Assembly: GCA_035556555.1 (NCBI GenBank)
Contig: DATMES010000069.1
Coordinates: 1-46,286, forward strand
Origin: Frankiaceae bacterium
GTDB taxonomy: Bacteria > Actinomycetota > Actinomycetes > BP-191
DNA length: 46,286 bases
Reading direction: 5' to 3'
Numbering within the stretch: position 1 is the first letter of the stretch; the number at the start of each line of letters is the position of its first letter. Positions 1-46,286 of this stretch are shown here, in pieces. The notes under the pieces are model-generated. The model saw nothing but the letters and a program-made list of their open reading frames with translations. It was not told the origin of the DNA and did not search any database. The translations under genes were made by a program, and so were the position numbers.

Positions 1-490
1 GGTCGTGCAGGTTCTCGGCGGTCGCGCCCATGACGAGCGCGGAGGGGTCGACGAGCTTCTCGCTGATGATCCGCGGGTTGGGGTCGACGCCCTCGCCCAT
101 CGGGTGCCGGCCCATGTGCTCGACGCCGCCGGCGATGGCGACGTCCTGCATGCCGACGGCGATGCCGCTCGCGACGGTCGTCACCGCGGTCATGGCGCCG
201 GCGCACATCCGGTCGATCGCGTAGCCGGGGACCGACTGGGGGAGGCCGGCGAGCAGTGCCGCCGTACGGCCGATGGTCAGGCCCTGGTCGCCGATCTGCG
301 TCGTCGCGGCGATCGCGACCTCGTCGACGCGCTCCGGCGGGAGCGACGGGTTGCGGCGCAGCAGCTCGCGGATGCAGCGGATGACGAGGTCGTCGGCGCG
401 CGTGTGCGCGTACTGACCGGTGGGCTTGCCGACGCCGAACGGGGTGCGGACGCCGTCGACGAAGACGACGTCCCGAAGGGAGCGGGTCAT
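1..490 (-). CDS. acetyl-CoA acetyltransferase (thiolase), 3' end missing
   Basis: The minus strand reads from ATG at 490 and runs off the window edge, giving about 163 residues of a family that is usually near 390-400. The start of the protein reads VVFVDGVRTPFG, the typical thiolase N-terminus. The active-site cysteine lies in DRMCAGAM at about residue 96, followed by the GGVEHM segment near residue 126. Thiolases condense or cleave acyl-CoA in the cytosol, in beta-oxidation or its reverse. The biosynthetic and degradative types cannot be told apart from this half. A palindrome 8 bp upstream of the start looks like a TetR-family operator of the kind found near fatty-acid genes. Confidence 0.92.
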   Translation of the reverse strand, partial: MTRSLRDVVFVDGVRTPFGVGKPTGQYAHTRADDLVIRCIRELLRRNPSLPPERVDEVAIAATTQIGDQGLTIGRTAALLAGLPQSVPGYAIDRMCAGAMTAVTTVASGIAVGMQDVAIAGGVEHMGRHPMGEGVDPNPRIISEKLVDPSALVMGATAENLHD

Positions 491-498
491 GGACCTAT

Positions 499-514
499 GT
501 TACCAGCGAGTAAC
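499..514. promoter_or_regulatory. palindromic operator upstream of thiolase
   Basis: GTTACCAGCGAGTAAC has matching 5-bp ends (GTTAC/GTAAC) and sits 8 bp from the thiolase start codon. TTAC..G.GAGTAA palindromes are typical targets of TetR-type regulators of lipid catabolism in actinobacteria (family knowledge). That this one is bound is inference. A related box occurs twice at 42922-42990. Confidence 0.5.
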
Positions 515-595
515 CGAACGCCGCTCGGTGCGTCTGTCGGCGCTGTGGCCCCTTGTTCCGTGATGTTCGGTCGCCGGTCTCGCGCGTGATGATCT

Positions 596-1048
596 TCAAA
601 GAACGAGCAGGTAGCGGACCGCCGTGGAACCGACGGTGTCGAGGGTGAAGCCGAGGCGTTCGAGGAGGCGGCGGGACGGGGTGTTGGTCGCGTCGGTCTC
701 GGCGACGACGCGGCGTACGCCCTCCTGCGCCGTCACCCACGCCACCAGCAGCCGCACCGCCTCGACGCCGAGACCGCGACCGCGGTACGGCGCCGCGAGC
801 CCGTAGCCGATCTCGACCTCGCCGTCGGCACCGGGCGGGCCGTACCAGCCGCAGTCGCCCACCACCTCGCCGGAGACCACCACGAGGAACGTCCCCTCCG
901 CCCCCTCGGGACCCGACGCGACAGGGCGCAGCGCGTCGTAGGTGTCCGCGTGCGGCCACCCGCGCCCCGCCCGTACGCCGGACAGGTCCCCGGCCAGCAC
1001 CGCGCGCGCGAGCGACGCCGGGCACGGCACGAGTGAGACGGCGTTCAC
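596..1048 (-). CDS. GNAT family N-acetyltransferase
   Basis: This 150-residue protein has the acetyl-CoA-binding motif A of GNAT enzymes (YRGRGLGVEA, about residues 88-97) and the C-terminal RLLERLGF motif. It most resembles the RimJ/RimL-like group that acetylates small molecules or protein N-termini; the substrate is unknown. The GTG start at 1048 is chosen because it overlaps the TGA stop of the upstream RNase D gene (GTGA), which implies translational coupling, and because the protein becomes collinear with the family there. A longer reading from 1111 would overlap RNase D by 67 bp. Confidence 0.85.
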   Translation of the reverse strand: MNAVSLVPCPASLARAVLAGDLSGVRAGRGWPHADTYDALRPVASGPEGAEGTFLVVVSGEVVGDCGWYGPPGADGEVEIGYGLAAPYRGRGLGVEAVRLLVAWVTAQEGVRRVVAETDATNTPSRRLLERLGFTLDTVGSTAVRYLLVL

Positions 1049-2301
1049 GCCGCGGGCGCCGCCGACCGCAGCGCCGCGCCCAGCGCCTCCGCGACGAGTT
1101 CGACCTGCCACGACCGCGCCCCGAGGTCGCGCAGCATCGTCGCCACCGCCTCGTCGGACGCGGGCTCGGGCGGGGCCCAGGCGACGCGGCGTACGGCGGC
1201 GGGCTCGACGAGGTTCTCGACGGGGAGGCCGTACCGCGTCGCGACGGCGCTCACGGCCGAGCGCGCGGCCGACAGCCTGGCCGCCGCGATCGGGTCGCGT
1301 TCGGCCCAGCGGTGCGCGGGCGGGGGAGAGCCGTCGGCGGGGCCGGTGATCGGCGGCAGGTCACTGTCGGGCAGCGCCAAGGCCTCCTGCAGAGCCCCGA
1401 ACCACACGTGCACGCGACGCTTGTTGGACCGGCCGCTGAAGATCGGCAGGGCGGCCAGCGCCTCGGGCGTCTTCGGCCACTTGAGTACGGCGTCGACGAT
1501 CGCCGCGTCCGGCAGCACCCGCCCCGGCGCGGTGTCGCGCTCGCGGGCGATGGTGTCGCGGCGCTCCCACAGCGCGCGGACGCCGGCGAGCTGGCGCGGC
1601 GTACGGAGCCGGTGGATGCCCGACGTACGCCGCCACGGGTCCACGCGCGGAAGCGAGGGCGGCGCCGCGACGATCGCCGCGAACTCCTCCCGCGCCCACT
1701 CGAGCTTCCCCTGCTCGGTGAGGACGGCGGCGAGGTGGTCGCGGAGCGCGACGAGGACCTCGACGTCGAGGGCGGCGTACCGCAGCAGTCCTGGGGGCAA
1801 CGGGCGCTGCGACCAGTCGGCGCTCGACGCGCCCTTGTCGATGCGGCGCCCGAGCACGATCTCGACCATGGTGGCGAGGCCCACGCGCTCGTAGCCGGCC
1901 AGGCGTGCCGCGAGCTCGGTGTCGAACAGCGTCCGCGGCCGCAGCCCGAGCTCGCCGAGGCACGGCAGGTCCTGGGAGGCGGCGTGCAGGATCCACTCCG
2001 CGTCCGCGAGGGCCGCGTCCAGGGACGACAGGTCGGGGCAGCCGAGCGGGTCGATGAGGAACGAGCCCGCGCCCTCGCGCCGGAGCTGCACGAGGTAGCA
2101 GCGCTGGCCGTAGCGGTAGCCGGAGGCGCGTTCGGCGTCGATCGCCACGGGGCCGGTGCCGGCCGCGAGCGCGGCGACGGCGAGTGACAGCGTGTGCGAG
2201 TCGGCGATGGGCTCGGGAACGGGCCCGGACAGTTCGAGCAGCGGCAACGGCTCAGGGGCCGGCTCAGCCAGGATCGGCTGTTCCTCCGCGACGTCGCTCA
2301 C
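1045..2301 (-). CDS. rnd: ribonuclease D
   Basis: This 418-residue protein is a DEDDy 3'-5' exoribonuclease with a C-terminal HRDC domain, acting in the cytosol on tRNA precursors and other RNAs. The catalytic motifs are visible: AIDAER (D55, E57), HAASQDL (H106, D111) and LLRYAALDVEVL (Y175, D179). The HRDC-like helical region follows at roughly residues 205-300. RNase D next to a LuxR regulator, DUF3000 and hemE is a common actinobacterial gene order. Its stop overlaps the start of the GNAT gene. Start is ATG at 2301. Confidence 0.95.
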   Translation of the reverse strand: MSDVAEEQPILAEPAPEPLPLLELSGPVPEPIADSHTLSLAVAALAAGTGPVAIDAERASGYRYGQRCYLVQLRREGAGSFLIDPLGCPDLSSLDAALADAEWILHAASQDLPCLGELGLRPRTLFDTELAARLAGYERVGLATMVEIVLGRRIDKGASSADWSQRPLPPGLLRYAALDVEVLVALRDHLAAVLTEQGKLEWAREEFAAIVAAPPSLPRVDPWRRTSGIHRLRTPRQLAGVRALWERRDTIARERDTAPGRVLPDAAIVDAVLKWPKTPEALAALPIFSGRSNKRRVHVWFGALQEALALPDSDLPPITGPADGSPPPAHRWAERDPIAAARLSAARSAVSAVATRYGLPVENLVEPAAVRRVAWAPPEPASDEAVATMLRDLGARSWQVELVAEALGAALRSAAPAA

Positions 2302-2344
2302 AGGGGAACGGTACGCCGCGCGGGGCGAAGGGATCGCCCTTTTG

Positions 2345-3013
2345 CTACCGAATCACCCCTGCGCGCATGGCGAGCGCGACCATTTCGGCGCGATCGCCCG
2401 TGCCGAGCTTGCGCGCGATACGCGCGAGGTGGCTCTTCACGGTGAGCGCGGAAAGGCCGAGGAGCTCGCCGATCTGCTTGTTCGACTGGCCGTCGGCGAC
2501 GAGCTGGAGCACCTCGACCTCGCGTCCGGACAGGTCGTTGACGCCGTCGCCCACGGGTCCGGTGCGCAGCCCCTGCGCGAGCAGCGACGCGACGGACGGG
2601 TCGGCGTACACGCCGCCGTCGAGCACCCGGCGTACGCCGTCGGTCACGACATGGGGAGACGCGCTCTTGAGGAGGTAGCCCTGGGCGCCGGCGACGAACG
2701 CCGAGCGCACCGAGTACGGGTCGTCGGCCGCGGACAGCACGATGAGCCGCCCCCAGCCGGCCGCGCGCAGGTCCGCGAGCAGCTCCAGTCCGGAGCCGTC
2801 GGGGAGCCCGAGGTCGAGCACGCAGAGGTCCCGCGCGCCGGCACCCGCCCGCGCTCGCGCCTCGGCGATGCTCGCCGCCTCGATCACGTCCGCCGCGCCC
2901 ATGGAGCGCAGCCGCGCGACCATCGACTCGCGCATGAGCGGGTGGTCGTCCACGACCATGGCCGTGAACCCCGTTCGCGCGCCGTTCTCGGCGAGATCCG
3001 TCGCAGTCGTCAC
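2345..3013 (-). CDS. NarL/LuxR-family response regulator
   Basis: This 222-residue cytoplasmic regulator has a receiver domain with the acidic pair D22-D23, phospho-acceptor D67 (CVLDLGLPDG) and the LLKSASPH lysine. A GerE/LuxR helix-turn-helix follows at about residues 155-215 (LSGREVEVLQLVADGQSNKQ). It is divergent from the S8 protease operon, which ends in a histidine kinase of the matching (HisKA_3) type, so the two probably form a pair (inference). Two GGGAC-type palindromes lie in the shared intergenic region, one only 17 bp above its start codon, which would allow autoregulation. Confidence 0.93.
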   Translation of the reverse strand: MTTATDLAENGARTGFTAMVVDDHPLMRESMVARLRSMGAADVIEAASIAEARARAGAGARDLCVLDLGLPDGSGLELLADLRAAGWGRLIVLSAADDPYSVRSAFVAGAQGYLLKSASPHVVTDGVRRVLDGGVYADPSVASLLAQGLRTGPVGDGVNDLSGREVEVLQLVADGQSNKQIGELLGLSALTVKSHLARIARKLGTGDRAEMVALAMRAGVIR

Positions 3014-3218
3014 CGCTGCCTCCGTACTGAGGGACTGTCCCTACGCCACATTGCTTCGGCTCGGGGAGTCACTCGCTGTAGCGACTGATTCCGCCATTCG
3101 CAGCAACGCGTGTTCTCGCGCGGCTCCACAAGGTTCGTCACGGGACGAAAGTCCGGGTTCTCCGCTGCCGAAGAGACGAAGGAGCACTGCTCCGGAAGAA
3201 CCTCGGGGAAGGACCCGC
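3014..3218. promoter_or_regulatory. divergent promoter region with GGGAC palindromes
   Basis: This 205-bp gap separates the response regulator (minus) from the protease operon (plus). It holds a perfect 13-bp palindrome AGGGACTGTCCCT at 3030-3042 and a second near-palindrome GGGACGAAAGTCCG at 3142-3155. The latter has the GGGAC-N4-GTCC(C) layout of DevR/DosR-type LuxR regulators. A clear ribosome binding site (GGGGAAGGA, 3205-3213) precedes the GTG at 3219. Binding by the adjacent regulator is inference. Confidence 0.5.
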
Positions 3219-4727
3219 GTGGCACGTACAAGCAGGGTGGCGACGGTCGTCGCCGGCGCCCTCGTCTCTGCCGCGCTCTCGGCTGCGCCGCCGCTGGCGT
3301 ACGTCACCGCGGTCGCGTCCGGCGACGTCCCCAGGGTGAACGGCGTCACGGTCCTCTCGCGTCAGGACGCCATCGGCACCGCTGTCGTCCGCGGCACGCC
3401 TTCCTCCTTGCGACGTCTTGCCGGCGCGCCCGGCGTCCGCGGCGTCTACGCCGACGAGCAGCTGCGTCCTACTACTGGCGGCGTCGACTTCCCCGGCTCC
3501 GTCTTCGCCTGGCAGGGCGTGGGCGGGAACGCCGGCCGCCCAGGCGCCGGCGCCGGCGTCCGCGTCGCGCTCGTCGACACAGGCATCGCCGACACCCCCG
3601 CCCTCAACCGTGCCTCCGGCCGGCTCGTCGACGCGCTGAACACCTCGCGTGACAAGGACTTCGGCGACGGGTACGGCCACGGCACGTTCATGGCCGGCAT
3701 CCTCGCGGGCGGTCCCGTCGCGGGCACCGGCTCGCACGGGCTCGGTGTCGCGCCCGGCGCGACCGTCCTCAACGTCAAGGTCGCGGACGACCGCGGCTCG
3801 ACGCGGCTCTCCGAGGTGCTCGAGGCGCTCGACTGGGTCGCCGACAACGCGGACTCGATCGACGTGGCGTCCTTCGCGTTCAGCCGTACGCGCCCCGGCG
3901 TCGGCTACGGCGCCGACCCGCTGACCGACGCGGTCGAGGCCGTCCGCTACGAGGGCGTCACGATCGCGGTCTCCGCCGGCAACGACCCCGACCAGGTCGG
4001 CGACCCAGGCTTCGCTCCTTCCGTCCTGACGGTCGGCGCGGCCGACGTCCGCGACGGCACGCCGACCGTGGCGCCGTTCAGCGGCTCGGCCGTCGTGCAC
4101 GGCGTCGCGAAGCCGGACGTCGTCGGCTCCGGCATGGGCGTCCTCTCCGTCCTCCCTTCCGGGTCCGCCATTGCGCAGGCCAACCCGGACGCGCGTCGTT
4201 CGGACCTGCTCTGGCGCGGCTCGGGCACCAGCGAGGCGACGGCGCAGGCGGCGGGCACGGCGGCGCTGTTCCTCGCCGACCACCCCTCCGCGACGCCCGC
4301 CGACGTGAAGGCGTCGCTGCGTTCGGGTGCGCTGGCCATGTCCTCCCCGCGCGCGGGTGCAGGCCTCGTCCGCGCGACGTCGGCGCTCGTCGCCGGCACC
4401 GACGCGAACGGTGACCCGACGGAGGCGACCGGCGAGGCGTCGTTCGACGCCGAGGGCTGGGACGCGATGTCGTGGCGCTGGGGTAACCCCAAGGCCAACT
4501 CGTGGTCGCGCGCCAACAGCTGGTCCCGCGCGAACTCCTGGTCCCGCGCCAACTCGTGGAGCCGCGCCAACTCCTGGTCGCGCGCCAACTCGTGGTCCGC
4601 CAACTCCTGGTCCGCCAACTCGTGGTCCGCCAACTCCTGGTCCGCCAACTCGTGGAGCGCCAACAGCTGGTCGGCCAACTCGTGGTCCGCGAACTCCTGG
4701 TCCGCCGCGGAATGGGGCGGCTCGTGA
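3219..4727 (+). CDS. exported S8 (subtilisin) serine protease with ANSWS repeat tail
   Basis: This 502-residue protein starts at GTG 3219, which has a good ribosome binding site. It has an N-terminal signal segment (about residues 7-27) and a short prodomain. The complete catalytic triad is present: D120 (VALVDTG), H154 (GYGHGTFMAG) and S338 (GSGTSEAT), with oxyanion N255 (SAGND). The C-terminus (from about residue 426) is 13 copies of Ala-Asn-Ser-Trp-Ser, the first six separated by Arg, then AAEWGGS. Synonymous codons vary between copies, so the peptide rather than the DNA appears to be conserved. The gene overlaps the next one by GTGA. An open frame extends upstream to 2742 but only by antisense reading of the regulator gene. 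Confidence 0.93.
   Translation: MARTSRVATVVAGALVSAALSAAPPLAYVTAVASGDVPRVNGVTVLSRQDAIGTAVVRGTPSSLRRLAGAPGVRGVYADEQLRPTTGGVDFPGSVFAWQGVGGNAGRPGAGAGVRVALVDTGIADTPALNRASGRLVDALNTSRDKDFGDGYGHGTFMAGILAGGPVAGTGSHGLGVAPGATVLNVKVADDRGSTRLSEVLEALDWVADNADSIDVASFAFSRTRPGVGYGADPLTDAVEAVRYEGVTIAVSAGNDPDQVGDPGFAPSVLTVGAADVRDGTPTVAPFSGSAVVHGVAKPDVVGSGMGVLSVLPSGSAIAQANPDARRSDLLWRGSGTSEATAQAAGTAALFLADHPSATPADVKASLRSGALAMSSPRAGAGLVRATSALVAGTDANGDPTEATGEASFDAEGWDAMSWRWGNPKANSWSRANSWSRANSWSRANSWSRANSWSRANSWSANSWSANSWSANSWSANSWSANSWSANSWSANSWSAAEWGGS
4494..4703 (+). repeat. 13 x ANSWS coding repeat
   Basis: Thirteen 15-bp units code for ANSWS. Units 1-6 are separated by a CGC (Arg) codon and units 6-13 are contiguous. 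Serine codons alternate among TCG, TCC and AGC, and alanine between GCC and GCG. Trp occurs every five or six residues, which suggests a regular surface-binding or wall-associated stalk, but no function is known to me. Confidence 0.95.
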
Positions 4728-6133
4728 GCCCGCAGCGCCGCGTCGCGGCCCTCGGCGGCGCCAGCCTCGCGCTGGCGCTGGCGGGGTGCCTGTACGCGGG
4801 CTGGGGCAGCCCCGCGCTGTGGGCGCCGTTCGCGCTCGCGGCCGGTGTCGCGGCGTCCGAGCTGGCGGTCGTGCACCTCGCGTTCGGGCGGCAGCGGTGG
4901 TCGTTCTCCTGCACGGACGGCGCGATCGGCGCGGCCCTGGTCTTCGCGACCGGCGGCTGGGCGACGCTCGCCGTCGTCGTCGGCGTGCTCGTCGCGCAGA
5001 CGATCCGCCGCCAGCCGCGGCTGAAGGTGTGGTTCAACGTCGCGCAGTTCGCCGCGTCGACCGGTGTCGCGGCGGCGTTCGCGCACTGGCTCGGCGGCGG
5101 GCTGCTCGGCGCGTCGGCGGGCATGGGCTGGTTCTGGCTGCTCAACCACGCGCTCGTCGCCGGCGCCGTCTCGATGACGTCCGGCCGCAGGCTGCGCGGC
5201 CTGGTGTGGGCTTCGGCGCCGATGTCCGCGCTGCACACCGCCGGCAACACGTCCGTCGGTCTCCTCGCCGCGTGGCTGACGTTGAACGCGCCGTTGGGCC
5301 TGCTCGGCCTGCTCGTCCCGATGGCGCTGCTGTGGTGGTCGTACGACCAGCAGACGCGCCGCGCCGCGGAGGCGCGGCTGTTCGCGGAGCTGGCGCGCGG
5401 CCAGGAACGCGCCACCGGCCAGTCGGTCGAAGCCTCCGCGCGGGTGGTGCTGACGGCGGCGGCGCGGCTGTTCGGCGGCGCCGACGTCGAGCTGATCCTC
5501 ATGGGCGCCGACGGTCCGGTGCGCTACACCGGCGACGAGTACGGCGTGACGCTGCGCGAGCGCGTCTCCTCCGCCGTCCTCGACGACCAGTGGGTGCTCC
5601 GCGCGCTCGGCTCCGGCGGCGTGACGACCGGCGCCGACAACGGGCGGCCGTACTGCTCCGCGGTCCTCGGCCACAGGCAGAGCCCGCTCGCGCTGCTGCA
5701 CGCGCGTCGTCCCCGCGGCTCCGCGGGCTTCGGCCGGCGTGAGGTCACGCTGGCCGAGGTGCTCGTCGGGCAGGCCGAGTCGTGGCTGTCCGTGGCCGAC
5801 CTGACGGCGTCGCGCGACGCCGCGCTCGACCGCGCCGAGATCGCCGACGAGGCCGCCAAGGCGCTCGGCGACATCGGCGCCAACACCGCTCCCTCTCTGT
5901 CCGTCCTGCGCCAGTCCGCGTCGCGGCTCGCGCAGCTCGCGGCGATGCCGACCGGGCCCAGCGAGGTCGGGGAGATCGTCGACGAGCTGCACGCCGTCGA
6001 ACGCGCCGTGGCCTCGTTGCTCGGCGCCATCGCGCTCGCCGCCGACGGCGACCTGCGCGCCGTCGAGGGACCCGAGCCGGTCCGCGCCGAGCCCGAGTGG
6101 ACGACGACCGGCGTGCTGGTGGACTTCTCGTGA
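4724..6133 (+). CDS. membrane protein with GAF-like domain and coiled coil
   Basis: This 469-residue protein has about five to seven hydrophobic helices in residues 8-215. A GAF-like region follows (about residues 238-355, ARVVLTAAARLFGGADVELI onward), then an Ala/Glu-rich helical segment and a short tail. There is no kinase, GGDEF or HTH output domain, so it may be a sensor subunit for the kinase encoded directly downstream. The GTG at 4724 overlaps the protease stop (GTGA); an ATG at 4712 is a possible alternative. Its 3' end overlaps the kinase start in the same way, so the three genes are coupled. Confidence 0.8.
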   Translation: MSPQRRVAALGGASLALALAGCLYAGWGSPALWAPFALAAGVAASELAVVHLAFGRQRWSFSCTDGAIGAALVFATGGWATLAVVVGVLVAQTIRRQPRLKVWFNVAQFAASTGVAAAFAHWLGGGLLGASAGMGWFWLLNHALVAGAVSMTSGRRLRGLVWASAPMSALHTAGNTSVGLLAAWLTLNAPLGLLGLLVPMALLWWSYDQQTRRAAEARLFAELARGQERATGQSVEASARVVLTAAARLFGGADVELILMGADGPVRYTGDEYGVTLRERVSSAVLDDQWVLRALGSGGVTTGADNGRPYCSAVLGHRQSPLALLHARRPRGSAGFGRREVTLAEVLVGQAESWLSVADLTASRDAALDRAEIADEAAKALGDIGANTAPSLSVLRQSASRLAQLAAMPTGPSEVGEIVDELHAVERAVASLLGAIALAADGDLRAVEGPEPVRAEPEWTTTGVLVDFS

Positions 6134-7203
6134 CCGGGCGCCCCGTACCGCTGGCCGCCGCCGCCGCGCTCACCGTCGGCGGCGTCGGTGCCGCCGTCGT
6201 GACGTGCGCGGGCGGCGTCCTGGCGGCGACGGGACACGGCTCCGCGCTCGGCCCCGTGCTCGCCGCGACCGGCGCGATGACCGCCGTCGGCGCCGGGCTC
6301 GCGGCGGTGCTCGCCGACCGGCTGGCGACGCAGCTGCGCGCGCTCCGTACGGCAGCCACGCGCCGTCTCCACGAGCCGACCGACCGCCAGCTCGACCGCT
6401 GGCTCGCCGGCAACGGCATCGCCGAGCTCGCCGACCTCGCGCGGACGCTCGACGCGCTGACGCTGCGTACCAAGGTCGCCGACGACGTCGCCGAGCAGCA
6501 CCGGCGGACAGCAGAGAACGCGAGCGCCGGCATGTTCGAGCTGCTCTCCGGCCTGGTGGCCGCGGAGGAAGGCGCGCGCGGCCAGCTCGCCGCCGAGCTG
6601 CACGACACCGTCGCGCAGTCGCTCGGCATGGCGCGGATGCACCTCACCGTGGGCGACGGGGACTCGCTGCGTTCGGCGCAGGAGTTCCTCGAGGACGCGG
6701 AGGAGCAGGTCCGCGCGGTCATGGCGCGCACGCGGCCGCCGGCGTTGCGCGACGGCGACCTCGCCTCCGCGATCGGGCACCTGCGCGCGGATCTCGAGCA
6801 GCGCTACGGCATGTCCGTCGAGGTCACGTGGCCGACGACCGCGCACCCGCTGCCGCTGGTGTCGGCGATCACGGTCTACCGGTTCTTCCAGGAGGCTCTG
6901 CTCAACGTCGTCAAGCACGCCGACGTCGACTGGGCGCAGGCCGCGCTCGTCGTGGACGAGGACGAGATCGTCGCGACCGTCTCCGACGCCGGCCCCGGCT
7001 TCGACCCCGACCAGGTGAAGCCCGAGAAGGGCCGCCACGTCGGTCTCGGGCTGCTTCGCGAGCGCGCGCGGCTCGCGGGAGGCTCGTTGGAGATCTCGTC
7101 GATGCCCGCCGCGGGAACGGTGCTGCAGCTGCGCCTCCCGCGTACGGCGTCCTCTGGCGCGCGCGCCGACCGTGCGCTGCCGCTGGCGCGCAGCGCCTCT
7201 TAG
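6130..7203 (+). CDS. sensor histidine kinase (HisKA_3, DesK/NarX type)
   Basis: This 357-residue protein has two N-terminal membrane helices (about 8-32 and 41-63), a linker, then the HisKA_3 dimerisation helix with the phosphorylated histidine H158 (AAELHDTVAQSL). The HATPase_c domain shows the N box (N259, FFQEALLNVVKHA), G1 (DAGPGF, about 286-291) and G2 (VGLGLLRERA, about 304-313). Such kinases phosphorylate NarL-type regulators, and one is encoded divergently at 2345-3013. The periplasmic part is too short to be a ligand domain, so the preceding membrane/GAF protein or the protease may supply the signal (inference). Start GTG overlaps the upstream stop. Confidence 0.92.
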   Translation: MTGRPVPLAAAAALTVGGVGAAVVTCAGGVLAATGHGSALGPVLAATGAMTAVGAGLAAVLADRLATQLRALRTAATRRLHEPTDRQLDRWLAGNGIAELADLARTLDALTLRTKVADDVAEQHRRTAENASAGMFELLSGLVAAEEGARGQLAAELHDTVAQSLGMARMHLTVGDGDSLRSAQEFLEDAEEQVRAVMARTRPPALRDGDLASAIGHLRADLEQRYGMSVEVTWPTTAHPLPLVSAITVYRFFQEALLNVVKHADVDWAQAALVVDEDEIVATVSDAGPGFDPDQVKPEKGRHVGLGLLRERARLAGGSLEISSMPAAGTVLQLRLPRTASSGARADRALPLARSAS

Positions 7204-7676
7204 TTCCTGCCGGCGCAGGCCTCGATCGCTTCGGCGAGGAGGTCGGGGCCGTCGTCCCAGCCGTCGGCCTTCAGCCGCAGCAGGACGGGCACCAGCCGCT
7301 GGTCGGCCAGCTCGGCGGCGGCCTCGACCCACAGGTTGCCGGGCCGCCGGCTGAGCTCGGCGAGGACGCGCTCGTACACCCGCGGGTCCTTGCGCCGCGC
7401 GAGCCCCACGGCGGCCTCGCCCGCGGTGTCCGCCTCGGTGTCGCCCAGCATCCGGAACAGCGCCTCCCTGATCTCCGGCGAGTCCACGTCGAGCTGCACG
7501 CCGAGGCCGAACGTCGCCCAGTCGCGTACCTCGGCATCGGGATCGTCGAGCGCCCTGATCAGCGCGCGGACGTTCGGGTGGTCGGGCGCCGGCCTGTCCA
7601 GGTCGAGGGGCAGGTCCGACACGGCCTCGAGCCGTACCTGCGGGTCGGGGTCGTCCAGGCGCGGGTCGGGCGTCAC
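7200..7676 (-). CDS. HEAT-repeat protein
   Basis: This 158-residue protein is built of HEAT-like helical repeats, with the pattern DDPDPQVRLEAV, DDPDAEVRDWATFGL, DTEADTAGEAAVGLA and further copies. Such proteins are protein-binding scaffolds; PBS-lyase-type HEAT proteins of this kind have no known single role. The GTG start at 7676 overlaps the TGA stop of the DUF3000 gene (GTGA), so the two are coupled. Its end overlaps the kinase gene on the other strand by 4 bp. Cytoplasmic, no signal peptide. Confidence 0.82.
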   Translation of the reverse strand: MTPDPRLDDPDPQVRLEAVSDLPLDLDRPAPDHPNVRALIRALDDPDAEVRDWATFGLGVQLDVDSPEIREALFRMLGDTEADTAGEAAVGLARRKDPRVYERVLAELSRRPGNLWVEAAAELADQRLVPVLLRLKADGWDDGPDLLAEAIEACAGRN

Positions 7677-8251
7677 ACCGCGCCGCGGCGCAGCGGCAGC
7701 CTCGCGACGCCGGGCACCGCGGGCGGCAGGCCGGCCATCGAGCAGAGCACGTCGCAGAACGCCGCGAGGTGCCGGTCCATGTCGTCGTAGCCGTCGGGGG
7801 TCCAGGAGCAGCGCAGCTCGAGGTCGCAGCCGCCGGGCTCGTTGCTCATCGCGCCGAACCGCGCGCTCGTCGTGCTCGTGACGGTGCCGCCCTCGGCGAG
7901 GTACCCCGCCTCGCGCGCGGCCAGTGCGTCCAGCAGCCACGCCCAGCCGACCTCGGGCAGCAGCGGGTCGCGCCCGATCTCCTCCTCGACCGCCGCGGTG
8001 GCGAACGCCACGACGCGCGTGTCGCCGTTCCACGCGTCCTGGCCGTGCGGGTCGTGCAGCACGATGAACCGCCCGCTGGACAGCTCGTCGTCGCCGTGGA
8101 GGACCTCGGCGACCAGCGCGAAGGCGTACGGCGCGAGGCGGCTCGGCGCCGCCGTCTCGCGCAGCGTCACGGCCGTGTCGACCTCCGCCGCGCGCAGGCT
8201 CGCGACGGCTCGCCGGAAGCAGTCCGGCGACTCCTCCGGCTCCGCGACCAT
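7673..8251 (-). CDS. DUF3000 family protein
   Basis: This 192-residue cytoplasmic protein matches the actinobacterial DUF3000 family as I remember it. It starts MVAEPEESPDCFRRAVASLR, contains RFIVLHDPHGQDAWNGDTRVVAF around residues 63-85, and has a PEVGWAWLLDAL segment followed by DLELRCSW. It is usually encoded near rnd and hemE, as here. The function is unknown. ATG at 8251 is the only start with normal upstream spacing. It is divergent from the DMT permease at 8363. Confidence 0.88.
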   Translation of the reverse strand: MVAEPEESPDCFRRAVASLRAAEVDTAVTLRETAAPSRLAPYAFALVAEVLHGDDELSSGRFIVLHDPHGQDAWNGDTRVVAFATAAVEEEIGRDPLLPEVGWAWLLDALAAREAGYLAEGGTVTSTTSARFGAMSNEPGGCDLELRCSWTPDGYDDMDRHLAAFCDVLCSMAGLPPAVPGVARLPLRRGAV

Positions 8252-8350
8252 GGTTCTGAGGGTAGGCCGCGCGGTGCGTCCCCGGGCGGATTTCGGCGGC
8301 GTACGCACGCGTCGGGCGCGTCGCGGGGCCGGCGCGGGCCCGGGGCTCCG

Positions 8351-8362
8351 TAGGGTCGTGGG
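8351..8362 (+). promoter_or_regulatory. leaderless promoter -10 of DMT permease
   Basis: TAGGGT (8351-8356) is followed by 6 nt and the GTG start, so transcription would begin at the start codon. No ribosome binding site is present upstream. Confidence 0.45.
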
Positions 8363-9193
8363 GTGGCCGCCCTCCTCGCGCTGATCGCCGCCGTGTCGTG
8401 GGGGCTGGCCGACTTCCTCGGGGGCGCGGCGTCGCGCCGGCTGCCGACCTCGCTGGTGATGCTGTGGTCGCAGCTCGCCGGGCTCGTCTGCATCGGCCTC
8501 GTGCTGCTGGCGGGCGGGTGGCGTACGCCGGGGCCGTACCTCTGGTGGGGCGCCGCGGCGGGGGCGTTCTCGATCCTGGGGACCGGCTTCTTCTACCGCG
8601 CGCTGGCGCTGGGCACCATGAGCATCGCCGCGCCGATCGCGGGGACCGGCCTCGTCGTGCCCGTCGTGGTCGGGCTGGCGTCGGGGGAGCGGCCTTCCGT
8701 GGTGGCGGTCCTGGGGATTCTGCTGGCCGCTTTCGGGGTGGTCCTCGCCTCCGGGCCCGAGCTGCGGGGGGAGGGCGGGCAGCGGCGCTCGGTGGCGTAC
8801 GCCGCCTGCGCGGCCGTCGGCTTCGGCGGCGCGCTGGCGCTCATCCCGCGGGGCGGCGAGGACCGGTGGGCGATGACGACGGCGGTGCTCGGCGTCGTGT
8901 CCGTGTCGCTGACGCTGGCGTACGTGCTCGCGGTGCGACCCTCCGCACCGGGCTTCGCCGGGTCCGACCCCGCGCCGGTCGTCGCCATCGGCATCCTCAA
9001 CGTCGTGGCGCTCTCGCTGTACGCCATCTCGGCCGGGCGCGGCCTCGTCGCCGTCGTCTCCGTGCTGGCGTCGCTGTACCCGGTCGTCACCGTGATCCTG
9101 GCGCAGCTCGTGTACGGCGAGCGGCTGCGCGGCGTCCAGCTCGGCGGGGTCGCGGCGGCGTTCGCCGGCGTGGTCTGCCTCGCGTTGGGCTGA
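8363..9193 (+). CDS. EamA/DMT-family permease
   Basis: This 276-residue inner-membrane protein has about ten hydrophobic helices in two EamA repeats, starting LLALIAAVSWGLADFLGG. The second half contains AISAGRGLVAVVSVLASLYPVVT and ends with the usual QLGGVAAAFAGVVCLALG helix. Members of the drug/metabolite transporter superfamily export or import small metabolites; the substrate cannot be told from sequence. It is transcribed alone, divergent from DUF3000, and probably leaderless. Confidence 0.9.
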   Translation: MAALLALIAAVSWGLADFLGGAASRRLPTSLVMLWSQLAGLVCIGLVLLAGGWRTPGPYLWWGAAAGAFSILGTGFFYRALALGTMSIAAPIAGTGLVVPVVVGLASGERPSVVAVLGILLAAFGVVLASGPELRGEGGQRRSVAYAACAAVGFGGALALIPRGGEDRWAMTTAVLGVVSVSLTLAYVLAVRPSAPGFAGSDPAPVVAIGILNVVALSLYAISAGRGLVAVVSVLASLYPVVTVILAQLVYGERLRGVQLGGVAAAFAGVVCLALG

Positions 9194-9248
9194 CGTATTC
9201 CACAGTCCGCATTTCTTCGTCCACAACTTCGTCGTCGGCTCTCGTTTT

Positions 9249-9271
9249 CTGTCGTACCCCTCTTCTAGCGT
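9249..9271 (+). promoter_or_regulatory. candidate RecA-independent DNA-damage (PafBC-type) promoter
   Basis: The sequence is CTGTCGTAC at 9249-9257, exactly 8 nt, then TAGCGT at 9266-9271. The mycobacterial RecA-NDp consensus is TTGTCRGTG-N8-TANNNT. The spacing and the TGTCR core and TANNNT box match; the last three -35 bases differ. It lies 31 bp before the GTG of the gene at 9303, which has its own strong ribosome binding site (AAGGAGGT). Confidence 0.55.
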
Positions 9272-9302
9272 TCCCGCACGGTCGCTGGAAGGAGGTGGCG
9301 CG

Positions 9303-10106
9303 GTGACAGTCGAGGCCGACGAACGGCTCCGGCTCGTCTACGACGAGTCGCAGCGCGCCGTCGCCGACCAGCGCGAGGCGATGGCCGATCTCCGCACGCG
9401 CGCAGCGCATCTGCTCGCCGCGGCGTCCGTCGTGGTGACGTTCCTCCTGGGCCTCGGGCTGGGCGACACCACCCCCGGAGCGGGGACCTGGATCGCCACC
9501 GGCGCGTTCACGCTATTGGCGTTGATATGCGTGGGAGTAATGCTGCCTACCGATCGCTGGCGGGCCTCGTTCAGCGCTACCTTGCTCCTCGACGGATTCG
9601 TCGACGCGGATCCGCCGGCCACGCTCGACACGATGCACCGCCAGCTCGCGAAGCACATGGAGATCAACTGGGACCGCATCCAGGACCGCGTGATCCGGCC
9701 GCGCCGCATCGCGCTCGACGTCGCCGTGGCGCTGCTCCTCGTGTGCGTGGTCGCGGCGGTATCCGACCTACCAGGGAGGCACCACGATGTTCCGTCTACG
9801 AAGGCGCAAGGAAGCCCCGGTCCCGCCCGCGGAGCCGTCGGAGCCGTTCTTCACGACGCCGGACCCGTCGAAGTACGAGTTGCCGCGCGGGCCGCGTCCG
9901 CTGGAGCTCAAGCGGCGGGGGCTGCTCAACATCGAGGACTACATCCCGGACAACGACGGCAACAAGCGCCGCCAGGGCTGACCTGCGCGCGCCCGCCCGC
10001 GCCTGCCGCGACGCGCGACGCTGCCGCCCGCGCGCCGCCGCCGCTGACCGCCCGCACCGTCAGTGCGCGGAACGGACCCTCGGCGTGGGACGATCACTCA
10101 TCGTGA
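9303..10106 (+). CDS. three-helix membrane protein, possibly Pycsar/SLATT-effector-like; C-terminal end uncertain
   Basis: The first 155 residues look real. A charged helix ([20 protein letters not shown]) is followed by [13 protein letters not shown] leading into a membrane helix (about 36-53), a second helix (61-82), a soluble helical stretch with [18 protein letters not shown], and a third helix (137-155). The arrangement recalls small membrane effectors of the SLATT/Pycsar type, but this is only a resemblance. After residue 157 the frame stays open to 10106 while overlapping the well-formed gene at 9787. That tail is low-complexity and probably not native, so a frameshift or lost stop near 9775 is likely. 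GTG start with AAGGAGGT upstream. Confidence 0.65.
9787..9981 (+). CDS. small hydrophilic protein, 64 residues
   Basis: I do not recognise the family. The protein starts [20 protein letters not shown], is basic at the start and acidic at the end ([15 protein letters not shown]), and has no signal peptide or membrane helix. A ribosome binding site (GGGAGG) lies 9 bp upstream of ATG 9787. It follows the membrane protein immediately and probably shares its damage-type promoter, so the two may work together. Its frame conflicts with the overlapping extension of the upstream gene and looks the more authentic of the two. Confidence 0.7.
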
Positions 10107-11122
10107 CCGCTGACTCCGTCTTCCTCCGTGCCTGCCGCCGTGAGCCGGTGCCGTACACCCCGGTCTGGTTCATGCGCCAGGCGGGTCGCGCGCTGCCGGA
10201 GTACCGCGAGCTGCGCCAGGGCATCTCGATGCTCGACTCGTGCATGCGGCCCGACCTCGTCACCGAGATCACGCTCCAGCCGGTCCGCCGGCTCGGCGTG
10301 GACGCGGCCATCCTCTTCAGCGACATCGTGCTGCCGCTCAAGGCGGTCGGCGTGGGGCTCGACATCAAGCCCGGCGTCGGCCCGGTCGTCGAGCAGCCGT
10401 TCCGCGGCCCCGGCGACCTCGCGCGGCTGCGCGCGCTGGAGCCCGAGGAGGACGTGCCCTACGTCGCCGAGTCGGTCCGCCTGCTCGTCAAGGAGCTGGA
10501 GGTGCCGCTGATCGGCTTCGCGGGCGCGCCGTTCACGCTGGCGTCGTACCTCGTCGAGGGCGGTCCGTCGAAGACGCACGCCAAGACGAAGGCGTTCATG
10601 TACGCCGACCCGGCCGGGTGGGCGACGCTCATGGACCGCCTCGCCGACATCTCGCTCGCGTTCCTGCGGATGCAGGTCGAGGCGGGGGCGAGCGCGGTGC
10701 AGCTGTTCGACTCGTGGGCGGGCGCGCTGTCGGCGGCCGACTACGAGGCGTACGTCCTGCCCGCCAGCCGGCGCATCTTCGCCGGCCTGGCCAGCCTCGG
10801 GGTGCCCCGGATCCACTTCGGCGTCGGCACCGGCGAGCTGCTCGGGCTCATGGCCGACGCCGGCGCGGACGTCGTCGGCGTCGACTTCCACCTGCCGCTC
10901 GACGAGGGGCTGCGCCGCATCGGTCCCGGCAAGGCCGTCCAGGGCAACCTCGACCCCGCCGCCGTGCTCGCGCCGTGGGAGGTGGTCGAGGCGCGCACCC
11001 GCGACGTCCTCGCCCGCGCGCCCGAGACCGGGCACGTGTTCAACCTCGGCCACGGCGTCCTGCCCGAGACCGACCCCGACGTCCTGCGGCGAATCGTCGA
11101 CGTCGTGCACGGCACCGCATGA
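10103..11122 (+). CDS. hemE: uroporphyrinogen decarboxylase
   Basis: This 339-residue cytosolic enzyme removes four carboxyl groups from uroporphyrinogen III to give coproporphyrinogen III. The signature [16 protein letters not shown] is at residues 23-38 and the catalytic aspartate is D74 in LFSDIVLPL. The second signature [17 protein letters not shown] follows at about 137-153, and the C-terminal [13 protein letters not shown] at about 315-327. Length fits the family. Start GTG 10103 gives the usual N-terminus; no clear ribosome binding site is seen. It overlaps the ferrochelatase gene by ATGA. Confidence 0.97.
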
Positions 11123-12012
11123 CCATCGGCGTGCTCGCGATGGCGTACGGCACGCCGACGTCCCGCGAGCGCATCAACATGTACTACACGGACATCCGCC
11201 GCGGGAAGGCGCCCACCGCGGCGCAGCTCGCGGACCTGACCGCGCGGTACGACGCCATCGGCGGCACGTTCCCGCTGCGCGCCATCACCGACAAGCAGTG
11301 CGCCACGCTGCAGACCGCGCTCGGCAAGAACTACCGCGTGGCGCTGGGCACCAAGCACTCCACGCCGTCGATCGAGGACGGCGTCGCGGCGCTGAGCGAC
11401 TGCGACCGGATCGTCGGCCTCGTGCTCGCCCCGCACTACTCCAACCTCTCCGTCGGCGACTACGCCCGCCGCGCCGCCCGCGCCGGCGACGGCCGCGGCA
11501 TCCCCGTCAGCACGATCGAGTCGTGGCACCTGCTCCCGGAGTACCTCCGCTTCCTCGCCGACGCCGTCCTCGCCGCCCAGGCGAAGCTTCCTGACGAGGT
11601 GCAAAGAGACGCGGAGGTCGTCTTCACCGCGCACTCGCTGCCGGAGAAGGCCGTGCCGGCCGACGACCCGTACCCCGACCAGGTCCGCGCCACCGGCGAA
11701 GCCGTCGCGACGCTCACCGACCTGTTCCGCTGGAGCGTCGCCTGGCAGAGCGCAGGCAAGACGCCCGACCCCTGGCTCGGCCCCGACATCCTCGAGGTCA
11801 TCCGCACCCGCGCGGCCGAGGGCGCGGCGGGCATCGTCGTCTGCCCGTGCGGGTTCGTCGCCGACCACCTCGAAGTGATGTACGACCTCGACATCGAGGC
11901 GCGCAAGGTCGCCGAGAAGGTCGGGCTGCCGTTCGCCCGCACCGCGTCGCTCAACAACGACCGCGTCGTCTTCCGCGCCCTCGCCAAGCTGGTGAAGTCG
12001 CACACACCGTGA
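11119..12012 (+). CDS. hemH: ferrochelatase (coproporphyrin ferrochelatase, Bacillus-like)
   Basis: This 297-residue protein inserts iron into coproporphyrin III in the coproporphyrin-dependent pathway. It starts [12 protein letters not shown], with [11 protein letters not shown] and RYDAIGG, and has the catalytic H172 (TAHSLPEK) and E252 (ADHLEVMYD), plus [15 protein letters not shown] at about 210-223. These read like the short Bacillus HemH/CpfC type rather than the longer actinobacterial form with a C-terminal iron-sulfur extension, which is absent. Two cysteines (CPCGF, 242-244) are not part of the classic cluster. ATG overlaps the hemE stop. Confidence 0.94.
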
Positions 12013-12860
12013 GCCCGTACGTCCGCCTGGTCGGCCTCGGGTCGTTCTGGGGCACGTCGTTCCTCCTCATCAAGGTGGCGCTCGACGGCCTGCCGCCGCT
12101 CGGCATCGCGCTCGCGCGCTGCATCGCCGGTGCGCTGGTGCTCTGGGCGTACGTCCTCCTCACCCGCCGCCGTGTACCCCGCGACCTGAAGACGTGGGGG
12201 ATCCTCACGGTCGCGGCGCTGTTCGCGGCGGCGATCCCGTTCTCGCTGTTCTCGTGGGGCGAGCTGCACGTCACGTCCGCGCTGGCCGGCGTCTACAACG
12301 CCACCACGCCGCTGTTCACGGTCCTCGTCGCCATCGCCGTGCTCCCCGCCGAACGCGCCACCCGCACCCGCGTCGTCGGCCTCGTCCTCGGCACGCTCGG
12401 CGTCGTGGTCGTGCTGGGTCCGTGGCGCGGCGCCGGCACCAACACCGTCCTCGGCCAGCTCGCCTGCCTCGGCGCCGGGGCGTCGTACGGCGTCGGCCTG
12501 GTGTGGGTCCGCCGCTACGTCTCCCCGCTCCGCCTCGACGTCGTCGTCCAGACCGCCTGCCAGCTCACCGCCGCCATGGTGATGCTCGCCGTGGCGGCGC
12601 CGTTCGGCGGGGGAGACGTCGACCTGACCCCGCGCGTCCTCGGCGCCGTCCTCGCGCTCGGCGCCCTCGGCACCGGTGTCGCGCTCATCGTCTACAACAG
12701 CCTGATCCGCGACATCGGCGCGACGGGCACGTCGCTGGTGACGTTCATCGTGCCCGTCGTCGCGGTGGCGCTCGGCGCGGTCGCGCTCGACGAACCGGTC
12801 ACCTGGAACCTCTTCGCCGGCGCCGCCGTCGTGATCGCCGGCGTCAGGCTCGCGCGCTGA
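12009..12860 (+). CDS. EamA/DMT-family permease
   Basis: This 283-residue inner-membrane protein has two EamA repeats and about ten helices, with the N-terminal WGTSFLLIKVALDGLPPLGIAL pattern. The second repeat has YNSLIRDIGATGTSLVTFIVPVVA near its end. The GTG at 12009 overlaps the ferrochelatase stop (GTGA), so it is translated with the heme genes; a role in metabolite or porphyrin export is possible but unproven. Its last 17 bp overlap the DUF4349 gene on the other strand. Confidence 0.9.
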   Translation: MSPYVRLVGLGSFWGTSFLLIKVALDGLPPLGIALARCIAGALVLWAYVLLTRRRVPRDLKTWGILTVAALFAAAIPFSLFSWGELHVTSALAGVYNATTPLFTVLVAIAVLPAERATRTRVVGLVLGTLGVVVVLGPWRGAGTNTVLGQLACLGAGASYGVGLVWVRRYVSPLRLDVVVQTACQLTAAMVMLAVAAPFGGGDVDLTPRVLGAVLALGALGTGVALIVYNSLIRDIGATGTSLVTFIVPVVAVALGAVALDEPVTWNLFAGAAVVIAGVRLAR

Positions 12861-13698
12861 CCCGCCTGCGCCGCAGCAGGTAGAGGGGCACGCCGACGAC
12901 CGCGGCCGCCGCCGCGAACGGCAGCACCGCCCCCAGCACCACGAGCAGGATCGCGACCGCGGCGGTGAACACGTCCCACCCCGCGCGCAGCCCGCCTGTG
13001 AAGCCCGGGTTGTCGACCCGCGGCTTCTCAGCCGCCGCCGCCGCGACCACAGGCCTCGTCAACGTGACGGTCAGCGAGGCGTACGACGTCTTCCCCGCCA
13101 GCGAGCGCCGCCGCGTCTCCAGCGACTCCAGCGCCCCCTCGCGCTCGGTCAGCTCCGACTCCAGGCTCGTGACCTCCGACATCGAGGACGCGCGGGCGAG
13201 CAGCGCGCGGACCCGCTCGACGCTGGCCTTCGCCGCCTTGAGCCTCCCCTGCACGTCGGTCACGTCGCCGGTCACGTCCTCGGTCGACACGGTGCGTTCC
13301 GTCACGGTGCCGAGCCGCGCCAGCGCGTCGGAGGTCGCGGTGAAGTCCTCCGGCGGCACGCGCAGCGTGAGGACGGCGGTGCCGTTGGCGGTCTGCTCGG
13401 ACTCGAGGTACCCGCCCTTGCTCTCCGCGATCCGCACCGCGTCGCGCGCGGCCGTCGCGACGGTCTCGACGCGGACGGTCATCGCCGACGTACGGATCGT
13501 CGACCGGCCGAGCGTCGCTGCGTGCGTCAGCCCGGCGCTGCCGTCCTTCCCGGCGGGCTTCCCCGCGGCCGGCTTCTCCGCGGCGGGCAGGGCACGCTTC
13601 AGAGCGGACCCCGACGACCCCGCGGACTCGTCCGACGACGAGCCGCAGGCGGCGAGCGGGACGACGAGCAGGGCGGCGGCGAACGCGATTCGTCTCAT
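12844..13698 (-). CDS. DUF4349 lipoprotein
   Basis: This 284-residue protein has a lipoprotein signal peptide with lipobox LAAC (Cys18), a Ser/Ala/Lys-rich linker and the DUF4349 domain. The latter includes TSAMTVRVETVATAARDAV and LRVPPEDFTATSDALARLG, then a coiled coil (about residues 150-200, LKAAKASVERVRALLARA) and a C-terminal membrane helix followed by LLRRRR. The protein is therefore anchored at both ends in the membrane with a periplasmic coiled coil. Function of DUF4349 is unknown. A second DUF4349 protein is at 41343-42347. Confidence 0.88.
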   Translation of the reverse strand: MRRIAFAAALLVVPLAACGSSSDESAGSSGSALKRALPAAEKPAAGKPAGKDGSAGLTHAATLGRSTIRTSAMTVRVETVATAARDAVRIAESKGGYLESEQTANGTAVLTLRVPPEDFTATSDALARLGTVTERTVSTEDVTGDVTDVQGRLKAAKASVERVRALLARASSMSEVTSLESELTEREGALESLETRRRSLAGKTSYASLTVTLTRPVVAAAAAEKPRVDNPGFTGGLRAGWDVFTAAVAILLVVLGAVLPFAAAAAVVGVPLYLLRRRRVSARA

Positions 13699-13752
13699 GT
13701 CCGCAGCATGTCGGCGCGCGGCGGCGGCAGCGGCACGGGATCATCACGGTTC

Positions 13753-15123
13753 GTGAACGCCGCCGGAGCAGACCGACACGTCGTCGTTATCGGCGGCGGC
13801 ATCAGCGGGCTCGCCGCGGCGTACGCCGTCCGCCGCGCGCTGCCCGCCGTGCGCATCACGGTCGTCGAGGAGTCGGTACGCCTCGGCGGCAAGCTGCTCA
13901 CCGGCGAGCTCGGCGGCGCGGTCGTCGAGACCGGCGCCGACAACTGGCTCGCCAAGGTCCCCGACGCGACCGCGCTCGCCACGCACGCCGGCCTGGACCG
14001 CGACTTCGTCTCGCCCGCGACGGGCCAGGCGTGGGTACGGATCGGCGACCGGCTGCGGCCGCTGCCGGCGGGCACGGTACGGGGCGTACCGAGCAGCCTC
14101 TGGCCCCTCGCGCGCACCCGCGTGCTGTCCCCGCGCGGGCTGCTCCGCGCCGCCGTCGAGCCCTGGCTCCCTGGCGATCCAGTGAACGACGACACCACCG
14201 TCGGCGACCTCGTCTCGCGCAGGCTCGGCCGCCAGGTGACCGAGCGGCTGGTCGAGCCGCTCCTCGGCGGCGTCTACGCGGGCCGCGCCGACGAGCTCGA
14301 CCTCGACGCCGCCGCGCCCGACCTCGCCACTCTCGCGCGGTCACAGCGCAGCCTCGTCCGCGCCGCCCGCGACCGTCCGCCCGCCACCGGCGACGGACCG
14401 GTCTTTCGCTCCGTCCGCGGCGGCCTCTCGACGCTCGTCACGGCCGTCGCCGACGGAGCGAGAGCCGAGGTCCTCACCGGCACCCGCGCCGCCACCGTCG
14501 AACGCCTCTCCGGCGCGTTCCGCGTCACGCTCAAGGGCGGCCGCGCGCTCATCGCCGACGGTGTCGTCGTCGCGACCCCTGGCAGGTCCGCCGCGCGGCT
14601 CCTGGAGCTCGTCGTGCCGAGCGCCGCGCCGCCGCTGAGGGACCTCGCGTACGCCTCCGTCGCGCTCGTCGGCCTCGCCTACCCGAGCACCCCGCTGCCG
14701 CCTGGCTCCGGCCTGCTCGTCCCGCCCGGACGGCTGGTCAAGGCCGTCACGTTCTACGGGCAGAAGTGGCCGCACGCCGTAGCCCCCGGCCTGACCCTGC
14801 TGCGCGCCAGCGTCGGCCGCGCCGGTGAGCCCGTCACCCTCGACGACGACGAGCTCGTCACAGCGGTGCACCACGAGCTCGAGCCGCTGCTGCGCCTGGC
14901 GCACAAGCCGAGGGACGCGTTCGTCGCGCGCTGGGACGACGCGCTCCCGCAGTACGCCCTCGGCCACCTCGACCGCGTCGCCGCCATCGATCAGGCCGTC
15001 GAGAAAGTGCCAGGTCTCGCCGTCGCCGGTGCCGCGTACCGCGGCGTCGGCATCGCCGCCTGCGTCCGCTCCGGCGAGACGGCGGCGGCCCGCGTGGCGG
15101 CGCACGTTCGCGCTCGGGGATGA
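13753..15123 (+). CDS. cgoX: coproporphyrinogen III oxidase (HemY/CgoX type)
   Basis: This 456-residue FAD enzyme oxidises coproporphyrinogen III to coproporphyrin III. The dinucleotide-binding GGGISGLAAAYAV motif is at about residues 14-26, then LGGKLLTGELGGAVVETGADNW. The C-terminus has GLAVAGAAYRGVGIAACVRSGE, the second FAD-contact region. In actinobacteria this HemY-type enzyme works in the coproporphyrin branch together with ferrochelatase and HemQ, both present here. GTG 13753 gives the family N-terminus. It lies 7 bp upstream of hemQ. Confidence 0.93.
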   Translation: MNAAGADRHVVVIGGGISGLAAAYAVRRALPAVRITVVEESVRLGGKLLTGELGGAVVETGADNWLAKVPDATALATHAGLDRDFVSPATGQAWVRIGDRLRPLPAGTVRGVPSSLWPLARTRVLSPRGLLRAAVEPWLPGDPVNDDTTVGDLVSRRLGRQVTERLVEPLLGGVYAGRADELDLDAAAPDLATLARSQRSLVRAARDRPPATGDGPVFRSVRGGLSTLVTAVADGARAEVLTGTRAATVERLSGAFRVTLKGGRALIADGVVVATPGRSAARLLELVVPSAAPPLRDLAYASVALVGLAYPSTPLPPGSGLLVPPGRLVKAVTFYGQKWPHAVAPGLTLLRASVGRAGEPVTLDDDELVTAVHHELEPLLRLAHKPRDAFVARWDDALPQYALGHLDRVAAIDQAVEKVPGLAVAGAAYRGVGIAACVRSGETAAARVAAHVRARG

Positions 15124-15130
15124 TGGGCCC

Positions 15131-15808
15131 ATGACGGAGAAGTCGGCGCGCGAGCTGAACGACGAGCTGCTGTACACGATGTACGCCGTGTTCCGGGCCG
15201 AGCCCGGCGGCGCTCGTGACGCACAAGAGGTGGAGCGGCTGTTCGAGGAGCTGGCCGCCAAGGACGTCTACACGCGCGGGACGTACGCGCTGTCCGGCTA
15301 CCGCGCCGACGCCGACCTGCTCGTCTGGTGGACCTGCCCCGACCCCGACGTGCTGCAGAGCGCGTACACCCGCTTCCGCCAGACCGCCCTCGGCCAGGAC
15401 CTCGAGCCCGTCTGGTCGGTCGTCGGGCTGCACCGTCCGGCGGAGTTCAACAAGAGCCACATCCCGGCGTACGTCCGCCGCGAGGACCCGAAGCGCTACG
15501 TCTGCGTCTACCCGTTCGTGCGCTCGCTCGACTGGTACCTCCTGCCCGAGGAGGAGCGCCGCGAGATGCTCGCGACGCACGGCAAGATGGCGCGCGAGTA
15601 CCCCGACGTGCGCTCCAACACCGTCGCCTGCTTCGCGCTCAACGACTACGAGTGGCTGCTCGCGTTCGAGGCCGACGAGCTGCACCGGCTCGTCGACCTC
15701 ATGCGGCACCTGCGCGGCGCCGAGGCGCGGCGGCACACCCGCGAGGAGATCCCGTTCTTCACGGGGGTTCGCCGCCCGCTGGCCGAGATCGTCGCCGACC
15801 TGCCGTAG
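15131..15808 (+). CDS. hemQ: coproheme decarboxylase HemQ
   Basis: This 225-residue cytosolic enzyme of the chlorite-dismutase superfamily performs the last step, decarboxylating coproheme to heme b. The conserved axial histidine lies in ATHGKMAREY (H150), and the likely catalytic tyrosine in VCVYPFVRSLDWY (Y127). The N-terminal half shows the ferredoxin-like LLYTMYAVFRAE and GYRADADLLVWW strands. It follows cgoX by 7 bp, completing the pathway with hemE and ferrochelatase. Start ATG 15131. Confidence 0.96.
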   Translation: MTEKSARELNDELLYTMYAVFRAEPGGARDAQEVERLFEELAAKDVYTRGTYALSGYRADADLLVWWTCPDPDVLQSAYTRFRQTALGQDLEPVWSVVGLHRPAEFNKSHIPAYVRREDPKRYVCVYPFVRSLDWYLLPEEERREMLATHGKMAREYPDVRSNTVACFALNDYEWLLAFEADELHRLVDLMRHLRGAEARRHTREEIPFFTGVRRPLAEIVADLP

Positions 15809-15969
15809 TGGAGCGCGCGCCGAGGACGTACACCGGCTGGAAGGCCGGGCTGACGGTCGTGTTCGCGATCGTCGTCATGGTCACGGTCGTCAACCTGCTG
15901 CTCACGACGCAGCGCAGCGAGCCCGACCCGGCGCGGCCGGGCAAGGTCGTCACGACCGTCTCGCCCTAA
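15808..15969 (+). CDS. small single-pass membrane protein, 53 residues
   Basis: A GTG at 15808 overlaps the last base of the hemQ stop codon. The product begins VERAPRTYTGWKAGL, has one hydrophobic helix (TVVFAIVVMVTVVNLLL, residues 16-32) and a short polar tail rich in Pro and charged residues. Codon third positions are nearly all G/C as in real genes here. No family is recognised. It may be a membrane partner of the heme pathway, which is inference from position only. Its last 4 bp overlap the gene on the other strand. Confidence 0.55.
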   Translation: MERAPRTYTGWKAGLTVVFAIVVMVTVVNLLLTTQRSEPDPARPGKVVTTVSP

Positions 15970-16853
15970 GGCATGCGCGACGGCTCCACGAACGTCGTCA
16001 CGAGGACCCGCCAGGATGTGCTCTCGTAGGCGGTGACGCGGATGGTCGCCAGCGTCTCGTCGCGCCCGGAGAGCTCGCGGACGTGCAGCACAGGGATCTC
16101 CGGCCGGTCGCACTGGTCGGTGCTGCGCCGGCCATTGACGTCGAGGCGGAGCGGCTTGCCGTCGCAGGCGACGTAGACGGAGAACGGCCCGCGGCCGACG
16201 CGGACGGGTCCGAGGATCTTCGAGCCGCGGCTGCTCACCTCGGGCAGCAGCACCCGCGCGCCCGGCTCCGGCGTGGGCCGCGCCAGCGCCGGGGAGGGTC
16301 GCGGGGCGGCCGGCCGCGCGTCGGCCACGAGTGCCTGGACCTCGGCGTCGGTGACGTTGCCCGCCGGCTCGGCGAGCACCTCGACGCCCGGCGCCTCGGT
16401 CCAGAGGTAGCGGTGCGCCGCGGTTCGCCGCTGCACCACCCAGCGCACGACGCGGCGCGGGCCGACCGTCACCCAGTGCGCCTGCGGGTCGATGCCCTGA
16501 ACGTCCCCGGGCTCGGCGACCTCGCCGGGGTCGACGCCGCTCGTCGTCGTGAACGTCACCTCGCCGTACGGCATGTCGTACGGGTCCGTCAGGTGCCGGT
16601 ACGTCACACGCTCGGCCCACCCCGTACGACCCGCGCCGAGGCTGACCCCCGCGCCGTCGGCCGCCGACCGCCGCAGGGCGGACCACCCCGGCGGCAGCGT
16701 CGGCACCTCGACCATCGGGCGCGCCCACCGCGGCACCGGACCCACGGGCGCCGGCCGGCCGTGGTCACGCGTCACGACCACGAGCGCGCCCGCCGCGGCG
16801 AGCGCCACGACGGCGACGCCGACGACGGCGAGACGGCGAGGACGTACGACCAC
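15966..16853 (-). CDS. membrane-anchored extracellular protein, unknown
   Basis: This 295-residue protein has an N-terminal basic segment and one membrane helix (RRLAVVGVAVVALAAAGALV), followed by an outside domain with no family I recognise. It contains LPPGWSALRRSAADGAGVSL, a central Pro/Ala-rich linker, and two cysteines near the C-terminal third (VYVACDGKP and STDQCDRPE) that could form a disulfide. The GTG at 16853 is preferred over an upstream ATG at 16931 because GGAGGGAGGG lies directly before it. It is divergent from the small protein at 16988. Confidence 0.75.
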   Translation of the reverse strand: MVVRPRRLAVVGVAVVALAAAGALVVVTRDHGRPAPVGPVPRWARPMVEVPTLPPGWSALRRSAADGAGVSLGAGRTGWAERVTYRHLTDPYDMPYGEVTFTTTSGVDPGEVAEPGDVQGIDPQAHWVTVGPRRVVRWVVQRRTAAHRYLWTEAPGVEVLAEPAGNVTDAEVQALVADARPAAPRPSPALARPTPEPGARVLLPEVSSRGSKILGPVRVGRGPFSVYVACDGKPLRLDVNGRRSTDQCDRPEIPVLHVRELSGRDETLATIRVTAYESTSWRVLVTTFVEPSRMP

Positions 16854-16987
16854 GGCACCCTCCCTCCGGACGTCGCCAGCACGGTAGGGCGGGCGGCGTA
16901 CGCCGTCGCCCGGGGTAGGCGGCTCCCGCACCCGACCGTGACCGAGGCGACGTTTCGCCGTGACGTACGGAGGGGGAGACCGCGATC

Positions 16988-17215
16988 ATGAGACTCGGGC
17001 GCAAGCGCAGGCCCACCGCGCGCATCGGCGCGATCGTGCTCGGCGTCTGGCTGCTCATCGGGGTGCTCGCGGCGGGGCAGCGCGGCTACTACGAGGGCGG
17101 CAAGAGCACGTGCCGGCGCTTCGGGACGATCGCCGTCACGATCCTCGCCGGCCCGCTCAACTACGTCGGCGCCAACCCGAAGGTCTCCTGCAGGCTGCCG
17201 CAGCCCAGCACGTAG
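16988..17215 (+). CDS. small membrane/exported protein, 75 residues
   Basis: The protein has a basic N-terminus, a hydrophobic helix (IGAIVLGVWLLIGVLAAG, about 13-30) and then GYYEGGKSTCRRFGTIAVT ILAGPLNYVG, with a second hydrophobic stretch and two cysteines (C42 and C68). I recall similar short proteins ending in GPLNYVGxNPKxxC in many actinobacteria, but none has a known function. A purine-rich site (GGAGGGGGAG) precedes ATG 16988. It ends 19 bp before the PolD-type gene, which has its own promoter. Confidence 0.75.
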   Translation: MRLGRKRRPTARIGAIVLGVWLLIGVLAAGQRGYYEGGKSTCRRFGTIAVTILAGPLNYVGANPKVSCRLPQPST

Positions 17216-17222
17216 GCACGAA

Positions 17223-17234
17223 TAGAGTCGGTGC
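17223..17234 (+). promoter_or_regulatory. leaderless promoter -10 of PolD-type gene
   Basis: TAGAGT (17223-17228) is followed by exactly 6 nt and ATG 17235, the spacing expected when the transcript starts at the initiation codon. No ribosome binding site is present. Confidence 0.5.
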
Positions 17235-18251
17235 ATGCCGCCGTCGCCCTTCGTGGAGATCGAGGTCGAGACGCCGACCGGGCTGCGTTCAGTCAAGGTC
17301 ACCAACCCCGACAAGGTCTACTTCTCGCTGCGCGGCGAGACGAAGATGGACCTCGTCCAGTACTACCTCGCGGTCGGCCCCGGCATCGTCAACGCGCTGC
17401 GCGAGCGCCCCACCGTCCTCAAGCGCCACCCCGACGGCGCGGAGGGCGAGCCGATCTACCAGAAGCGCGCGCCCGAGCACCGGCCGCCGTGGATCGAGAC
17501 GGCGCGGGTGACGTTCCCGAGCGGACGGCACGCCGACGAGCTCTGCCCGGTCGACGTCGCGCACGTCGCGTGGGCGGCCAACCTCGGCACGCTCGACTTC
17601 CACCCGTGGCCGAGCCGCCGCGACGACACCGAGCACCCCGACGAGCTGCGGATCGACCTGGACCCGATGCCAGGGGCGACGTTCGAGGACGTACGACAGG
17701 TGGCCCGCGAGGTCCACGCGCTGTTCGACGAGCTCGGCCTCGTGTCGTGGCCGAAGACGACCGGCTCGAAGGGGCTGCACGTCTACCTCCGCATCCGGCC
17801 CGAGTGGTCGTTCCTCGACTGCCGGCACGCCGCGCTCGCCGTCGCGCGCGAGGTCGAGAGGCGCCGCCCTGACATCGCGACGGCGAAGTGGTGGAAGGAG
17901 GAGCGCGGCGAGCGGGTGTTCCTCGACTTCAACCGGATGGCCCGTGACCAGACCATCGCGAGCGCGTACAGCGTCCGCGCCCGCGCCGACGGCCAGGTCT
18001 CCGCGCCGTTGACGTGGGACGAGGTCGAGGACGCCACCAACGCCGACTTCACGCTCGCCACGATGCCCGCGCGCTTCGCCGAGAGGGGCGACGTGCACGC
18101 CGGCATGGACGACGCGCCGATGGGCCTGGAGCCGTTGCTGGAGCTCTACGAACGCTCCGGCGAGGGCGACGCGCCGTACCCGCCGCAGTTCCCGAAGATG
18201 GAGGGCGAGCCGAAGCGCGTGCAGCCGAGCCGCGCGAAGCGGGAGCACTGA
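17235..18251 (+). CDS. PolD/LigD-type polymerase-primase (end-joining)
   Basis: This 338-residue protein is a stand-alone archaeo-eukaryotic primase-fold domain like LigD-Pol and mycobacterial PolD1. It fills gaps with ribo- or deoxynucleotides at broken DNA ends. Catalytic aspartates lie in RIDLDP (D141, D143), the nucleotide-contact motif is KTTGSKGLHVYL (about 174-185), and the third acid is in VFLDFNRMARDQT (about 231-243). Other conserved parts include HPWPSR and SVRARADGQVSAPLTWDE. No ligase or nuclease domain is attached; the LigC-type ligase lies 4 kb downstream in the opposite orientation. Confidence 0.93.
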   Translation: MPPSPFVEIEVETPTGLRSVKVTNPDKVYFSLRGETKMDLVQYYLAVGPGIVNALRERPTVLKRHPDGAEGEPIYQKRAPEHRPPWIETARVTFPSGRHADELCPVDVAHVAWAANLGTLDFHPWPSRRDDTEHPDELRIDLDPMPGATFEDVRQVAREVHALFDELGLVSWPKTTGSKGLHVYLRIRPEWSFLDCRHAALAVAREVERRRPDIATAKWWKEERGERVFLDFNRMARDQTIASAYSVRARADGQVSAPLTWDEVEDATNADFTLATMPARFAERGDVHAGMDDAPMGLEPLLELYERSGEGDAPYPPQFPKMEGEPKRVQPSRAKREH

Positions 18252-18278
18252 CCTTTTCTCCACATCTGGGCGCCCGTT

Positions 18279-18295
18279 GGGACCTTCGGCCCTAG
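18279..18295. promoter_or_regulatory. GGGACCTTCGGCCC box with CTAG
   Basis: GGGAC-CTTC-GGCCC followed by TAG matches the GGGAC-N4-GTCCC layout of DevR/NarL-type sites with one change in the right arm. It lies 70 bp before the first surface-protein gene. A similar arrangement GGAC-N7-GTCCTAG is at 19060-19077 before the next gene, and GGGACGAAAGTCCG is before the S8 protease. Confidence 0.4.
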
Positions 18296-18364
18296 AGGAC
18301 CAGGGTCGTCCGGCTCGCCCGGGGGAGTGGCGAGGAGTCCGGTACTTCCGACGATCAAGTAGTC

Positions 18365-18829
18365 GTGGGGACGGCAGGCAGGACACTCGCGCACATCGGT
18401 GCGACGGCGCTCGTACGCGCCGGTGTCGTGCTTGCCGGGTTCACCGTGACCGCAGGGGTCGCGGGCGTGGCGTGGGGCGCACAGGACGTCGCGCTCTCGA
18501 TGGCGAGGCCCGAGGGGGGAGACCTCATCACCATCGAGGGCAGCATCAGCGGCGTCGTCGCCGGGGCACCCAGCGCACCGTTGCGCCTCACGCTTCGCAA
18601 CCCGGGGGACGTCGCGAAGACGATCACCCGCGTACGGGCCGACAGCACCGGCGTCGACGCCGGTGCCGCGACCTGCGACGCCGCGATGCTCACCGTGGGT
18701 GAGTGGACGGGGACCGTCGAGGTCCCCGCGCACGGCGCCGCGGGCGTCACGCTGCCCGTCGCCATCGCCGCCGAGCTGCCCGCGGAGTGCGTCACCGCGA
18801 CGTGGGGTCTGGTCTACACGGCGCACTGA
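18365..18829 (+). CDS. exported surface protein, first of a five-gene cluster
   Basis: This 154-residue protein has a signal sequence (ALVRAGVVLAGFTVTAGVAGVAWG) and a single beta-rich domain. It has the pattern ITIEGSISGVVAGAPSAPLRLTLRNPGD, two cysteines (ATCDAAMLTV and PAECVTATW) and an alternating hydrophobic profile. The same pattern (SG..G..PG...L.L...NP, one Cys before a strand and one near the end) recurs in the products at 19678 and 20238, so these are divergent paralogs. GTG 18365 is the likely start; the ribosome binding site is poor. Confidence 0.75.
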   Translation: MGTAGRTLAHIGATALVRAGVVLAGFTVTAGVAGVAWGAQDVALSMARPEGGDLITIEGSISGVVAGAPSAPLRLTLRNPGDVAKTITRVRADSTGVDAGAATCDAAMLTVGEWTGTVEVPAHGAAGVTLPVAIAAELPAECVTATWGLVYTAH

Positions 18830-19162
18830 CGCTGCCCCGGGCGGGTCAGCCCGCGTGCCGCAATGTCCTGGTTCGCCCTGCTTCGGGATGACTACGACGC
18901 ACTAGTACCAGCGGGCCACCGGCGTTGTCCGGTCGGTCCCGGACTACGGACCGTTCTCCCGATTACCGCGCGTGTCCGCGCCGGGCAGAGTTCACCCCAG
19001 CACGACGGAACAAGCGCCGGCCCCCTGGCCAGGGACCTCCGGTGGCGACCTCGGGCAAAGGACTTGATCGGTCCTAGCCACCCCGTCGGCGTCCAGAAGG
19101 GCGCTAGCCGAAAGGTGGCTTCCGCCCAGACCACGTCGCTCACGGAGAACCAGGGAGTTCCT
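18830..19162 (+). promoter_or_regulatory. 333-bp leader region with palindromes and a hairpin
   Basis: No gene is seen here. CGGTCC/GGACCG (18934-18939 and 18948-18953) form a short palindrome. GGAC-N7-GTCC at 19060-19074 is followed by CTAG. A 7-bp perfect inverted repeat AGCCACC/GGTGGCT (19076-19082 and 19114-19120) encloses a smaller CGGC/GCCG stem. The structured stretch ends 42 bp before ATG 19163, which has an AGGGAG ribosome binding site. The region is long for this genome and could be an RNA leader or a multi-site promoter. Confidence 0.4.
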
Positions 19163-19627
19163 ATGCGCAAGTACAGCAAGCGGACGACCATCGTCGCCGC
19201 ATCCGCCGCCACCGTCATGGCCGCCTCCGGCATCGCCTACGCGTGGTACAGCGCCAACGTCGCGGGCACCGGCACCGGCTCCGCCACGCCGGCCGACCCC
19301 ACCGTCGCGGACGTCACGTTCTCGGCCTCGTCGATCTCGGGCCTGCTCCCGGGCGGCGCCGCCGTCACCACGACCGTCACGCCGAGCAACCCCAACCCGT
19401 ACTCGGTGCACATCTCCGAGCACACCGTCTCGGTGTCCTCCGCCTCCGGCGGCGACTGCGACGACAGCGAGGCCTCCCTGTCGGGCAGCGGCACCATGGT
19501 CGAGCAGACCATCCCCGCCAACTCGACGGGTACGCCGTTCACCATCGACGTCTCGATGGGTGACGAGGCGTTCAGCCAGGACGACTGCGCCGGCCAGGCG
19601 CTGACCGTCACGTACGCGGCCAGCTAA
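19163..19627 (+). CDS. SipW-type exported surface protein (TasA-like signal)
   Basis: This 154-residue protein starts MRKYSKRTTIVAASAATVMA and continues SGIAYAWYSANVAGTGTGSA. This is the layout of SipW-dependent signal peptides: a basic start, a hydrophobic core ending near A-W-Y/F-S, then a Thr/Gly-rich beginning. The mature domain is beta-rich with SSISGLLPGGAAVTTTVTPSNPNPYSV and two cysteines (GGDCDDSE and DDCAGQAL). Proteins of this kind assemble into fibres or adhesins on Gram-positive surfaces. No SipW-like peptidase or sortase is in the window. AGGGAG precedes the start. Confidence 0.8.
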   Translation: MRKYSKRTTIVAASAATVMAASGIAYAWYSANVAGTGTGSATPADPTVADVTFSASSISGLLPGGAAVTTTVTPSNPNPYSVHISEHTVSVSSASGGDCDDSEASLSGSGTMVEQTIPANSTGTPFTIDVSMGDEAFSQDDCAGQALTVTYAAS

Positions 19628-19677
19628 GTCCCCGCACACCCGTAGCGACGACGTAACCGACGAGAGGAGGAGCAGCC

Positions 19678-20241
19678 ATGATCGAGCAGACGCGCCAGCG
19701 GCTGATGGTCCTGCTGCTCCTCTTCTTCGTCGGCGTCGCGGGTGCCGTGACGTACGCCGCCACCAACGAGTCGCCGAGGAAGGCGACGCCGGCGGCGGAC
19801 GGCCAGCAGACCGGCACCGGCACCGTCGTCGGCGGGAACGGGCCGCAGTCGCCCAGCCCGCAGCCGGGCGGTCCCGGCAAGGGCAACCCCCAGGGCCCGA
19901 ACGGCGTCTTCTACATCTCCGGCCAGGTGTCGGGGCTGATCCCGGGGGCGCCCAGCACGCTGCCCCTGACGATCGAGAACCCCAACCCGTGGCCGATCCA
20001 GGTCCTGACGCTGGACACCGGCGTCAGCGCCCCCGCCGGCTCGCCATGCCCCGCGAGCACGCTCAACGTCGGGGAGTACACGTACACGAACGGCGCCAAG
20101 ATCTCCGCGCCCGCCCGTGGCACGGTCGTCGTCAACGTCCCCGTCGAGCTGGCCGACTCGGTCACGCAGGACCAGAGCGGCTGCCCGGGGTCGAGTTTCC
20201 CGCTGACGTTCACGGGCACGGCGGTGAAGACGACCCGATGA
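19678..20241 (+). CDS. membrane-anchored surface protein with Pro/Gly linker
   Basis: This 187-residue protein has an N-terminal membrane helix (RLMVLLLLFFVGVAGAVTYA, residues 8-27) that is probably not cleaved. A Pro/Gly/Gln linker (about 40-75) follows, then a beta domain: FYISGQVSGLIPGAPSTLPLTIENPNPWPIQVL, with cysteines in SPCPASTLNV and SGCPGSSFPL. It is the clearest member of the paralogous domain family in this cluster and could anchor the others to the membrane (inference). GAGAGGAGGAG lies just before ATG 19678. Confidence 0.8.
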   Translation: MIEQTRQRLMVLLLLFFVGVAGAVTYAATNESPRKATPAADGQQTGTGTVVGGNGPQSPSPQPGGPGKGNPQGPNGVFYISGQVSGLIPGAPSTLPLTIENPNPWPIQVLTLDTGVSAPAGSPCPASTLNVGEYTYTNGAKISAPARGTVVVNVPVELADSVTQDQSGCPGSSFPLTFTGTAVKTTR

Positions 20242-20711
20242 ACACACTCCTCCGCCGCCTCGCGACTCCCGCCGTTGTCGGGACGGGCCTCGCCGTCGTC
20301 CTCGGGGCCGGCGTCGCCAGCGCGTACTTCGGCTCCTCCGTCGCCGCTACCGGCACCGGTACCGCGACCCCCGCGACCCCAGGGCCGCTGGAGTTCGAGG
20401 TCGTCGGCTCGGTGGGCACCGGGCTCTTCCCGGGCGGCCCCGGCGCGGACCTGACGCTCAGCGTCGTCAACCCGTACGACCAGGACATCACCATCGAGTC
20501 GCTGGTCGTGACGGACACGGTGACCGCGGCGCCCGTGTCGTGCGCGAACCCCGCGCTGACGATCTCGGCCACGGACCTGCCGATGACGGTCGACGCCGAC
20601 AGCGTCGGTAACCTCGTCCTCAGCGGCGTCGTGACCATGGGCCTCAGCGCCGACAGCGCCTGCCAGGGCGCGACGTTCAGCATCCCCCTGAAGGTGACGG
20701 GCCGGCTGTGA
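20238..20711 (+). CDS. SipW-type exported surface protein
   Basis: This 157-residue protein starts MNTLLRRLATPAVVGTGLAV and continues into GAGVASAYFGSSVAATGTGTA, again a SipW-type signal (S-A-Y-F at its end). The beta domain has TGLFPGGPGADLTLSVVNPYDQDITIESL and two cysteines (PVSCANPALTI, DSACQGATFSIPL). It is similar in order and length to the product at 19163. The ATG overlaps the previous stop (ATGA), and its own stop overlaps the next start, so the cluster is translated as a unit. Confidence 0.82.
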   Translation: MNTLLRRLATPAVVGTGLAVVLGAGVASAYFGSSVAATGTGTATPATPGPLEFEVVGSVGTGLFPGGPGADLTLSVVNPYDQDITIESLVVTDTVTAAPVSCANPALTISATDLPMTVDADSVGNLVLSGVVTMGLSADSACQGATFSIPLKVTGRL

Positions 20712-21931
20712 TGAACCGCACGAGCAAGCGCAGCGCCGTCGTCGCGATCGCGGCGGCAGCCGCCGTTCTCGTCGGCCTGCCGGCCGTCGCGTACTTCACG
20801 CTGACCTCCAACGAGGACACCGCCGCCGTCACCGCGAACGCCCTCGGCACGCCCGCCACGTCGGGCCTCACCATCTCCGCCAGCAGCGTGTCGTTCACCG
20901 TCGCCGCGCCGGCCACCGGGCCCGCGCCGACGGCGTACCAGGTCAATCGCACCGCTCCCGCGCCAGCCGTGCCGAACGTGTGCTCCGTCCCCGCCGCGGG
21001 TGGTACGTGCACCGACCCGAGCCCCGTGCCGGGCCAGACCAACACGTATGCCGTCTTCGCCAGGCTCGGCACCAGCTGGGCCTCGCTGACTCCCGCGACC
21101 GTCACGGCAGCCGTCCCCTCGAACACCGTGACCGTGTCCGCCCCTGACCTGCTCGCCGCCGACGACTCCGGCGCGTCGAACACCGACGACATCACCAACG
21201 ACACGACGCCCCGCTTCACCGGCACCGCGACCGCTGGCGCCACCGTCAACCTCTACGACGGCGCCAACCCGACCGCGATCGGCACGCAGGTGCTGGGTGC
21301 CGGGGTGACCTCGTACTCGATCCAGGTCAGCGCGCTGACCGGCGGCGCGCACTCGATCACGGCGGTCGCCACCGTCGGCGCGAACAACTCGGCCCCGTCG
21401 AGCGCGCTCGCCGTCACCATCGACACGACGGCACCGACTGCCTCGGACATCCAGACGGGCACCGGCACTACGGCGGGCAAGATCGACGCCAACGACGAGG
21501 TCCGCTTCACGTTCAGCGAGGCCGTGGACCCGACCAGCGTCTCGACCGGCTGGACAGGCACGTCGGTGGGCGTCACGGTGACGTTCCGCAACAGCAACTC
21601 CAGCGTCGCCAGCCAGCGTATCCAGACGATCGTGGTCACCACGGGCGGCGCCGCGGTCAACCTCGTCGGTCAGGTCGGCTGGAACCAGTCGTACATGAGC
21701 GGCGCCAACAACGGCACTTCGACCGCGACGGGCACCATGACGCTCAGCGCCGACAAGAAGACCGTGACCATCAAGCTCGCCGGCTCCCCGAGCGGTGGGA
21801 ACACCACGGCGATCACCGCGAGCTCGACGCTCAACTGGACGCCGGTCGCCGGTCCGAAGGACGTGGCGGGCAACTCCCTCACCAGCCTGACCCCGGTCAC
21901 CGAGCAGGGCACAGCCGACATCGACTTCTAG
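20711..21931 (+). CDS. exported Ig-like repeat protein with SipW-type signal
   Basis: This 406-residue protein has a SipW-like signal (VLVGLPAVAYFTLTSNED). An N-terminal domain (about 35-145) carries the only two cysteines (NVCSVPAAGGTCTD). A bacterial Ig-like domain follows (DDITNDTTPRFTGTATAGAT, about 155-240), then a C-terminal SbsA/Big-type Ig-like domain (DANDEVRFTFSEAVDPTS, about 260-400) ending KDVAGNSLTSLTPV. It is the largest product of the cluster and is likely an adhesin or fibre tip. ATG 20711 shares its A with the upstream TGA; GTG 20708 is equally placed. Confidence 0.8.
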   Translation: MNRTSKRSAVVAIAAAAAVLVGLPAVAYFTLTSNEDTAAVTANALGTPATSGLTISASSVSFTVAAPATGPAPTAYQVNRTAPAPAVPNVCSVPAAGGTCTDPSPVPGQTNTYAVFARLGTSWASLTPATVTAAVPSNTVTVSAPDLLAADDSGASNTDDITNDTTPRFTGTATAGATVNLYDGANPTAIGTQVLGAGVTSYSIQVSALTGGAHSITAVATVGANNSAPSSALAVTIDTTAPTASDIQTGTGTTAGKIDANDEVRFTFSEAVDPTSVSTGWTGTSVGVTVTFRNSNSSVASQRIQTIVVTTGGAAVNLVGQVGWNQSYMSGANNGTSTATGTMTLSADKKTVTIKLAGSPSGGNTTAITASSTLNWTPVAGPKDVAGNSLTSLTPVTEQGTADIDF

Positions 21932-21948
21932 CCCCCGCAGCCCAGCAG

Positions 21949-21977
21949 CACCCGCGCGCGCACCAACGCCGCGGGTG
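21949..21977 (+). terminator. hairpin after the surface-protein cluster
   Basis: CACCCGCG (21949-21956) and CGCGGGTG (21970-21977) form a perfect 8-bp stem with a 13-nt loop, followed by TTGTTG. It lies 18 bp after the last stop codon of the operon. Confidence 0.6.
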
Positions 21978-22015
21978 TTGTTGCGTCCGGGGCTCCGTGG
22001 CCGCATCCTGACGGC

Positions 22016-22177
22016 GTGGACACCAACAAGTACGCGGTCACGCTCGACGCCCTCGAGAACAGCGCGCACGTCCCGCTCGACGACCAGGTCACCGAGCAAG
22101 CCGAACCGCCCGCGCCCGACGTCGTCAACGAGGAGCGCCTCGCGCAGCAGCGGCTCGTGAACCAGTACCTGCCCTAG
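22016..22177 (+). CDS. small acidic protein, 53 residues
   Basis: The reading frame from GTG 22016 to TAG 22177 codes VDTNKYAVTLDALENSAHVP followed by a Glu/Pro-rich part and ends RLAQQRLVNQYLP. Almost every third position is G or C, and the composition is that of a normal soluble protein, so I believe it is coded. No family is recognised. There is no ribosome binding site. Its stop codon lies inside the left arm of the inverted-repeat element that begins at 22174. Confidence 0.55.
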   Translation: MDTNKYAVTLDALENSAHVPLDDQVTEQAEPPAPDVVNEERLAQQRLVNQYLP

Positions 22178-22361
22178 GAGGGCTTGGCGAAACGCCGCGC
22201 ATGATCACGTGCGGTGACGGTGGTCGGGTCGGCTCCGCAACCGGGTTGCGGGCCGTGCGGGGAAAAGCGCAGATCGCACCCCGATCAGAGCGAAGGCGCT
22301 CACCTGGGACGCGGCCGGTCACGCTCGGCCACCATCGGGCCGTTTCGCCAAGCGCTACTAG
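22174..22361. repeat. 188-bp element with 21-bp inverted ends
   Basis: The left end (22174-22194) and the inverted right end (22341-22361) share 19 of 21 bases, including a perfect 13-bp core GCTTGGCGAAACG. Both ends begin CTAG and supply the TAG stop codons of the convergent genes at 22016 and 22358. A second element with a similar left end (CTAGGAGGG...GCG.AAC.CCG) occurs at 29533-29700, again between convergent genes. No gene is seen inside. It may be a MITE-like element or a bidirectional terminator. Confidence 0.6.
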
Positions 22362-23434
22362 CTGCCGAAGATCGCCGACAGCTCGTACGGCGCCACGACC
22401 TCGAGCTGGTCGTACGTGCACTGGTGCGGCTCCTTGTCGGGCCGCCAGCGGAGGAAGTGCGCGGTGTGCCGGAAGCGCGTGCCCTCCATGTGCTCGTACG
22501 TCACCTCCAGCACCCGCTCGGCCCGCAGCGGCTCCCAGGAGAGGTCCTTCTTGGCGTTCCAGCGGGAGACCGCGCCGGGCATCCGGCCGGTGTCGTCGGT
22601 CTGCGCCGCCCACGACGCCCACGGGTGACCGTCGAGGGCGTTGTCGCGCAGCGGCGCCAGCTCGTCGACCAGCTCCTTGCGCCGCGCCATCGTGAACGAC
22701 GCCGCCACCCCGACGTGGTGCAGCGTGCCTGTGTCGTCGTAGAGCCCGAGGAGCAGACTCCCCACGATCGGGCCCGTCTTGTGCCAGCGGAAGCCGGCCA
22801 GCACGACGTCGGCCGTGCGCGAGTGCTTCACCTTGAGCATGACGCGTTCGTCCTCGCGGTACGCCAGGTCGAGCGGCTTCGCGACGACGCCGTCGAGCCC
22901 TGCGCCCTCGAAGCGCGAGAACCAGTCCTGCGCCGTCCCCTCGTCGCGGGTGACGGGCGTGAGGTGGACAGGGGGAGTGACGCCCTTCAGCGCCTCCTCG
23001 AGTCGCGTGCGGCGCTCCGCGAGCGGCGTCCTCCGCAGGTCCTCGTCGCCGAGCGCCAGCAGGTCGAACGCCACGAACGACGCCGGGGTCTCCTTGGCGA
23101 GGCGGTTGACCCGCGACGCGGCGGGATGGACGCGCTGCTGCAACGCCTCGAAGTCCAGGCCCGTCGGCGTCGCGATGACGATCTCGCCGTCGACGACGCA
23201 GCAGTCAGGAAGCTGCGTACGGAGCGCCTCGGCGACCTCGGGGAAGTAGCGGGTGAGCGGGCGCTCGTTGCGCGAGCCGAGCTCCACCTCGTCGCCGTCG
23301 CGGAACGCGATGCAGCGGAACCCGTCCCACTTGGGCTCGTAGAGGAAGCCCGCGGCGTGTGCGGACTGCGGCGGCAGGGTCTTCGTCGCCTTCGCGAGCA
23401 TCGGCTTGACCGGCGGCATGACAGGGAGATCCAC
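22358..23434 (-). CDS. ligC: ATP-dependent DNA ligase LigC
   Basis: This 358-residue protein matches mycobacterial LigC closely in order and length: DLPVMPPVKPMLAK at the start, adenylated lysine K35 in EPKWDGFR, GSRNERPLTRYFPE, VDGEIVIA, and GLDFEALQQRVHP. Motif IV GAGLDGVVAKP and motif V MLKVKH precede a C-terminal OB fold ending with RFRHTAHFLRWRPDK. LigC seals nicks in backup repair and end joining and usually sits beside the PolD1 polymerase. Here the partner is at 17235-18251, on the other side of the surface-protein cluster. The start is GTG 23434. Confidence 0.94.
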   Translation of the reverse strand: MDLPVMPPVKPMLAKATKTLPPQSAHAAGFLYEPKWDGFRCIAFRDGDEVELGSRNERPLTRYFPEVAEALRTQLPDCCVVDGEIVIATPTGLDFEALQQRVHPAASRVNRLAKETPASFVAFDLLALGDEDLRRTPLAERRTRLEEALKGVTPPVHLTPVTRDEGTAQDWFSRFEGAGLDGVVAKPLDLAYREDERVMLKVKHSRTADVVLAGFRWHKTGPIVGSLLLGLYDDTGTLHHVGVAASFTMARRKELVDELAPLRDNALDGHPWASWAAQTDDTGRMPGAVSRWNAKKDLSWEPLRAERVLEVTYEHMEGTRFRHTAHFLRWRPDKEPHQCTYDQLEVVAPYELSAIFGS

Positions 23435-23718
23435 ACGCCCATCCTGCCTGACATCTCCCTTACCGCACGATCAACTCGCGCCGAGTCCGCAGCCGGATTC
23501 ACACCTGGAAGACCCCAAGTTGCACCTCGCCAGGCGTCCTCGGCTCCCGCCGAGAGATCTCGCGCTGAGCCAGTGATCGTCTATGCCACAGCGGTGCGGG
23601 TACGATTCGACCAATGTCCACCCAACCGGGGCGTATCGCCGTGCCAGCGCCGAGCCCCGAATGGTCCCAAGGCTGCCTCAAACCCGCGTGGGGCGGTGAC
23701 CGGTAGGAAGGTGACGAG
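23435..23718. other. left flank of the lower-GC island
   Basis: This 284-bp stretch holds no recognisable gene apart from a 30-codon frame (23614-23706). That frame starts 7 nt after TACGAT (23601-23606) and would code MSTQPGRIAVPAPSPEWSQG then 10 more residues. It may be a leaderless upstream peptide or chance. GC content falls from here rightwards. Confidence 0.35.
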
Positions 23719-25326
23719 GTGAAGCCTGACCTTCGCGATGAAGAGATTATCGCCGAGCTTCGCGCTACCTCGATGGCCGGGCGTGATGCATTCGAAGTCG
23801 CGATCGCTAAAACGTTCTCGGCGATGGGGGCGAAAGCGGTTCGGCACGGAGGAACTGGCGAGGCCGACGTAATTGTCGAATTGCCATACGAGAATAATAT
23901 TATCCGGGTCGCGATCGAAGCGAAGGGGGGCAGGCGCCCCCTTCGCGCGAATGCCGCAGGCATATCTGAGGCGGGTATTCACTCTACCAATGCGGGAGCG
24001 CAATTAGCCGTAATCGTGGCGCGCGAGTTTCAGGGCGCACGGGCGACGTCTCCAAACCCGTCGGACTCGACTATAATCGCGGGTTGCCGCGCCACTAACG
24101 GTGCCGTCACCATTGCAACCGTCGATGTGCTCGTTGAACTCCTTCAGCGAGTGCGGCGAGAGCAGCATTCTCTTCGTGAGGTCTATGAGATTCTCAGGGT
24201 TAACGAAACCCCGGCGGAGAAGATTGATCGAATCAAGGCGATGAAGGCGCCTTCAATGTTCCCCCTCTCGTCCCTGCTCGATGATATATGGGAAGAGCAG
24301 GAGGATGCAGGTGGCGTAGCATATTATGGAAGAGTCAAGCGCCTCCGTTGGCCAGATCTCGATTACAATAAGTTCACTCAACTGCTTCATGCGTTACAAA
24401 ATATGATTGGGCATGATCTGATTGAGATCGACGCGACGGAAAAAGTCATTGTACTAAAGCAGGACCCCGAATTGCTTAAGCAGAGACTTCAGCGTGTGAT
24501 GTCAGCAACGCGTGCGGGCGTTTTGAGTCTGGGGCACATCCATCTTAGTATTCGAGCACGGGCGCGTTCCCGAGGGCCCCTTATCGCCGTGTCAACTGCG
24601 GCGATGCTGCTAATCCCAGGCATCACAGCTATCGACGTGTTACCCCCACCTACAGGAACTCACCCGTCGCAGGTATCCTCGCGACACGTTGCGAGCCATC
24701 AGGCGCCACGTTCAGATAGTTACTCAGGGGTAGTGCATCGATCTAAAATGTCGGCAGCCGGTGCTACGGTGGTGGAGCGGCCACAGTATAATCGGGCAGT
24801 TGATCGTGCCTGGGATGGGAGGTTCTCTGGTACGTACGTGAGCCAATGTGTCAACAGCGATTCAGCGAGGTCTGAAGTTGGGCCGCCAACACAGTCGCAC
24901 GTTTCGTGTGATTTGCGCGGACGGAGTTCCGTCTGTGCCGATACCGTGGTTACTCGGAAGCGGCAATGCGCGGTTAGATTTTCTGGCGTTACGGTAACCT
25001 TCGATTCAGTCACGACAACTGCCTTAGGGCGTAAGGTCGCGGTGTGTGATACGGAACCCCATACATACCGTGTTTATATTCGACCTGTTATACAGTACAG
25101 CGAACGCGAAGAGTTCGTCCAGGTTATGCGAGGGACCGATGCCGGTGTTGAGGTGCAGGGTAGCGGCTTGGGGTCAGCGGTTGACCTAGGTAATATCAGT
25201 GCGATGGGCTATACGGCTGGCGGGACACTTCACGCAACTGTCACGCTAAATTTTACTTGTGGCATAGAACTCGGGCATCCGCAGCTATTCTTTGGTACGA
25301 TTCGTTTTAGGCCCCACGAGCGCTGA
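23719..25326 (+). CDS. PD-(D/E)XK-like nuclease domain fused to membrane segment and Cys-rich outer domain
   Basis: This 535-residue protein lies in DNA with many A/T third positions, unlike its neighbours, so it was probably acquired. Residues 20-105 look like a restriction-endonuclease fold: E26, D50 (GTGEADVIVEL) and E67-x-K69 (VAIEAKGG), then AQLAVIVAREF. A helical region follows (130-270), one hydrophobic segment (about 285-305, GPLIAVSTAAMLLIPGITAI) and a beta-rich C-terminal part with six cysteines (377, 397, 406, 417, 443, 514). A nuclease tied to an exported domain is odd; fusion of two genes is possible, since ATG 24499 would start the second half with a signal-like sequence. GTG 23719 has AGGAAGG upstream. 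Confidence 0.7.
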   Translation: MKPDLRDEEIIAELRATSMAGRDAFEVAIAKTFSAMGAKAVRHGGTGEADVIVELPYENNIIRVAIEAKGGRRPLRANAAGISEAGIHSTNAGAQLAVIVAREFQGARATSPNPSDSTIIAGCRATNGAVTIATVDVLVELLQRVRREQHSLREVYEILRVNETPAEKIDRIKAMKAPSMFPLSSLLDDIWEEQEDAGGVAYYGRVKRLRWPDLDYNKFTQLLHALQNMIGHDLIEIDATEKVIVLKQDPELLKQRLQRVMSATRAGVLSLGHIHLSIRARARSRGPLIAVSTAAMLLIPGITAIDVLPPPTGTHPSQVSSRHVASHQAPRSDSYSGVVHRSKMSAAGATVVERPQYNRAVDRAWDGRFSGTYVSQCVNSDSARSEVGPPTQSHVSCDLRGRSSVCADTVVTRKRQCAVRFSGVTVTFDSVTTTALGRKVAVCDTEPHTYRVYIRPVIQYSEREEFVQVMRGTDAGVEVQGSGLGSAVDLGNISAMGYTAGGTLHATVTLNFTCGIELGHPQLFFGTIRFRPHER

Positions 25327-25347
25327 ATCAGCACGAGAACAAGGGCC

Positions 25348-25379
25348 CTACACCGTCGGCTAGTTCGGTGACGGTGTAG
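25348..25379 (+). terminator. hairpin terminator of the island gene
   Basis: CTACACCGTC (25348-25357) and GACGGTGTAG (25370-25379) form a perfect 10-bp stem with a 12-nt loop, 21 bp after the stop codon. There is no T run. Confidence 0.65.
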
Positions 25380-25429
25380 ACTACGGATTTCCGCCTGCCT
25401 TCTCGGCGCGCGCGACGACGATCTCACCA

Positions 25430-25531
25430 TCAACGGCCGCTGACGGGGCTGTGACCGGCCGACGCGGGCGTCGGGGCGGCGAGCGTGGCGGCGGTCACGG
25501 CGACCGCGGCCAGCACTGTCTTACGGAGCAT
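25430..25531 (-). pseudogene. truncated or frameshifted exported protein (signal peptide only)
   Basis: A strong ribosome binding site (GGAGGGG) precedes ATG 25531. The product is a full signal peptide, MLRKTVLAAVAVTAATLAAP then TPASA, followed by only eight residues before TGA at 25430. Shifting by one base continues the frame for about 18 codons with VDGEIVVARAEKAGG to a TAG at 25381. The gene therefore appears broken, at the point where GC content drops into the island. It may have been cut by the island's arrival. Confidence 0.5.
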
Positions 25532-25708
25532 GGTGAGTTCCCCTCCCTCAGTGGCACGGGCGTGCCGGTACCTACACGGGAAGGGATGGCGTTCCTTACA
25601 CGCGTGCAGGCCCGCGCACCGGCCGCACCGAACCTTGCAGGCACCCCGGGAGTCTCTGAAGGGCTGTCGGGAATGCCCCGGCCGACGCGACCCCGAGGAG
25701 ACACACCG

Positions 25709-25879
25709 ATGAAGCGCACCCTGCACCTCCGTACCGAGGTGCTCAGCGAGCTCACGACCGACGAGCTGCAGAACGTCGCTGGCGGCGACGGCACCACGTA
25801 CGCCTGCTCGCGCTACGAGTGCCCGACGCTCGACCACTGCGTTCCGACGCTGCCGCTGAACGTCTGCGTCACCAAGTAG
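25709..25879 (+). CDS. RiPP-precursor-like peptide 1, 56 residues
   Basis: The leader MKRTLHLRTEVLSELTTDEL then QNVAGG ends in a double glycine. The core of 30 residues has four cysteines (YACSRYECP, HCVP, NVCVTK) and the motif LPLNVC that recurs in precursors 5 and 6. The LxLR.E.L..LT..EL..VAGG layout is that of class I lanthipeptide-type leaders recognised by RRE-containing enzymes and cut after GG (family knowledge). The gene stands alone, with GAGGAG upstream, and is followed by a strong bidirectional hairpin. No modification enzyme is nearby. Confidence 0.8.
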   Translation: MKRTLHLRTEVLSELTTDELQNVAGGDGTTYACSRYECPTLDHCVPTLPLNVCVTK

Positions 25880-25888
25880 CACGCGAAC

Positions 25889-25928
25889 GAACGGCCCGCG
25901 CCCCGCAAGCAGGGGACGCGGGCCGTTC
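25889..25928. terminator. bidirectional terminator hairpin
   Basis: GAACGGCCCGCG (25889-25900) and CGCGGGCCGTTC (25917-25928) pair perfectly over 12 bp; the loop itself can pair CCCC with GGGG. It lies between the convergent genes ending at 25879 and 25939. Confidence 0.75.
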
Positions 25929-25938
25929 GACGTCCCGG

Positions 25939-28020
25939 TTACGCCAAGACGAGCGGCGGCGCGCTGCCGTCGAGCGTGAACCCGAACGAGTACGTGCTCG
26001 GCGCGGCGCCGTCGACGCGCAGGTACCACGTGCCGGCCCGGTCGAGCGTCGCGGTGACGGACGGCGAGCTGAGGTACGCCAGCGAGCACGACGAGCCCGC
26101 GAACGCCACCCCGTCGGGCCCGACGAGCGTGAAGCAGGCGTTGCCGCCGCTGTGCTCGAGCTGGAACGTGTCCCCGGCCGCGCCGGAGAAGGCGAACCAG
26201 TCGTACGTGTCGTCCCCGCCGTAGCGGATGCCGTCGTAGACCCAGCCAGGCATCAGGACCGGTGCCCCGGCGGGCGTCTCGGGGGCGTCGGCGCCGCTGC
26301 TCGCGTCGTCGTGCACGAACACGGAGGCGAGTGGCGGGCCGCTCGTCGCGCTTTCGGGGCCCCACAGCGCGGTGCGCAGTGCCCGGTCGCGGGCGAACCA
26401 CTCGGTCGTCTCCGGCCGCGGCGCGGGGCCGCTGCCGGCGAGCAGCCTCGTGGACGCCGCGTCGAGCGCGTCCTGGTCGACGAGGCCGTACCCCTGCTCG
26501 GCGAGCGTCACCGGGGAGGCCGGCATGGGGTCGTTGCCCGCGCGCGGGACGGGCATGGCCGCGTGCAGCAGGTGGTCGAGCACCGCCGTACGGTCCGCGG
26601 CCGAGCCGGCGCGGCGGCCGGCGAGGAGCACGTGGGCGAAGTGCCCGGCGAGGTTCGCCGGGTACGCGGTGACGTCGGTCGCCGCGGGCATCGCGGTCAG
26701 CGAGTCGTGCGCGGGTGCGAACGTCGTCGCCGCGACCGCGTCCACCGGCACGCAGTGCGCGGGCGCGGCGGACGGCCGCATGCCTACGCGGGTGACCCAC
26801 GCGGGCCCGGCGTAGGCGTCGGTGTGCGTGCTGCACGCCGAAGGGACGAGGGCGGTGAAGACGCGGTTCGCCGGAACGATGACCGGCTTGCCGCTCGCCG
26901 CGGCCTCGCGGGTGGCCCACTCGATGCCGTCGCGCGTCCCTGTCGGGCTGGTCGTGATGAACGGCGCGTTCGCGGCGAACCCTGCGCTCATGACGACCGC
27001 GTCGATCCACGGCTGCCTGGCGACCCAGCGCACCGCTTCGGGGTACGTCGTCACGTCGGCCTCCACCGCGACGACGAGGACGTTCCCGTCGGCCGCACCG
27101 GTGCCGGAGCCCGCCGCGAGGCCGGCGCTGGCGCTGCCGTACCCCGTGTCGTCGATGACCGGACGGTCCGGCAGCGACGGCTCGTCGGCGGTCGGGCGGC
27201 TGAAGCTGATGCCACCGACGACGCGCGTGCCGGGGAACGTGTAGAGGCGCTCGTCGAACGTGTCCGACACGGGGTCGTACGTGCTGCGCGCCAGCGTGTT
27301 CAGCGTCGGCGCGTCGGCCGCGGCGGCGGTGGCGTAGTCGGGCGCGCCGAGCGACAGCGCGACCGGCGAGGCGCTCGCGGGGAAGCCGGACAGCCAGCCG
27401 CTCGGGTGCGCGGTGAGCGCCGGGGCGCGGAGGAACTCGTGGTACGGGTTGACGCCGGTGTCGACGACCGCGACGACGACGTGCTCGCCCGTGGTCGTCG
27501 CGGGGCCGACCGGCGGCACGACGAGCGAGGGGAGCGGCGCCACGGGCGAAGTGGACAGCAGGCCCACCGGCGCGGGGCTCGGCGCCGGCTCGCCGACGCC
27601 CACGGAGAACCGGTACGCGTCGGGCTGGAGCGCGCTGACCTGGACGTAGTACGTCCCCGCCGCCGTCGCGACGGCGGTGGCCAGCGAGGTGGACTCGGCG
27701 GCGACGCCGCAGGAGTACGCGAGCTCGGCGCCGGCGGCGTTCGCCAGGCGGACGCAGGAGAACGCGCCCGAGCCGCGCGCCTCGAGCGTCGCGCCGGCCG
27801 GAGCGGAGAACGCGTACCAGTCGGCCTTGTCGAGGACGTAGCCGTCGACGGTGCCCGAGTAGACACGGCCCGGCTCGACGCGGAACGTCGGCGTCGGGAC
27901 GCCGGGCGCGTCGCGGCCGGTGCCGGCGTCGTTCTGCGGCAGCGGCGCCGCCGACGCGGGCGATGCGACGGTGAGCGGCAGCAGTGCCGCGAGCAGGACG
28001 GAACAGAGAGCGGAGCGCAC
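25939..28020 (-). CDS. exported degenerate subtilase with pre-peptidase domains
   Basis: This 693-residue protein has a signal peptide (about 1-24), an N-terminal PPC-like beta domain (about 46-142, VYSGTVDGYVLDKADWYAFS), an S8-like central region (about 178-480) and a second PPC-like domain (about 600-690, YDWFAFSGAAGDTFQLEHSG). The catalytic Asp is present (D187, VVAVVDTGVNPYHEF). The GHGT..AG histidine motif reads GYGSASAG (H to Y294), and no GTS motif is found where TDVTAYPANLAG stands. It is therefore probably not a protease. GTG 28020 has GGGGGGAA upstream. Its role, perhaps binding peptides or other exported proteins, is unknown. Confidence 0.8.
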   Translation of the reverse strand: MRSALCSVLLAALLPLTVASPASAAPLPQNDAGTGRDAPGVPTPTFRVEPGRVYSGTVDGYVLDKADWYAFSAPAGATLEARGSGAFSCVRLANAAGAELAYSCGVAAESTSLATAVATAAGTYYVQVSALQPDAYRFSVGVGEPAPSPAPVGLLSTSPVAPLPSLVVPPVGPATTTGEHVVVAVVDTGVNPYHEFLRAPALTAHPSGWLSGFPASASPVALSLGAPDYATAAAADAPTLNTLARSTYDPVSDTFDERLYTFPGTRVVGGISFSRPTADEPSLPDRPVIDDTGYGSASAGLAAGSGTGAADGNVLVVAVEADVTTYPEAVRWVARQPWIDAVVMSAGFAANAPFITTSPTGTRDGIEWATREAAASGKPVIVPANRVFTALVPSACSTHTDAYAGPAWVTRVGMRPSAAPAHCVPVDAVAATTFAPAHDSLTAMPAATDVTAYPANLAGHFAHVLLAGRRAGSAADRTAVLDHLLHAAMPVPRAGNDPMPASPVTLAEQGYGLVDQDALDAASTRLLAGSGPAPRPETTEWFARDRALRTALWGPESATSGPPLASVFVHDDASSGADAPETPAGAPVLMPGWVYDGIRYGGDDTYDWFAFSGAAGDTFQLEHSGGNACFTLVGPDGVAFAGSSCSLAYLSSPSVTATLDRAGTWYLRVDGAAPSTYSFGFTLDGSAPPLVLA

Positions 28021-28113
28021 GAGTGGATTCCCCCCACACGGTAGGACGCGGCGCGGCGCGCCGCGCGTGAGGTGACGAGGTTTCGACGTCGGCGCCGCGC
28101 GGACCTTCCGGCG

Positions 28114-28464
28114 TCAGCGGCAGCGCAGCGTGATGCGCGCGCGGTCCTTCCAGTACTCGTGCCCGCGGAGCAGCCCGACCGTGATCGAGAACGTCCCGCG
28201 CACGTTCCTCGGGCAGTAGAGGCGGATCCGGAACGGCATCCGCACCGGCCGCTCAGGGTCGGTCCACGACGAGCCATCCATCTGGATCGGGTACAGCGGG
28301 TTGCCGTGCTCGTCACGGTCGTCGCTGCGCCCGAGGACCGTCGGGTACGTCACCGACGTCGCGAGGAAGCGCCCGACCGCGTCGACCGCCCGGCGCGTGA
28401 CCGCGGCGAACCGGTCGCGTGCCGCGACGGGACTTGCCGCGTCGACGCGAACCGCGCAGAGCAT
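28114..28464 (-). CDS. unknown protein, 116 residues
   Basis: I do not recognise this protein. It begins MLCAVRVDAASPVAARDRFA, has no clear signal peptide, and ends RGTFSITVGLLRGHEYWKDR with a few more residues and a final CR. Two cysteines near the C-terminus (LYCPRN and LRCR) flank a strand-rich segment. ATG 28464 is chosen over 28491 because GGAGGGGG lies just upstream. It is divergent from the precursor array and lies between it and the degenerate subtilase, so it may belong to the same locus. Confidence 0.65.
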   Translation of the reverse strand: MLCAVRVDAASPVAARDRFAAVTRRAVDAVGRFLATSVTYPTVLGRSDDRDEHGNPLYPIQMDGSSWTDPERPVRMPFRIRLYCPRNVRGTFSITVGLLRGHEYWKDRARITLRCR

Positions 28465-28534
28465 CGCGTCACCCCCTCCACCGCCGTTCAACGAGCGGTG
28501 CGGCTCCGGGGCACGCCCTCGAGGCGTACGTCGC

Positions 28535-28574
28535 TATCCTCGGGGCATACCCCTCAAGACGGAGGAACCCCTAC
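28535..28574 (+). promoter_or_regulatory. promoter of the precursor array
   Basis: TATCCT (28535-28540) is a likely -10 box, followed by a perfect GGGG-CATA-CCCC palindrome (28542-28553) over the expected start of transcription. GGAGG (28561-28565) is the ribosome binding site for ATG 28575. The palindrome could be an operator. Confidence 0.5.
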
Positions 28575-28790
28575 ATGAAGCGCACGCTCTCCCTCAGGCG
28601 TGAGTCCCTCACGGCGCTGACGACCGACGAGCTGTCGATGCTCGTCGCGGCGGGCGAAGGCGACCCGCAGCCCACCCCGCCGTGGTACGCCCCGACGTCC
28701 CCGGTGAAGGACTGCCTGGCGACGACGCAGAACTCCATGGTCGTCTGCTCCGGCGACTGCATGACCCGCGGCACCACCTGCGCCTGCTGA
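28575..28790 (+). CDS. RiPP-precursor-like peptide 2, 71 residues
   Basis: The leader MKRTLSLRRESLTALTTDEL is followed by SMLVAAGEGD rather than VAGG, so the cleavage site is variant. The core is Pro/Thr-rich (PQPTPPWYAPTSPVK) and ends with five cysteines in DCLATTQ, VVCSGDC and GTTCAC. It is the first gene of a five-gene tandem array transcribed from the promoter at 28535. The next gene starts 24 bp downstream. No homolog with a known product is recalled. Confidence 0.8.
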   Translation: MKRTLSLRRESLTALTTDELSMLVAAGEGDPQPTPPWYAPTSPVKDCLATTQNSMVVCSGDCMTRGTTCAC

Positions 28791-28814
28791 CCCTACGAAA
28801 ACGGAGACCCAGCC

Positions 28815-28988
28815 ATGAAGCGCACCCTGAAGCTCGAGCGCGAGACCGTCACCGACCTCACGACCGAGGAGCTGACCGCCATCGCGGGCGGCATCCCGAC
28901 GTTCGAGGGGCCCGTCTGCTACGTCGTCAACGACACCCAGGCGCGGTGCACGGCGACCATCATCCAGGCGCACTGCAACACGGTCTGA
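28815..28988 (+). CDS. RiPP-precursor-like peptide 3, 57 residues
   Basis: The leader MKRTLKLERETVTDLTTEEL then TAIAGG ends in a canonical double glycine after residue 26. The 31-residue core IPTFEGPVCYVVNDTQARCT and its remainder contain three cysteines (C35, C45, C54) and several Thr. Codon use matches the chromosome, so the array is long resident. It sits 24 bp after peptide 2 and 11 bp before peptide 4. Confidence 0.8.
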   Translation: MKRTLKLERETVTDLTTEELTAIAGGIPTFEGPVCYVVNDTQARCTATIIQAHCNTV

Positions 28989-28999
28989 GAGGCGGCCCC

Positions 29000-29173
29000 G
29001 TGAAGCGCACGCTCTCCCTGAAGCGCGAGGCGCTCGCCTCGCTCACCACCGACGAGCTCGCCGAGGTCCAGGGCGCGGCGATCCCGACGCTGCTCGGGGT
29101 CTGCCAGTGGACCCAGCCGTCGAGCCCCATCAACTGCGTCACCGAGCACACCGTCTGCCTCTGCCGGCAGTAA
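29000..29173 (+). CDS. RiPP-precursor-like peptide 4, 57 residues
   Basis: The leader MKRTLSLKREALASLTTDEL is followed by AEVQGAA, a variant of the usual VAGG. The core IPTLLGVCQWTQPSSPINCV then TEHTVCLCRQ has four cysteines. Start is GTG 29000 with GAGAGG upstream. The last bases of this gene (CTCTGCCGGCAGTAA) are found again at 29349-29365 beyond peptide 5, which marks a tandem duplication. Confidence 0.8.
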   Translation: MKRTLSLKREALASLTTDELAEVQGAAIPTLLGVCQWTQPSSPINCVTEHTVCLCRQ

Positions 29174-29190
29174 CCCTCGAGGAGTCCCTC

Positions 29191-29346
29191 ATGAAGCGCC
29201 TCACCCTGAAGAGCGAGACCCTCAGCGAGCTCACGGCCGACGAGCTCACCGGAGTCGCCGGCGGCGTGCTGCCGACGCTCCCGCTCGACGTCTGCCTCGA
29301 CGAGCTGCTGCACACCAACCGCCCGACCCAGTGCCTCTGCCCGTAG
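29191..29346 (+). CDS. RiPP-precursor-like peptide 5, 51 residues
   Basis: The leader MKRLTLKSETLSELTADELT then GVAGG is one residue shorter than the others at the start. The core VLPTLPLDVCLDELLHTNRP ends TQCLCP and has three cysteines. It is almost identical in its leader to peptide 6, and both cores begin VLPT.PLDVCLD, so the two arose by duplication. CTCGAGGAG lies upstream of ATG 29191. Confidence 0.82.
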   Translation: MKRLTLKSETLSELTADELTGVAGGVLPTLPLDVCLDELLHTNRPTQCLCP

Positions 29347-29348
29347 GA

Positions 29349-29384
29349 CTCTGCCGGCAGTAACCCACCCCTCGAGGAGAACTT
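29349..29384 (+). repeat. duplicated 3' end of peptide 4
   Basis: CTCTGCCGGCAGTAACCC here copies the last codons, stop and spacer of peptide 4 (29158-29175), followed in both places by CTCGAGGAG. This untranslated remnant shows that a unit of about 190 bp, including peptide 5, was duplicated to give peptide 6. Confidence 0.75.
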
Positions 29385-29528
29385 GTGAAGCGCCTCACCC
29401 TCAAGAGCGAGACCCTCGCCGAGCTCACGGCCGACGAGCTCACGGCGGTCGCCGGCGGCGTGCTGCCGACGACCCCGCTCGACGTCTGCCTCGACACCCT
29501 CCAGGCGACGCGCTGCTTCTGCCCGTGA
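29385..29528 (+). CDS. RiPP-precursor-like peptide 6, 47 residues
   Basis: Starting at GTG 29385 (CTCGAGGAG upstream), the leader KRLTLKSETLAELTADELTA ends VAGG. The core VLPTTPLDVCLDTLQATRCF then CP is 22 residues with three cysteines, shorter than its sister peptide 5 by four residues in the middle. It is the last gene of the plus-strand array; the inverted-repeat element at 29533 follows within 5 bp. Confidence 0.82.
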   Translation: MKRLTLKSETLAELTADELTAVAGGVLPTTPLDVCLDTLQATRCFCP

Positions 29529-29532
29529 CCCT

Positions 29533-29700
29533 CTAGGAGGGTTCTGCGCAACCCCGCCCTGGCTGAACCGGGGCGGTCAGACGACGACCGGCGGCGCGGT
29601 CGCCCGCGGGCGACAACCAGCCCGCAGGCTCCCTGCGGCCTTGCCGGATCGCCGCCTGGATCTCGGCTCGCGACGGGCAGGGCTTCGCGGAACCCTCCTA
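29533..29700. repeat. 168-bp inverted-repeat element between convergent precursor genes
   Basis: TAGGAGGGTTC (29534-29544) and GAACCCTCCTA (29690-29700) are perfect inverted ends, with weaker pairing continuing inward (CCCGCCCTG against CGGGCAGGG). The right end supplies the TAG stop of the minus-strand gene at 29698. The left end resembles that of the element at 22174. No gene is seen inside. Confidence 0.55.
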
Positions 29701-29880
29701 ACTCGTCGGCGGGCAGTACAGCGTCGCCGTGAGGATCGTGAAGATCGGCCCGAGGAACTTCGTGTCGAACGGCGGCCCGCAGTGGTCGCCGATCGTGTAG
29801 TCGCCGCCGCGGACCGCGTTGAGGTCGGCGGGGGTGAGCTCGGTCAGCGCCTCACGGCGCAGGTGCAGGCTTCGCTTCAA
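29698..29880 (-). CDS. RiPP-precursor-like peptide 7, 60 residues (TTG start)
   Basis: The leader LKRSLHLRREALTELTPADL then NAVRGG matches the array, and reading the TTG at 29880 as start restores the MKR beginning seen in all the others. AGGATGA lies 7 bp before it. The ATG at 29889 would add three residues with a badly placed ribosome binding site. The core DYTIGDHCGPPFDTKFLGPI and its remainder contain only two cysteines and several Thr. It is on the opposite strand, convergent with peptide 6. Confidence 0.75.
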   Translation of the reverse strand: MKRSLHLRREALTELTPADLNAVRGGDYTIGDHCGPPFDTKFLGPIFTILTATLYCPPTS

Positions 29881-29945
29881 CGGGGTCATCCTTCGATTGG
29901 CCGGCGGCCGCGCGAGAGTGCGCGGCCGCCGGGACGTCGTACGGG

Positions 29946-30167
29946 CTACTTGACGACCGGGCCGACGCACTGCGCGGTGTTGGAGTCGTGGAACAGGTCC
30001 ACCCACACGAGGCAGTCGCGGGTCCAGCAGTCGGTCGGGCAGACCCGGCCGCTGCACTCGAGGTCGACGACCCCGCCGCAGTCACGCCAGTAGTGGTCGG
30101 CGTGGGCGGCGGCGGTCGGCACCGCGAACGCGGCGGTGATCATGGTGGCGGCGAGCAGACGGCGCAT
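29946..30167 (-). CDS. exported six-cysteine peptide A, 73 residues
   Basis: A signal peptide (MRRLLAATMITAAFAVPTAA then AHA) is followed by a mature peptide of about 50 residues. Its conserved pattern is CGGV-D-EC-G-VCP-DC-----CLVW-D-FH----AQCV, shared with the gene at 30263. Six cysteines would give three disulfides. It is not a relative of the MKR-leader peptides but lies directly after one of them on the same strand (65 bp). AGGAG precedes ATG 30167. Function unknown; a defensin-like or inhibitor-like fold is a guess. Confidence 0.75.
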   Translation of the reverse strand: MRRLLAATMITAAFAVPTAAAHADHYWRDCGGVVDLECSGRVCPTDCWTRDCLVWVDLFHDSNTAQCVGPVVK

Positions 30168-30262
30168 GAAGAGCACTCCTGGTGATCGGGGGTGACGGCG
30201 GCGCGGGGCTGCGCCGCCGGGTCGTGCGAAAACGCGGCGAGGGAGCCGCGTCGTTCAGGGGG

Positions 30263-30472
30263 CTACCGGTCGACGCACTGCGCGGTGAACGGGCTGTGGA
30301 ACGGGTCCAGCCAGACCAGGCACTCGCGCGGGAAGCAGTCCATCGGGCAGACGGTGCCGTTGCACTCGTAGTCGAGGACCCCACCGCACGTACGGTCGTA
30401 CGGCTCGGGACCGGCGGAGGCGGGGGCGGCGAACGCGGCGGCGACGGCCGCGGCGGCGAGGAGACGACGCAT
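30263..30472 (-). CDS. exported six-cysteine peptide B, 69 residues
   Basis: This paralog of peptide A has a signal peptide (MRRLLAAAAVAAAFAAPASA) and the mature pattern TCGGVLDYECNGTVCPMDC followed by CLVWLDPFH and TAQCV. All six cysteines and the W and FH positions agree with peptide A, while the rest differs, so selection keeps the fold. GGAGAAA lies upstream of ATG 30472. The two genes are 95 bp apart in the same direction and probably come from a tandem duplication. Confidence 0.75.
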   Translation of the reverse strand: MRRLLAAAAVAAAFAAPASAGPEPYDRTCGGVLDYECNGTVCPMDCFPRECLVWLDPFHSPFTAQCVDR

Positions 30473-30767
30473 AGGGGTTTCTCCGGATTTGTGAGGGGAT
30501 CGCCAGGATAGGGGCGGATCGGCACGACGGCTACAGGCCGAGCGGAGTACGCGCGCGCGGCCGATCGGTGACGTGCCGCGAGACGAGGCCGGGCGGCGTG
30601 GAGACGGATGGCTCTCGCGCGGTCACCGAGCCGGTGGTCATGGAGGTCGCCGCGGGGCGCGGAGTGACGAACGCGAGCCGACCCGCGGAGGCTGCCGGGT
30701 CGCGGGCGTCGTCGACCTGGACGAGGCGTCGGTCAGAGACTGACCGCACCCGCCTTATCGTGGAACG
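30473..30767. other. 295-bp region without a secure gene
   Basis: No gene can be supported. A minus-strand frame ending at 30531 has G/C-rich third positions but low-complexity content. On the plus strand TATCGT (30756-30761), 6 nt before GTG 30768, looks like a leaderless promoter for the next gene. Confidence 0.4.
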
Positions 30768-31454
30768 GTGGCGACCGACGACCCTCCGGCGGAGGACGGG
30801 ACCTACGCCGCGCTGGAGGCCTTCGTCCAGGAGGAGCGGCTGCGGCGCCTCGTCGTGGTCAGGCCCCGGACGGCCGACGAGCGGTCGTACGTCGAGAGCG
30901 TCCTCGTCCACGCGGGACGTCCGGTCCCCGACACGCTCGCGGACTTCGAGGAGCGCGTCGCGGGCTGGTGCGACGACTACCGCGCGCGGTTCGGCCCCTG
31001 CCGGATCGTCGAGATCGACCTCCAGACCTGCGTGTACGTCTTCGACCTCGCTCACGAACGGGTGGTGGTCGCCTACGGCGTCTCGACCTCGCCGGTGGCC
31101 GAGCGCGACAAGAAGGGGATGCGGCAGTACCCCGACGTCAACGTCGGCGTCCGCGCGACGCTGGGCGATCGAGCTTTCGTCGCGGACCGGGGGCACTTCC
31201 TCAGCCACGCCGCCGGCGGCGACCTCGACGTGAACCTCTTTCCGCACCGCCGCGCGCTGAACCAGGGGCGGTCGCCGGAGGGGAGGCAGTTCCGCGCGAT
31301 GGAGCGGTACACGGCGAAGCACCTGGGGACGTTCCACTTCCACCGCGCCGAGTACGACGACCTCAGCTGCATCCCGGCCACCCTCGAGTACGGCGTCCTG
31401 CGAGACGACCGCGACTGGCAGGTGGCGACGTTCGCCAACAAGGGCGACGGCTAG
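30768..31454 (+). CDS. DRGH-motif DNA/RNA non-specific endonuclease-like protein
   Basis: This 228-residue protein has the core of the His-Me finger nuclease family in residues 135-215: VADRGHFLSHAAGG (DRGH), DVNLFPHRRALNQG (metal-binding Asn) and RAMERYTAKHLGTFHF, then PATLEYGVL. The first 130 residues are not recognised. There is no signal peptide, so it either acts in the cytoplasm or is exported in another way, as some toxins are. No obvious immunity gene follows; the next gene codes a coiled-coil protein. The leaderless promoter TATCGT precedes GTG 30768. Confidence 0.75.
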   Translation: MATDDPPAEDGTYAALEAFVQEERLRRLVVVRPRTADERSYVESVLVHAGRPVPDTLADFEERVAGWCDDYRARFGPCRIVEIDLQTCVYVFDLAHERVVVAYGVSTSPVAERDKKGMRQYPDVNVGVRATLGDRAFVADRGHFLSHAAGGDLDVNLFPHRRALNQGRSPEGRQFRAMERYTAKHLGTFHFHRAEYDDLSCIPATLEYGVLRDDRDWQVATFANKGDG

Positions 31455-31508
31455 CGACGGCACGCGTTCAACGTCGCGAAGTGACCGCCCGTGAGCGGTC
31501 CGTGGCCC

Positions 31509-31520
31509 TACGCTGGACGG
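31509..31520 (+). promoter_or_regulatory. leaderless promoter -10 of coiled-coil gene
   Basis: TACGCT (31509-31514) is followed by 6 nt and GTG 31521. No ribosome binding site is present. Confidence 0.45.
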
Positions 31521-32030
31521 GTGAGCATCATCAAGCGGCTGCTGGGCCGCGACGACGACGCGCCGGTGGCCGCGCGACCGGCCACCCCGGCGTACGACCC
31601 GTCGGCGGCCGAGGCGTCGTACGAGCGCCTGCTCGCCGCCGCGATGCTGCTCCGCAACCTCGACGGCGACCTCGAGCGCACCGCGCAGGGCCTCGCGGAG
31701 CGCGAGGAGCGGCTGCGCACCTCGGCCGAGGAGTACGACCGCCTGTCGCAGGCCGCGATCGCGGGCGGGCGGACGATCCAGGCCGAGTCGGCGATCGCGT
31801 CGGCCGAGACGGCGCAGGCCGCCCTGGACGCGCTCGCGCCGCGGGTCGCCGAGGTCGGCGCCCTGCGCGTGGAGGTCGCGAGTGTGGCGAGCAGGATCGA
31901 GGGGGAGGCGGCGGCGCTGCGTTCGCACATCGACACGCGCGCGCCGCTCGGTGACCCGTCGGCGGCGGTGGCGCGCGCCGAGGACGACGCCGTACGGATG
32001 ACGTCGCTCGCGCGCTCGCTGTCGTTCTAG
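31521..32030 (+). CDS. coiled-coil protein, 169 residues
   Basis: The N-terminus VSIIKRLLGRDDDAP is amphipathic and could bind membrane, as in PspA-like proteins. Nearly all the rest is helical with heptads (LLAAAMLLRNLDGDLERTAQ through RIEGEAAALRSHI). It is soluble and acidic. I would not call it PspA, since the family motifs are not evident. It overlaps by 4 bp the small gene on the opposite strand. Confidence 0.72.
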   Translation: MSIIKRLLGRDDDAPVAARPATPAYDPSAAEASYERLLAAAMLLRNLDGDLERTAQGLAEREERLRTSAEEYDRLSQAAIAGGRTIQAESAIASAETAQAALDALAPRVAEVGALRVEVASVASRIEGEAAALRSHIDTRAPLGDPSAAVARAEDDAVRMTSLARSLSF

Positions 32031-32320
32031 TCCTTCTGGTCCTTCGGCGGGTGCGTCAGCAGGTAGTCGACGAACTTCGCGCGGATCAACGGCTCCGCGT
32101 CGCCGAGGTGCGAACCGCGGAACTCACGGAACAGCTCGATGAGGTCGGACACACCGGCCGCCGCGCTGCTGAACGAGTCGTCGCGCGCGACCTCGCCGGA
32201 CGCCGGCAGGTGCTTGAGCAGGTCCCAGAAGAACCCGACGTCGAGCCGCCGCTGCGCGACGTCGAACGCCTTGTCGTGCAGCTCGTCCGTGCTCAGCGCC
32301 TCGAGCTCCGCCCGATCCAT
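32027..32320 (-). CDS. small conserved-looking protein, 97 residues
   Basis: The protein starts MDRAELEALSTDELHDKAFD and is helical and acidic, with FFWDLLKHLPASGEVA, GVSDLIELFREFRGSHLGD and YLLTHPPKDQKD at the end. It has no membrane segment or signal. I think similar short proteins exist in other actinobacteria but know no function. It is transcribed alone from ATG 32320. Confidence 0.72.
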   Translation of the reverse strand: MDRAELEALSTDELHDKAFDVAQRRLDVGFFWDLLKHLPASGEVARDDSFSSAAAGVSDLIELFREFRGSHLGDAEPLIRAKFVDYLLTHPPKDQKD

Positions 32321-32408
32321 CCGTCGTCCTCCTCGGTGTTCTCCGAGGCGCAGACTACGGGAAAGGGCCGGGCACGCGACGCGTACCCGGCCCCTCTCCC
32401 GTCAGGGT

Positions 32409-33800
32409 CTACGAAAGTTGCGTGCCCGTCGGCAGGCGGTACAGCGCCGACACCGGCGGCACCTGCTGGAGGACCGGCTCGAAGCCGTAGCTGACGTAGT
32501 ACGACCACGAGGGGAACGGCCGCTTCTGACCACCGGTCACGAGGTAGCGGCGGCCGGCCTCGCTCTTGACGATCAGGCCGTCCTTGATCCGCTGCGGCTC
32601 GCCGAGCGGCGGCAGCACGAGGGGCTCCGCGCCCTCCGCGACGACGGGGATGGTGATGGCGTCGAGGTCGTACAGGCCCCACGACTTCAGCGTGAACGGG
32701 TCGTTGACGAGGTGCCGCTGGCCGCTGCGCATGTACCAGTACGACGTCGTCGAGCCGGGCACGCGGAGCAGCGCGCCGCCGTAGAAGATCCCGGTCGGCA
32801 GCACCGCGTCCGCCGGGGCGACGGGCACGGTCGCGAGACCGGCGTCGGTCATGGCGCGGACGCGCGAGGCCTTGATGCCGAGTGCCGTCAGCGCGGCGGT
32901 GTCGGGGAGCAGGTAGCGGACGCCGCCGGTGACGAACCAGACCTTGCCGTCGGGCGCCTTGTACGCCCGCCCGCCTGGCAGCTGCACGTCCGTGCCGCGG
33001 CGGTACCAGCGCGCCTCGTTCTGCGTGATGGTGATGACGGTCCGCGGGTCGAGGCCGATCTGCTTCGCGACCTCGGGCAGGACGAGCTTGCGCTTGCCGG
33101 CGTCGAGCTCCCAGACCGAGCAGGTGGAGCAGCCCTTGACGAACGTCCCCTCGTGGTGCGGGCCGGACGTCGTCGGCTTGGTGAGCCTGCGCGCGGAGTT
33201 GAGGGAGGAGAACGCGTTGTAGACGACGCCGCTCCACGGGTCACCCTTGCGCAGCTCGAAGTGCAGGTGCGGGGCGGTGCCCTCGGCGTTGCCCGAGTCG
33301 CCGACCCAGCCGAGCAGCTGGCCGGCGAAGACGCGCTTGCCCTCGTAGATGCCGGGGGCGAGGAAGTACTTCGCGGTGCCGCGGCCGTCGTCGGTGCCGG
33401 GCGTGTCGTTGTTCATGTGGATGTAGTTGGCCGACCAGCCGTTGTCGCCCTTGATCGTGAGGTAGTTGCCCTCGCCGACGTAGGACTCCTTCTTCACGGA
33501 CTGCACGATGCCGTTGAAGACGGCGACCGCCTGGCGCATCTTCGGGCCCATGAGGTCCTGGCCGAAGTGCCGCCGCGTGCAGCCGGAACGGCAGGCGAGG
33601 TAGGTGTCCGAGTAGCTCGTCGGCCCGATGACGGGGAACACCATCGGCACCGTCACGACCGCCGAGGAGACCGTCGCGTCGGCGTAGCCGGCCGGGCTGA
33701 ACTCCGCGGCGGCGGGCGACGCGGCGAGCGGCGCGACGACGACGGCGCTCGCGACGGCGAGGACGAGACGGAGGGAACGGTGTGACGACAGCACGGGCAC
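32409..33800 (-). CDS. exported M23 metallopeptidase
   Basis: This 463-residue protein has a signal peptide (LRLVLAVASAVVVAPLAASP then AAA) and an M23/LytM domain with the zinc ligands RRHFGQDLMGP (His and Asp) and TAPHLHFELRKG. It likely cuts peptidoglycan cross-bridges outside the membrane. The C-terminal 230 residues are a non-catalytic region with repeats of a YLLPD.../YLVTGG type (WFVTGGVRYLLPD, YWYMRSGQRHLVND, RYLVTGGQKRPFP), possibly wall-binding. GTG 33800 follows GGAAGG. Upstream sequence does not belong to it. Confidence 0.9.
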   Translation of the reverse strand: MPVLSSHRSLRLVLAVASAVVVAPLAASPAAAEFSPAGYADATVSSAVVTVPMVFPVIGPTSYSDTYLACRSGCTRRHFGQDLMGPKMRQAVAVFNGIVQSVKKESYVGEGNYLTIKGDNGWSANYIHMNNDTPGTDDGRGTAKYFLAPGIYEGKRVFAGQLLGWVGDSGNAEGTAPHLHFELRKGDPWSGVVYNAFSSLNSARRLTKPTTSGPHHEGTFVKGCSTCSVWELDAGKRKLVLPEVAKQIGLDPRTVITITQNEARWYRRGTDVQLPGGRAYKAPDGKVWFVTGGVRYLLPDTAALTALGIKASRVRAMTDAGLATVPVAPADAVLPTGIFYGGALLRVPGSTTSYWYMRSGQRHLVNDPFTLKSWGLYDLDAITIPVVAEGAEPLVLPPLGEPQRIKDGLIVKSEAGRRYLVTGGQKRPFPSWSYYVSYGFEPVLQQVPPVSALYRLPTGTQLS

Positions 33801-33923
33801 GAGCCTTCCGGCGGGGGCAGGACGTTCCCTCTCTGGATCGGACCTGGCGAACGGCCCCTTGACCGATTGCGCCGAATGCCACGCCGAACTATCCGAACGG
33901 GTCACCCCGATACAGTCGGGTTC

Positions 33924-34988
33924 GTGGTGATTTCTCCCGTCGGCGGGGCTACCCCGGCGGGTAGCCCCGTCCGCCTCGTCGACCGCGTCCCGGAGATCCG
34001 CCCTGGTGCGCTGGTGGCGTCGCTGGCGCCGCCACCGCGGTTCGACGAGGTGCGCTTCGCGACGTACGTCCCCGACCCCGGTGAGCCGTCGCAGGCCGCG
34101 GCGGTGGGTGCGCTGGAGGCGTTTGCCGCGTACCTGCGGGAGGGCCCGCCGAAGCGCTCGTTCTTCCGCCGCGCCGCCCCCGAGCCGAAGCCCGGCGTCT
34201 ACCTCGACGGCGGGTACGGCGTCGGCAAGACCCACCTCCTCGCGTCGCTCTGGCACGCGGCGCCGGAGCCGAAGGCGTACTGCACGTTCGCCGAGCTGAC
34301 CAACCTCACCGGCGCGCTCGGCTTCGCCGAGACCGTCGACGCGCTGAGCGGCCACCGGCTGCTCGCGATCGACGAGTTCGAGCTCGACGACGTCGGCGAC
34401 ACGGTACTCATCTCGACGCTGCTGCGGCGGCTGGTCGACGGCGGCGTCCGCCTCGCCGCGACCTCCAACACGCTGCCCGGCCGGCTCGGCCAGGGGCGCT
34501 TCGCGGCCGAGGACTTCCTGCGCGAGATCCAGGGGCTCGCCGCGCACTTCGACGTGCTGCGGATCGAGGGGGAGGACTACCGCCACCGCGGCCTGCCCGA
34601 CGCGCCGCCGCCGGTCTCGGAGGCCGAGCTCGAGTCGCGCGCGGCGTCGGCTCCCGGCGCGTCGCTCGACGACTGGGCCGCGCTCTGCCGGCACCTCGAG
34701 TCGCTGCACCCGGTCCGCTACGGCGACCTGCTGGACGGCGTTCCCCTCGTCTGCCTGCGCGACGTCGCGCCCGTGCCCGACCAGGCGACGGCGCTGCGCG
34801 TCGTCGTGCTCGCCGACCGGCTCTACGACCGCGACGTGCCGGTGCTCGCGTCGGGGGTGGCGTTCGACCGGCTGTTCCCCGAGGAGATGCTGGCCGGCGG
34901 CTACCGCAAGAAGTACCTGCGCGCGGTGTCGCGCCTGGTCGCGCTGACCCGCGAGGGCGAGGGGCTGGCGGGGCGCGGCGAGGGGTGA
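33924..34988 (+). CDS. zapE: ZapE/AFG1-family ATPase
   Basis: This 354-residue cytoplasmic ATPase has Walker A GGYGVGKTHLL (about residues 94-104), Walker B LLAIDEFELDDVGD (about 147-160) and the sensor segment AATSNTLPGRLGQGRF. ZapE/AFG1 proteins act in cell division under stress and in protein quality control. Family features such as RFAAEDFLREI and GVAFDRLFPEEMLAGGYRKKYLRA near the C-terminus are present. Start GTG 33924 (or the adjacent 33927) lies 7 nt after TACAGT (33911-33916), a likely leaderless promoter. Confidence 0.93.
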   Translation: MVISPVGGATPAGSPVRLVDRVPEIRPGALVASLAPPPRFDEVRFATYVPDPGEPSQAAAVGALEAFAAYLREGPPKRSFFRRAAPEPKPGVYLDGGYGVGKTHLLASLWHAAPEPKAYCTFAELTNLTGALGFAETVDALSGHRLLAIDEFELDDVGDTVLISTLLRRLVDGGVRLAATSNTLPGRLGQGRFAAEDFLREIQGLAAHFDVLRIEGEDYRHRGLPDAPPPVSEAELESRAASAPGASLDDWAALCRHLESLHPVRYGDLLDGVPLVCLRDVAPVPDQATALRVVVLADRLYDRDVPVLASGVAFDRLFPEEMLAGGYRKKYLRAVSRLVALTREGEGLAGRGEG

Positions 34989-35098
34989 ACGGCGCGTTCG
35001 TGCCGCGCGGCGCCGTACGCCGCCGCGACGCTTGACCGGCGTCGTCCGGCGTCGGGATAGTTCCCGCAATCGTCAGTTCGCACCGGTACGGGGGAAAT

Positions 35099-35929
35099 GT
35101 GAACACTCGCGTCCTGCTCGCCTGCGGCCTGCTCGCGGCGCTCTCCGCGCCCGCCTCCGCCGCCCCGCCCGAGGTCGTCGCCTTCGCCGGCGGCCGGCGC
35201 GTGTCCGTCGGGTCCGTCGTCGGCGCAGGGACGCCGTCCGGCGGCAGATGCGCCTTCGCCTCTCCAGCCGTGGTCGACGTGGCGACGCTCGCCGCCGCCG
35301 TGCAGATCACGATCTCCGACACGTGCGAGGCCGTCGTCACGCGGCTCGAGGGCGGGCTGCGCCGGCGCGGCGTCCCGCGCGGGCCGTTCCTGCCGGCTGC
35401 CGAGGAGCCGGCCTCGCTCACGTCGCGCCGCGGCCTCGACGCGGACGTCGCGCAGGGCCTCGCCGCGCCCGCGCCGCGCGACCCGATGTCGTACCGCCTC
35501 GGCACCGTGCAGCAGACGGTGTACGACGCCGCCGGGGTCTGGCAGTTCGAGGAGAGCTTCGACGTCGCGTTCGACCGCAACCTGCGCACCGGCTACATCA
35601 GCGGCGCGCACTTCTTCGACGGCTACTGCTCCGCGAACCCGTTCACCGGGATCGGCGTCACGAACGAGGTCCGCTCCTGCTACGTCTCCATGCCGCAGCG
35701 GGGGCCGAGCACCGTCGAGATGCGCGGCGGCGGCGTCTACCGGCAGCTCCTCGTCGGGCAGGAGCTCGTCCGCCTGCGACTCGCCGAGCGGTTCGTCGCG
35801 GTGCGCGACACCAACCGCGACCTCGCCGACGACCACACGTTCACGTGTGGCATCAAGGAGGGGACGCTCCCCGTCGGGTGGGGGACGTACTGCTTCGGCG
35901 ACGAGGTCGAGACGCTGGAGGAGGCGTGA
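35099..35929 (+). CDS. exported protein, unknown, 276 residues
   Basis: The signal peptide is MNTRVLLACGLLAALSAPAS then AA. The mature protein is of no known family; it contains QQTVYDAAGVWQFEESFDVA, a Cys-containing segment (FDGYCSANPFTGIGVTNEVR followed by SCYVSM), and a C-terminal part with two cysteines (HTFTCGIKEG and TYCFGDE). It overlaps the next exported protein by GTGA, so the two are made together. GTG 35099 is preceded by GGGGGAAA. Confidence 0.75.
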   Translation: MNTRVLLACGLLAALSAPASAAPPEVVAFAGGRRVSVGSVVGAGTPSGGRCAFASPAVVDVATLAAAVQITISDTCEAVVTRLEGGLRRRGVPRGPFLPAAEEPASLTSRRGLDADVAQGLAAPAPRDPMSYRLGTVQQTVYDAAGVWQFEESFDVAFDRNLRTGYISGAHFFDGYCSANPFTGIGVTNEVRSCYVSMPQRGPSTVEMRGGGVYRQLLVGQELVRLRLAERFVAVRDTNRDLADDHTFTCGIKEGTLPVGWGTYCFGDEVETLEEA

Positions 35930-36741
35930 GGCGCCTGCGGTGGGTCGCCGCGCTGGCGCTCGTGGCGGGGGTCGCGGCGCCGGCGGGTGCGAGCCCGCTC
36001 GACCCCGCGCCGGCGCTGGTGGTGACGGGGACAGGCCCGGTGGTGGCGACGTTCCGCGTCACGACCCCGACCCGGCTCAACCTGCGCGACGCGTCCGTGA
36101 CCATCGGCTCGGGGACGTACGGCGGCGTGTACGTCCGCTCCGCCGCGGGGGTGGGGCGCGGCGGCGTGCTGCGGGTGGCGGCGTTCGACACGACGGTCGA
36201 CGCGCGGCCCGCGGTCCGGCAGCCGCCGGTGGTGCTGGCCGCGCACGGCGGCGGCGCGCACCCGCTGCTCGACCCGGGGACGTACACCGTCTACCTGCTC
36301 GCCGACGGCGCGGCCGACGTGACGATCCCGCTGGAGTCGGGGCGCGGGCAGACGCTGCGGCCCTCGCTGCGGCGTACGACGCAGGTCCTCCACACCGACG
36401 AACGCGAGGTCGCCCCCGACACCGACGACGCGGTCGACCACGTCGTGCTGCGGCACGCGTTCCGGCAGCCGGCCGGGTCGTACGCCGTGCTGCTCGGGCA
36501 GTTCGTCGCAGGCTCCGTCGCGACCGCGCCCGCGGTGTCGGCGTGCGTCAGCCGCGACCCGGTCTGCGCGCCGAACCCCGGCGGCGACCCCGCGACGCGG
36601 ATGGCCGCGACGGCGTCGATCGTGCAGGCAACCGGGCTGTCGGGGCGCGAGGGACGCTGGCACGGTGTCGTGGACGTGGCGTTCCGGCAGACGGCCGGTG
36701 CCGGTCGCGCGCGGCTCGCGTACCTCCGTCTCGACCTCTGA
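35926..36741 (+). CDS. exported protein, unknown, 271 residues
   Basis: A signal peptide (LRWVAALALVAGVAAPAGA) precedes a beta-rich mature protein with TFRVTTPTRLNLRDASVTIG, PLLDPGTYTVYLLADGAADV and a C-terminal RHAFRQPAGSYAVLLGQFVA. Two cysteines (SACVSRDPVCAPN) form a likely disulfide. The family is unknown. GTG 35926 overlaps the upstream stop, and the GGAGGAGG within the upstream gene serves as ribosome binding site. The pair is probably surface or secreted proteins working together. Confidence 0.72.
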   Translation: MRRLRWVAALALVAGVAAPAGASPLDPAPALVVTGTGPVVATFRVTTPTRLNLRDASVTIGSGTYGGVYVRSAAGVGRGGVLRVAAFDTTVDARPAVRQPPVVLAAHGGGAHPLLDPGTYTVYLLADGAADVTIPLESGRGQTLRPSLRRTTQVLHTDEREVAPDTDDAVDHVVLRHAFRQPAGSYAVLLGQFVAGSVATAPAVSACVSRDPVCAPNPGGDPATRMAATASIVQATGLSGREGRWHGVVDVAFRQTAGAGRARLAYLRLDL

Positions 36742-36778
36742 CCGGGCCCGCTCCCTCGGAGCGGCCTGACGCGCGCTC

Positions 36779-38491
36779 CTACGCCGTCGCTCCCAGCGCC
36801 ACCACCGGCGCGGGCGGGGGCAGCGCGGGCGTCTGGACGTACCGCGGCACCCGCAGCGTGAACGTCACCCACCCGTCCTCGCTCGCCACGTCGATGTCGC
36901 CCCCCATCGAGTCGGCGAGCCGCGCGGCGATGTAGAGCCCGAGGCCGACGCCGGACGACCGCGCGTCGCCGCCGCGGTGGAACGGCAGGAACAGCGTCGC
37001 CGGGTCCACGTCCGCCGGGATCGCGCCCGGGTTGCTCACGGCGACGCGGACGTCGGCGCCGCACGGCCGCGCGGACACGGTGACGGGCGCGTCGACGGGG
37101 GAGTGCGCGACGGCGTTCTCGACGAGGATGCCGAGCACGTCGGCGAACGCCACCGTGTCGACCAGCAGGTCCGTGTCGTCGAGGACGTCGATGGTGAGCC
37201 TGCGCAGCTGCGCGAACCCGTCCACGGCGTGCGTCACGAGCTCGCGCAGCGTCGCGTCGCGGCGCGCGCCGGCGAGCTCCGCGCGGGCGCCGCGCAGCAG
37301 CCGGTCGATGAGCCTGCGCAGCTCCTCGCCGCGCGCGTACGCCGCCGCCGTCATCTCCACCGCGACCTCGGGCGGGAGCCCGGGGCCGTGGTGCTGCAAC
37401 GTCCGCAGCGTCCCCATGATCACGGTCAGCGGCGTCTTCAGCTCGTGCGACACCATCGCCAGGAACATGTCCTTCGCGCGCTGCGCCTCGCGCATCGCCT
37501 CGACGGTCTTGGCATCGGTCAGCGCGAGCGAGGCGTGCTGCGCGAGCGACGTCAGCGCCTCCTGCTCGAGGACGCCGTAGTGCCTGCCTGGGACGTACGA
37601 CGCCACGACGAGCGAGCCGACGACGCGGCCGTTCTCGTGGACAGGGGTCGCCATCGCCGTCGTCAGCTGCCGGTCCTTGAAGACGGGAACGGTGTTCGGC
37701 TCCGTGGCGTAGTCCTCGACGATGACGAGCCGGTTCTCGACGATGGCGCGTCCGCCGGCGCCCTGGCCGACCGGGCCGCGTTCGGCGGCCGACCAGTCCT
37801 CGTCGCTGACGCCGCAGCAGGACGCGAGGACGTACTCCGCGGGGTTGTCCGGGTCGATGAGCCGCAGGCCGCACACCTGGTCGCCGAGCAGCTCGTGCGC
37901 GCCGTGCGTGATCGCGTCGAGCACCTCCTGCAACGGCGCGCGGTGCGAGATGGAGCGCTGGATGCGGCCGAGGCGTTCGAGCAGCTTCTGACGCTCGGTC
38001 AGCAACGTCACCAGCGCGGCGCGCTCCGCCGACTGGCGCTCGGAGCGTTCGCGCAGGGCGCGTTCGCCGGCAAGGACGCGGAGCATGCGCAGCGACTGCG
38101 ACAGCACCCGCGCCATGGCGCGCAGCAGCGTGACCTCGGGCACCGTGAACGACTCGCTCCCGGCCCGTACGACGAGCAGCCACGCGTCGTCCGCGTCGTC
38201 GAGGCGTGCCACGGCCGCGGCGCCGGTACCGAAGCAGGGCAGGTCCACCGCGCGCTGCTGCCAGTCCGCGCCGAGCGCGAGCAGCTCGTCCGCGGGTACG
38301 GCGCCGCGCGAGAAGCCCACGGACGCGCGCACCGCGCCGTCGAGCACCGCGACGCCGACCTCGGCCTCGAGCGCCTCCGCGACGCGTTCCGCGGCGCCGG
38401 CCAGCGCGGCCTGCTCGTCGCGGAACGACGACACGATGGCCAGGAACTCCGCGAGCTGGTGCGTCGACCAGTCGCCCGAGCTCACTGCCAC
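36779..38491 (-). CDS. GAF-domain sensor histidine kinase
   Basis: This 570-residue soluble kinase has two GAF-like regions (about 5-140 and 175-325, the second with RPVIVEDYATEP-like text as NRLVIVEDYATEPNTVPVFK). The HisKA domain has the phospho-histidine in FLAMVSHELKTPLTVIMGTL, and the HATPase_c domain has the N box GILVENAVAHS, followed by GVGLGLYIAARLADSMGG. There is no membrane segment. It lies 1 bp after the FIST gene, and FIST proteins often work with such kinases. No response regulator is adjacent. Start GTG 38491. Confidence 0.92.
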   Translation of the reverse strand: MAVSSGDWSTHQLAEFLAIVSSFRDEQAALAGAAERVAEALEAEVGVAVLDGAVRASVGFSRGAVPADELLALGADWQQRAVDLPCFGTGAAAVARLDDADDAWLLVVRAGSESFTVPEVTLLRAMARVLSQSLRMLRVLAGERALRERSERQSAERAALVTLLTERQKLLERLGRIQRSISHRAPLQEVLDAITHGAHELLGDQVCGLRLIDPDNPAEYVLASCCGVSDEDWSAAERGPVGQGAGGRAIVENRLVIVEDYATEPNTVPVFKDRQLTTAMATPVHENGRVVGSLVVASYVPGRHYGVLEQEALTSLAQHASLALTDAKTVEAMREAQRAKDMFLAMVSHELKTPLTVIMGTLRTLQHHGPGLPPEVAVEMTAAAYARGEELRRLIDRLLRGARAELAGARRDATLRELVTHAVDGFAQLRRLTIDVLDDTDLLVDTVAFADVLGILVENAVAHSPVDAPVTVSARPCGADVRVAVSNPGAIPADVDPATLFLPFHRGGDARSSGVGLGLYIAARLADSMGGDIDVASEDGWVTFTLRVPRYVQTPALPPPAPVVALGATA

Positions 38492-38492
38492 G

Positions 38493-39638
38493 TCAGCTCA
38501 CCGCCAGCACGACGAGCGTCTGGTTGTGGAACCCGCTGATGCCGTGGGTGCGCGCGATCTCGCCGTACGTGTAGAAGCCCGCGACCGGCGCGCCGCCCGC
38601 GACCTCGGCGACGCGGTCGATCTCGGCGCGGATGCCCTCGCCGAGCACCTCGCGCCGCGCGATGCAGTCGAACGCCAGCAGCCCCAGCGGCCGCGCTCCG
38701 TTCAGTGCGGACAGCGCCGCGTCGCAGGCCTTGTCGGTCGCGGCGAGCACCGAGGAGGCGTCGCCTTCCATGAACCACGTGACGCCGCCCTGCGGCACCT
38801 CCGCGATGCAGCCGATCGAACGGTCGCCGAAGTCCGCCTCCGCCACGAACCGCACCTGCGGCTCCGCCGACCGCCGAGACAGGCCGAGCGGGTGGGTCAG
38901 CGCGAACTTCGTGAACGCCGCCGGGTCGGTCCGCGCCTCCGCCGGCGCGTCGAGGCGTTCGAGGTAGACGTCGAGCGCGGGGCGGTCGTCGAGCATGTGG
39001 ACGCGGTTGCCGCCGCTCTTGGTGACGAGCATCGGCTCGCCGACGGGACGCCAGCCGTGCTGCACGCCGATCCCGAACGGCGCGTCCGACGAGATCGCCG
39101 CCGCCACGATCGCGTCGCCCAGGACCTCGGTGCCGTGCAGCTGGTACGTCGTGCGCATCTTGAGGTCGTCGCCCGCGCAGCCCCCGACGAGCGGGACCGC
39201 GGCGCCGACGACGCCGTACGCGCCGCGGACGATCTCCTGCTGGTCGCCGGCGAGGCCGTCGGTGAGCAGGAGCAGGACCTGGTGCGGCTTGCCTTCGACG
39301 GGGCGCAGCGCGCCCGCGACCTCGGCGCCGGCCTCGCGCAGCCGGGCGGCGACGCCCTTGGCGGCGCGGGTCTCGACGGAGAAGCCGTCCCCGCCGAACG
39401 CCGTCACGACGACGCTCGCGTCGGCGGGCCCGTTCGTCGCGATCTCGCCGGCCGTCGAGCAGCCGATCAGCGGCGCGCCGCCGGACACCTCGGCGATGCC
39501 ACGCAGCAGGGCGGAGAGGTCGTAGGAGTCGGAGCAGAAGACGACGAGCAGCTTCGGCGCCTCGCCGGTGATCGCCGCCGTGGCGGCCGCGCGCCCGGCG
39601 GCGGACGCGTCGGGGTCGGAGGACTGCCCCACGCCCAT
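38493..39638 (-). CDS. FIST-domain sensor protein
   Basis: This 381-residue protein has a FIST_N domain (about 20-215; LLVVFCSDSYDLSALLRG, GAPLIGCSTAGEI, VPLVGGCAGDDL) and a FIST_C domain (about 225-360; GVTWFMEGDASSV, GAPVAGFYTYGEI ending with the HNQTLVVLAV strand). FIST modules are proposed to sense small ligands such as amino acids (family knowledge). It is upstream of and coupled to the GAF kinase (TGA-C-GTG), suggesting that it feeds a signal to it. ATG 39638 gives the usual N-terminus. Confidence 0.9.
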   Translation of the reverse strand: MGVGQSSDPDASAAGRAAATAAITGEAPKLLVVFCSDSYDLSALLRGIAEVSGGAPLIGCSTAGEIATNGPADASVVVTAFGGDGFSVETRAAKGVAARLREAGAEVAGALRPVEGKPHQVLLLLTDGLAGDQQEIVRGAYGVVGAAVPLVGGCAGDDLKMRTTYQLHGTEVLGDAIVAAAISSDAPFGIGVQHGWRPVGEPMLVTKSGGNRVHMLDDRPALDVYLERLDAPAEARTDPAAFTKFALTHPLGLSRRSAEPQVRFVAEADFGDRSIGCIAEVPQGGVTWFMEGDASSVLAATDKACDAALSALNGARPLGLLAFDCIARREVLGEGIRAEIDRVAEVAGGAPVAGFYTYGEIARTHGISGFHNQTLVVLAVS

Positions 39639-39811
39639 CCAGCGTCGAGTCCCCCGAACGGCTGGCACCGCGGATGCCAGAGTCGTCACCTCGTCCCTAT
39701 CGACAGGTCCATGAGACAGGGCGAGGGCCAACTTGTGGAATGACCCGTCCCGGCTAGCCCGCCGTGACTCGCTCGGGCCGGGTGCGTGTGGCAACTGGCA
39801 GACTCGGGCTC

Positions 39812-41359
39812 GTGCCAGGCCCCTCCCCGCGCAACGCCGTCGCCGCGCTCGCCACCCTCGCCCGCGCCGGCATCCTCCGCCCGCCGCGCCCCGACCAGGC
39901 GGTCGGCATGGCCGCGGCGCTCGCGTTCTGGGGCATCACGCCGGCCGGGGGGTACGCCATGCGCGCCGTCCGCGAGCCCCGCCGCGCGGCCGTCATCGAC
40001 CCCGAGGGCACCCTGACGAACGCCGACGTCGACCGGATGACGACGGCGCTCGCGGCGTACCTCCTCGAGGAGGGCATCGAGGCGGGGCAGCCGGTCGGGC
40101 TGCTCTGCCGCAACGACAGATCGTTCGTCCTCTCGCTCGTCGCGCTGGTCAAGGTCGGCGCGACCGTGGTGCTCCTCAACACCGGCTCCGCCGCGCCCGA
40201 GGTGGCCGGCGTCGTGGAGTCCGAGGGGCTCGTCGCGATCGTGCACTCGCCCTCGCTCGCCGACCGCGTGCCGGAGGGGGTGCGCGCCTACTCGGCCGGC
40301 GACTTCGCGGCGCTGGCCGAGGAGTACGGGACCGCGAGGCCGCGCGCGCCCAAGGAGCAGGCGACGTTCGTCATCCTCACCTCGGGCACGACCGGCCGGC
40401 CCAAGGGCGCCCGCCGCGCGCCGCCGACGTCGCTGGAGCCGGCCGTCGCGCTGCTGCAGGCGATCCCGTTCAAGGCACGGGAGACGACGGTGGTGGCGGC
40501 GCCGCTGTTCCACGCGTGGGGGTTCCTGCAGTGGATGGTCGGGCTGACGCTCGGCTCGACGGTCGTGCTGACGGGCTCCTTCGACGCCGAGGCGACGCTG
40601 CGCGCCGTCGAGGAGCACCAGGCGACCGCGATCGTCGCGGTGCCGGTCATGCTGCGGCGGCTGCTCGCCGTGGAGACGCCGTACGACACGTCGTCGCTCC
40701 GCGTCGTCGCTGTCAGCGGGTCGGCGCTGCCGCCGGACGTCGCGACGGCGTTCCTGGACCGGTTCGGCGACGTGCTCTACGACCTCTACGGCTCCACCGA
40801 GGTCGCGTGGGCCGCCATCGCCGGGCCATCGGACATGCGGGAGGCGCCGGGGTCGGTGGGGCGGCCGCCGTACGGCACCACGGTCGCGGTCCTCGGTGCG
40901 GACGGCGAGCCGCTGCCGACGGGCGAGACCGGGCGGATCTTCGTCGGCAGCGCCATGACCATCGAGTCGTACACCTCCGGCGACAGCAAGGAGGTGCGCG
41001 ACGGGCTGGTCTCGACCGGCGACCTCGGGCACCTCGACGCCGACGGCCGGCTGTACGTCTCTGGCCGCGAGGACGACATGATCGTCTCGGGCGGCGAGAA
41101 CGTCTTCCCCCAGCCGGTCGAGGACGTGCTGTCCGCGCTGCCGTCCGTCGCCGACGTGGCCGTCGTGGGCGTACCGGACGACGAGTGGGGGCAGCGGCTG
41201 CGCGCGTATGTCGTCCGCGCCGACTCCTCCCTGACGGAGGACGACGTGCGCGATGCCGTGAAGCGGTCGCTGGCCCGGCACTACGTCCCGCGTGACGTCG
41301 TCTTCACCGACGCCCTGCCGCGCAACGAGGCCGGCAAGGTCCTCAGACGGCGCCTCTGA
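39812..41359 (+). CDS. AMP-dependent acyl-CoA synthetase
   Basis: This 515-residue enzyme of the ANL superfamily activates a carboxylic acid to acyl-AMP and acyl-CoA. The P-loop-like motif is VILTSGTTGRPKGARRAPP (about 189-207). DLYGSTEVAWAAIAG, the hinge-region STGDLGHLDADGRLYVSGRE and the C-terminal catalytic lysine (RNEAGKVLRRRL, third block) follow. The substrate, probably a fatty or aromatic acid, cannot be fixed. It is transcribed alone from GTG 39812, with CAGACT 7 nt upstream as a possible leaderless -10. Its end overlaps the DUF4349 gene by 17 bp. Confidence 0.93.
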   Translation: MPGPSPRNAVAALATLARAGILRPPRPDQAVGMAAALAFWGITPAGGYAMRAVREPRRAAVIDPEGTLTNADVDRMTTALAAYLLEEGIEAGQPVGLLCRNDRSFVLSLVALVKVGATVVLLNTGSAAPEVAGVVESEGLVAIVHSPSLADRVPEGVRAYSAGDFAALAEEYGTARPRAPKEQATFVILTSGTTGRPKGARRAPPTSLEPAVALLQAIPFKARETTVVAAPLFHAWGFLQWMVGLTLGSTVVLTGSFDAEATLRAVEEHQATAIVAVPVMLRRLLAVETPYDTSSLRVVAVSGSALPPDVATAFLDRFGDVLYDLYGSTEVAWAAIAGPSDMREAPGSVGRPPYGTTVAVLGADGEPLPTGETGRIFVGSAMTIESYTSGDSKEVRDGLVSTGDLGHLDADGRLYVSGREDDMIVSGGENVFPQPVEDVLSALPSVADVAVVGVPDDEWGQRLRAYVVRADSSLTEDDVRDAVKRSLARHYVPRDVVFTDALPRNEAGKVLRRRL

Positions 41360-42347
41360 CCCAGTAGCGGTACGCCCGCCGCGCCAGCACCAGCAGCACG
41401 CCGCCCGCGACGAGCAGGAACGCGATCGTCCCCGACGCCCGCACCAGCGCCTCGAAGCCGCCGGCGAAGCCGTTCTTCGCGTCCTCCCACGCTCCGCTGA
41501 ACCCGCCGTCCGGCGGCTCCTCCGACCCGGGCACCGAGACCATGACCCGGAGGGTGCCGTACGTCGTGCGGTCGGTCAGCGAGGCCTGCGTCGCCTGCAG
41601 CTTCTCGATCTCCGTCTGCGTCTCGGTGATGCGCTCCTGGACCGCGAGCACCTCGCCGACGTTCGTCGCGTCGGCGAGCAGCGCGCGCAGCTGCGCGCGG
41701 GTCGCGGTCAGGGACTTCAGGCGCGCCTTGGTGTCGGCGACCTCGGTGCCGACGTCCTTGCCGTCGCTGCTGGAGCGGCGTACCTCCCCGAGCCGCTCGA
41801 CCTCGTCCACCGTCTTGTCGAACGACGCCACCGGCACCCGCACCGTCACGAAGCCGCTCGGCTGCTCCGACGCCGTCTCGGCGTTGGACTCGGCGACGAA
41901 CCCGCCGTGCGCCGCCGCCAGCCGCGCGACGTCGCGCAGCGCGGGGCCGACGCGGTCCCTCGGCGTCGTCAGCCAGACCTCGCCGGTGCGGACGACGTGC
42001 GTGCCGTCGGCGTTCTTGTACGCGAGCTCCCCCTTGCCGCCGGCGTCGTACTCCGACCAGCCCCTCGTCGTGGCGCTGTCGTCGTTGAGGGCCACCGCGG
42101 TGCCGCCGCCGTACTGCTCCGACGCCGTGTCGGAGTACGTCGTGCTGCCCGGCAGCCGCGGCACCGCGACGGCGATCGCGACGATCGCCGCGGCCGCCGC
42201 CGCCCCCGCGAACCACTTCGCGCGCGGCGGCCTGGCGTCCGCCGCCTCGGCGGCGAGCAGCAGGATGTCGTCGGGGCCGTCGGGCGGCGGGACGTACGTG
42301 TCCGCCTCCTCGCGCAGCAGGCGCTCCAGCACGGCTTCGTCGATCAT
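41343..42347 (-). CDS. DUF4349 membrane protein, partner of ECF sigma
   Basis: This 334-residue protein has a cytoplasmic N-terminus (VLERLLREEADTYVPPPDGP), one membrane helix (FAGAAAAAAIVAIAVAVPRL, about 46-65), an outside DUF4349 domain (RTGEVWLTTPRDRVGPALRD, VTVRVPVASFDKTVDEVERL) with a coiled coil (about 205-255), and a C-terminal membrane helix. Translation is coupled to the upstream sigma factor (ATGA), the usual place of an anti-sigma factor. The N-terminal segment is not a zinc-finger type, so anti-sigma action is inference. GGAGGCGG precedes ATG 42347. Confidence 0.85.
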   Translation of the reverse strand: MIDEAVLERLLREEADTYVPPPDGPDDILLLAAEAADARPPRAKWFAGAAAAAAIVAIAVAVPRLPGSTTYSDTASEQYGGGTAVALNDDSATTRGWSEYDAGGKGELAYKNADGTHVVRTGEVWLTTPRDRVGPALRDVARLAAAHGGFVAESNAETASEQPSGFVTVRVPVASFDKTVDEVERLGEVRRSSSDGKDVGTEVADTKARLKSLTATRAQLRALLADATNVGEVLAVQERITETQTEIEKLQATQASLTDRTTYGTLRVMVSVPGSEEPPDGGFSGAWEDAKNGFAGGFEALVRASGTIAFLLVAGGVLLVLARRAYRYWVRGAV

Positions 42348-42862
42348 CGGACCGCCTCCTCGTTCACGAGCGCGCGCAGGCCGGGGTCGGCGGCGAGCCG
42401 CTGCCGGGCGTCGTAGAGCCTGGACTTGACCGTGCCGGGACGGCGGCCGATGGCGGTCGCGATGTCCTTCTCCGACAGGCCCGTGTAGTAGCGGAGGACG
42501 ACGGGGATGCGCAGGCTCTCCGGCAGCGCGGCCAGCGCGTCGACCACCGCGGAGACCTCCTCCGCGTGCAGCGCGGCGACCTCTGGACCAGGCGCGTCGT
42601 CCTCGTAGTCGCCGTCGAGGTCGGCGCGGCGTTCGCGGCGGGGGACCTCGCGGCGCAGGCGGGAGCAGCAGGCGTTGACGACGACGCGGTACAGCCAGGG
42701 CTGCCACCCCGCGTCCCGCGGCGCCGACGCCCGGAACCGCCACGCCCGCAGGAACGCGTCCTGCACGGCGTCCTCCGCCTCCTGCGGGTCTCGGAGGATG
42801 AGCCGCGCGGTGCGGTACGCCCCCGGGTACGCCTCCGCCAGCCACTCCGACAGGTCGTCCAT
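42344..42862 (-). CDS. ECF-type RNA polymerase sigma factor
   Basis: This 172-residue protein has region 2 (AYRTARLILRDPQEAEDAVQ, then DAFLRAWRF) and region 4 (LAALPESLRIPVVLRYYTGL, then SEKDIATAIGRRPGTVKSRL, helix-turn-helix). It resembles SigE/SigM-like ECF factors of actinobacteria and would direct transcription in response to a membrane signal passed by its DUF4349 partner. The ATG at 42862 lies 60 bp from the large inverted repeat, which may regulate it. Confidence 0.92.
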   Translation of the reverse strand: MDDLSEWLAEAYPGAYRTARLILRDPQEAEDAVQDAFLRAWRFRASAPRDAGWQPWLYRVVVNACCSRLRREVPRRERRADLDGDYEDDAPGPEVAALHAEEVSAVVDALAALPESLRIPVVLRYYTGLSEKDIATAIGRRPGTVKSRLYDARQRLAADPGLRALVNEEAVR

Positions 42863-42921
42863 GCCCCGTTCGACTCCTCCGCGCGCGAATCGGTTCGATC
42901 CCGCCCCGCCCCGCGTCGGAA

Positions 42922-42990
42922 GTTACTGGTGAGTAGCGACGTCGTGGTTCACCAGTTCGTGCTCGCCGATTGTCGCTACTCACCAGTAAC
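42922..42990. promoter_or_regulatory. 19-bp inverted repeat with TetR-type operator-like arms
   Basis: GTTACTGGTGAGTAGCGAC (42922-42940) and its perfect inverse (42972-42990) are separated by 31 bp in the divergent sigma/helicase promoter region. Each arm contains GTTACTGGTGAGTAGC, itself nearly palindromic and like the thiolase box at 499. It could be two operators facing each other or a hairpin in either transcript. Confidence 0.65.
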
Positions 42991-43038
42991 CGCCGGGGTC
43001 GGCGGGGCTGGCCGGGGCGCGCTGGAAGGATGTACGGC

Positions 43039-45567
43039 GTGGTGGACGACGCGTTGCGCGCGATGGCCGGCGCGCTGCGCGCCGAGGTCGAGACGCTGCG
43101 CGCCGACCGTACGCTCCAGGGCCGCACCGTCCTCGGCGGCGCGCGGCTCGGGACGGCGGGCAAGCGGACGACGTACGCGTTCCCCGACGTGCCGGGCGCT
43201 GGCCTCCCCGACGACACCCCCATCAGGCTCGTCCTCGACGACGGCCGCGAGGTCGACGGCGAGGTCGCGACCCGCAACGACCGTGAGCTGGTCGTCGCGC
43301 TCGCCGAGGACGTCGGCGCCATGGTCGAGCACGCCATCCTCATCGCCGACGCGTCGTTCCTCCTCGAACGCCTCGCCGCCCGCCTCGACGAGGTCCTCGC
43401 CGACGAGGCGCCGCTCAACCTCGACCTCGTCGCGCGGGTGCTCGGCGAGGACCCGATCACCTCGAAGCGCGACACCATCGACACCCCCGGGCTTAACGCC
43501 GAGCAGGCCGACGCGGCGGCGCTCGCGACGGGCAGCGAGGTGACGTTCGTGTGGGGGCCGCCGGGCACCGGCAAGACCACGACCGTCGCGCACGTCGTCG
43601 CGGCGCACGCGCGGGCGGGGCGTTCGGTGCTGCTCTGCTCCAACACGAACGCCGCCGTCGACACCGCCCTCGCCCGCGTCGACTCGCTGCTCGACCTGCC
43701 CGACGGGCAGGTGCTCCGGCTCGGCACGGTCGTCCACGACGACGTCGCGCACCTCGCCTCCGACGCCGTCTCCCAACGGGTCTCGGCACCGTTGCTCACC
43801 GAGCGCGCGGACATCGCGCGACGACTCGACGCGACCGAGGCGGAGGCCGCGGGGCAGGGGACGCTCGGCGCGGACCACGACCTGGGGGAGGAACGTTCGC
43901 GGCTGCGCGACCGGCTCGACGAGATCGACCGCGTGGTCGAGTCGGCGGCGCTCGGCCTCGCCGACAACGCGCTCGTCGTCGCGACCACCGTCTACCAGAC
44001 GTGGCTGGGAGCGTTGCCGGAGAGGGAGTTCGACGTCGTCGTCGTGGACGAGGCGTCGATGCTCATGCTGCCGATGACGGCGTACGCCAGCGGTCTCGCG
44101 TCGTCGTCGGTCGTCGTGGCCGGCGACTTCCGCCAGCTGCCGGCGATCGTGTCGGACACCTCGCCGGAGGTCGCGCGCTGGCTGGCGACGGACGCGTTCC
44201 ACGCCATCGGGCTGCCCGCGCTGCTCGAGGCGGGGACACCGCCGGAGTGGCTCGCGGCGCTGCGGACGCAGTACCGGATGCGGCCCGAGATCGCCGACCT
44301 CGTCACCGAGCTGTTCTACGACGACAACCCGCTCGCGACGGGCCGCGCCTCGGCGCCGACGACGCCGGTGCTGCTCGCCGGCGGCGCGCCGCTGCTCTAC
44401 GTCGACACGAGCGCGTTCGGCGCGTGGGCCGGTGTGGCGGGGCGGGGATCGCGCTTCAACCCGGTGCACGCCGTTCTCGTCGCCGCGATCCTCGACGTCC
44501 TCACCGACGGGTCGACCGGCGTCGTCACGCCGTACGCCGCCCAGGAACGCCTCGTCGCCGCGCTGCTCACCGACCGCTTCGGCAACGCCGCGCGGTCGTG
44601 GGTCAGCACCGTGCACCGGTTCCAGGGCAACGAGCAGGACGTCGTCGTCGTGGACCTCGCCGACGCGTACGGCGCCTCACCAGGCCCCGCCTCCCGCGCC
44701 GCCGGGCGCGACGACCCGCAGGCCAGGCTCCTCAACGTCGCCGTGTCCCGCGCCCGCGACCAGCTCGTCGTGCTGGGGGAGGCGGCGTTCCTCGCGGCGC
44801 GCACGCCGGCCAACGGCACCGCCCGCGCCCTGCTCCGCGCACTGCGGGAGCGCGGCCGCGCGCTGCCCGTCGAGGAGGTGCTGCGGGGGGCGTTCTCCGT
44901 CGAGTCCGGCGAACGGCTCGCAGCCGACCTGGAGACGGCGGGGACCGAGGTGGCGATGTTCACGCCGCGGGTGACCGCGCACGGCATGGCGCGGTGGTCG
45001 CCGATCCTGCGCGGCCTGCTCGCCCGCGGCGTCGCGGTCCGCGTCGTCACGCGGCCGCCCACCGAGCAGCCGCGCGCCGCGGCGTTGATCGACCAGATGC
45101 GCGAGGCCGGCGTGGACGTGGACCTGTGGGCGGCGATGGAGGAACGCGTTCTCACTGTCGACTCCGACCTGGCGTGGGCCGGCGGCGGCGACCTCGGGCT
45201 CGAGCCCGATACCGAACGGCGCTACCTGCGGGTCAAGGGCAGCGCCCTCCCGAACGCCCTCGCCGACCTCCTGCGACCCGCGCGCGCGCCGCGCCGCACG
45301 CTCGGCGAGCCGGTCAACGAGCCCTGCGAGCGTTGCGACGGACCGACCGTGCTGCGGCGGGGAGGCGGGGCGGCGGCGTACGTCTGCCTGCTCGGCAGGT
45401 CGTGCCCCGGGCTCGTCGAGGTGCCGGAGGACGAGCGTGGCGACCGCCCCGACGGCGCGACCGGGCCTTGCAGGCAGCCGGGGTGCGCGGGCTGGCTGGT
45501 GCCGCGCCAGGGCAGGTACGGGACGTTCACCTCGTGCACCCGCTATCCGGCCTGCACGGGCCGCTGA
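43039..45567 (+). CDS. SF1 helicase/ATPase with C-terminal zinc motifs
   Basis: This 842-residue protein (GTG 43039, with GGAAGGA at the right spacing; ATG 43030 is an alternative) is an SF1B helicase of the Upf1/Dna2-like type. Walker A is VWGPPGTGKTTT (about 171-182), Walker B VVVVDEASML (about 335-344), motif III VVAGDFRQLPAI, then RTQYRMRPEI, and motif V/VI VSTVHRFQGNEQDVVVVD and LLNVAVSRARDQLVVLG. A phospholipase-D-like segment without clear HKD follows (AMFTPRVTAHGMARWSPIL). The C-terminus has cysteine pairs (CERC...C..C and CRQPGC...C...C) resembling topoisomerase-type zinc fingers. A DNA or RNA repair role is likely. Confidence 0.9.
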   Translation: MVDDALRAMAGALRAEVETLRADRTLQGRTVLGGARLGTAGKRTTYAFPDVPGAGLPDDTPIRLVLDDGREVDGEVATRNDRELVVALAEDVGAMVEHAILIADASFLLERLAARLDEVLADEAPLNLDLVARVLGEDPITSKRDTIDTPGLNAEQADAAALATGSEVTFVWGPPGTGKTTTVAHVVAAHARAGRSVLLCSNTNAAVDTALARVDSLLDLPDGQVLRLGTVVHDDVAHLASDAVSQRVSAPLLTERADIARRLDATEAEAAGQGTLGADHDLGEERSRLRDRLDEIDRVVESAALGLADNALVVATTVYQTWLGALPEREFDVVVVDEASMLMLPMTAYASGLASSSVVVAGDFRQLPAIVSDTSPEVARWLATDAFHAIGLPALLEAGTPPEWLAALRTQYRMRPEIADLVTELFYDDNPLATGRASAPTTPVLLAGGAPLLYVDTSAFGAWAGVAGRGSRFNPVHAVLVAAILDVLTDGSTGVVTPYAAQERLVAALLTDRFGNAARSWVSTVHRFQGNEQDVVVVDLADAYGASPGPASRAAGRDDPQARLLNVAVSRARDQLVVLGEAAFLAARTPANGTARALLRALRERGRALPVEEVLRGAFSVESGERLAADLETAGTEVAMFTPRVTAHGMARWSPILRGLLARGVAVRVVTRPPTEQPRAAALIDQMREAGVDVDLWAAMEERVLTVDSDLAWAGGGDLGLEPDTERRYLRVKGSALPNALADLLRPARAPRRTLGEPVNEPCERCDGPTVLRRGGGAAAYVCLLGRSCPGLVEVPEDERGDRPDGATGPCRQPGCAGWLVPRQGRYGTFTSCTRYPACTGR

Positions 45568-45613
45568 CGCCGCTAACCTCCCGCCCTCACTCCTACCCCT
45601 ACAGGAGAAATGA

Positions 45614-46012
45614 ATGAGACTCCCCATTGTCGCGGCTCTTCTTCTGGCGCTCGGCTCGGTCGTTGTCCCGGCAGCGGCGGCAACGGGTGGTGCTTGCGAC
45701 GTGACCACGATGACCGACCCAAGCCCGAGCGCATCGCCCGACTCGACGCTCCTGCTGGTGCATGCGGAGTGGGTCGAGCCCGCGGCGAGCCGCATGGTGC
45801 TCACATGCACCGTGCGCGCTGGTGACGGAGACCGGGTCGTGGTCCGGAGCGTGGGTGGCGACGGCGTCGCCGTCATCGCGTACGCGACGACGATGGAGAT
45901 CTCGGACGACGTACCGGTGTACCTGTGCAGTCACGCGACGTGGTACGACGCCAGCGGCTACCACGACGAAGCCCCGCCTTGCCTCACGATCGTCACCGGC
46001 ACCGGTGGCTGA
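45614..46012 (+). CDS. small exported protein, unknown, 132 residues
   Basis: A signal peptide (MRLPIVAALLLALGSVVVPA then AAA) precedes a mature protein of about 110 residues with four cysteines (GGACDVTT, VLTCTVRA, YLCSHATW, PPCLTIV), likely two disulfides. It is strand-rich and acidic. I do not know the family. CAGGAG lies 6-7 bp before ATG 45614. It is followed by a long palindrome that may serve as terminator. Confidence 0.75.
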   Translation: MRLPIVAALLLALGSVVVPAAAATGGACDVTTMTDPSPSASPDSTLLLVHAEWVEPAASRMVLTCTVRAGDGDRVVVRSVGGDGVAVIAYATTMEISDDVPVYLCSHATWYDASGYHDEAPPCLTIVTGTGG

Positions 46013-46014
46013 GG

Positions 46015-46096
46015 CCGCCCGCGAAACGATCACCTGTGTCCCCTGGCGAGCACGCGAAAGGTCGTCCAGGGGACACAGGTGATCATCTGCGGGCGG
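46015..46096. terminator. 82-bp near-perfect palindrome
   Basis: GATCACCTGTGTCCCCTGG (46028-46046) pairs perfectly with 46066-46084 over 19 bp, and CCGCCCGC (46015-46022) pairs with GCGGGCGG (46089-46096) over 8 more. Only 5 and 4 unpaired bases lie between, and a 19-nt loop at the centre. It starts 2 bp after the stop codon of the preceding gene. It could be a terminator, an RNA hairpin or a mobile repeat. Confidence 0.7.
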
Positions 46097-46286
46097 GAAG
46101 CGGCGGGCATCGGGGTGCGTTTTGCGTCTTTTCCCCCCACGGGGTGCAACCCGGAGCCTTTTCCATCCTGGCTCGGCCAGGACGCTCCAGCACGCTGCGC
46201 CGCAGGCATCTCAGCGCTGGAGCGCAGTAAGGGGGCTCGTGCACCCAGTTGACGCACCGGCACGCGCTGCCGCGCGGCCGATCCGG
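46097..46286. other. non-coding right end with short palindromes
   Basis: No gene is seen. TCCTGG-ctcgg-CCAGGA and an inverted pair CGCTCCAGC/GCTGGAGCG at about 46191-46222 lie here, along with a T-rich stretch (TTTTGCGTCTTTTCCCC). Confidence 0.4.

Follow-up and report, generated by a model that had tools for sequence, protein, structure and literature searches.

A single gene in the window (the whole stretch of 46,286 nt that was analysed) is predicted, from its sequence and a structural model, to encode a FokI-type PD-(D/E)XK nuclease with intact catalytic residues in residues 1-174. Behind it the sequence points to a membrane segment and, beyond that, to an outer part that contains six cysteines, an assignment that is supported, although less firmly than that of the nuclease. 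In other proteins this nuclease module seems to be an effector governed by a control module at the N-terminus; the present protein lacks such a control module and appears to carry a C-terminal membrane segment and outer part instead. The explanation that we tentatively prefer, as plausible but somewhat short of probable, is one bitopic inner-membrane protein, a nuclease that is kept away from the chromosome by its membrane tether and activated at the envelope, which would be SNIPE-like without being SNIPE. As a candidate role, such a protein may guard the cell surface against incoming DNA.

Table 1 Features of the nuclease gene and its surroundings (window coordinates)
Feature	Position	Strand	Basis or remark
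Whole gene, 535 aa, GTG start	23719..25326	+	ORF read from sequence
Shine-Dalgarno-like AGGAAGG	23705..23711	+	7-nt spacer to GTG at 23719; read from sequence
FokI-type PD-(D/E)XK nuclease domain (predicted), residues 1-174	23719..24240	+	sub-cut-off Mrr_cat match, model, FokI fold match, FokI profile match
E26, invariant 11/11	23794..23796	+	alignment
D50, invariant 11/11	23866..23868	+	alignment
E67-A68-K69; position 67 E or D, K69 invariant 11/11	23917..23925	+	alignment
Winged-helix-like domain (tentative), residues 180-263	24256..24507	+	model, fold matches
Basic run RARARSRG before the membrane segment, residues 279-286	24553..24576	+	sequence
Single membrane segment or signal peptide h-region, residues 287-305	24577..24633	+	hydropathy
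Outer part, six Cys, no detected relatives, residues 306-535	24634..25323	+	sequence, searches
Perfect 10-bp inverted repeat CTACACCGTC/GACGGTGTAG, possible terminator, no T run	25348..25379	+	just 3' of stop; read from sequence
Small ORFs sharing a leader	25709-25879, 28575-28790, 29000-29173, 29191-29346, 29385-29528, 29698-29889	+, +, +, +, +, -	shared leader

The gene has a good ribosome-binding site upstream and runs for 535 codons without an internal stop. The sequence-only reading had described it as acquired and as differing in DNA composition and codon use from both sides, and these claims were confirmed: G+C falls to a trough of 0.526 (24000-24749) against about 0.69-0.78 on the flanks, and GC3, which is 0.94-0.97 in four neighbouring ORFs, drops to 0.58 in the N half of the gene and to 0.52 in its C half. 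The mean log-likelihood per codon of the N half was -1.24 under the codon use of the C half and -1.79 under that of the neighbours, and the C half gave -1.37 under the N half and -2.03 under the neighbours, the neighbours' table being built from five 'host' ORFs, one of which (30531-31928) shows an unusual codon pattern and may have been read in the wrong frame. Each half is therefore closer in codon use to the other half than to the neighbours, which suggests a single acquisition of the joined gene, and the foreign codon use common to both halves together with the single open frame indicates that the halves probably arrived together; the bacterium appears to have acquired the gene recently. 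The C half is real coding sequence: it contains zero stops in its own frame and 6-18 in each of the other five, its frame was left open in just 2 of 20,000 first-order Markov simulations, and its three-base periodicity has p = 0.004.

The assignment of the nuclease domain draws on alignment, model and profile. The Pfam family Mrr_cat (PF04471) scores the window protein at 13.9 bits, below the curated cut-off of 21, and the C-terminal part of a close relative, L010, at 22.0 bits, above it. In the alignment with ten relatives, the invariant columns are E26, G37, D50, K69, L138 and L226, so that the E..D..ExK motif taken earlier as the sign of a restriction-like nuclease is borne out, with E or D at position 67; alignment and model together place this motif on an alpha-beta-beta-beta-alpha-beta core (H22-36 E39-43 E51-57 E60-69 H79-91 E96-101). 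The two-sequence AlphaFold model is confident just for the first ~180 residues (ten-residue blocks of 1-174 have pLDDT 54-90), and Foldseek ranked FokI at the top for the nuclease model (E 3.9e-4). With VIA-align 2, the model matched the cleavage part of FokI (399-579) at Z 14.0 (rmsd 3.9, 154 residues), the BspD6I small subunit at Z 13.2 (rmsd 2.9, 149 residues) and HindIII at Z 13.2 (rmsd 4.0, 162 residues); Shedu (8ti9) also matched the fold, but with a Z of 6.5 it scored much lower than FokI. At the sequence level, a profile built from the eleven aligned proteins weakly matched FokI (E 0.0054). In Pfam, no DUF4263, GIY-YIG or DUF4041 was matched by the window protein up to E 10, and searches of NCBIfam, PADLOC, PHROGs and PDB sequences with the whole protein returned nothing beyond one PHROG at E 0.35.

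The closest relative of the nuclease half is a GHKL-nuclease in an Egibacteraceae MAG (37% identity over residues 7-264, E 2.6e-34), and the alignment ends at that relative's own end, just before the extra part of the window protein; a second genome holds a relative at 28% identity. A profile search of 393 genomes of the class (own genome excluded) found five relatives, and one of 66 genomes of the Egibacteraceae relative's class found three besides it, two already known and L044 new. The ten aligned relatives are thus L010-L013, from 12 foreign matches, the five class-genome matches and L044; the eight first-search matches left out were short, with E 9e-4 to 0.01, and three of them (L015-L017) come from one genus, L016 being read as an Mrr_cat-type protein with hydrophobic segments in front. 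With the whole protein as query, 276 genomes of the class of genome G139 gave the known L011 alone, phage records gave no match, and plasmids gave a single weak match, to a restriction endonuclease of Haloferax that shows no membrane segment in a hydropathy scan; the nuclease part of the closest relative had no match among plasmids.

In all ten relatives the nuclease is C-terminal to another module. This is a GHKL ATPase in four (L010, L011, L038 and L039), an EVE domain, which is base-reading, in three (L012, L013 and L044), and some other region in the remaining three (L036, L037 and L040), that of L036 having weak winged-helix matches. A DNA methyltransferase gene directly follows the GHKL-nuclease in three of the four cases (L011, L038 and L039); two of these genes were confirmed by Pfam N6_N4_Mtase and the third (L084 5993-7162) was recognised by eye, and by reading there is no methyltransferase next to L010. 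The adjacency in three of four cases suggests that the module serves restriction-type systems. Across one phylum, the N-terminal partners of this FokI-type nuclease module fall into three classes (GHKL ATPase, EVE and other regions). The two-gene units of GHKL ATPase-nuclease and DNA methyltransferase (L031 5801-9480, L083 4031-7944 and L084 3448-7162) form an apparent restriction-modification family with a FokI/Mrr-type nuclease, and the EVE-nuclease fusions are candidates for modified-base-dependent restriction enzymes.

Is the order of nuclease, membrane segment and outer domain found in other proteins? No hydrophobic segment follows the nuclease in any of the ten relatives, and the window protein is alone among them in having nothing ahead of the nuclease and a membrane segment with 230 residues behind it. 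As a control, we used 30 loci among the best-scoring Mrr_cat matches in 296 genomes of the phylum (117 of which matched), some of them cut by contig ends. Hydrophobic segments preceded the nuclease in six of the 30, and one locus, L070, had a marginal segment (1.66) after the nuclease, inside what looks by eye like a TerD-type domain; the order with a convincing membrane segment was absent from these 30 loci as well as from the ten relatives. L070 (nuclease 413-525, 716 aa in total) and L074 both consist of an Mrr_cat nuclease followed by a C-terminal part of ~190 residues. Among the papers listed by literature searches, no title or abstract opening describes a nuclease of the Mrr or restriction type that is joined to both a membrane segment and an outer domain, and neither do the passages of PMC12904381. 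Since the relatives all have an N-terminal partner and none has a membrane segment after the nuclease, a restriction-type effector would here have lost its partner and gained a segment and an outer domain at its opposite end.

Behind the nuclease, residues 180-263 align to the winged helices of ORC2, MCM and JetABC at Z of about 5, a low-confidence match that may be due to chance; a winged helix may follow the nuclease in the model. The single membrane crossing proposed earlier agrees with our scan, in which residues 287-305 are the sole strongly hydrophobic stretch (mean Kyte-Doolittle 1.94). Because a basic run precedes this segment, the N-terminus may lie inside and the C-terminus outside; the nuclease and the winged helix would then be cytoplasmic, with the outer part on the far side of the membrane. 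Six cysteines fall within the 230 residues after the segment (377, 397, 406, 417, 443 and 514) and one (123) before it, in accordance with the earlier statement that six are outside, their outside placement being suggested by the basic run.

Of the structure predictions proposed for the two halves, that of the outer part gave no confident fold (pLDDT 33 when modelled alone, blocks of 20-27 in the full model). Separate searches, likewise proposed, gave ten relatives for that half and none for the outer half in the collections searched. Exact peptide patterns taken from the one sequence found no relative in viral contigs, and in a GTDB scan they gave 43 hits, none of which was confirmed. The best foreign matches were at E 0.002 over 72 residues in 396 genomes of the phylum, at E 0.0035 in the 66 genomes of the class to which the closest relative belongs, and at E 5 among plasmids; all three were treated as noise, and the rest of the window holds no similar sequence. 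The genome searches comprised 1992 genome visits, including repeats, all within one phylum; given the limited sensitivity of exact patterns and a single phylum, 'orphan' means here that relatives of the outer part were not found in these collections.

These data also bear on a serious rival, namely, a chance fusion in which a stand-alone nuclease fragment was fused in frame with a distinct secreted protein; the apparent membrane segment would be the signal peptide of the latter, RARARSRGPLIAVSTAAMLLIPGITA. The outer part would then be unrelated to the nuclease and may be made from an internal start, for example, ATG 24499 (M261). The join sits where the nuclease homologs end and is absent from all of them, and the basic and hydrophobic runs can also be read as a Sec signal peptide. 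However, all 535 codons lie in one frame without a stop, the foreign codon use common to both halves indicates that the fused gene probably came in as one piece, M261 is not preceded by a strong Shine-Dalgarno sequence, and the collections searched yielded no separate gene for the outer half; on balance, we regard this explanation as doubtful. The sequence-only reading had itself offered a fusion of two genes as the alternative and would have yielded to homologs in which the halves are separate genes: the nuclease half does occur without the outer half in 10 of 10 relatives, but no outer half was found apart from a nuclease in the collections searched. A TGATG stop-start overlap near 24497-24501 was considered as a trace of two former genes and judged to be due to chance because homology to the nuclease extends as far as TGATG in the frame now used.

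The setting of the gene was compared with that in two same-genus genomes. The adjoining ligase gene (22358-23434, minus strand) is 85-86% identical in both, DNA identity ends in both at 23448, 14 bases past the ligase start, and the nuclease gene was found in neither; the ligase is neighboured by a lanthipeptide-like gene in one and by other genes in the other. The differing neighbours and the break in identity indicate a variable site. The nuclease gene is a singleton outside any recognised defence island, and the whole protein matched no PADLOC family, so that the action against phage suggested by the sequence-only reading is a candidate role. Cargo of a mobile element beside a tRNA was considered and rejected: there is no tRNA in the window and no Rfam family in 18000-31000.

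Because the gene stands alone at a variable site and lacks the N-terminal part that 10 of 10 relatives possess, it could also be a decaying remnant of a restriction system: the C-terminal end of a GHKL ATPase-nuclease, left after loss of the ATPase and the methyltransferase, with a junk tail open by chance. The gene nevertheless has a clean start with a Shine-Dalgarno sequence, all catalytic residues are kept, and a tail open by chance is expected at only the frequency seen in the simulations above (2 of 20,000), so that we consider a remnant quite unlikely.

If the preferred reading of a tethered nuclease is correct, what would restrain the enzyme? The FokI cleavage domain works as a dimer and cuts without sequence preference. 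Reading of the locus and scans of selected ORFs revealed no adjoining DNA methyltransferase gene, and a search with a single query methyltransferase gave one weak match in the genome, on another contig (28% over part of its length, E 1.1e-5). With no close cognate methyltransferase in the genome, host DNA is probably unprotected by modification, and some other restraint would be needed; as the ATPase, EVE and methyltransferase partners are absent here, membrane tethering would be the natural one, by analogy with SNIPE. Tethering would keep a weakly specific FokI-like nuclease off the chromosome, probably as a monomer; an event at the envelope, such as the entry of DNA or of a phage protein, would cluster or rearrange the protein, and the nuclease domains would then pair and cut DNA at the membrane. 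In this mechanism, the inferred role of the outer domain is to act as a sensor and to bring the nuclease domains together. A stricter version, a receptor-like single-pass restriction factor in which contact of a disulfide-bonded outer domain with incoming phage or DNA directly activates, by dimerisation, the FokI-type nuclease on the inside, seems to us unlikely. If true, a single chain with an outer sensor and an inner DNA-cutting effector would be a receptor-style counterpart of SNIPE, and restriction-type nuclease modules could be moved from control by an ATPase or by DNA-base reading to control by the envelope.

The comparison with SNIPE (PD-lambda-1) relies on PMC13190303, according to which it is a single-pass membrane protein with its nuclease on the cytoplasmic side, the nuclease is restrained by membrane tethering, and soluble SNIPE cuts host DNA. 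The hydrophobic segment and basic run of the window protein agree with such a placement, here predicted from sequence. However, SNIPE combines a GIY-YIG nuclease with DUF4041 and has its membrane segment at the N-terminus, in contrast to the FokI-type nuclease, the segment behind it and the ~230 residues beyond that segment in the window protein. A C-terminal E-D-ExK nuclease is shared with the paraMORC3-type GHKL ATPase-nucleases (Iyer et al. 2008, PMC2292703), but the GHKL ATPase and methyltransferase are absent from the window locus: the related nuclease domain is present (37% over 7-264), the protein begins at the nuclease, and Pfam gives no HATPase match. The architecture of the GHKL relatives can be read as that of paraMORC3 itself. 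In the GHKL-Shedu protein VcSduA, a GHKL ATPase is combined with a PD-(D/E)XK nuclease and anti-phage activity was shown (PMC12137116); its nuclease is DUF4263, whereas the window protein and its relatives match Mrr_cat or FokI. The FokI cleavage domain and the BspD6I subunits share the fold of residues 1-174 and the catalytic motif, but the window protein has no FokI-like recognition domains and has a membrane segment. Finally, actinobacterial membrane-anchored Mrr_cat proteins (for example, L016, L075, L078 and L082) also carry an Mrr-type nuclease on an anchor, although with the hydrophobic segments ahead of the nuclease and no outer domain behind.

Downstream of the gene, the six leader-sharing small ORFs (window 25709-29889) each combine a leader like KRTLxLxxExLxxLTxDEL..GG with a short core that contains Cys and are probable lanthipeptide-type RiPP precursors; one of them comes near NCBIfam lant_leader_L1a (20.5 bits, cut-off 22), and the same locus in a sister genome carries related leaders. 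Such precursor genes just downstream make this a neighbourhood of exported products, which could fit a membrane nuclease with a job other than phage defence, such as processing transformation DNA or cutting the DNA of competitors. The architecture alone does not name the target, nothing specific favours this job, and the relatives of the nuclease occupy restriction-type contexts; we consider it very improbable. On the other side of the gene, window 18863-21931 encodes a series of small exported proteins, SipW/TasA-like by eye, whose N-termini resemble signal peptides; the final one has a bacterial Ig-like domain (Big_13). Between the small ORFs, 25939-28020 on the minus strand encodes a subtilase-like protein with two PPC-domain stretches and a Peptidase_S8 match below the cut-off.

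Follow-up and report, generated by a model that had tools for sequence, protein, structure and literature searches.

To our knowledge, natural lanthipeptide systems in which one enzyme serves many substrates are known from class II only (ProcM, SyncM). ProcM has about 30 substrates and SyncM 79; both are class II LanM enzymes whose precursors are scattered over the genome, the figure for SyncM being the number of putative precursors in MIT9509 (PMC10783134, PMC12328550). With these 79 precursors, SyncM was named the most flexible enzyme in a 2025 review of promiscuous lanthipeptide enzymes (PMC12328550). The ProcM-type cyclase has been described as Cys-Cys-Cys and as more reactive (PMC11251773). 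Prochlorosin genes frequently lie far from their LanM, and a large lanthipeptide survey that searched within seven genes of LanC itself stated that distant prochlorosin precursors were missed as a result (PMC7268733). A search of mainly openly accessible full texts returned no comparable class I system.

The stretch of DNA analyzed here, referred to as the window (46,286 nucleotides), is contig C69 of a source genome of 3.98 Mb in 71 contigs. It carries seven short genes that very probably belong to a class I lanthipeptide precursor family of about 60 members, matured in trans by a single LanB/LanC of relaxed specificity and exported by LanT. As judged from sequence, this appears to be a lanthipeptide system of class I whose precursors are dispersed in the manner of the prochlorosins. 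The reading is built on the gene families, an operon and its conserved active-site residues, a leader family, the copy numbers and the co-occurrence of these elements, all taken directly from the genomes.

Precursor genes in the window

All seven genes are open reading frames with a common leader and differing cores of 2–5 Cys, as originally predicted. Their predicted arrangement was also borne out, with five genes in tandem (28575–29528), one alone at 25709 and one convergent at 29880 with a TTG start. The single gene, precursor 1 (25709..25879, forward strand, ATG start), encodes the leader MKRTLHLRTEVLSELTTDELQNVAGG and the core DGTTYACSRYECPTLDHCVPTLPLNVCVTK, which has 4 Cys and 6 Ser/Thr, and matches the leader HMM with an E-value of 2e-14. 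The tandem genes are likewise on the forward strand. The first of them, precursor 2 (28575..28790, ATG; leader MKRTLSLRRESLTALTTDELSMLVAA(G), leader HMM E-value 1e-11), has a leader end that reads LVAAGEG and a core with 5 Cys. Precursor 3 (28815..28988, ATG) combines the leader MKRTLKLERETVTDLTTEELTAIAGG with the core IPTFEGPVCYVVNDTQARCTATIIQAHCNTV (3 Cys), and precursor 4 (29000..29173, GTG) the leader VKRTLSLKREALASLTTDELAEVQGA with the core AIPTLLGVCQWTQPSSPINCVTEHTVCLCRQ (4 Cys). Precursor 5 (29191..29346, ATG; leader MKRLTLKSETLSELTADELTGVAGG, core VLPTLPLDVCLDELLHTNRPTQCLCP, 3 Cys) and precursor 6 (29385..29528, GTG; leader VKRLTLKSETLAELTADELTAVAGG, core VLPTTPLDVCLDTLQATRCFCP, 3 Cys) are recent duplicates of each other. 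Intergenic gaps within the set are 24, 11, 17 and 38 nt. Precursor 7 (29698..29880, reverse strand, TTG) is convergent with the tandem genes and has the leader LKRSLHLRREALTELTPADLNAVRGG and the core DYTIGDHCGPPFDTKFLGPIFTILTATLYCPPTS with 2 Cys.

The window leaders are 25–26 residues long and follow the pattern MKR(T)L.L..E.L..LT..EL..V.GG/GA. Five of the seven end in GG, one in GA and that of the 28575 gene in LVAAGEG, in agreement with the earlier description of leaders mostly ending in GG or a near variant. The leader HMM gave E-values of about 1e-11 to 1e-14 on the seven genes, and these scores rule out chance as the source of the shared leader. A de novo motif search upstream of the precursors returned low-information models only, except for the 7-mer CCCCTAC. 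This 7-mer stands immediately before the ATG of precursor 2, at 28568–28574. No RNA families or tRNAs were found in the window.

The original prediction had assigned the leaders to the class I lanthipeptide type. A profile search against RiPP leader families gave a match to NCBIfam NF038153, "class I lanthipeptide leader L1a" (curated cut-off 22 bits), which is the pinensin-like leader type. Precursor 6, at 29385, passes with 22.5 bits; four more window genes lie below the cut-off at 15.5–20.9 bits, with precursor 3 at 20.9, while the 25709 gene reaches 14.1 bits and the 28575 gene has no match. That most window leaders fall just under the cut-off counts against the main reading. In the sister genomes, the model matched 24 places (G001) and 39 places (G002) at E ≤ 1, of which fourteen exceeded the cut-off, and with relatives passing repeatedly the class assignment was upheld. 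The genes thus combine a class I-type leader with a core containing Ser/Thr and Cys, as class I lanthipeptide precursors do.

Family size and core divergence

With one window precursor as the query, 52 places were found in the source genome, and a profile of 22 precursors recovered 60 genes on 18 contigs (17 on C1, 7 on C69, 5 each on C2, C27 and C42, and fewer on the others). About 37 transcription units are implied under a 150-nt gap rule. The C48 copy is cut short by the end of its contig, and damage is possible in a few of the 60. The other two genomes of the genus hold 27 (G001) and 54 (G002) precursors. The family was absent from the 57 other genomes of the class in a profile search, and from 395 further genomes sampled over the phylum, for each of which the best 16 candidates were scored, a depth that suffices to reveal presence. 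LanB-type proteins occur in 13 of those 57 genomes, without this leader.

Outside the genus, a scan of named genomes found LanB relatives of 28–49% identity, mainly in Acidobacteriota MAGs. One Holophagales MAG has a LanB that is 42% identical and about nine weak L1a-leader genes over several contigs, and 6 other genomes of 297 from its phylum have 1–3 L1a-leader genes. Expansion to 27–60 copies was seen in this genus only among the genomes searched.

The source genome and its two sister genomes together provided 141 precursors, three of them with an assigned start codon other than ATG, GTG or TTG. Mean pairwise identity is 57% for the leader and 27% for the core, compared with 23% when cores are set against shuffled cores, and all 141 cores are distinct. 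The cores are 20–52 residues long and contain 13.8% Thr and 12.1% Cys; Cys is present in every one, with a Ser/Thr count that equals or exceeds the Cys count. Their mean net charge is -0.9, only 11 of the 141 being positive, and such neutral-to-acidic cores hint at a role other than that of cationic nisin-type antibiotics. Core partners can be recognized across genomes, as for C24:7592 with C39:5686 of G002 and for the THAGC set on C1 with C35 of G002, and the 25709 and 28575 cores have weak partners in G001. Many cores, including five of the seven in the window, have no partner in the other genomes clearly above the shuffled control.

Three pairs of close duplicates showed lower pN in the leader than in the core: 0.06 versus 0.20 for 29191/29385, 0.02 versus 0.25 for 11854/12035 on C76 of G001, and 0.04 versus 0.28 for 109601/110171 on C64 of G002, with pS similar or low. 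The pooled pN/pS values (leader 0.70, core 0.86) are not decisive since the pairs were selected by core identity, so that the close duplicates alone are informative.

Candidate enzymes and alternative readings

The earlier statement that the window encodes no modifying enzyme holds, with no local candidate found, and applies to the window alone. A genome-wide search for LanB and peptidase-ABC genes located both on contig C2, in one operon encoding LanC, LanB, a 143-aa protein and a C39-peptidase ABC transporter (LanT). LanC (contig C2, L026:7491-8714) is a stand-alone cyclase. LanB (contig C2, L026:8702-11719) is full length, with Lant_dehydr_N and Lant_dehydr_C; the Lant_dehydr_N match at C2:198818-200728 (E 5e-158) marks the sole protein of the genome with this domain, and the same search found no second LanB. 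The product of orf143 (contig C2, L026:11716-12147) is membrane-like with one hydrophobic stretch, and LanT follows at contig C2, L026:12147-14345.

In a phmmer alignment with NisB (4wd9), LanB retains R83, R87, R786, R826, H961 and R966 (NisB numbering), which we take to be the active-site residues. Alignment of LanC with NisC spans the AHG, AWCYG and CHG motifs and gives Cys-Cys-His zinc ligands. The C39 domain of LanT, the only C39 peptidase in the source genome, retains the Cys, His and Asp of LahT/PCAT1 proteases. These alignments to solved LanB, LanC and C39 proteins settle the families of the predicted enzymes. A full-length LanB with its active-site residues, as class I demands, is encoded on contig C2 rather than in the window, together with a stand-alone LanC with Cys, Cys and His as zinc ligands.

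Precursors of the same leader family flank the operon at C2:197239, 197412, 204526, 204773 and 204963. Clustering with lanB and lanC is seen for the genes at C2:197239 and 197412, and the window genes lie on another contig; the contigs are unjoined, and except for the C2 precursors the position of a precursor relative to LanB is known only as "other contig". Absence of such clustering is no bar to class I since clustering is usual and not required, as in the prochlorosins (PMC7268733). The same LanC-LanB-orf143-LanT operon occurs in both sister genomes, with LanB 64–66% and LanC 58% identical and with precursors adjoining. G001 has a second LanB-orf143-LanT part at a contig end, possibly derived from its 7% contamination.

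The original prediction had left a choice between enzymes acting in trans and a different chemistry. The first option is favored by the complete LanC-LanB-LanT set beside precursors with the same leader: with a class I dehydratase, a cyclase and a double-glycine exporter in the genome, action in trans is the economical reading. With LanB and LanC in the genome, a different chemistry need not be invoked, and YcaO-type chemistry was rejected, no YcaO being found in the three genomes of the genus. The nearest gene with a protease-like product (25939–28020), which has PPC domains and a Peptidase_S8 match below its cut-off, is a weak LanP candidate; the C39 exporter makes a local LanP unnecessary.

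The common 25–26 residue leader (L.L..E.L..LT..EL..V.GG/GA) is proposed to dock each precursor on the LanB of contig C2, which would dehydrate Ser/Thr of the core with glutamyl-tRNA. Addition of Cys of the core to these dehydro residues by LanC would close (methyl)lanthionine rings. LanT would cleave after GG/GA with its N-terminal C39 protease and export the product through its transporter part. With specificity placed in the leader, the cores would be free to diverge and the precursor genes to duplicate and scatter. On balance, we lean toward one LanB/LanC pair with an ordinary Cys-Cys-His cyclase maturing 50–60 unrelated cores from across the genome, as the class I analogue of the prochlorosins, with the neutral to acidic cores doing something other than forming nisin-like pores.

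The source genome encodes further lanthipeptide enzymes, and these could serve some precursors. A second stand-alone LanC at C1:35281 has intact CYG/CHG motifs, and the precursor at C1:35035 is oriented divergently to it. A class III RamC-like LanKC locus at C1:75.6-83.3 kb carries RamC_N, kinase and LanC domains. The LanC-like proteins of the genome are the two stand-alone LanC, the LanKC and a LanKC neighbor; no LanM was found. Such loci give some ground for enzymes that share the family, with the second LanC or the LanKC locus handling some members and no single pair facing about 60 substrates. This is nevertheless unlikely, because a second LanB is lacking and dehydration would still fall to one LanB unless LanKC accepts the leader. 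Moreover, LanKC is absent from both sister genomes, each of which has a single LanC, so that it is not the general partner; in G002, which lacks LanKC, a single LanB and a single LanC stand against 54 precursors. The common denominator of the three genomes is the C2-type operon.

The precursors might instead yield unmodified double-glycine bacteriocins or pheromones that depend on the C39 exporter only and hold their Cys as disulfides, with LanB and LanC reserved for the adjoining precursors. Class II bacteriocins need no more than a GG/GA leader and a C39 exporter, both of which are present, and bacteriocin GG leader models gave weak matches below threshold; the sole curated bacteriocin model to reach its cut-off was TIGR01847, on the 25709 gene (16.2 bits against 15.7). 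We consider this improbable, since the LanB-adjoining precursors and those on other contigs form one leader family, for most members of which the L1a class I lanthipeptide model, and not a bacteriocin model, fits best. The cores are strongly enriched in both Thr and Cys, Ser/Thr never fall below Cys, and the odd Cys numbers (3, 5 or 7) in 54 of the 141 cores fit thioethers better than intramolecular disulfides. LanB and LanC also reside within the C39 exporter operon. Another thought is that past duplications left most of the scattered copies as relics, unexpressed or unmatured, in line with a high copy number that varies from 27 to 60 between sister genomes and with a few truncated copies at contig ends. 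The chance of this appears very slight, as reading frames are intact, an RBS-like sequence precedes 117 of the 141 precursors against 18% of random sites, and close duplicates keep their leaders while their cores change (pN 0.02–0.06 versus 0.20–0.28).

Relation to known lanthipeptide systems

If a single class I LanB/LanC pair does mature this family in trans, G002, with its 54 precursors, one LanB and one LanC, would test whether relaxed specificity needs a Cys-Cys-Cys cyclase. The dispersed design would then have two or more origins, each with an unrelated dehydratase, and engineering would gain about 140 natural substrates of diverse sequence. Most of these precursors would escape cluster-based mining confined to the close neighborhood of LanC (seven genes in PMC7268733).

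As with the prochlorosins and synechococsins of the marine cyanobacteria Prochlorococcus and Synechococcus, the precursors number in the tens and share a conserved leader that ends in GG, followed by hypervariable cores. Some genes stand in tandem and others alone, spread over the genome with one enzyme set, also as in the prochlorosins, and the architecture of scattered precursors, conserved leader, variable core and one dehydratase is prochlorosin-like. Unlike the prochlorosins, the system has LanB and LanC (class I, tRNA-dependent) in place of LanM and a short L1a-type leader in place of a Nif11-type leader, and its cyclase is Cys-Cys-His where that of ProcM is Cys-Cys-Cys (PMC11251773). 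With an L1a leader profile and neither a LanM/ProcM-like synthetase nor a Nif11-type leader, the family would work like the prochlorosins and yet not be a member of them.

The leader profile match, LanB and LanC are shared with other NF038153 L1a class I lanthipeptides, of which 1–3 per genome were seen in the six other genomes with matches among 297 of the Holophagales relative's phylum, and up to nine weak ones in that relative, compared with 27–60 copies here. The two-enzyme chemistry would be that of nisin, with the NisB catalytic residues and NisC zinc ligands conserved. In contrast to nisin, with its one dedicated in-cluster precursor and separate LanP, the precursors are many and dispersed and the C39 protease is fused to the exporter; nisin is cationic, whereas a mean net charge of -0.9 places the cores of this family in the neutral to slightly acidic range.

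Neighbors of the precursor genes and a shared upstream heptamer

Precursor 1 is separated from the five tandem precursor genes by a gene (25939-28020, minus strand) for a secreted-looking protein of 693 aa. This protein contains PPC domains and also matches the subtilase family, with a score that does not reach the Pfam cut-off. The precursor genes are also adjoined by a paralogous pair encoding small Cys-rich proteins (29946-30176 and 30263-30472, both minus strand). Signal peptides are apparent in both proteins, which fall outside the lanthipeptide leader family and gave no match in a Pfam search. Elsewhere in the window, NSW(S/R)(A) repeats form the C-terminal tail of a subtilase-like protein at about 3.2-4.7 kb (plus strand).

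Of the 141 precursors of the genus, 19 have the 7-mer CCCCTAC in the 45 nt that precede the start, compared with about 0.3 expected; it mostly lies immediately 5' of the RBS. The window holds a copy at 28568-28574. Since several further copies precede genes with signal-peptide-like starts, the 7-mer may be the signature of an element in the promoter or 5' leader of genes for secreted products.

LanC-type loci on other contigs

On contig C2 of the same genome, the putative LanC-LanB-LanT maturation and export operon is adjoined by a gene for a 2112-aa RHS-repeat protein (L026:557-6895, minus strand) with a C-terminal ribonuclease domain, a layout like that of polymorphic toxins. Between LanB and LanT is encoded a 143-aa protein (L026:11716-12147) with one hydrophobic stretch; it is kept across the genus, and a Pfam search returned nothing significant.

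Contig C1 carries a second stand-alone LanC (L027:17162-18427) with intact zinc motifs. There is no LanB beside the gene, and one precursor (C1:35035) is divergent from it. In a class III-type locus on C1, the gene for a RamC_N-kinase-LanC protein (L028:15641-18430) is followed by another LanC-like frame and by genes for two ABC transporters; both sister genomes lack this locus.

An acidobacterial relative

The Holophagales MAG (loci L082-L087) encodes several L1a-like precursors, spread over different contigs, and a LanB that is 42% identical. Given these two features, this genome may contain a smaller dispersed precursor set.
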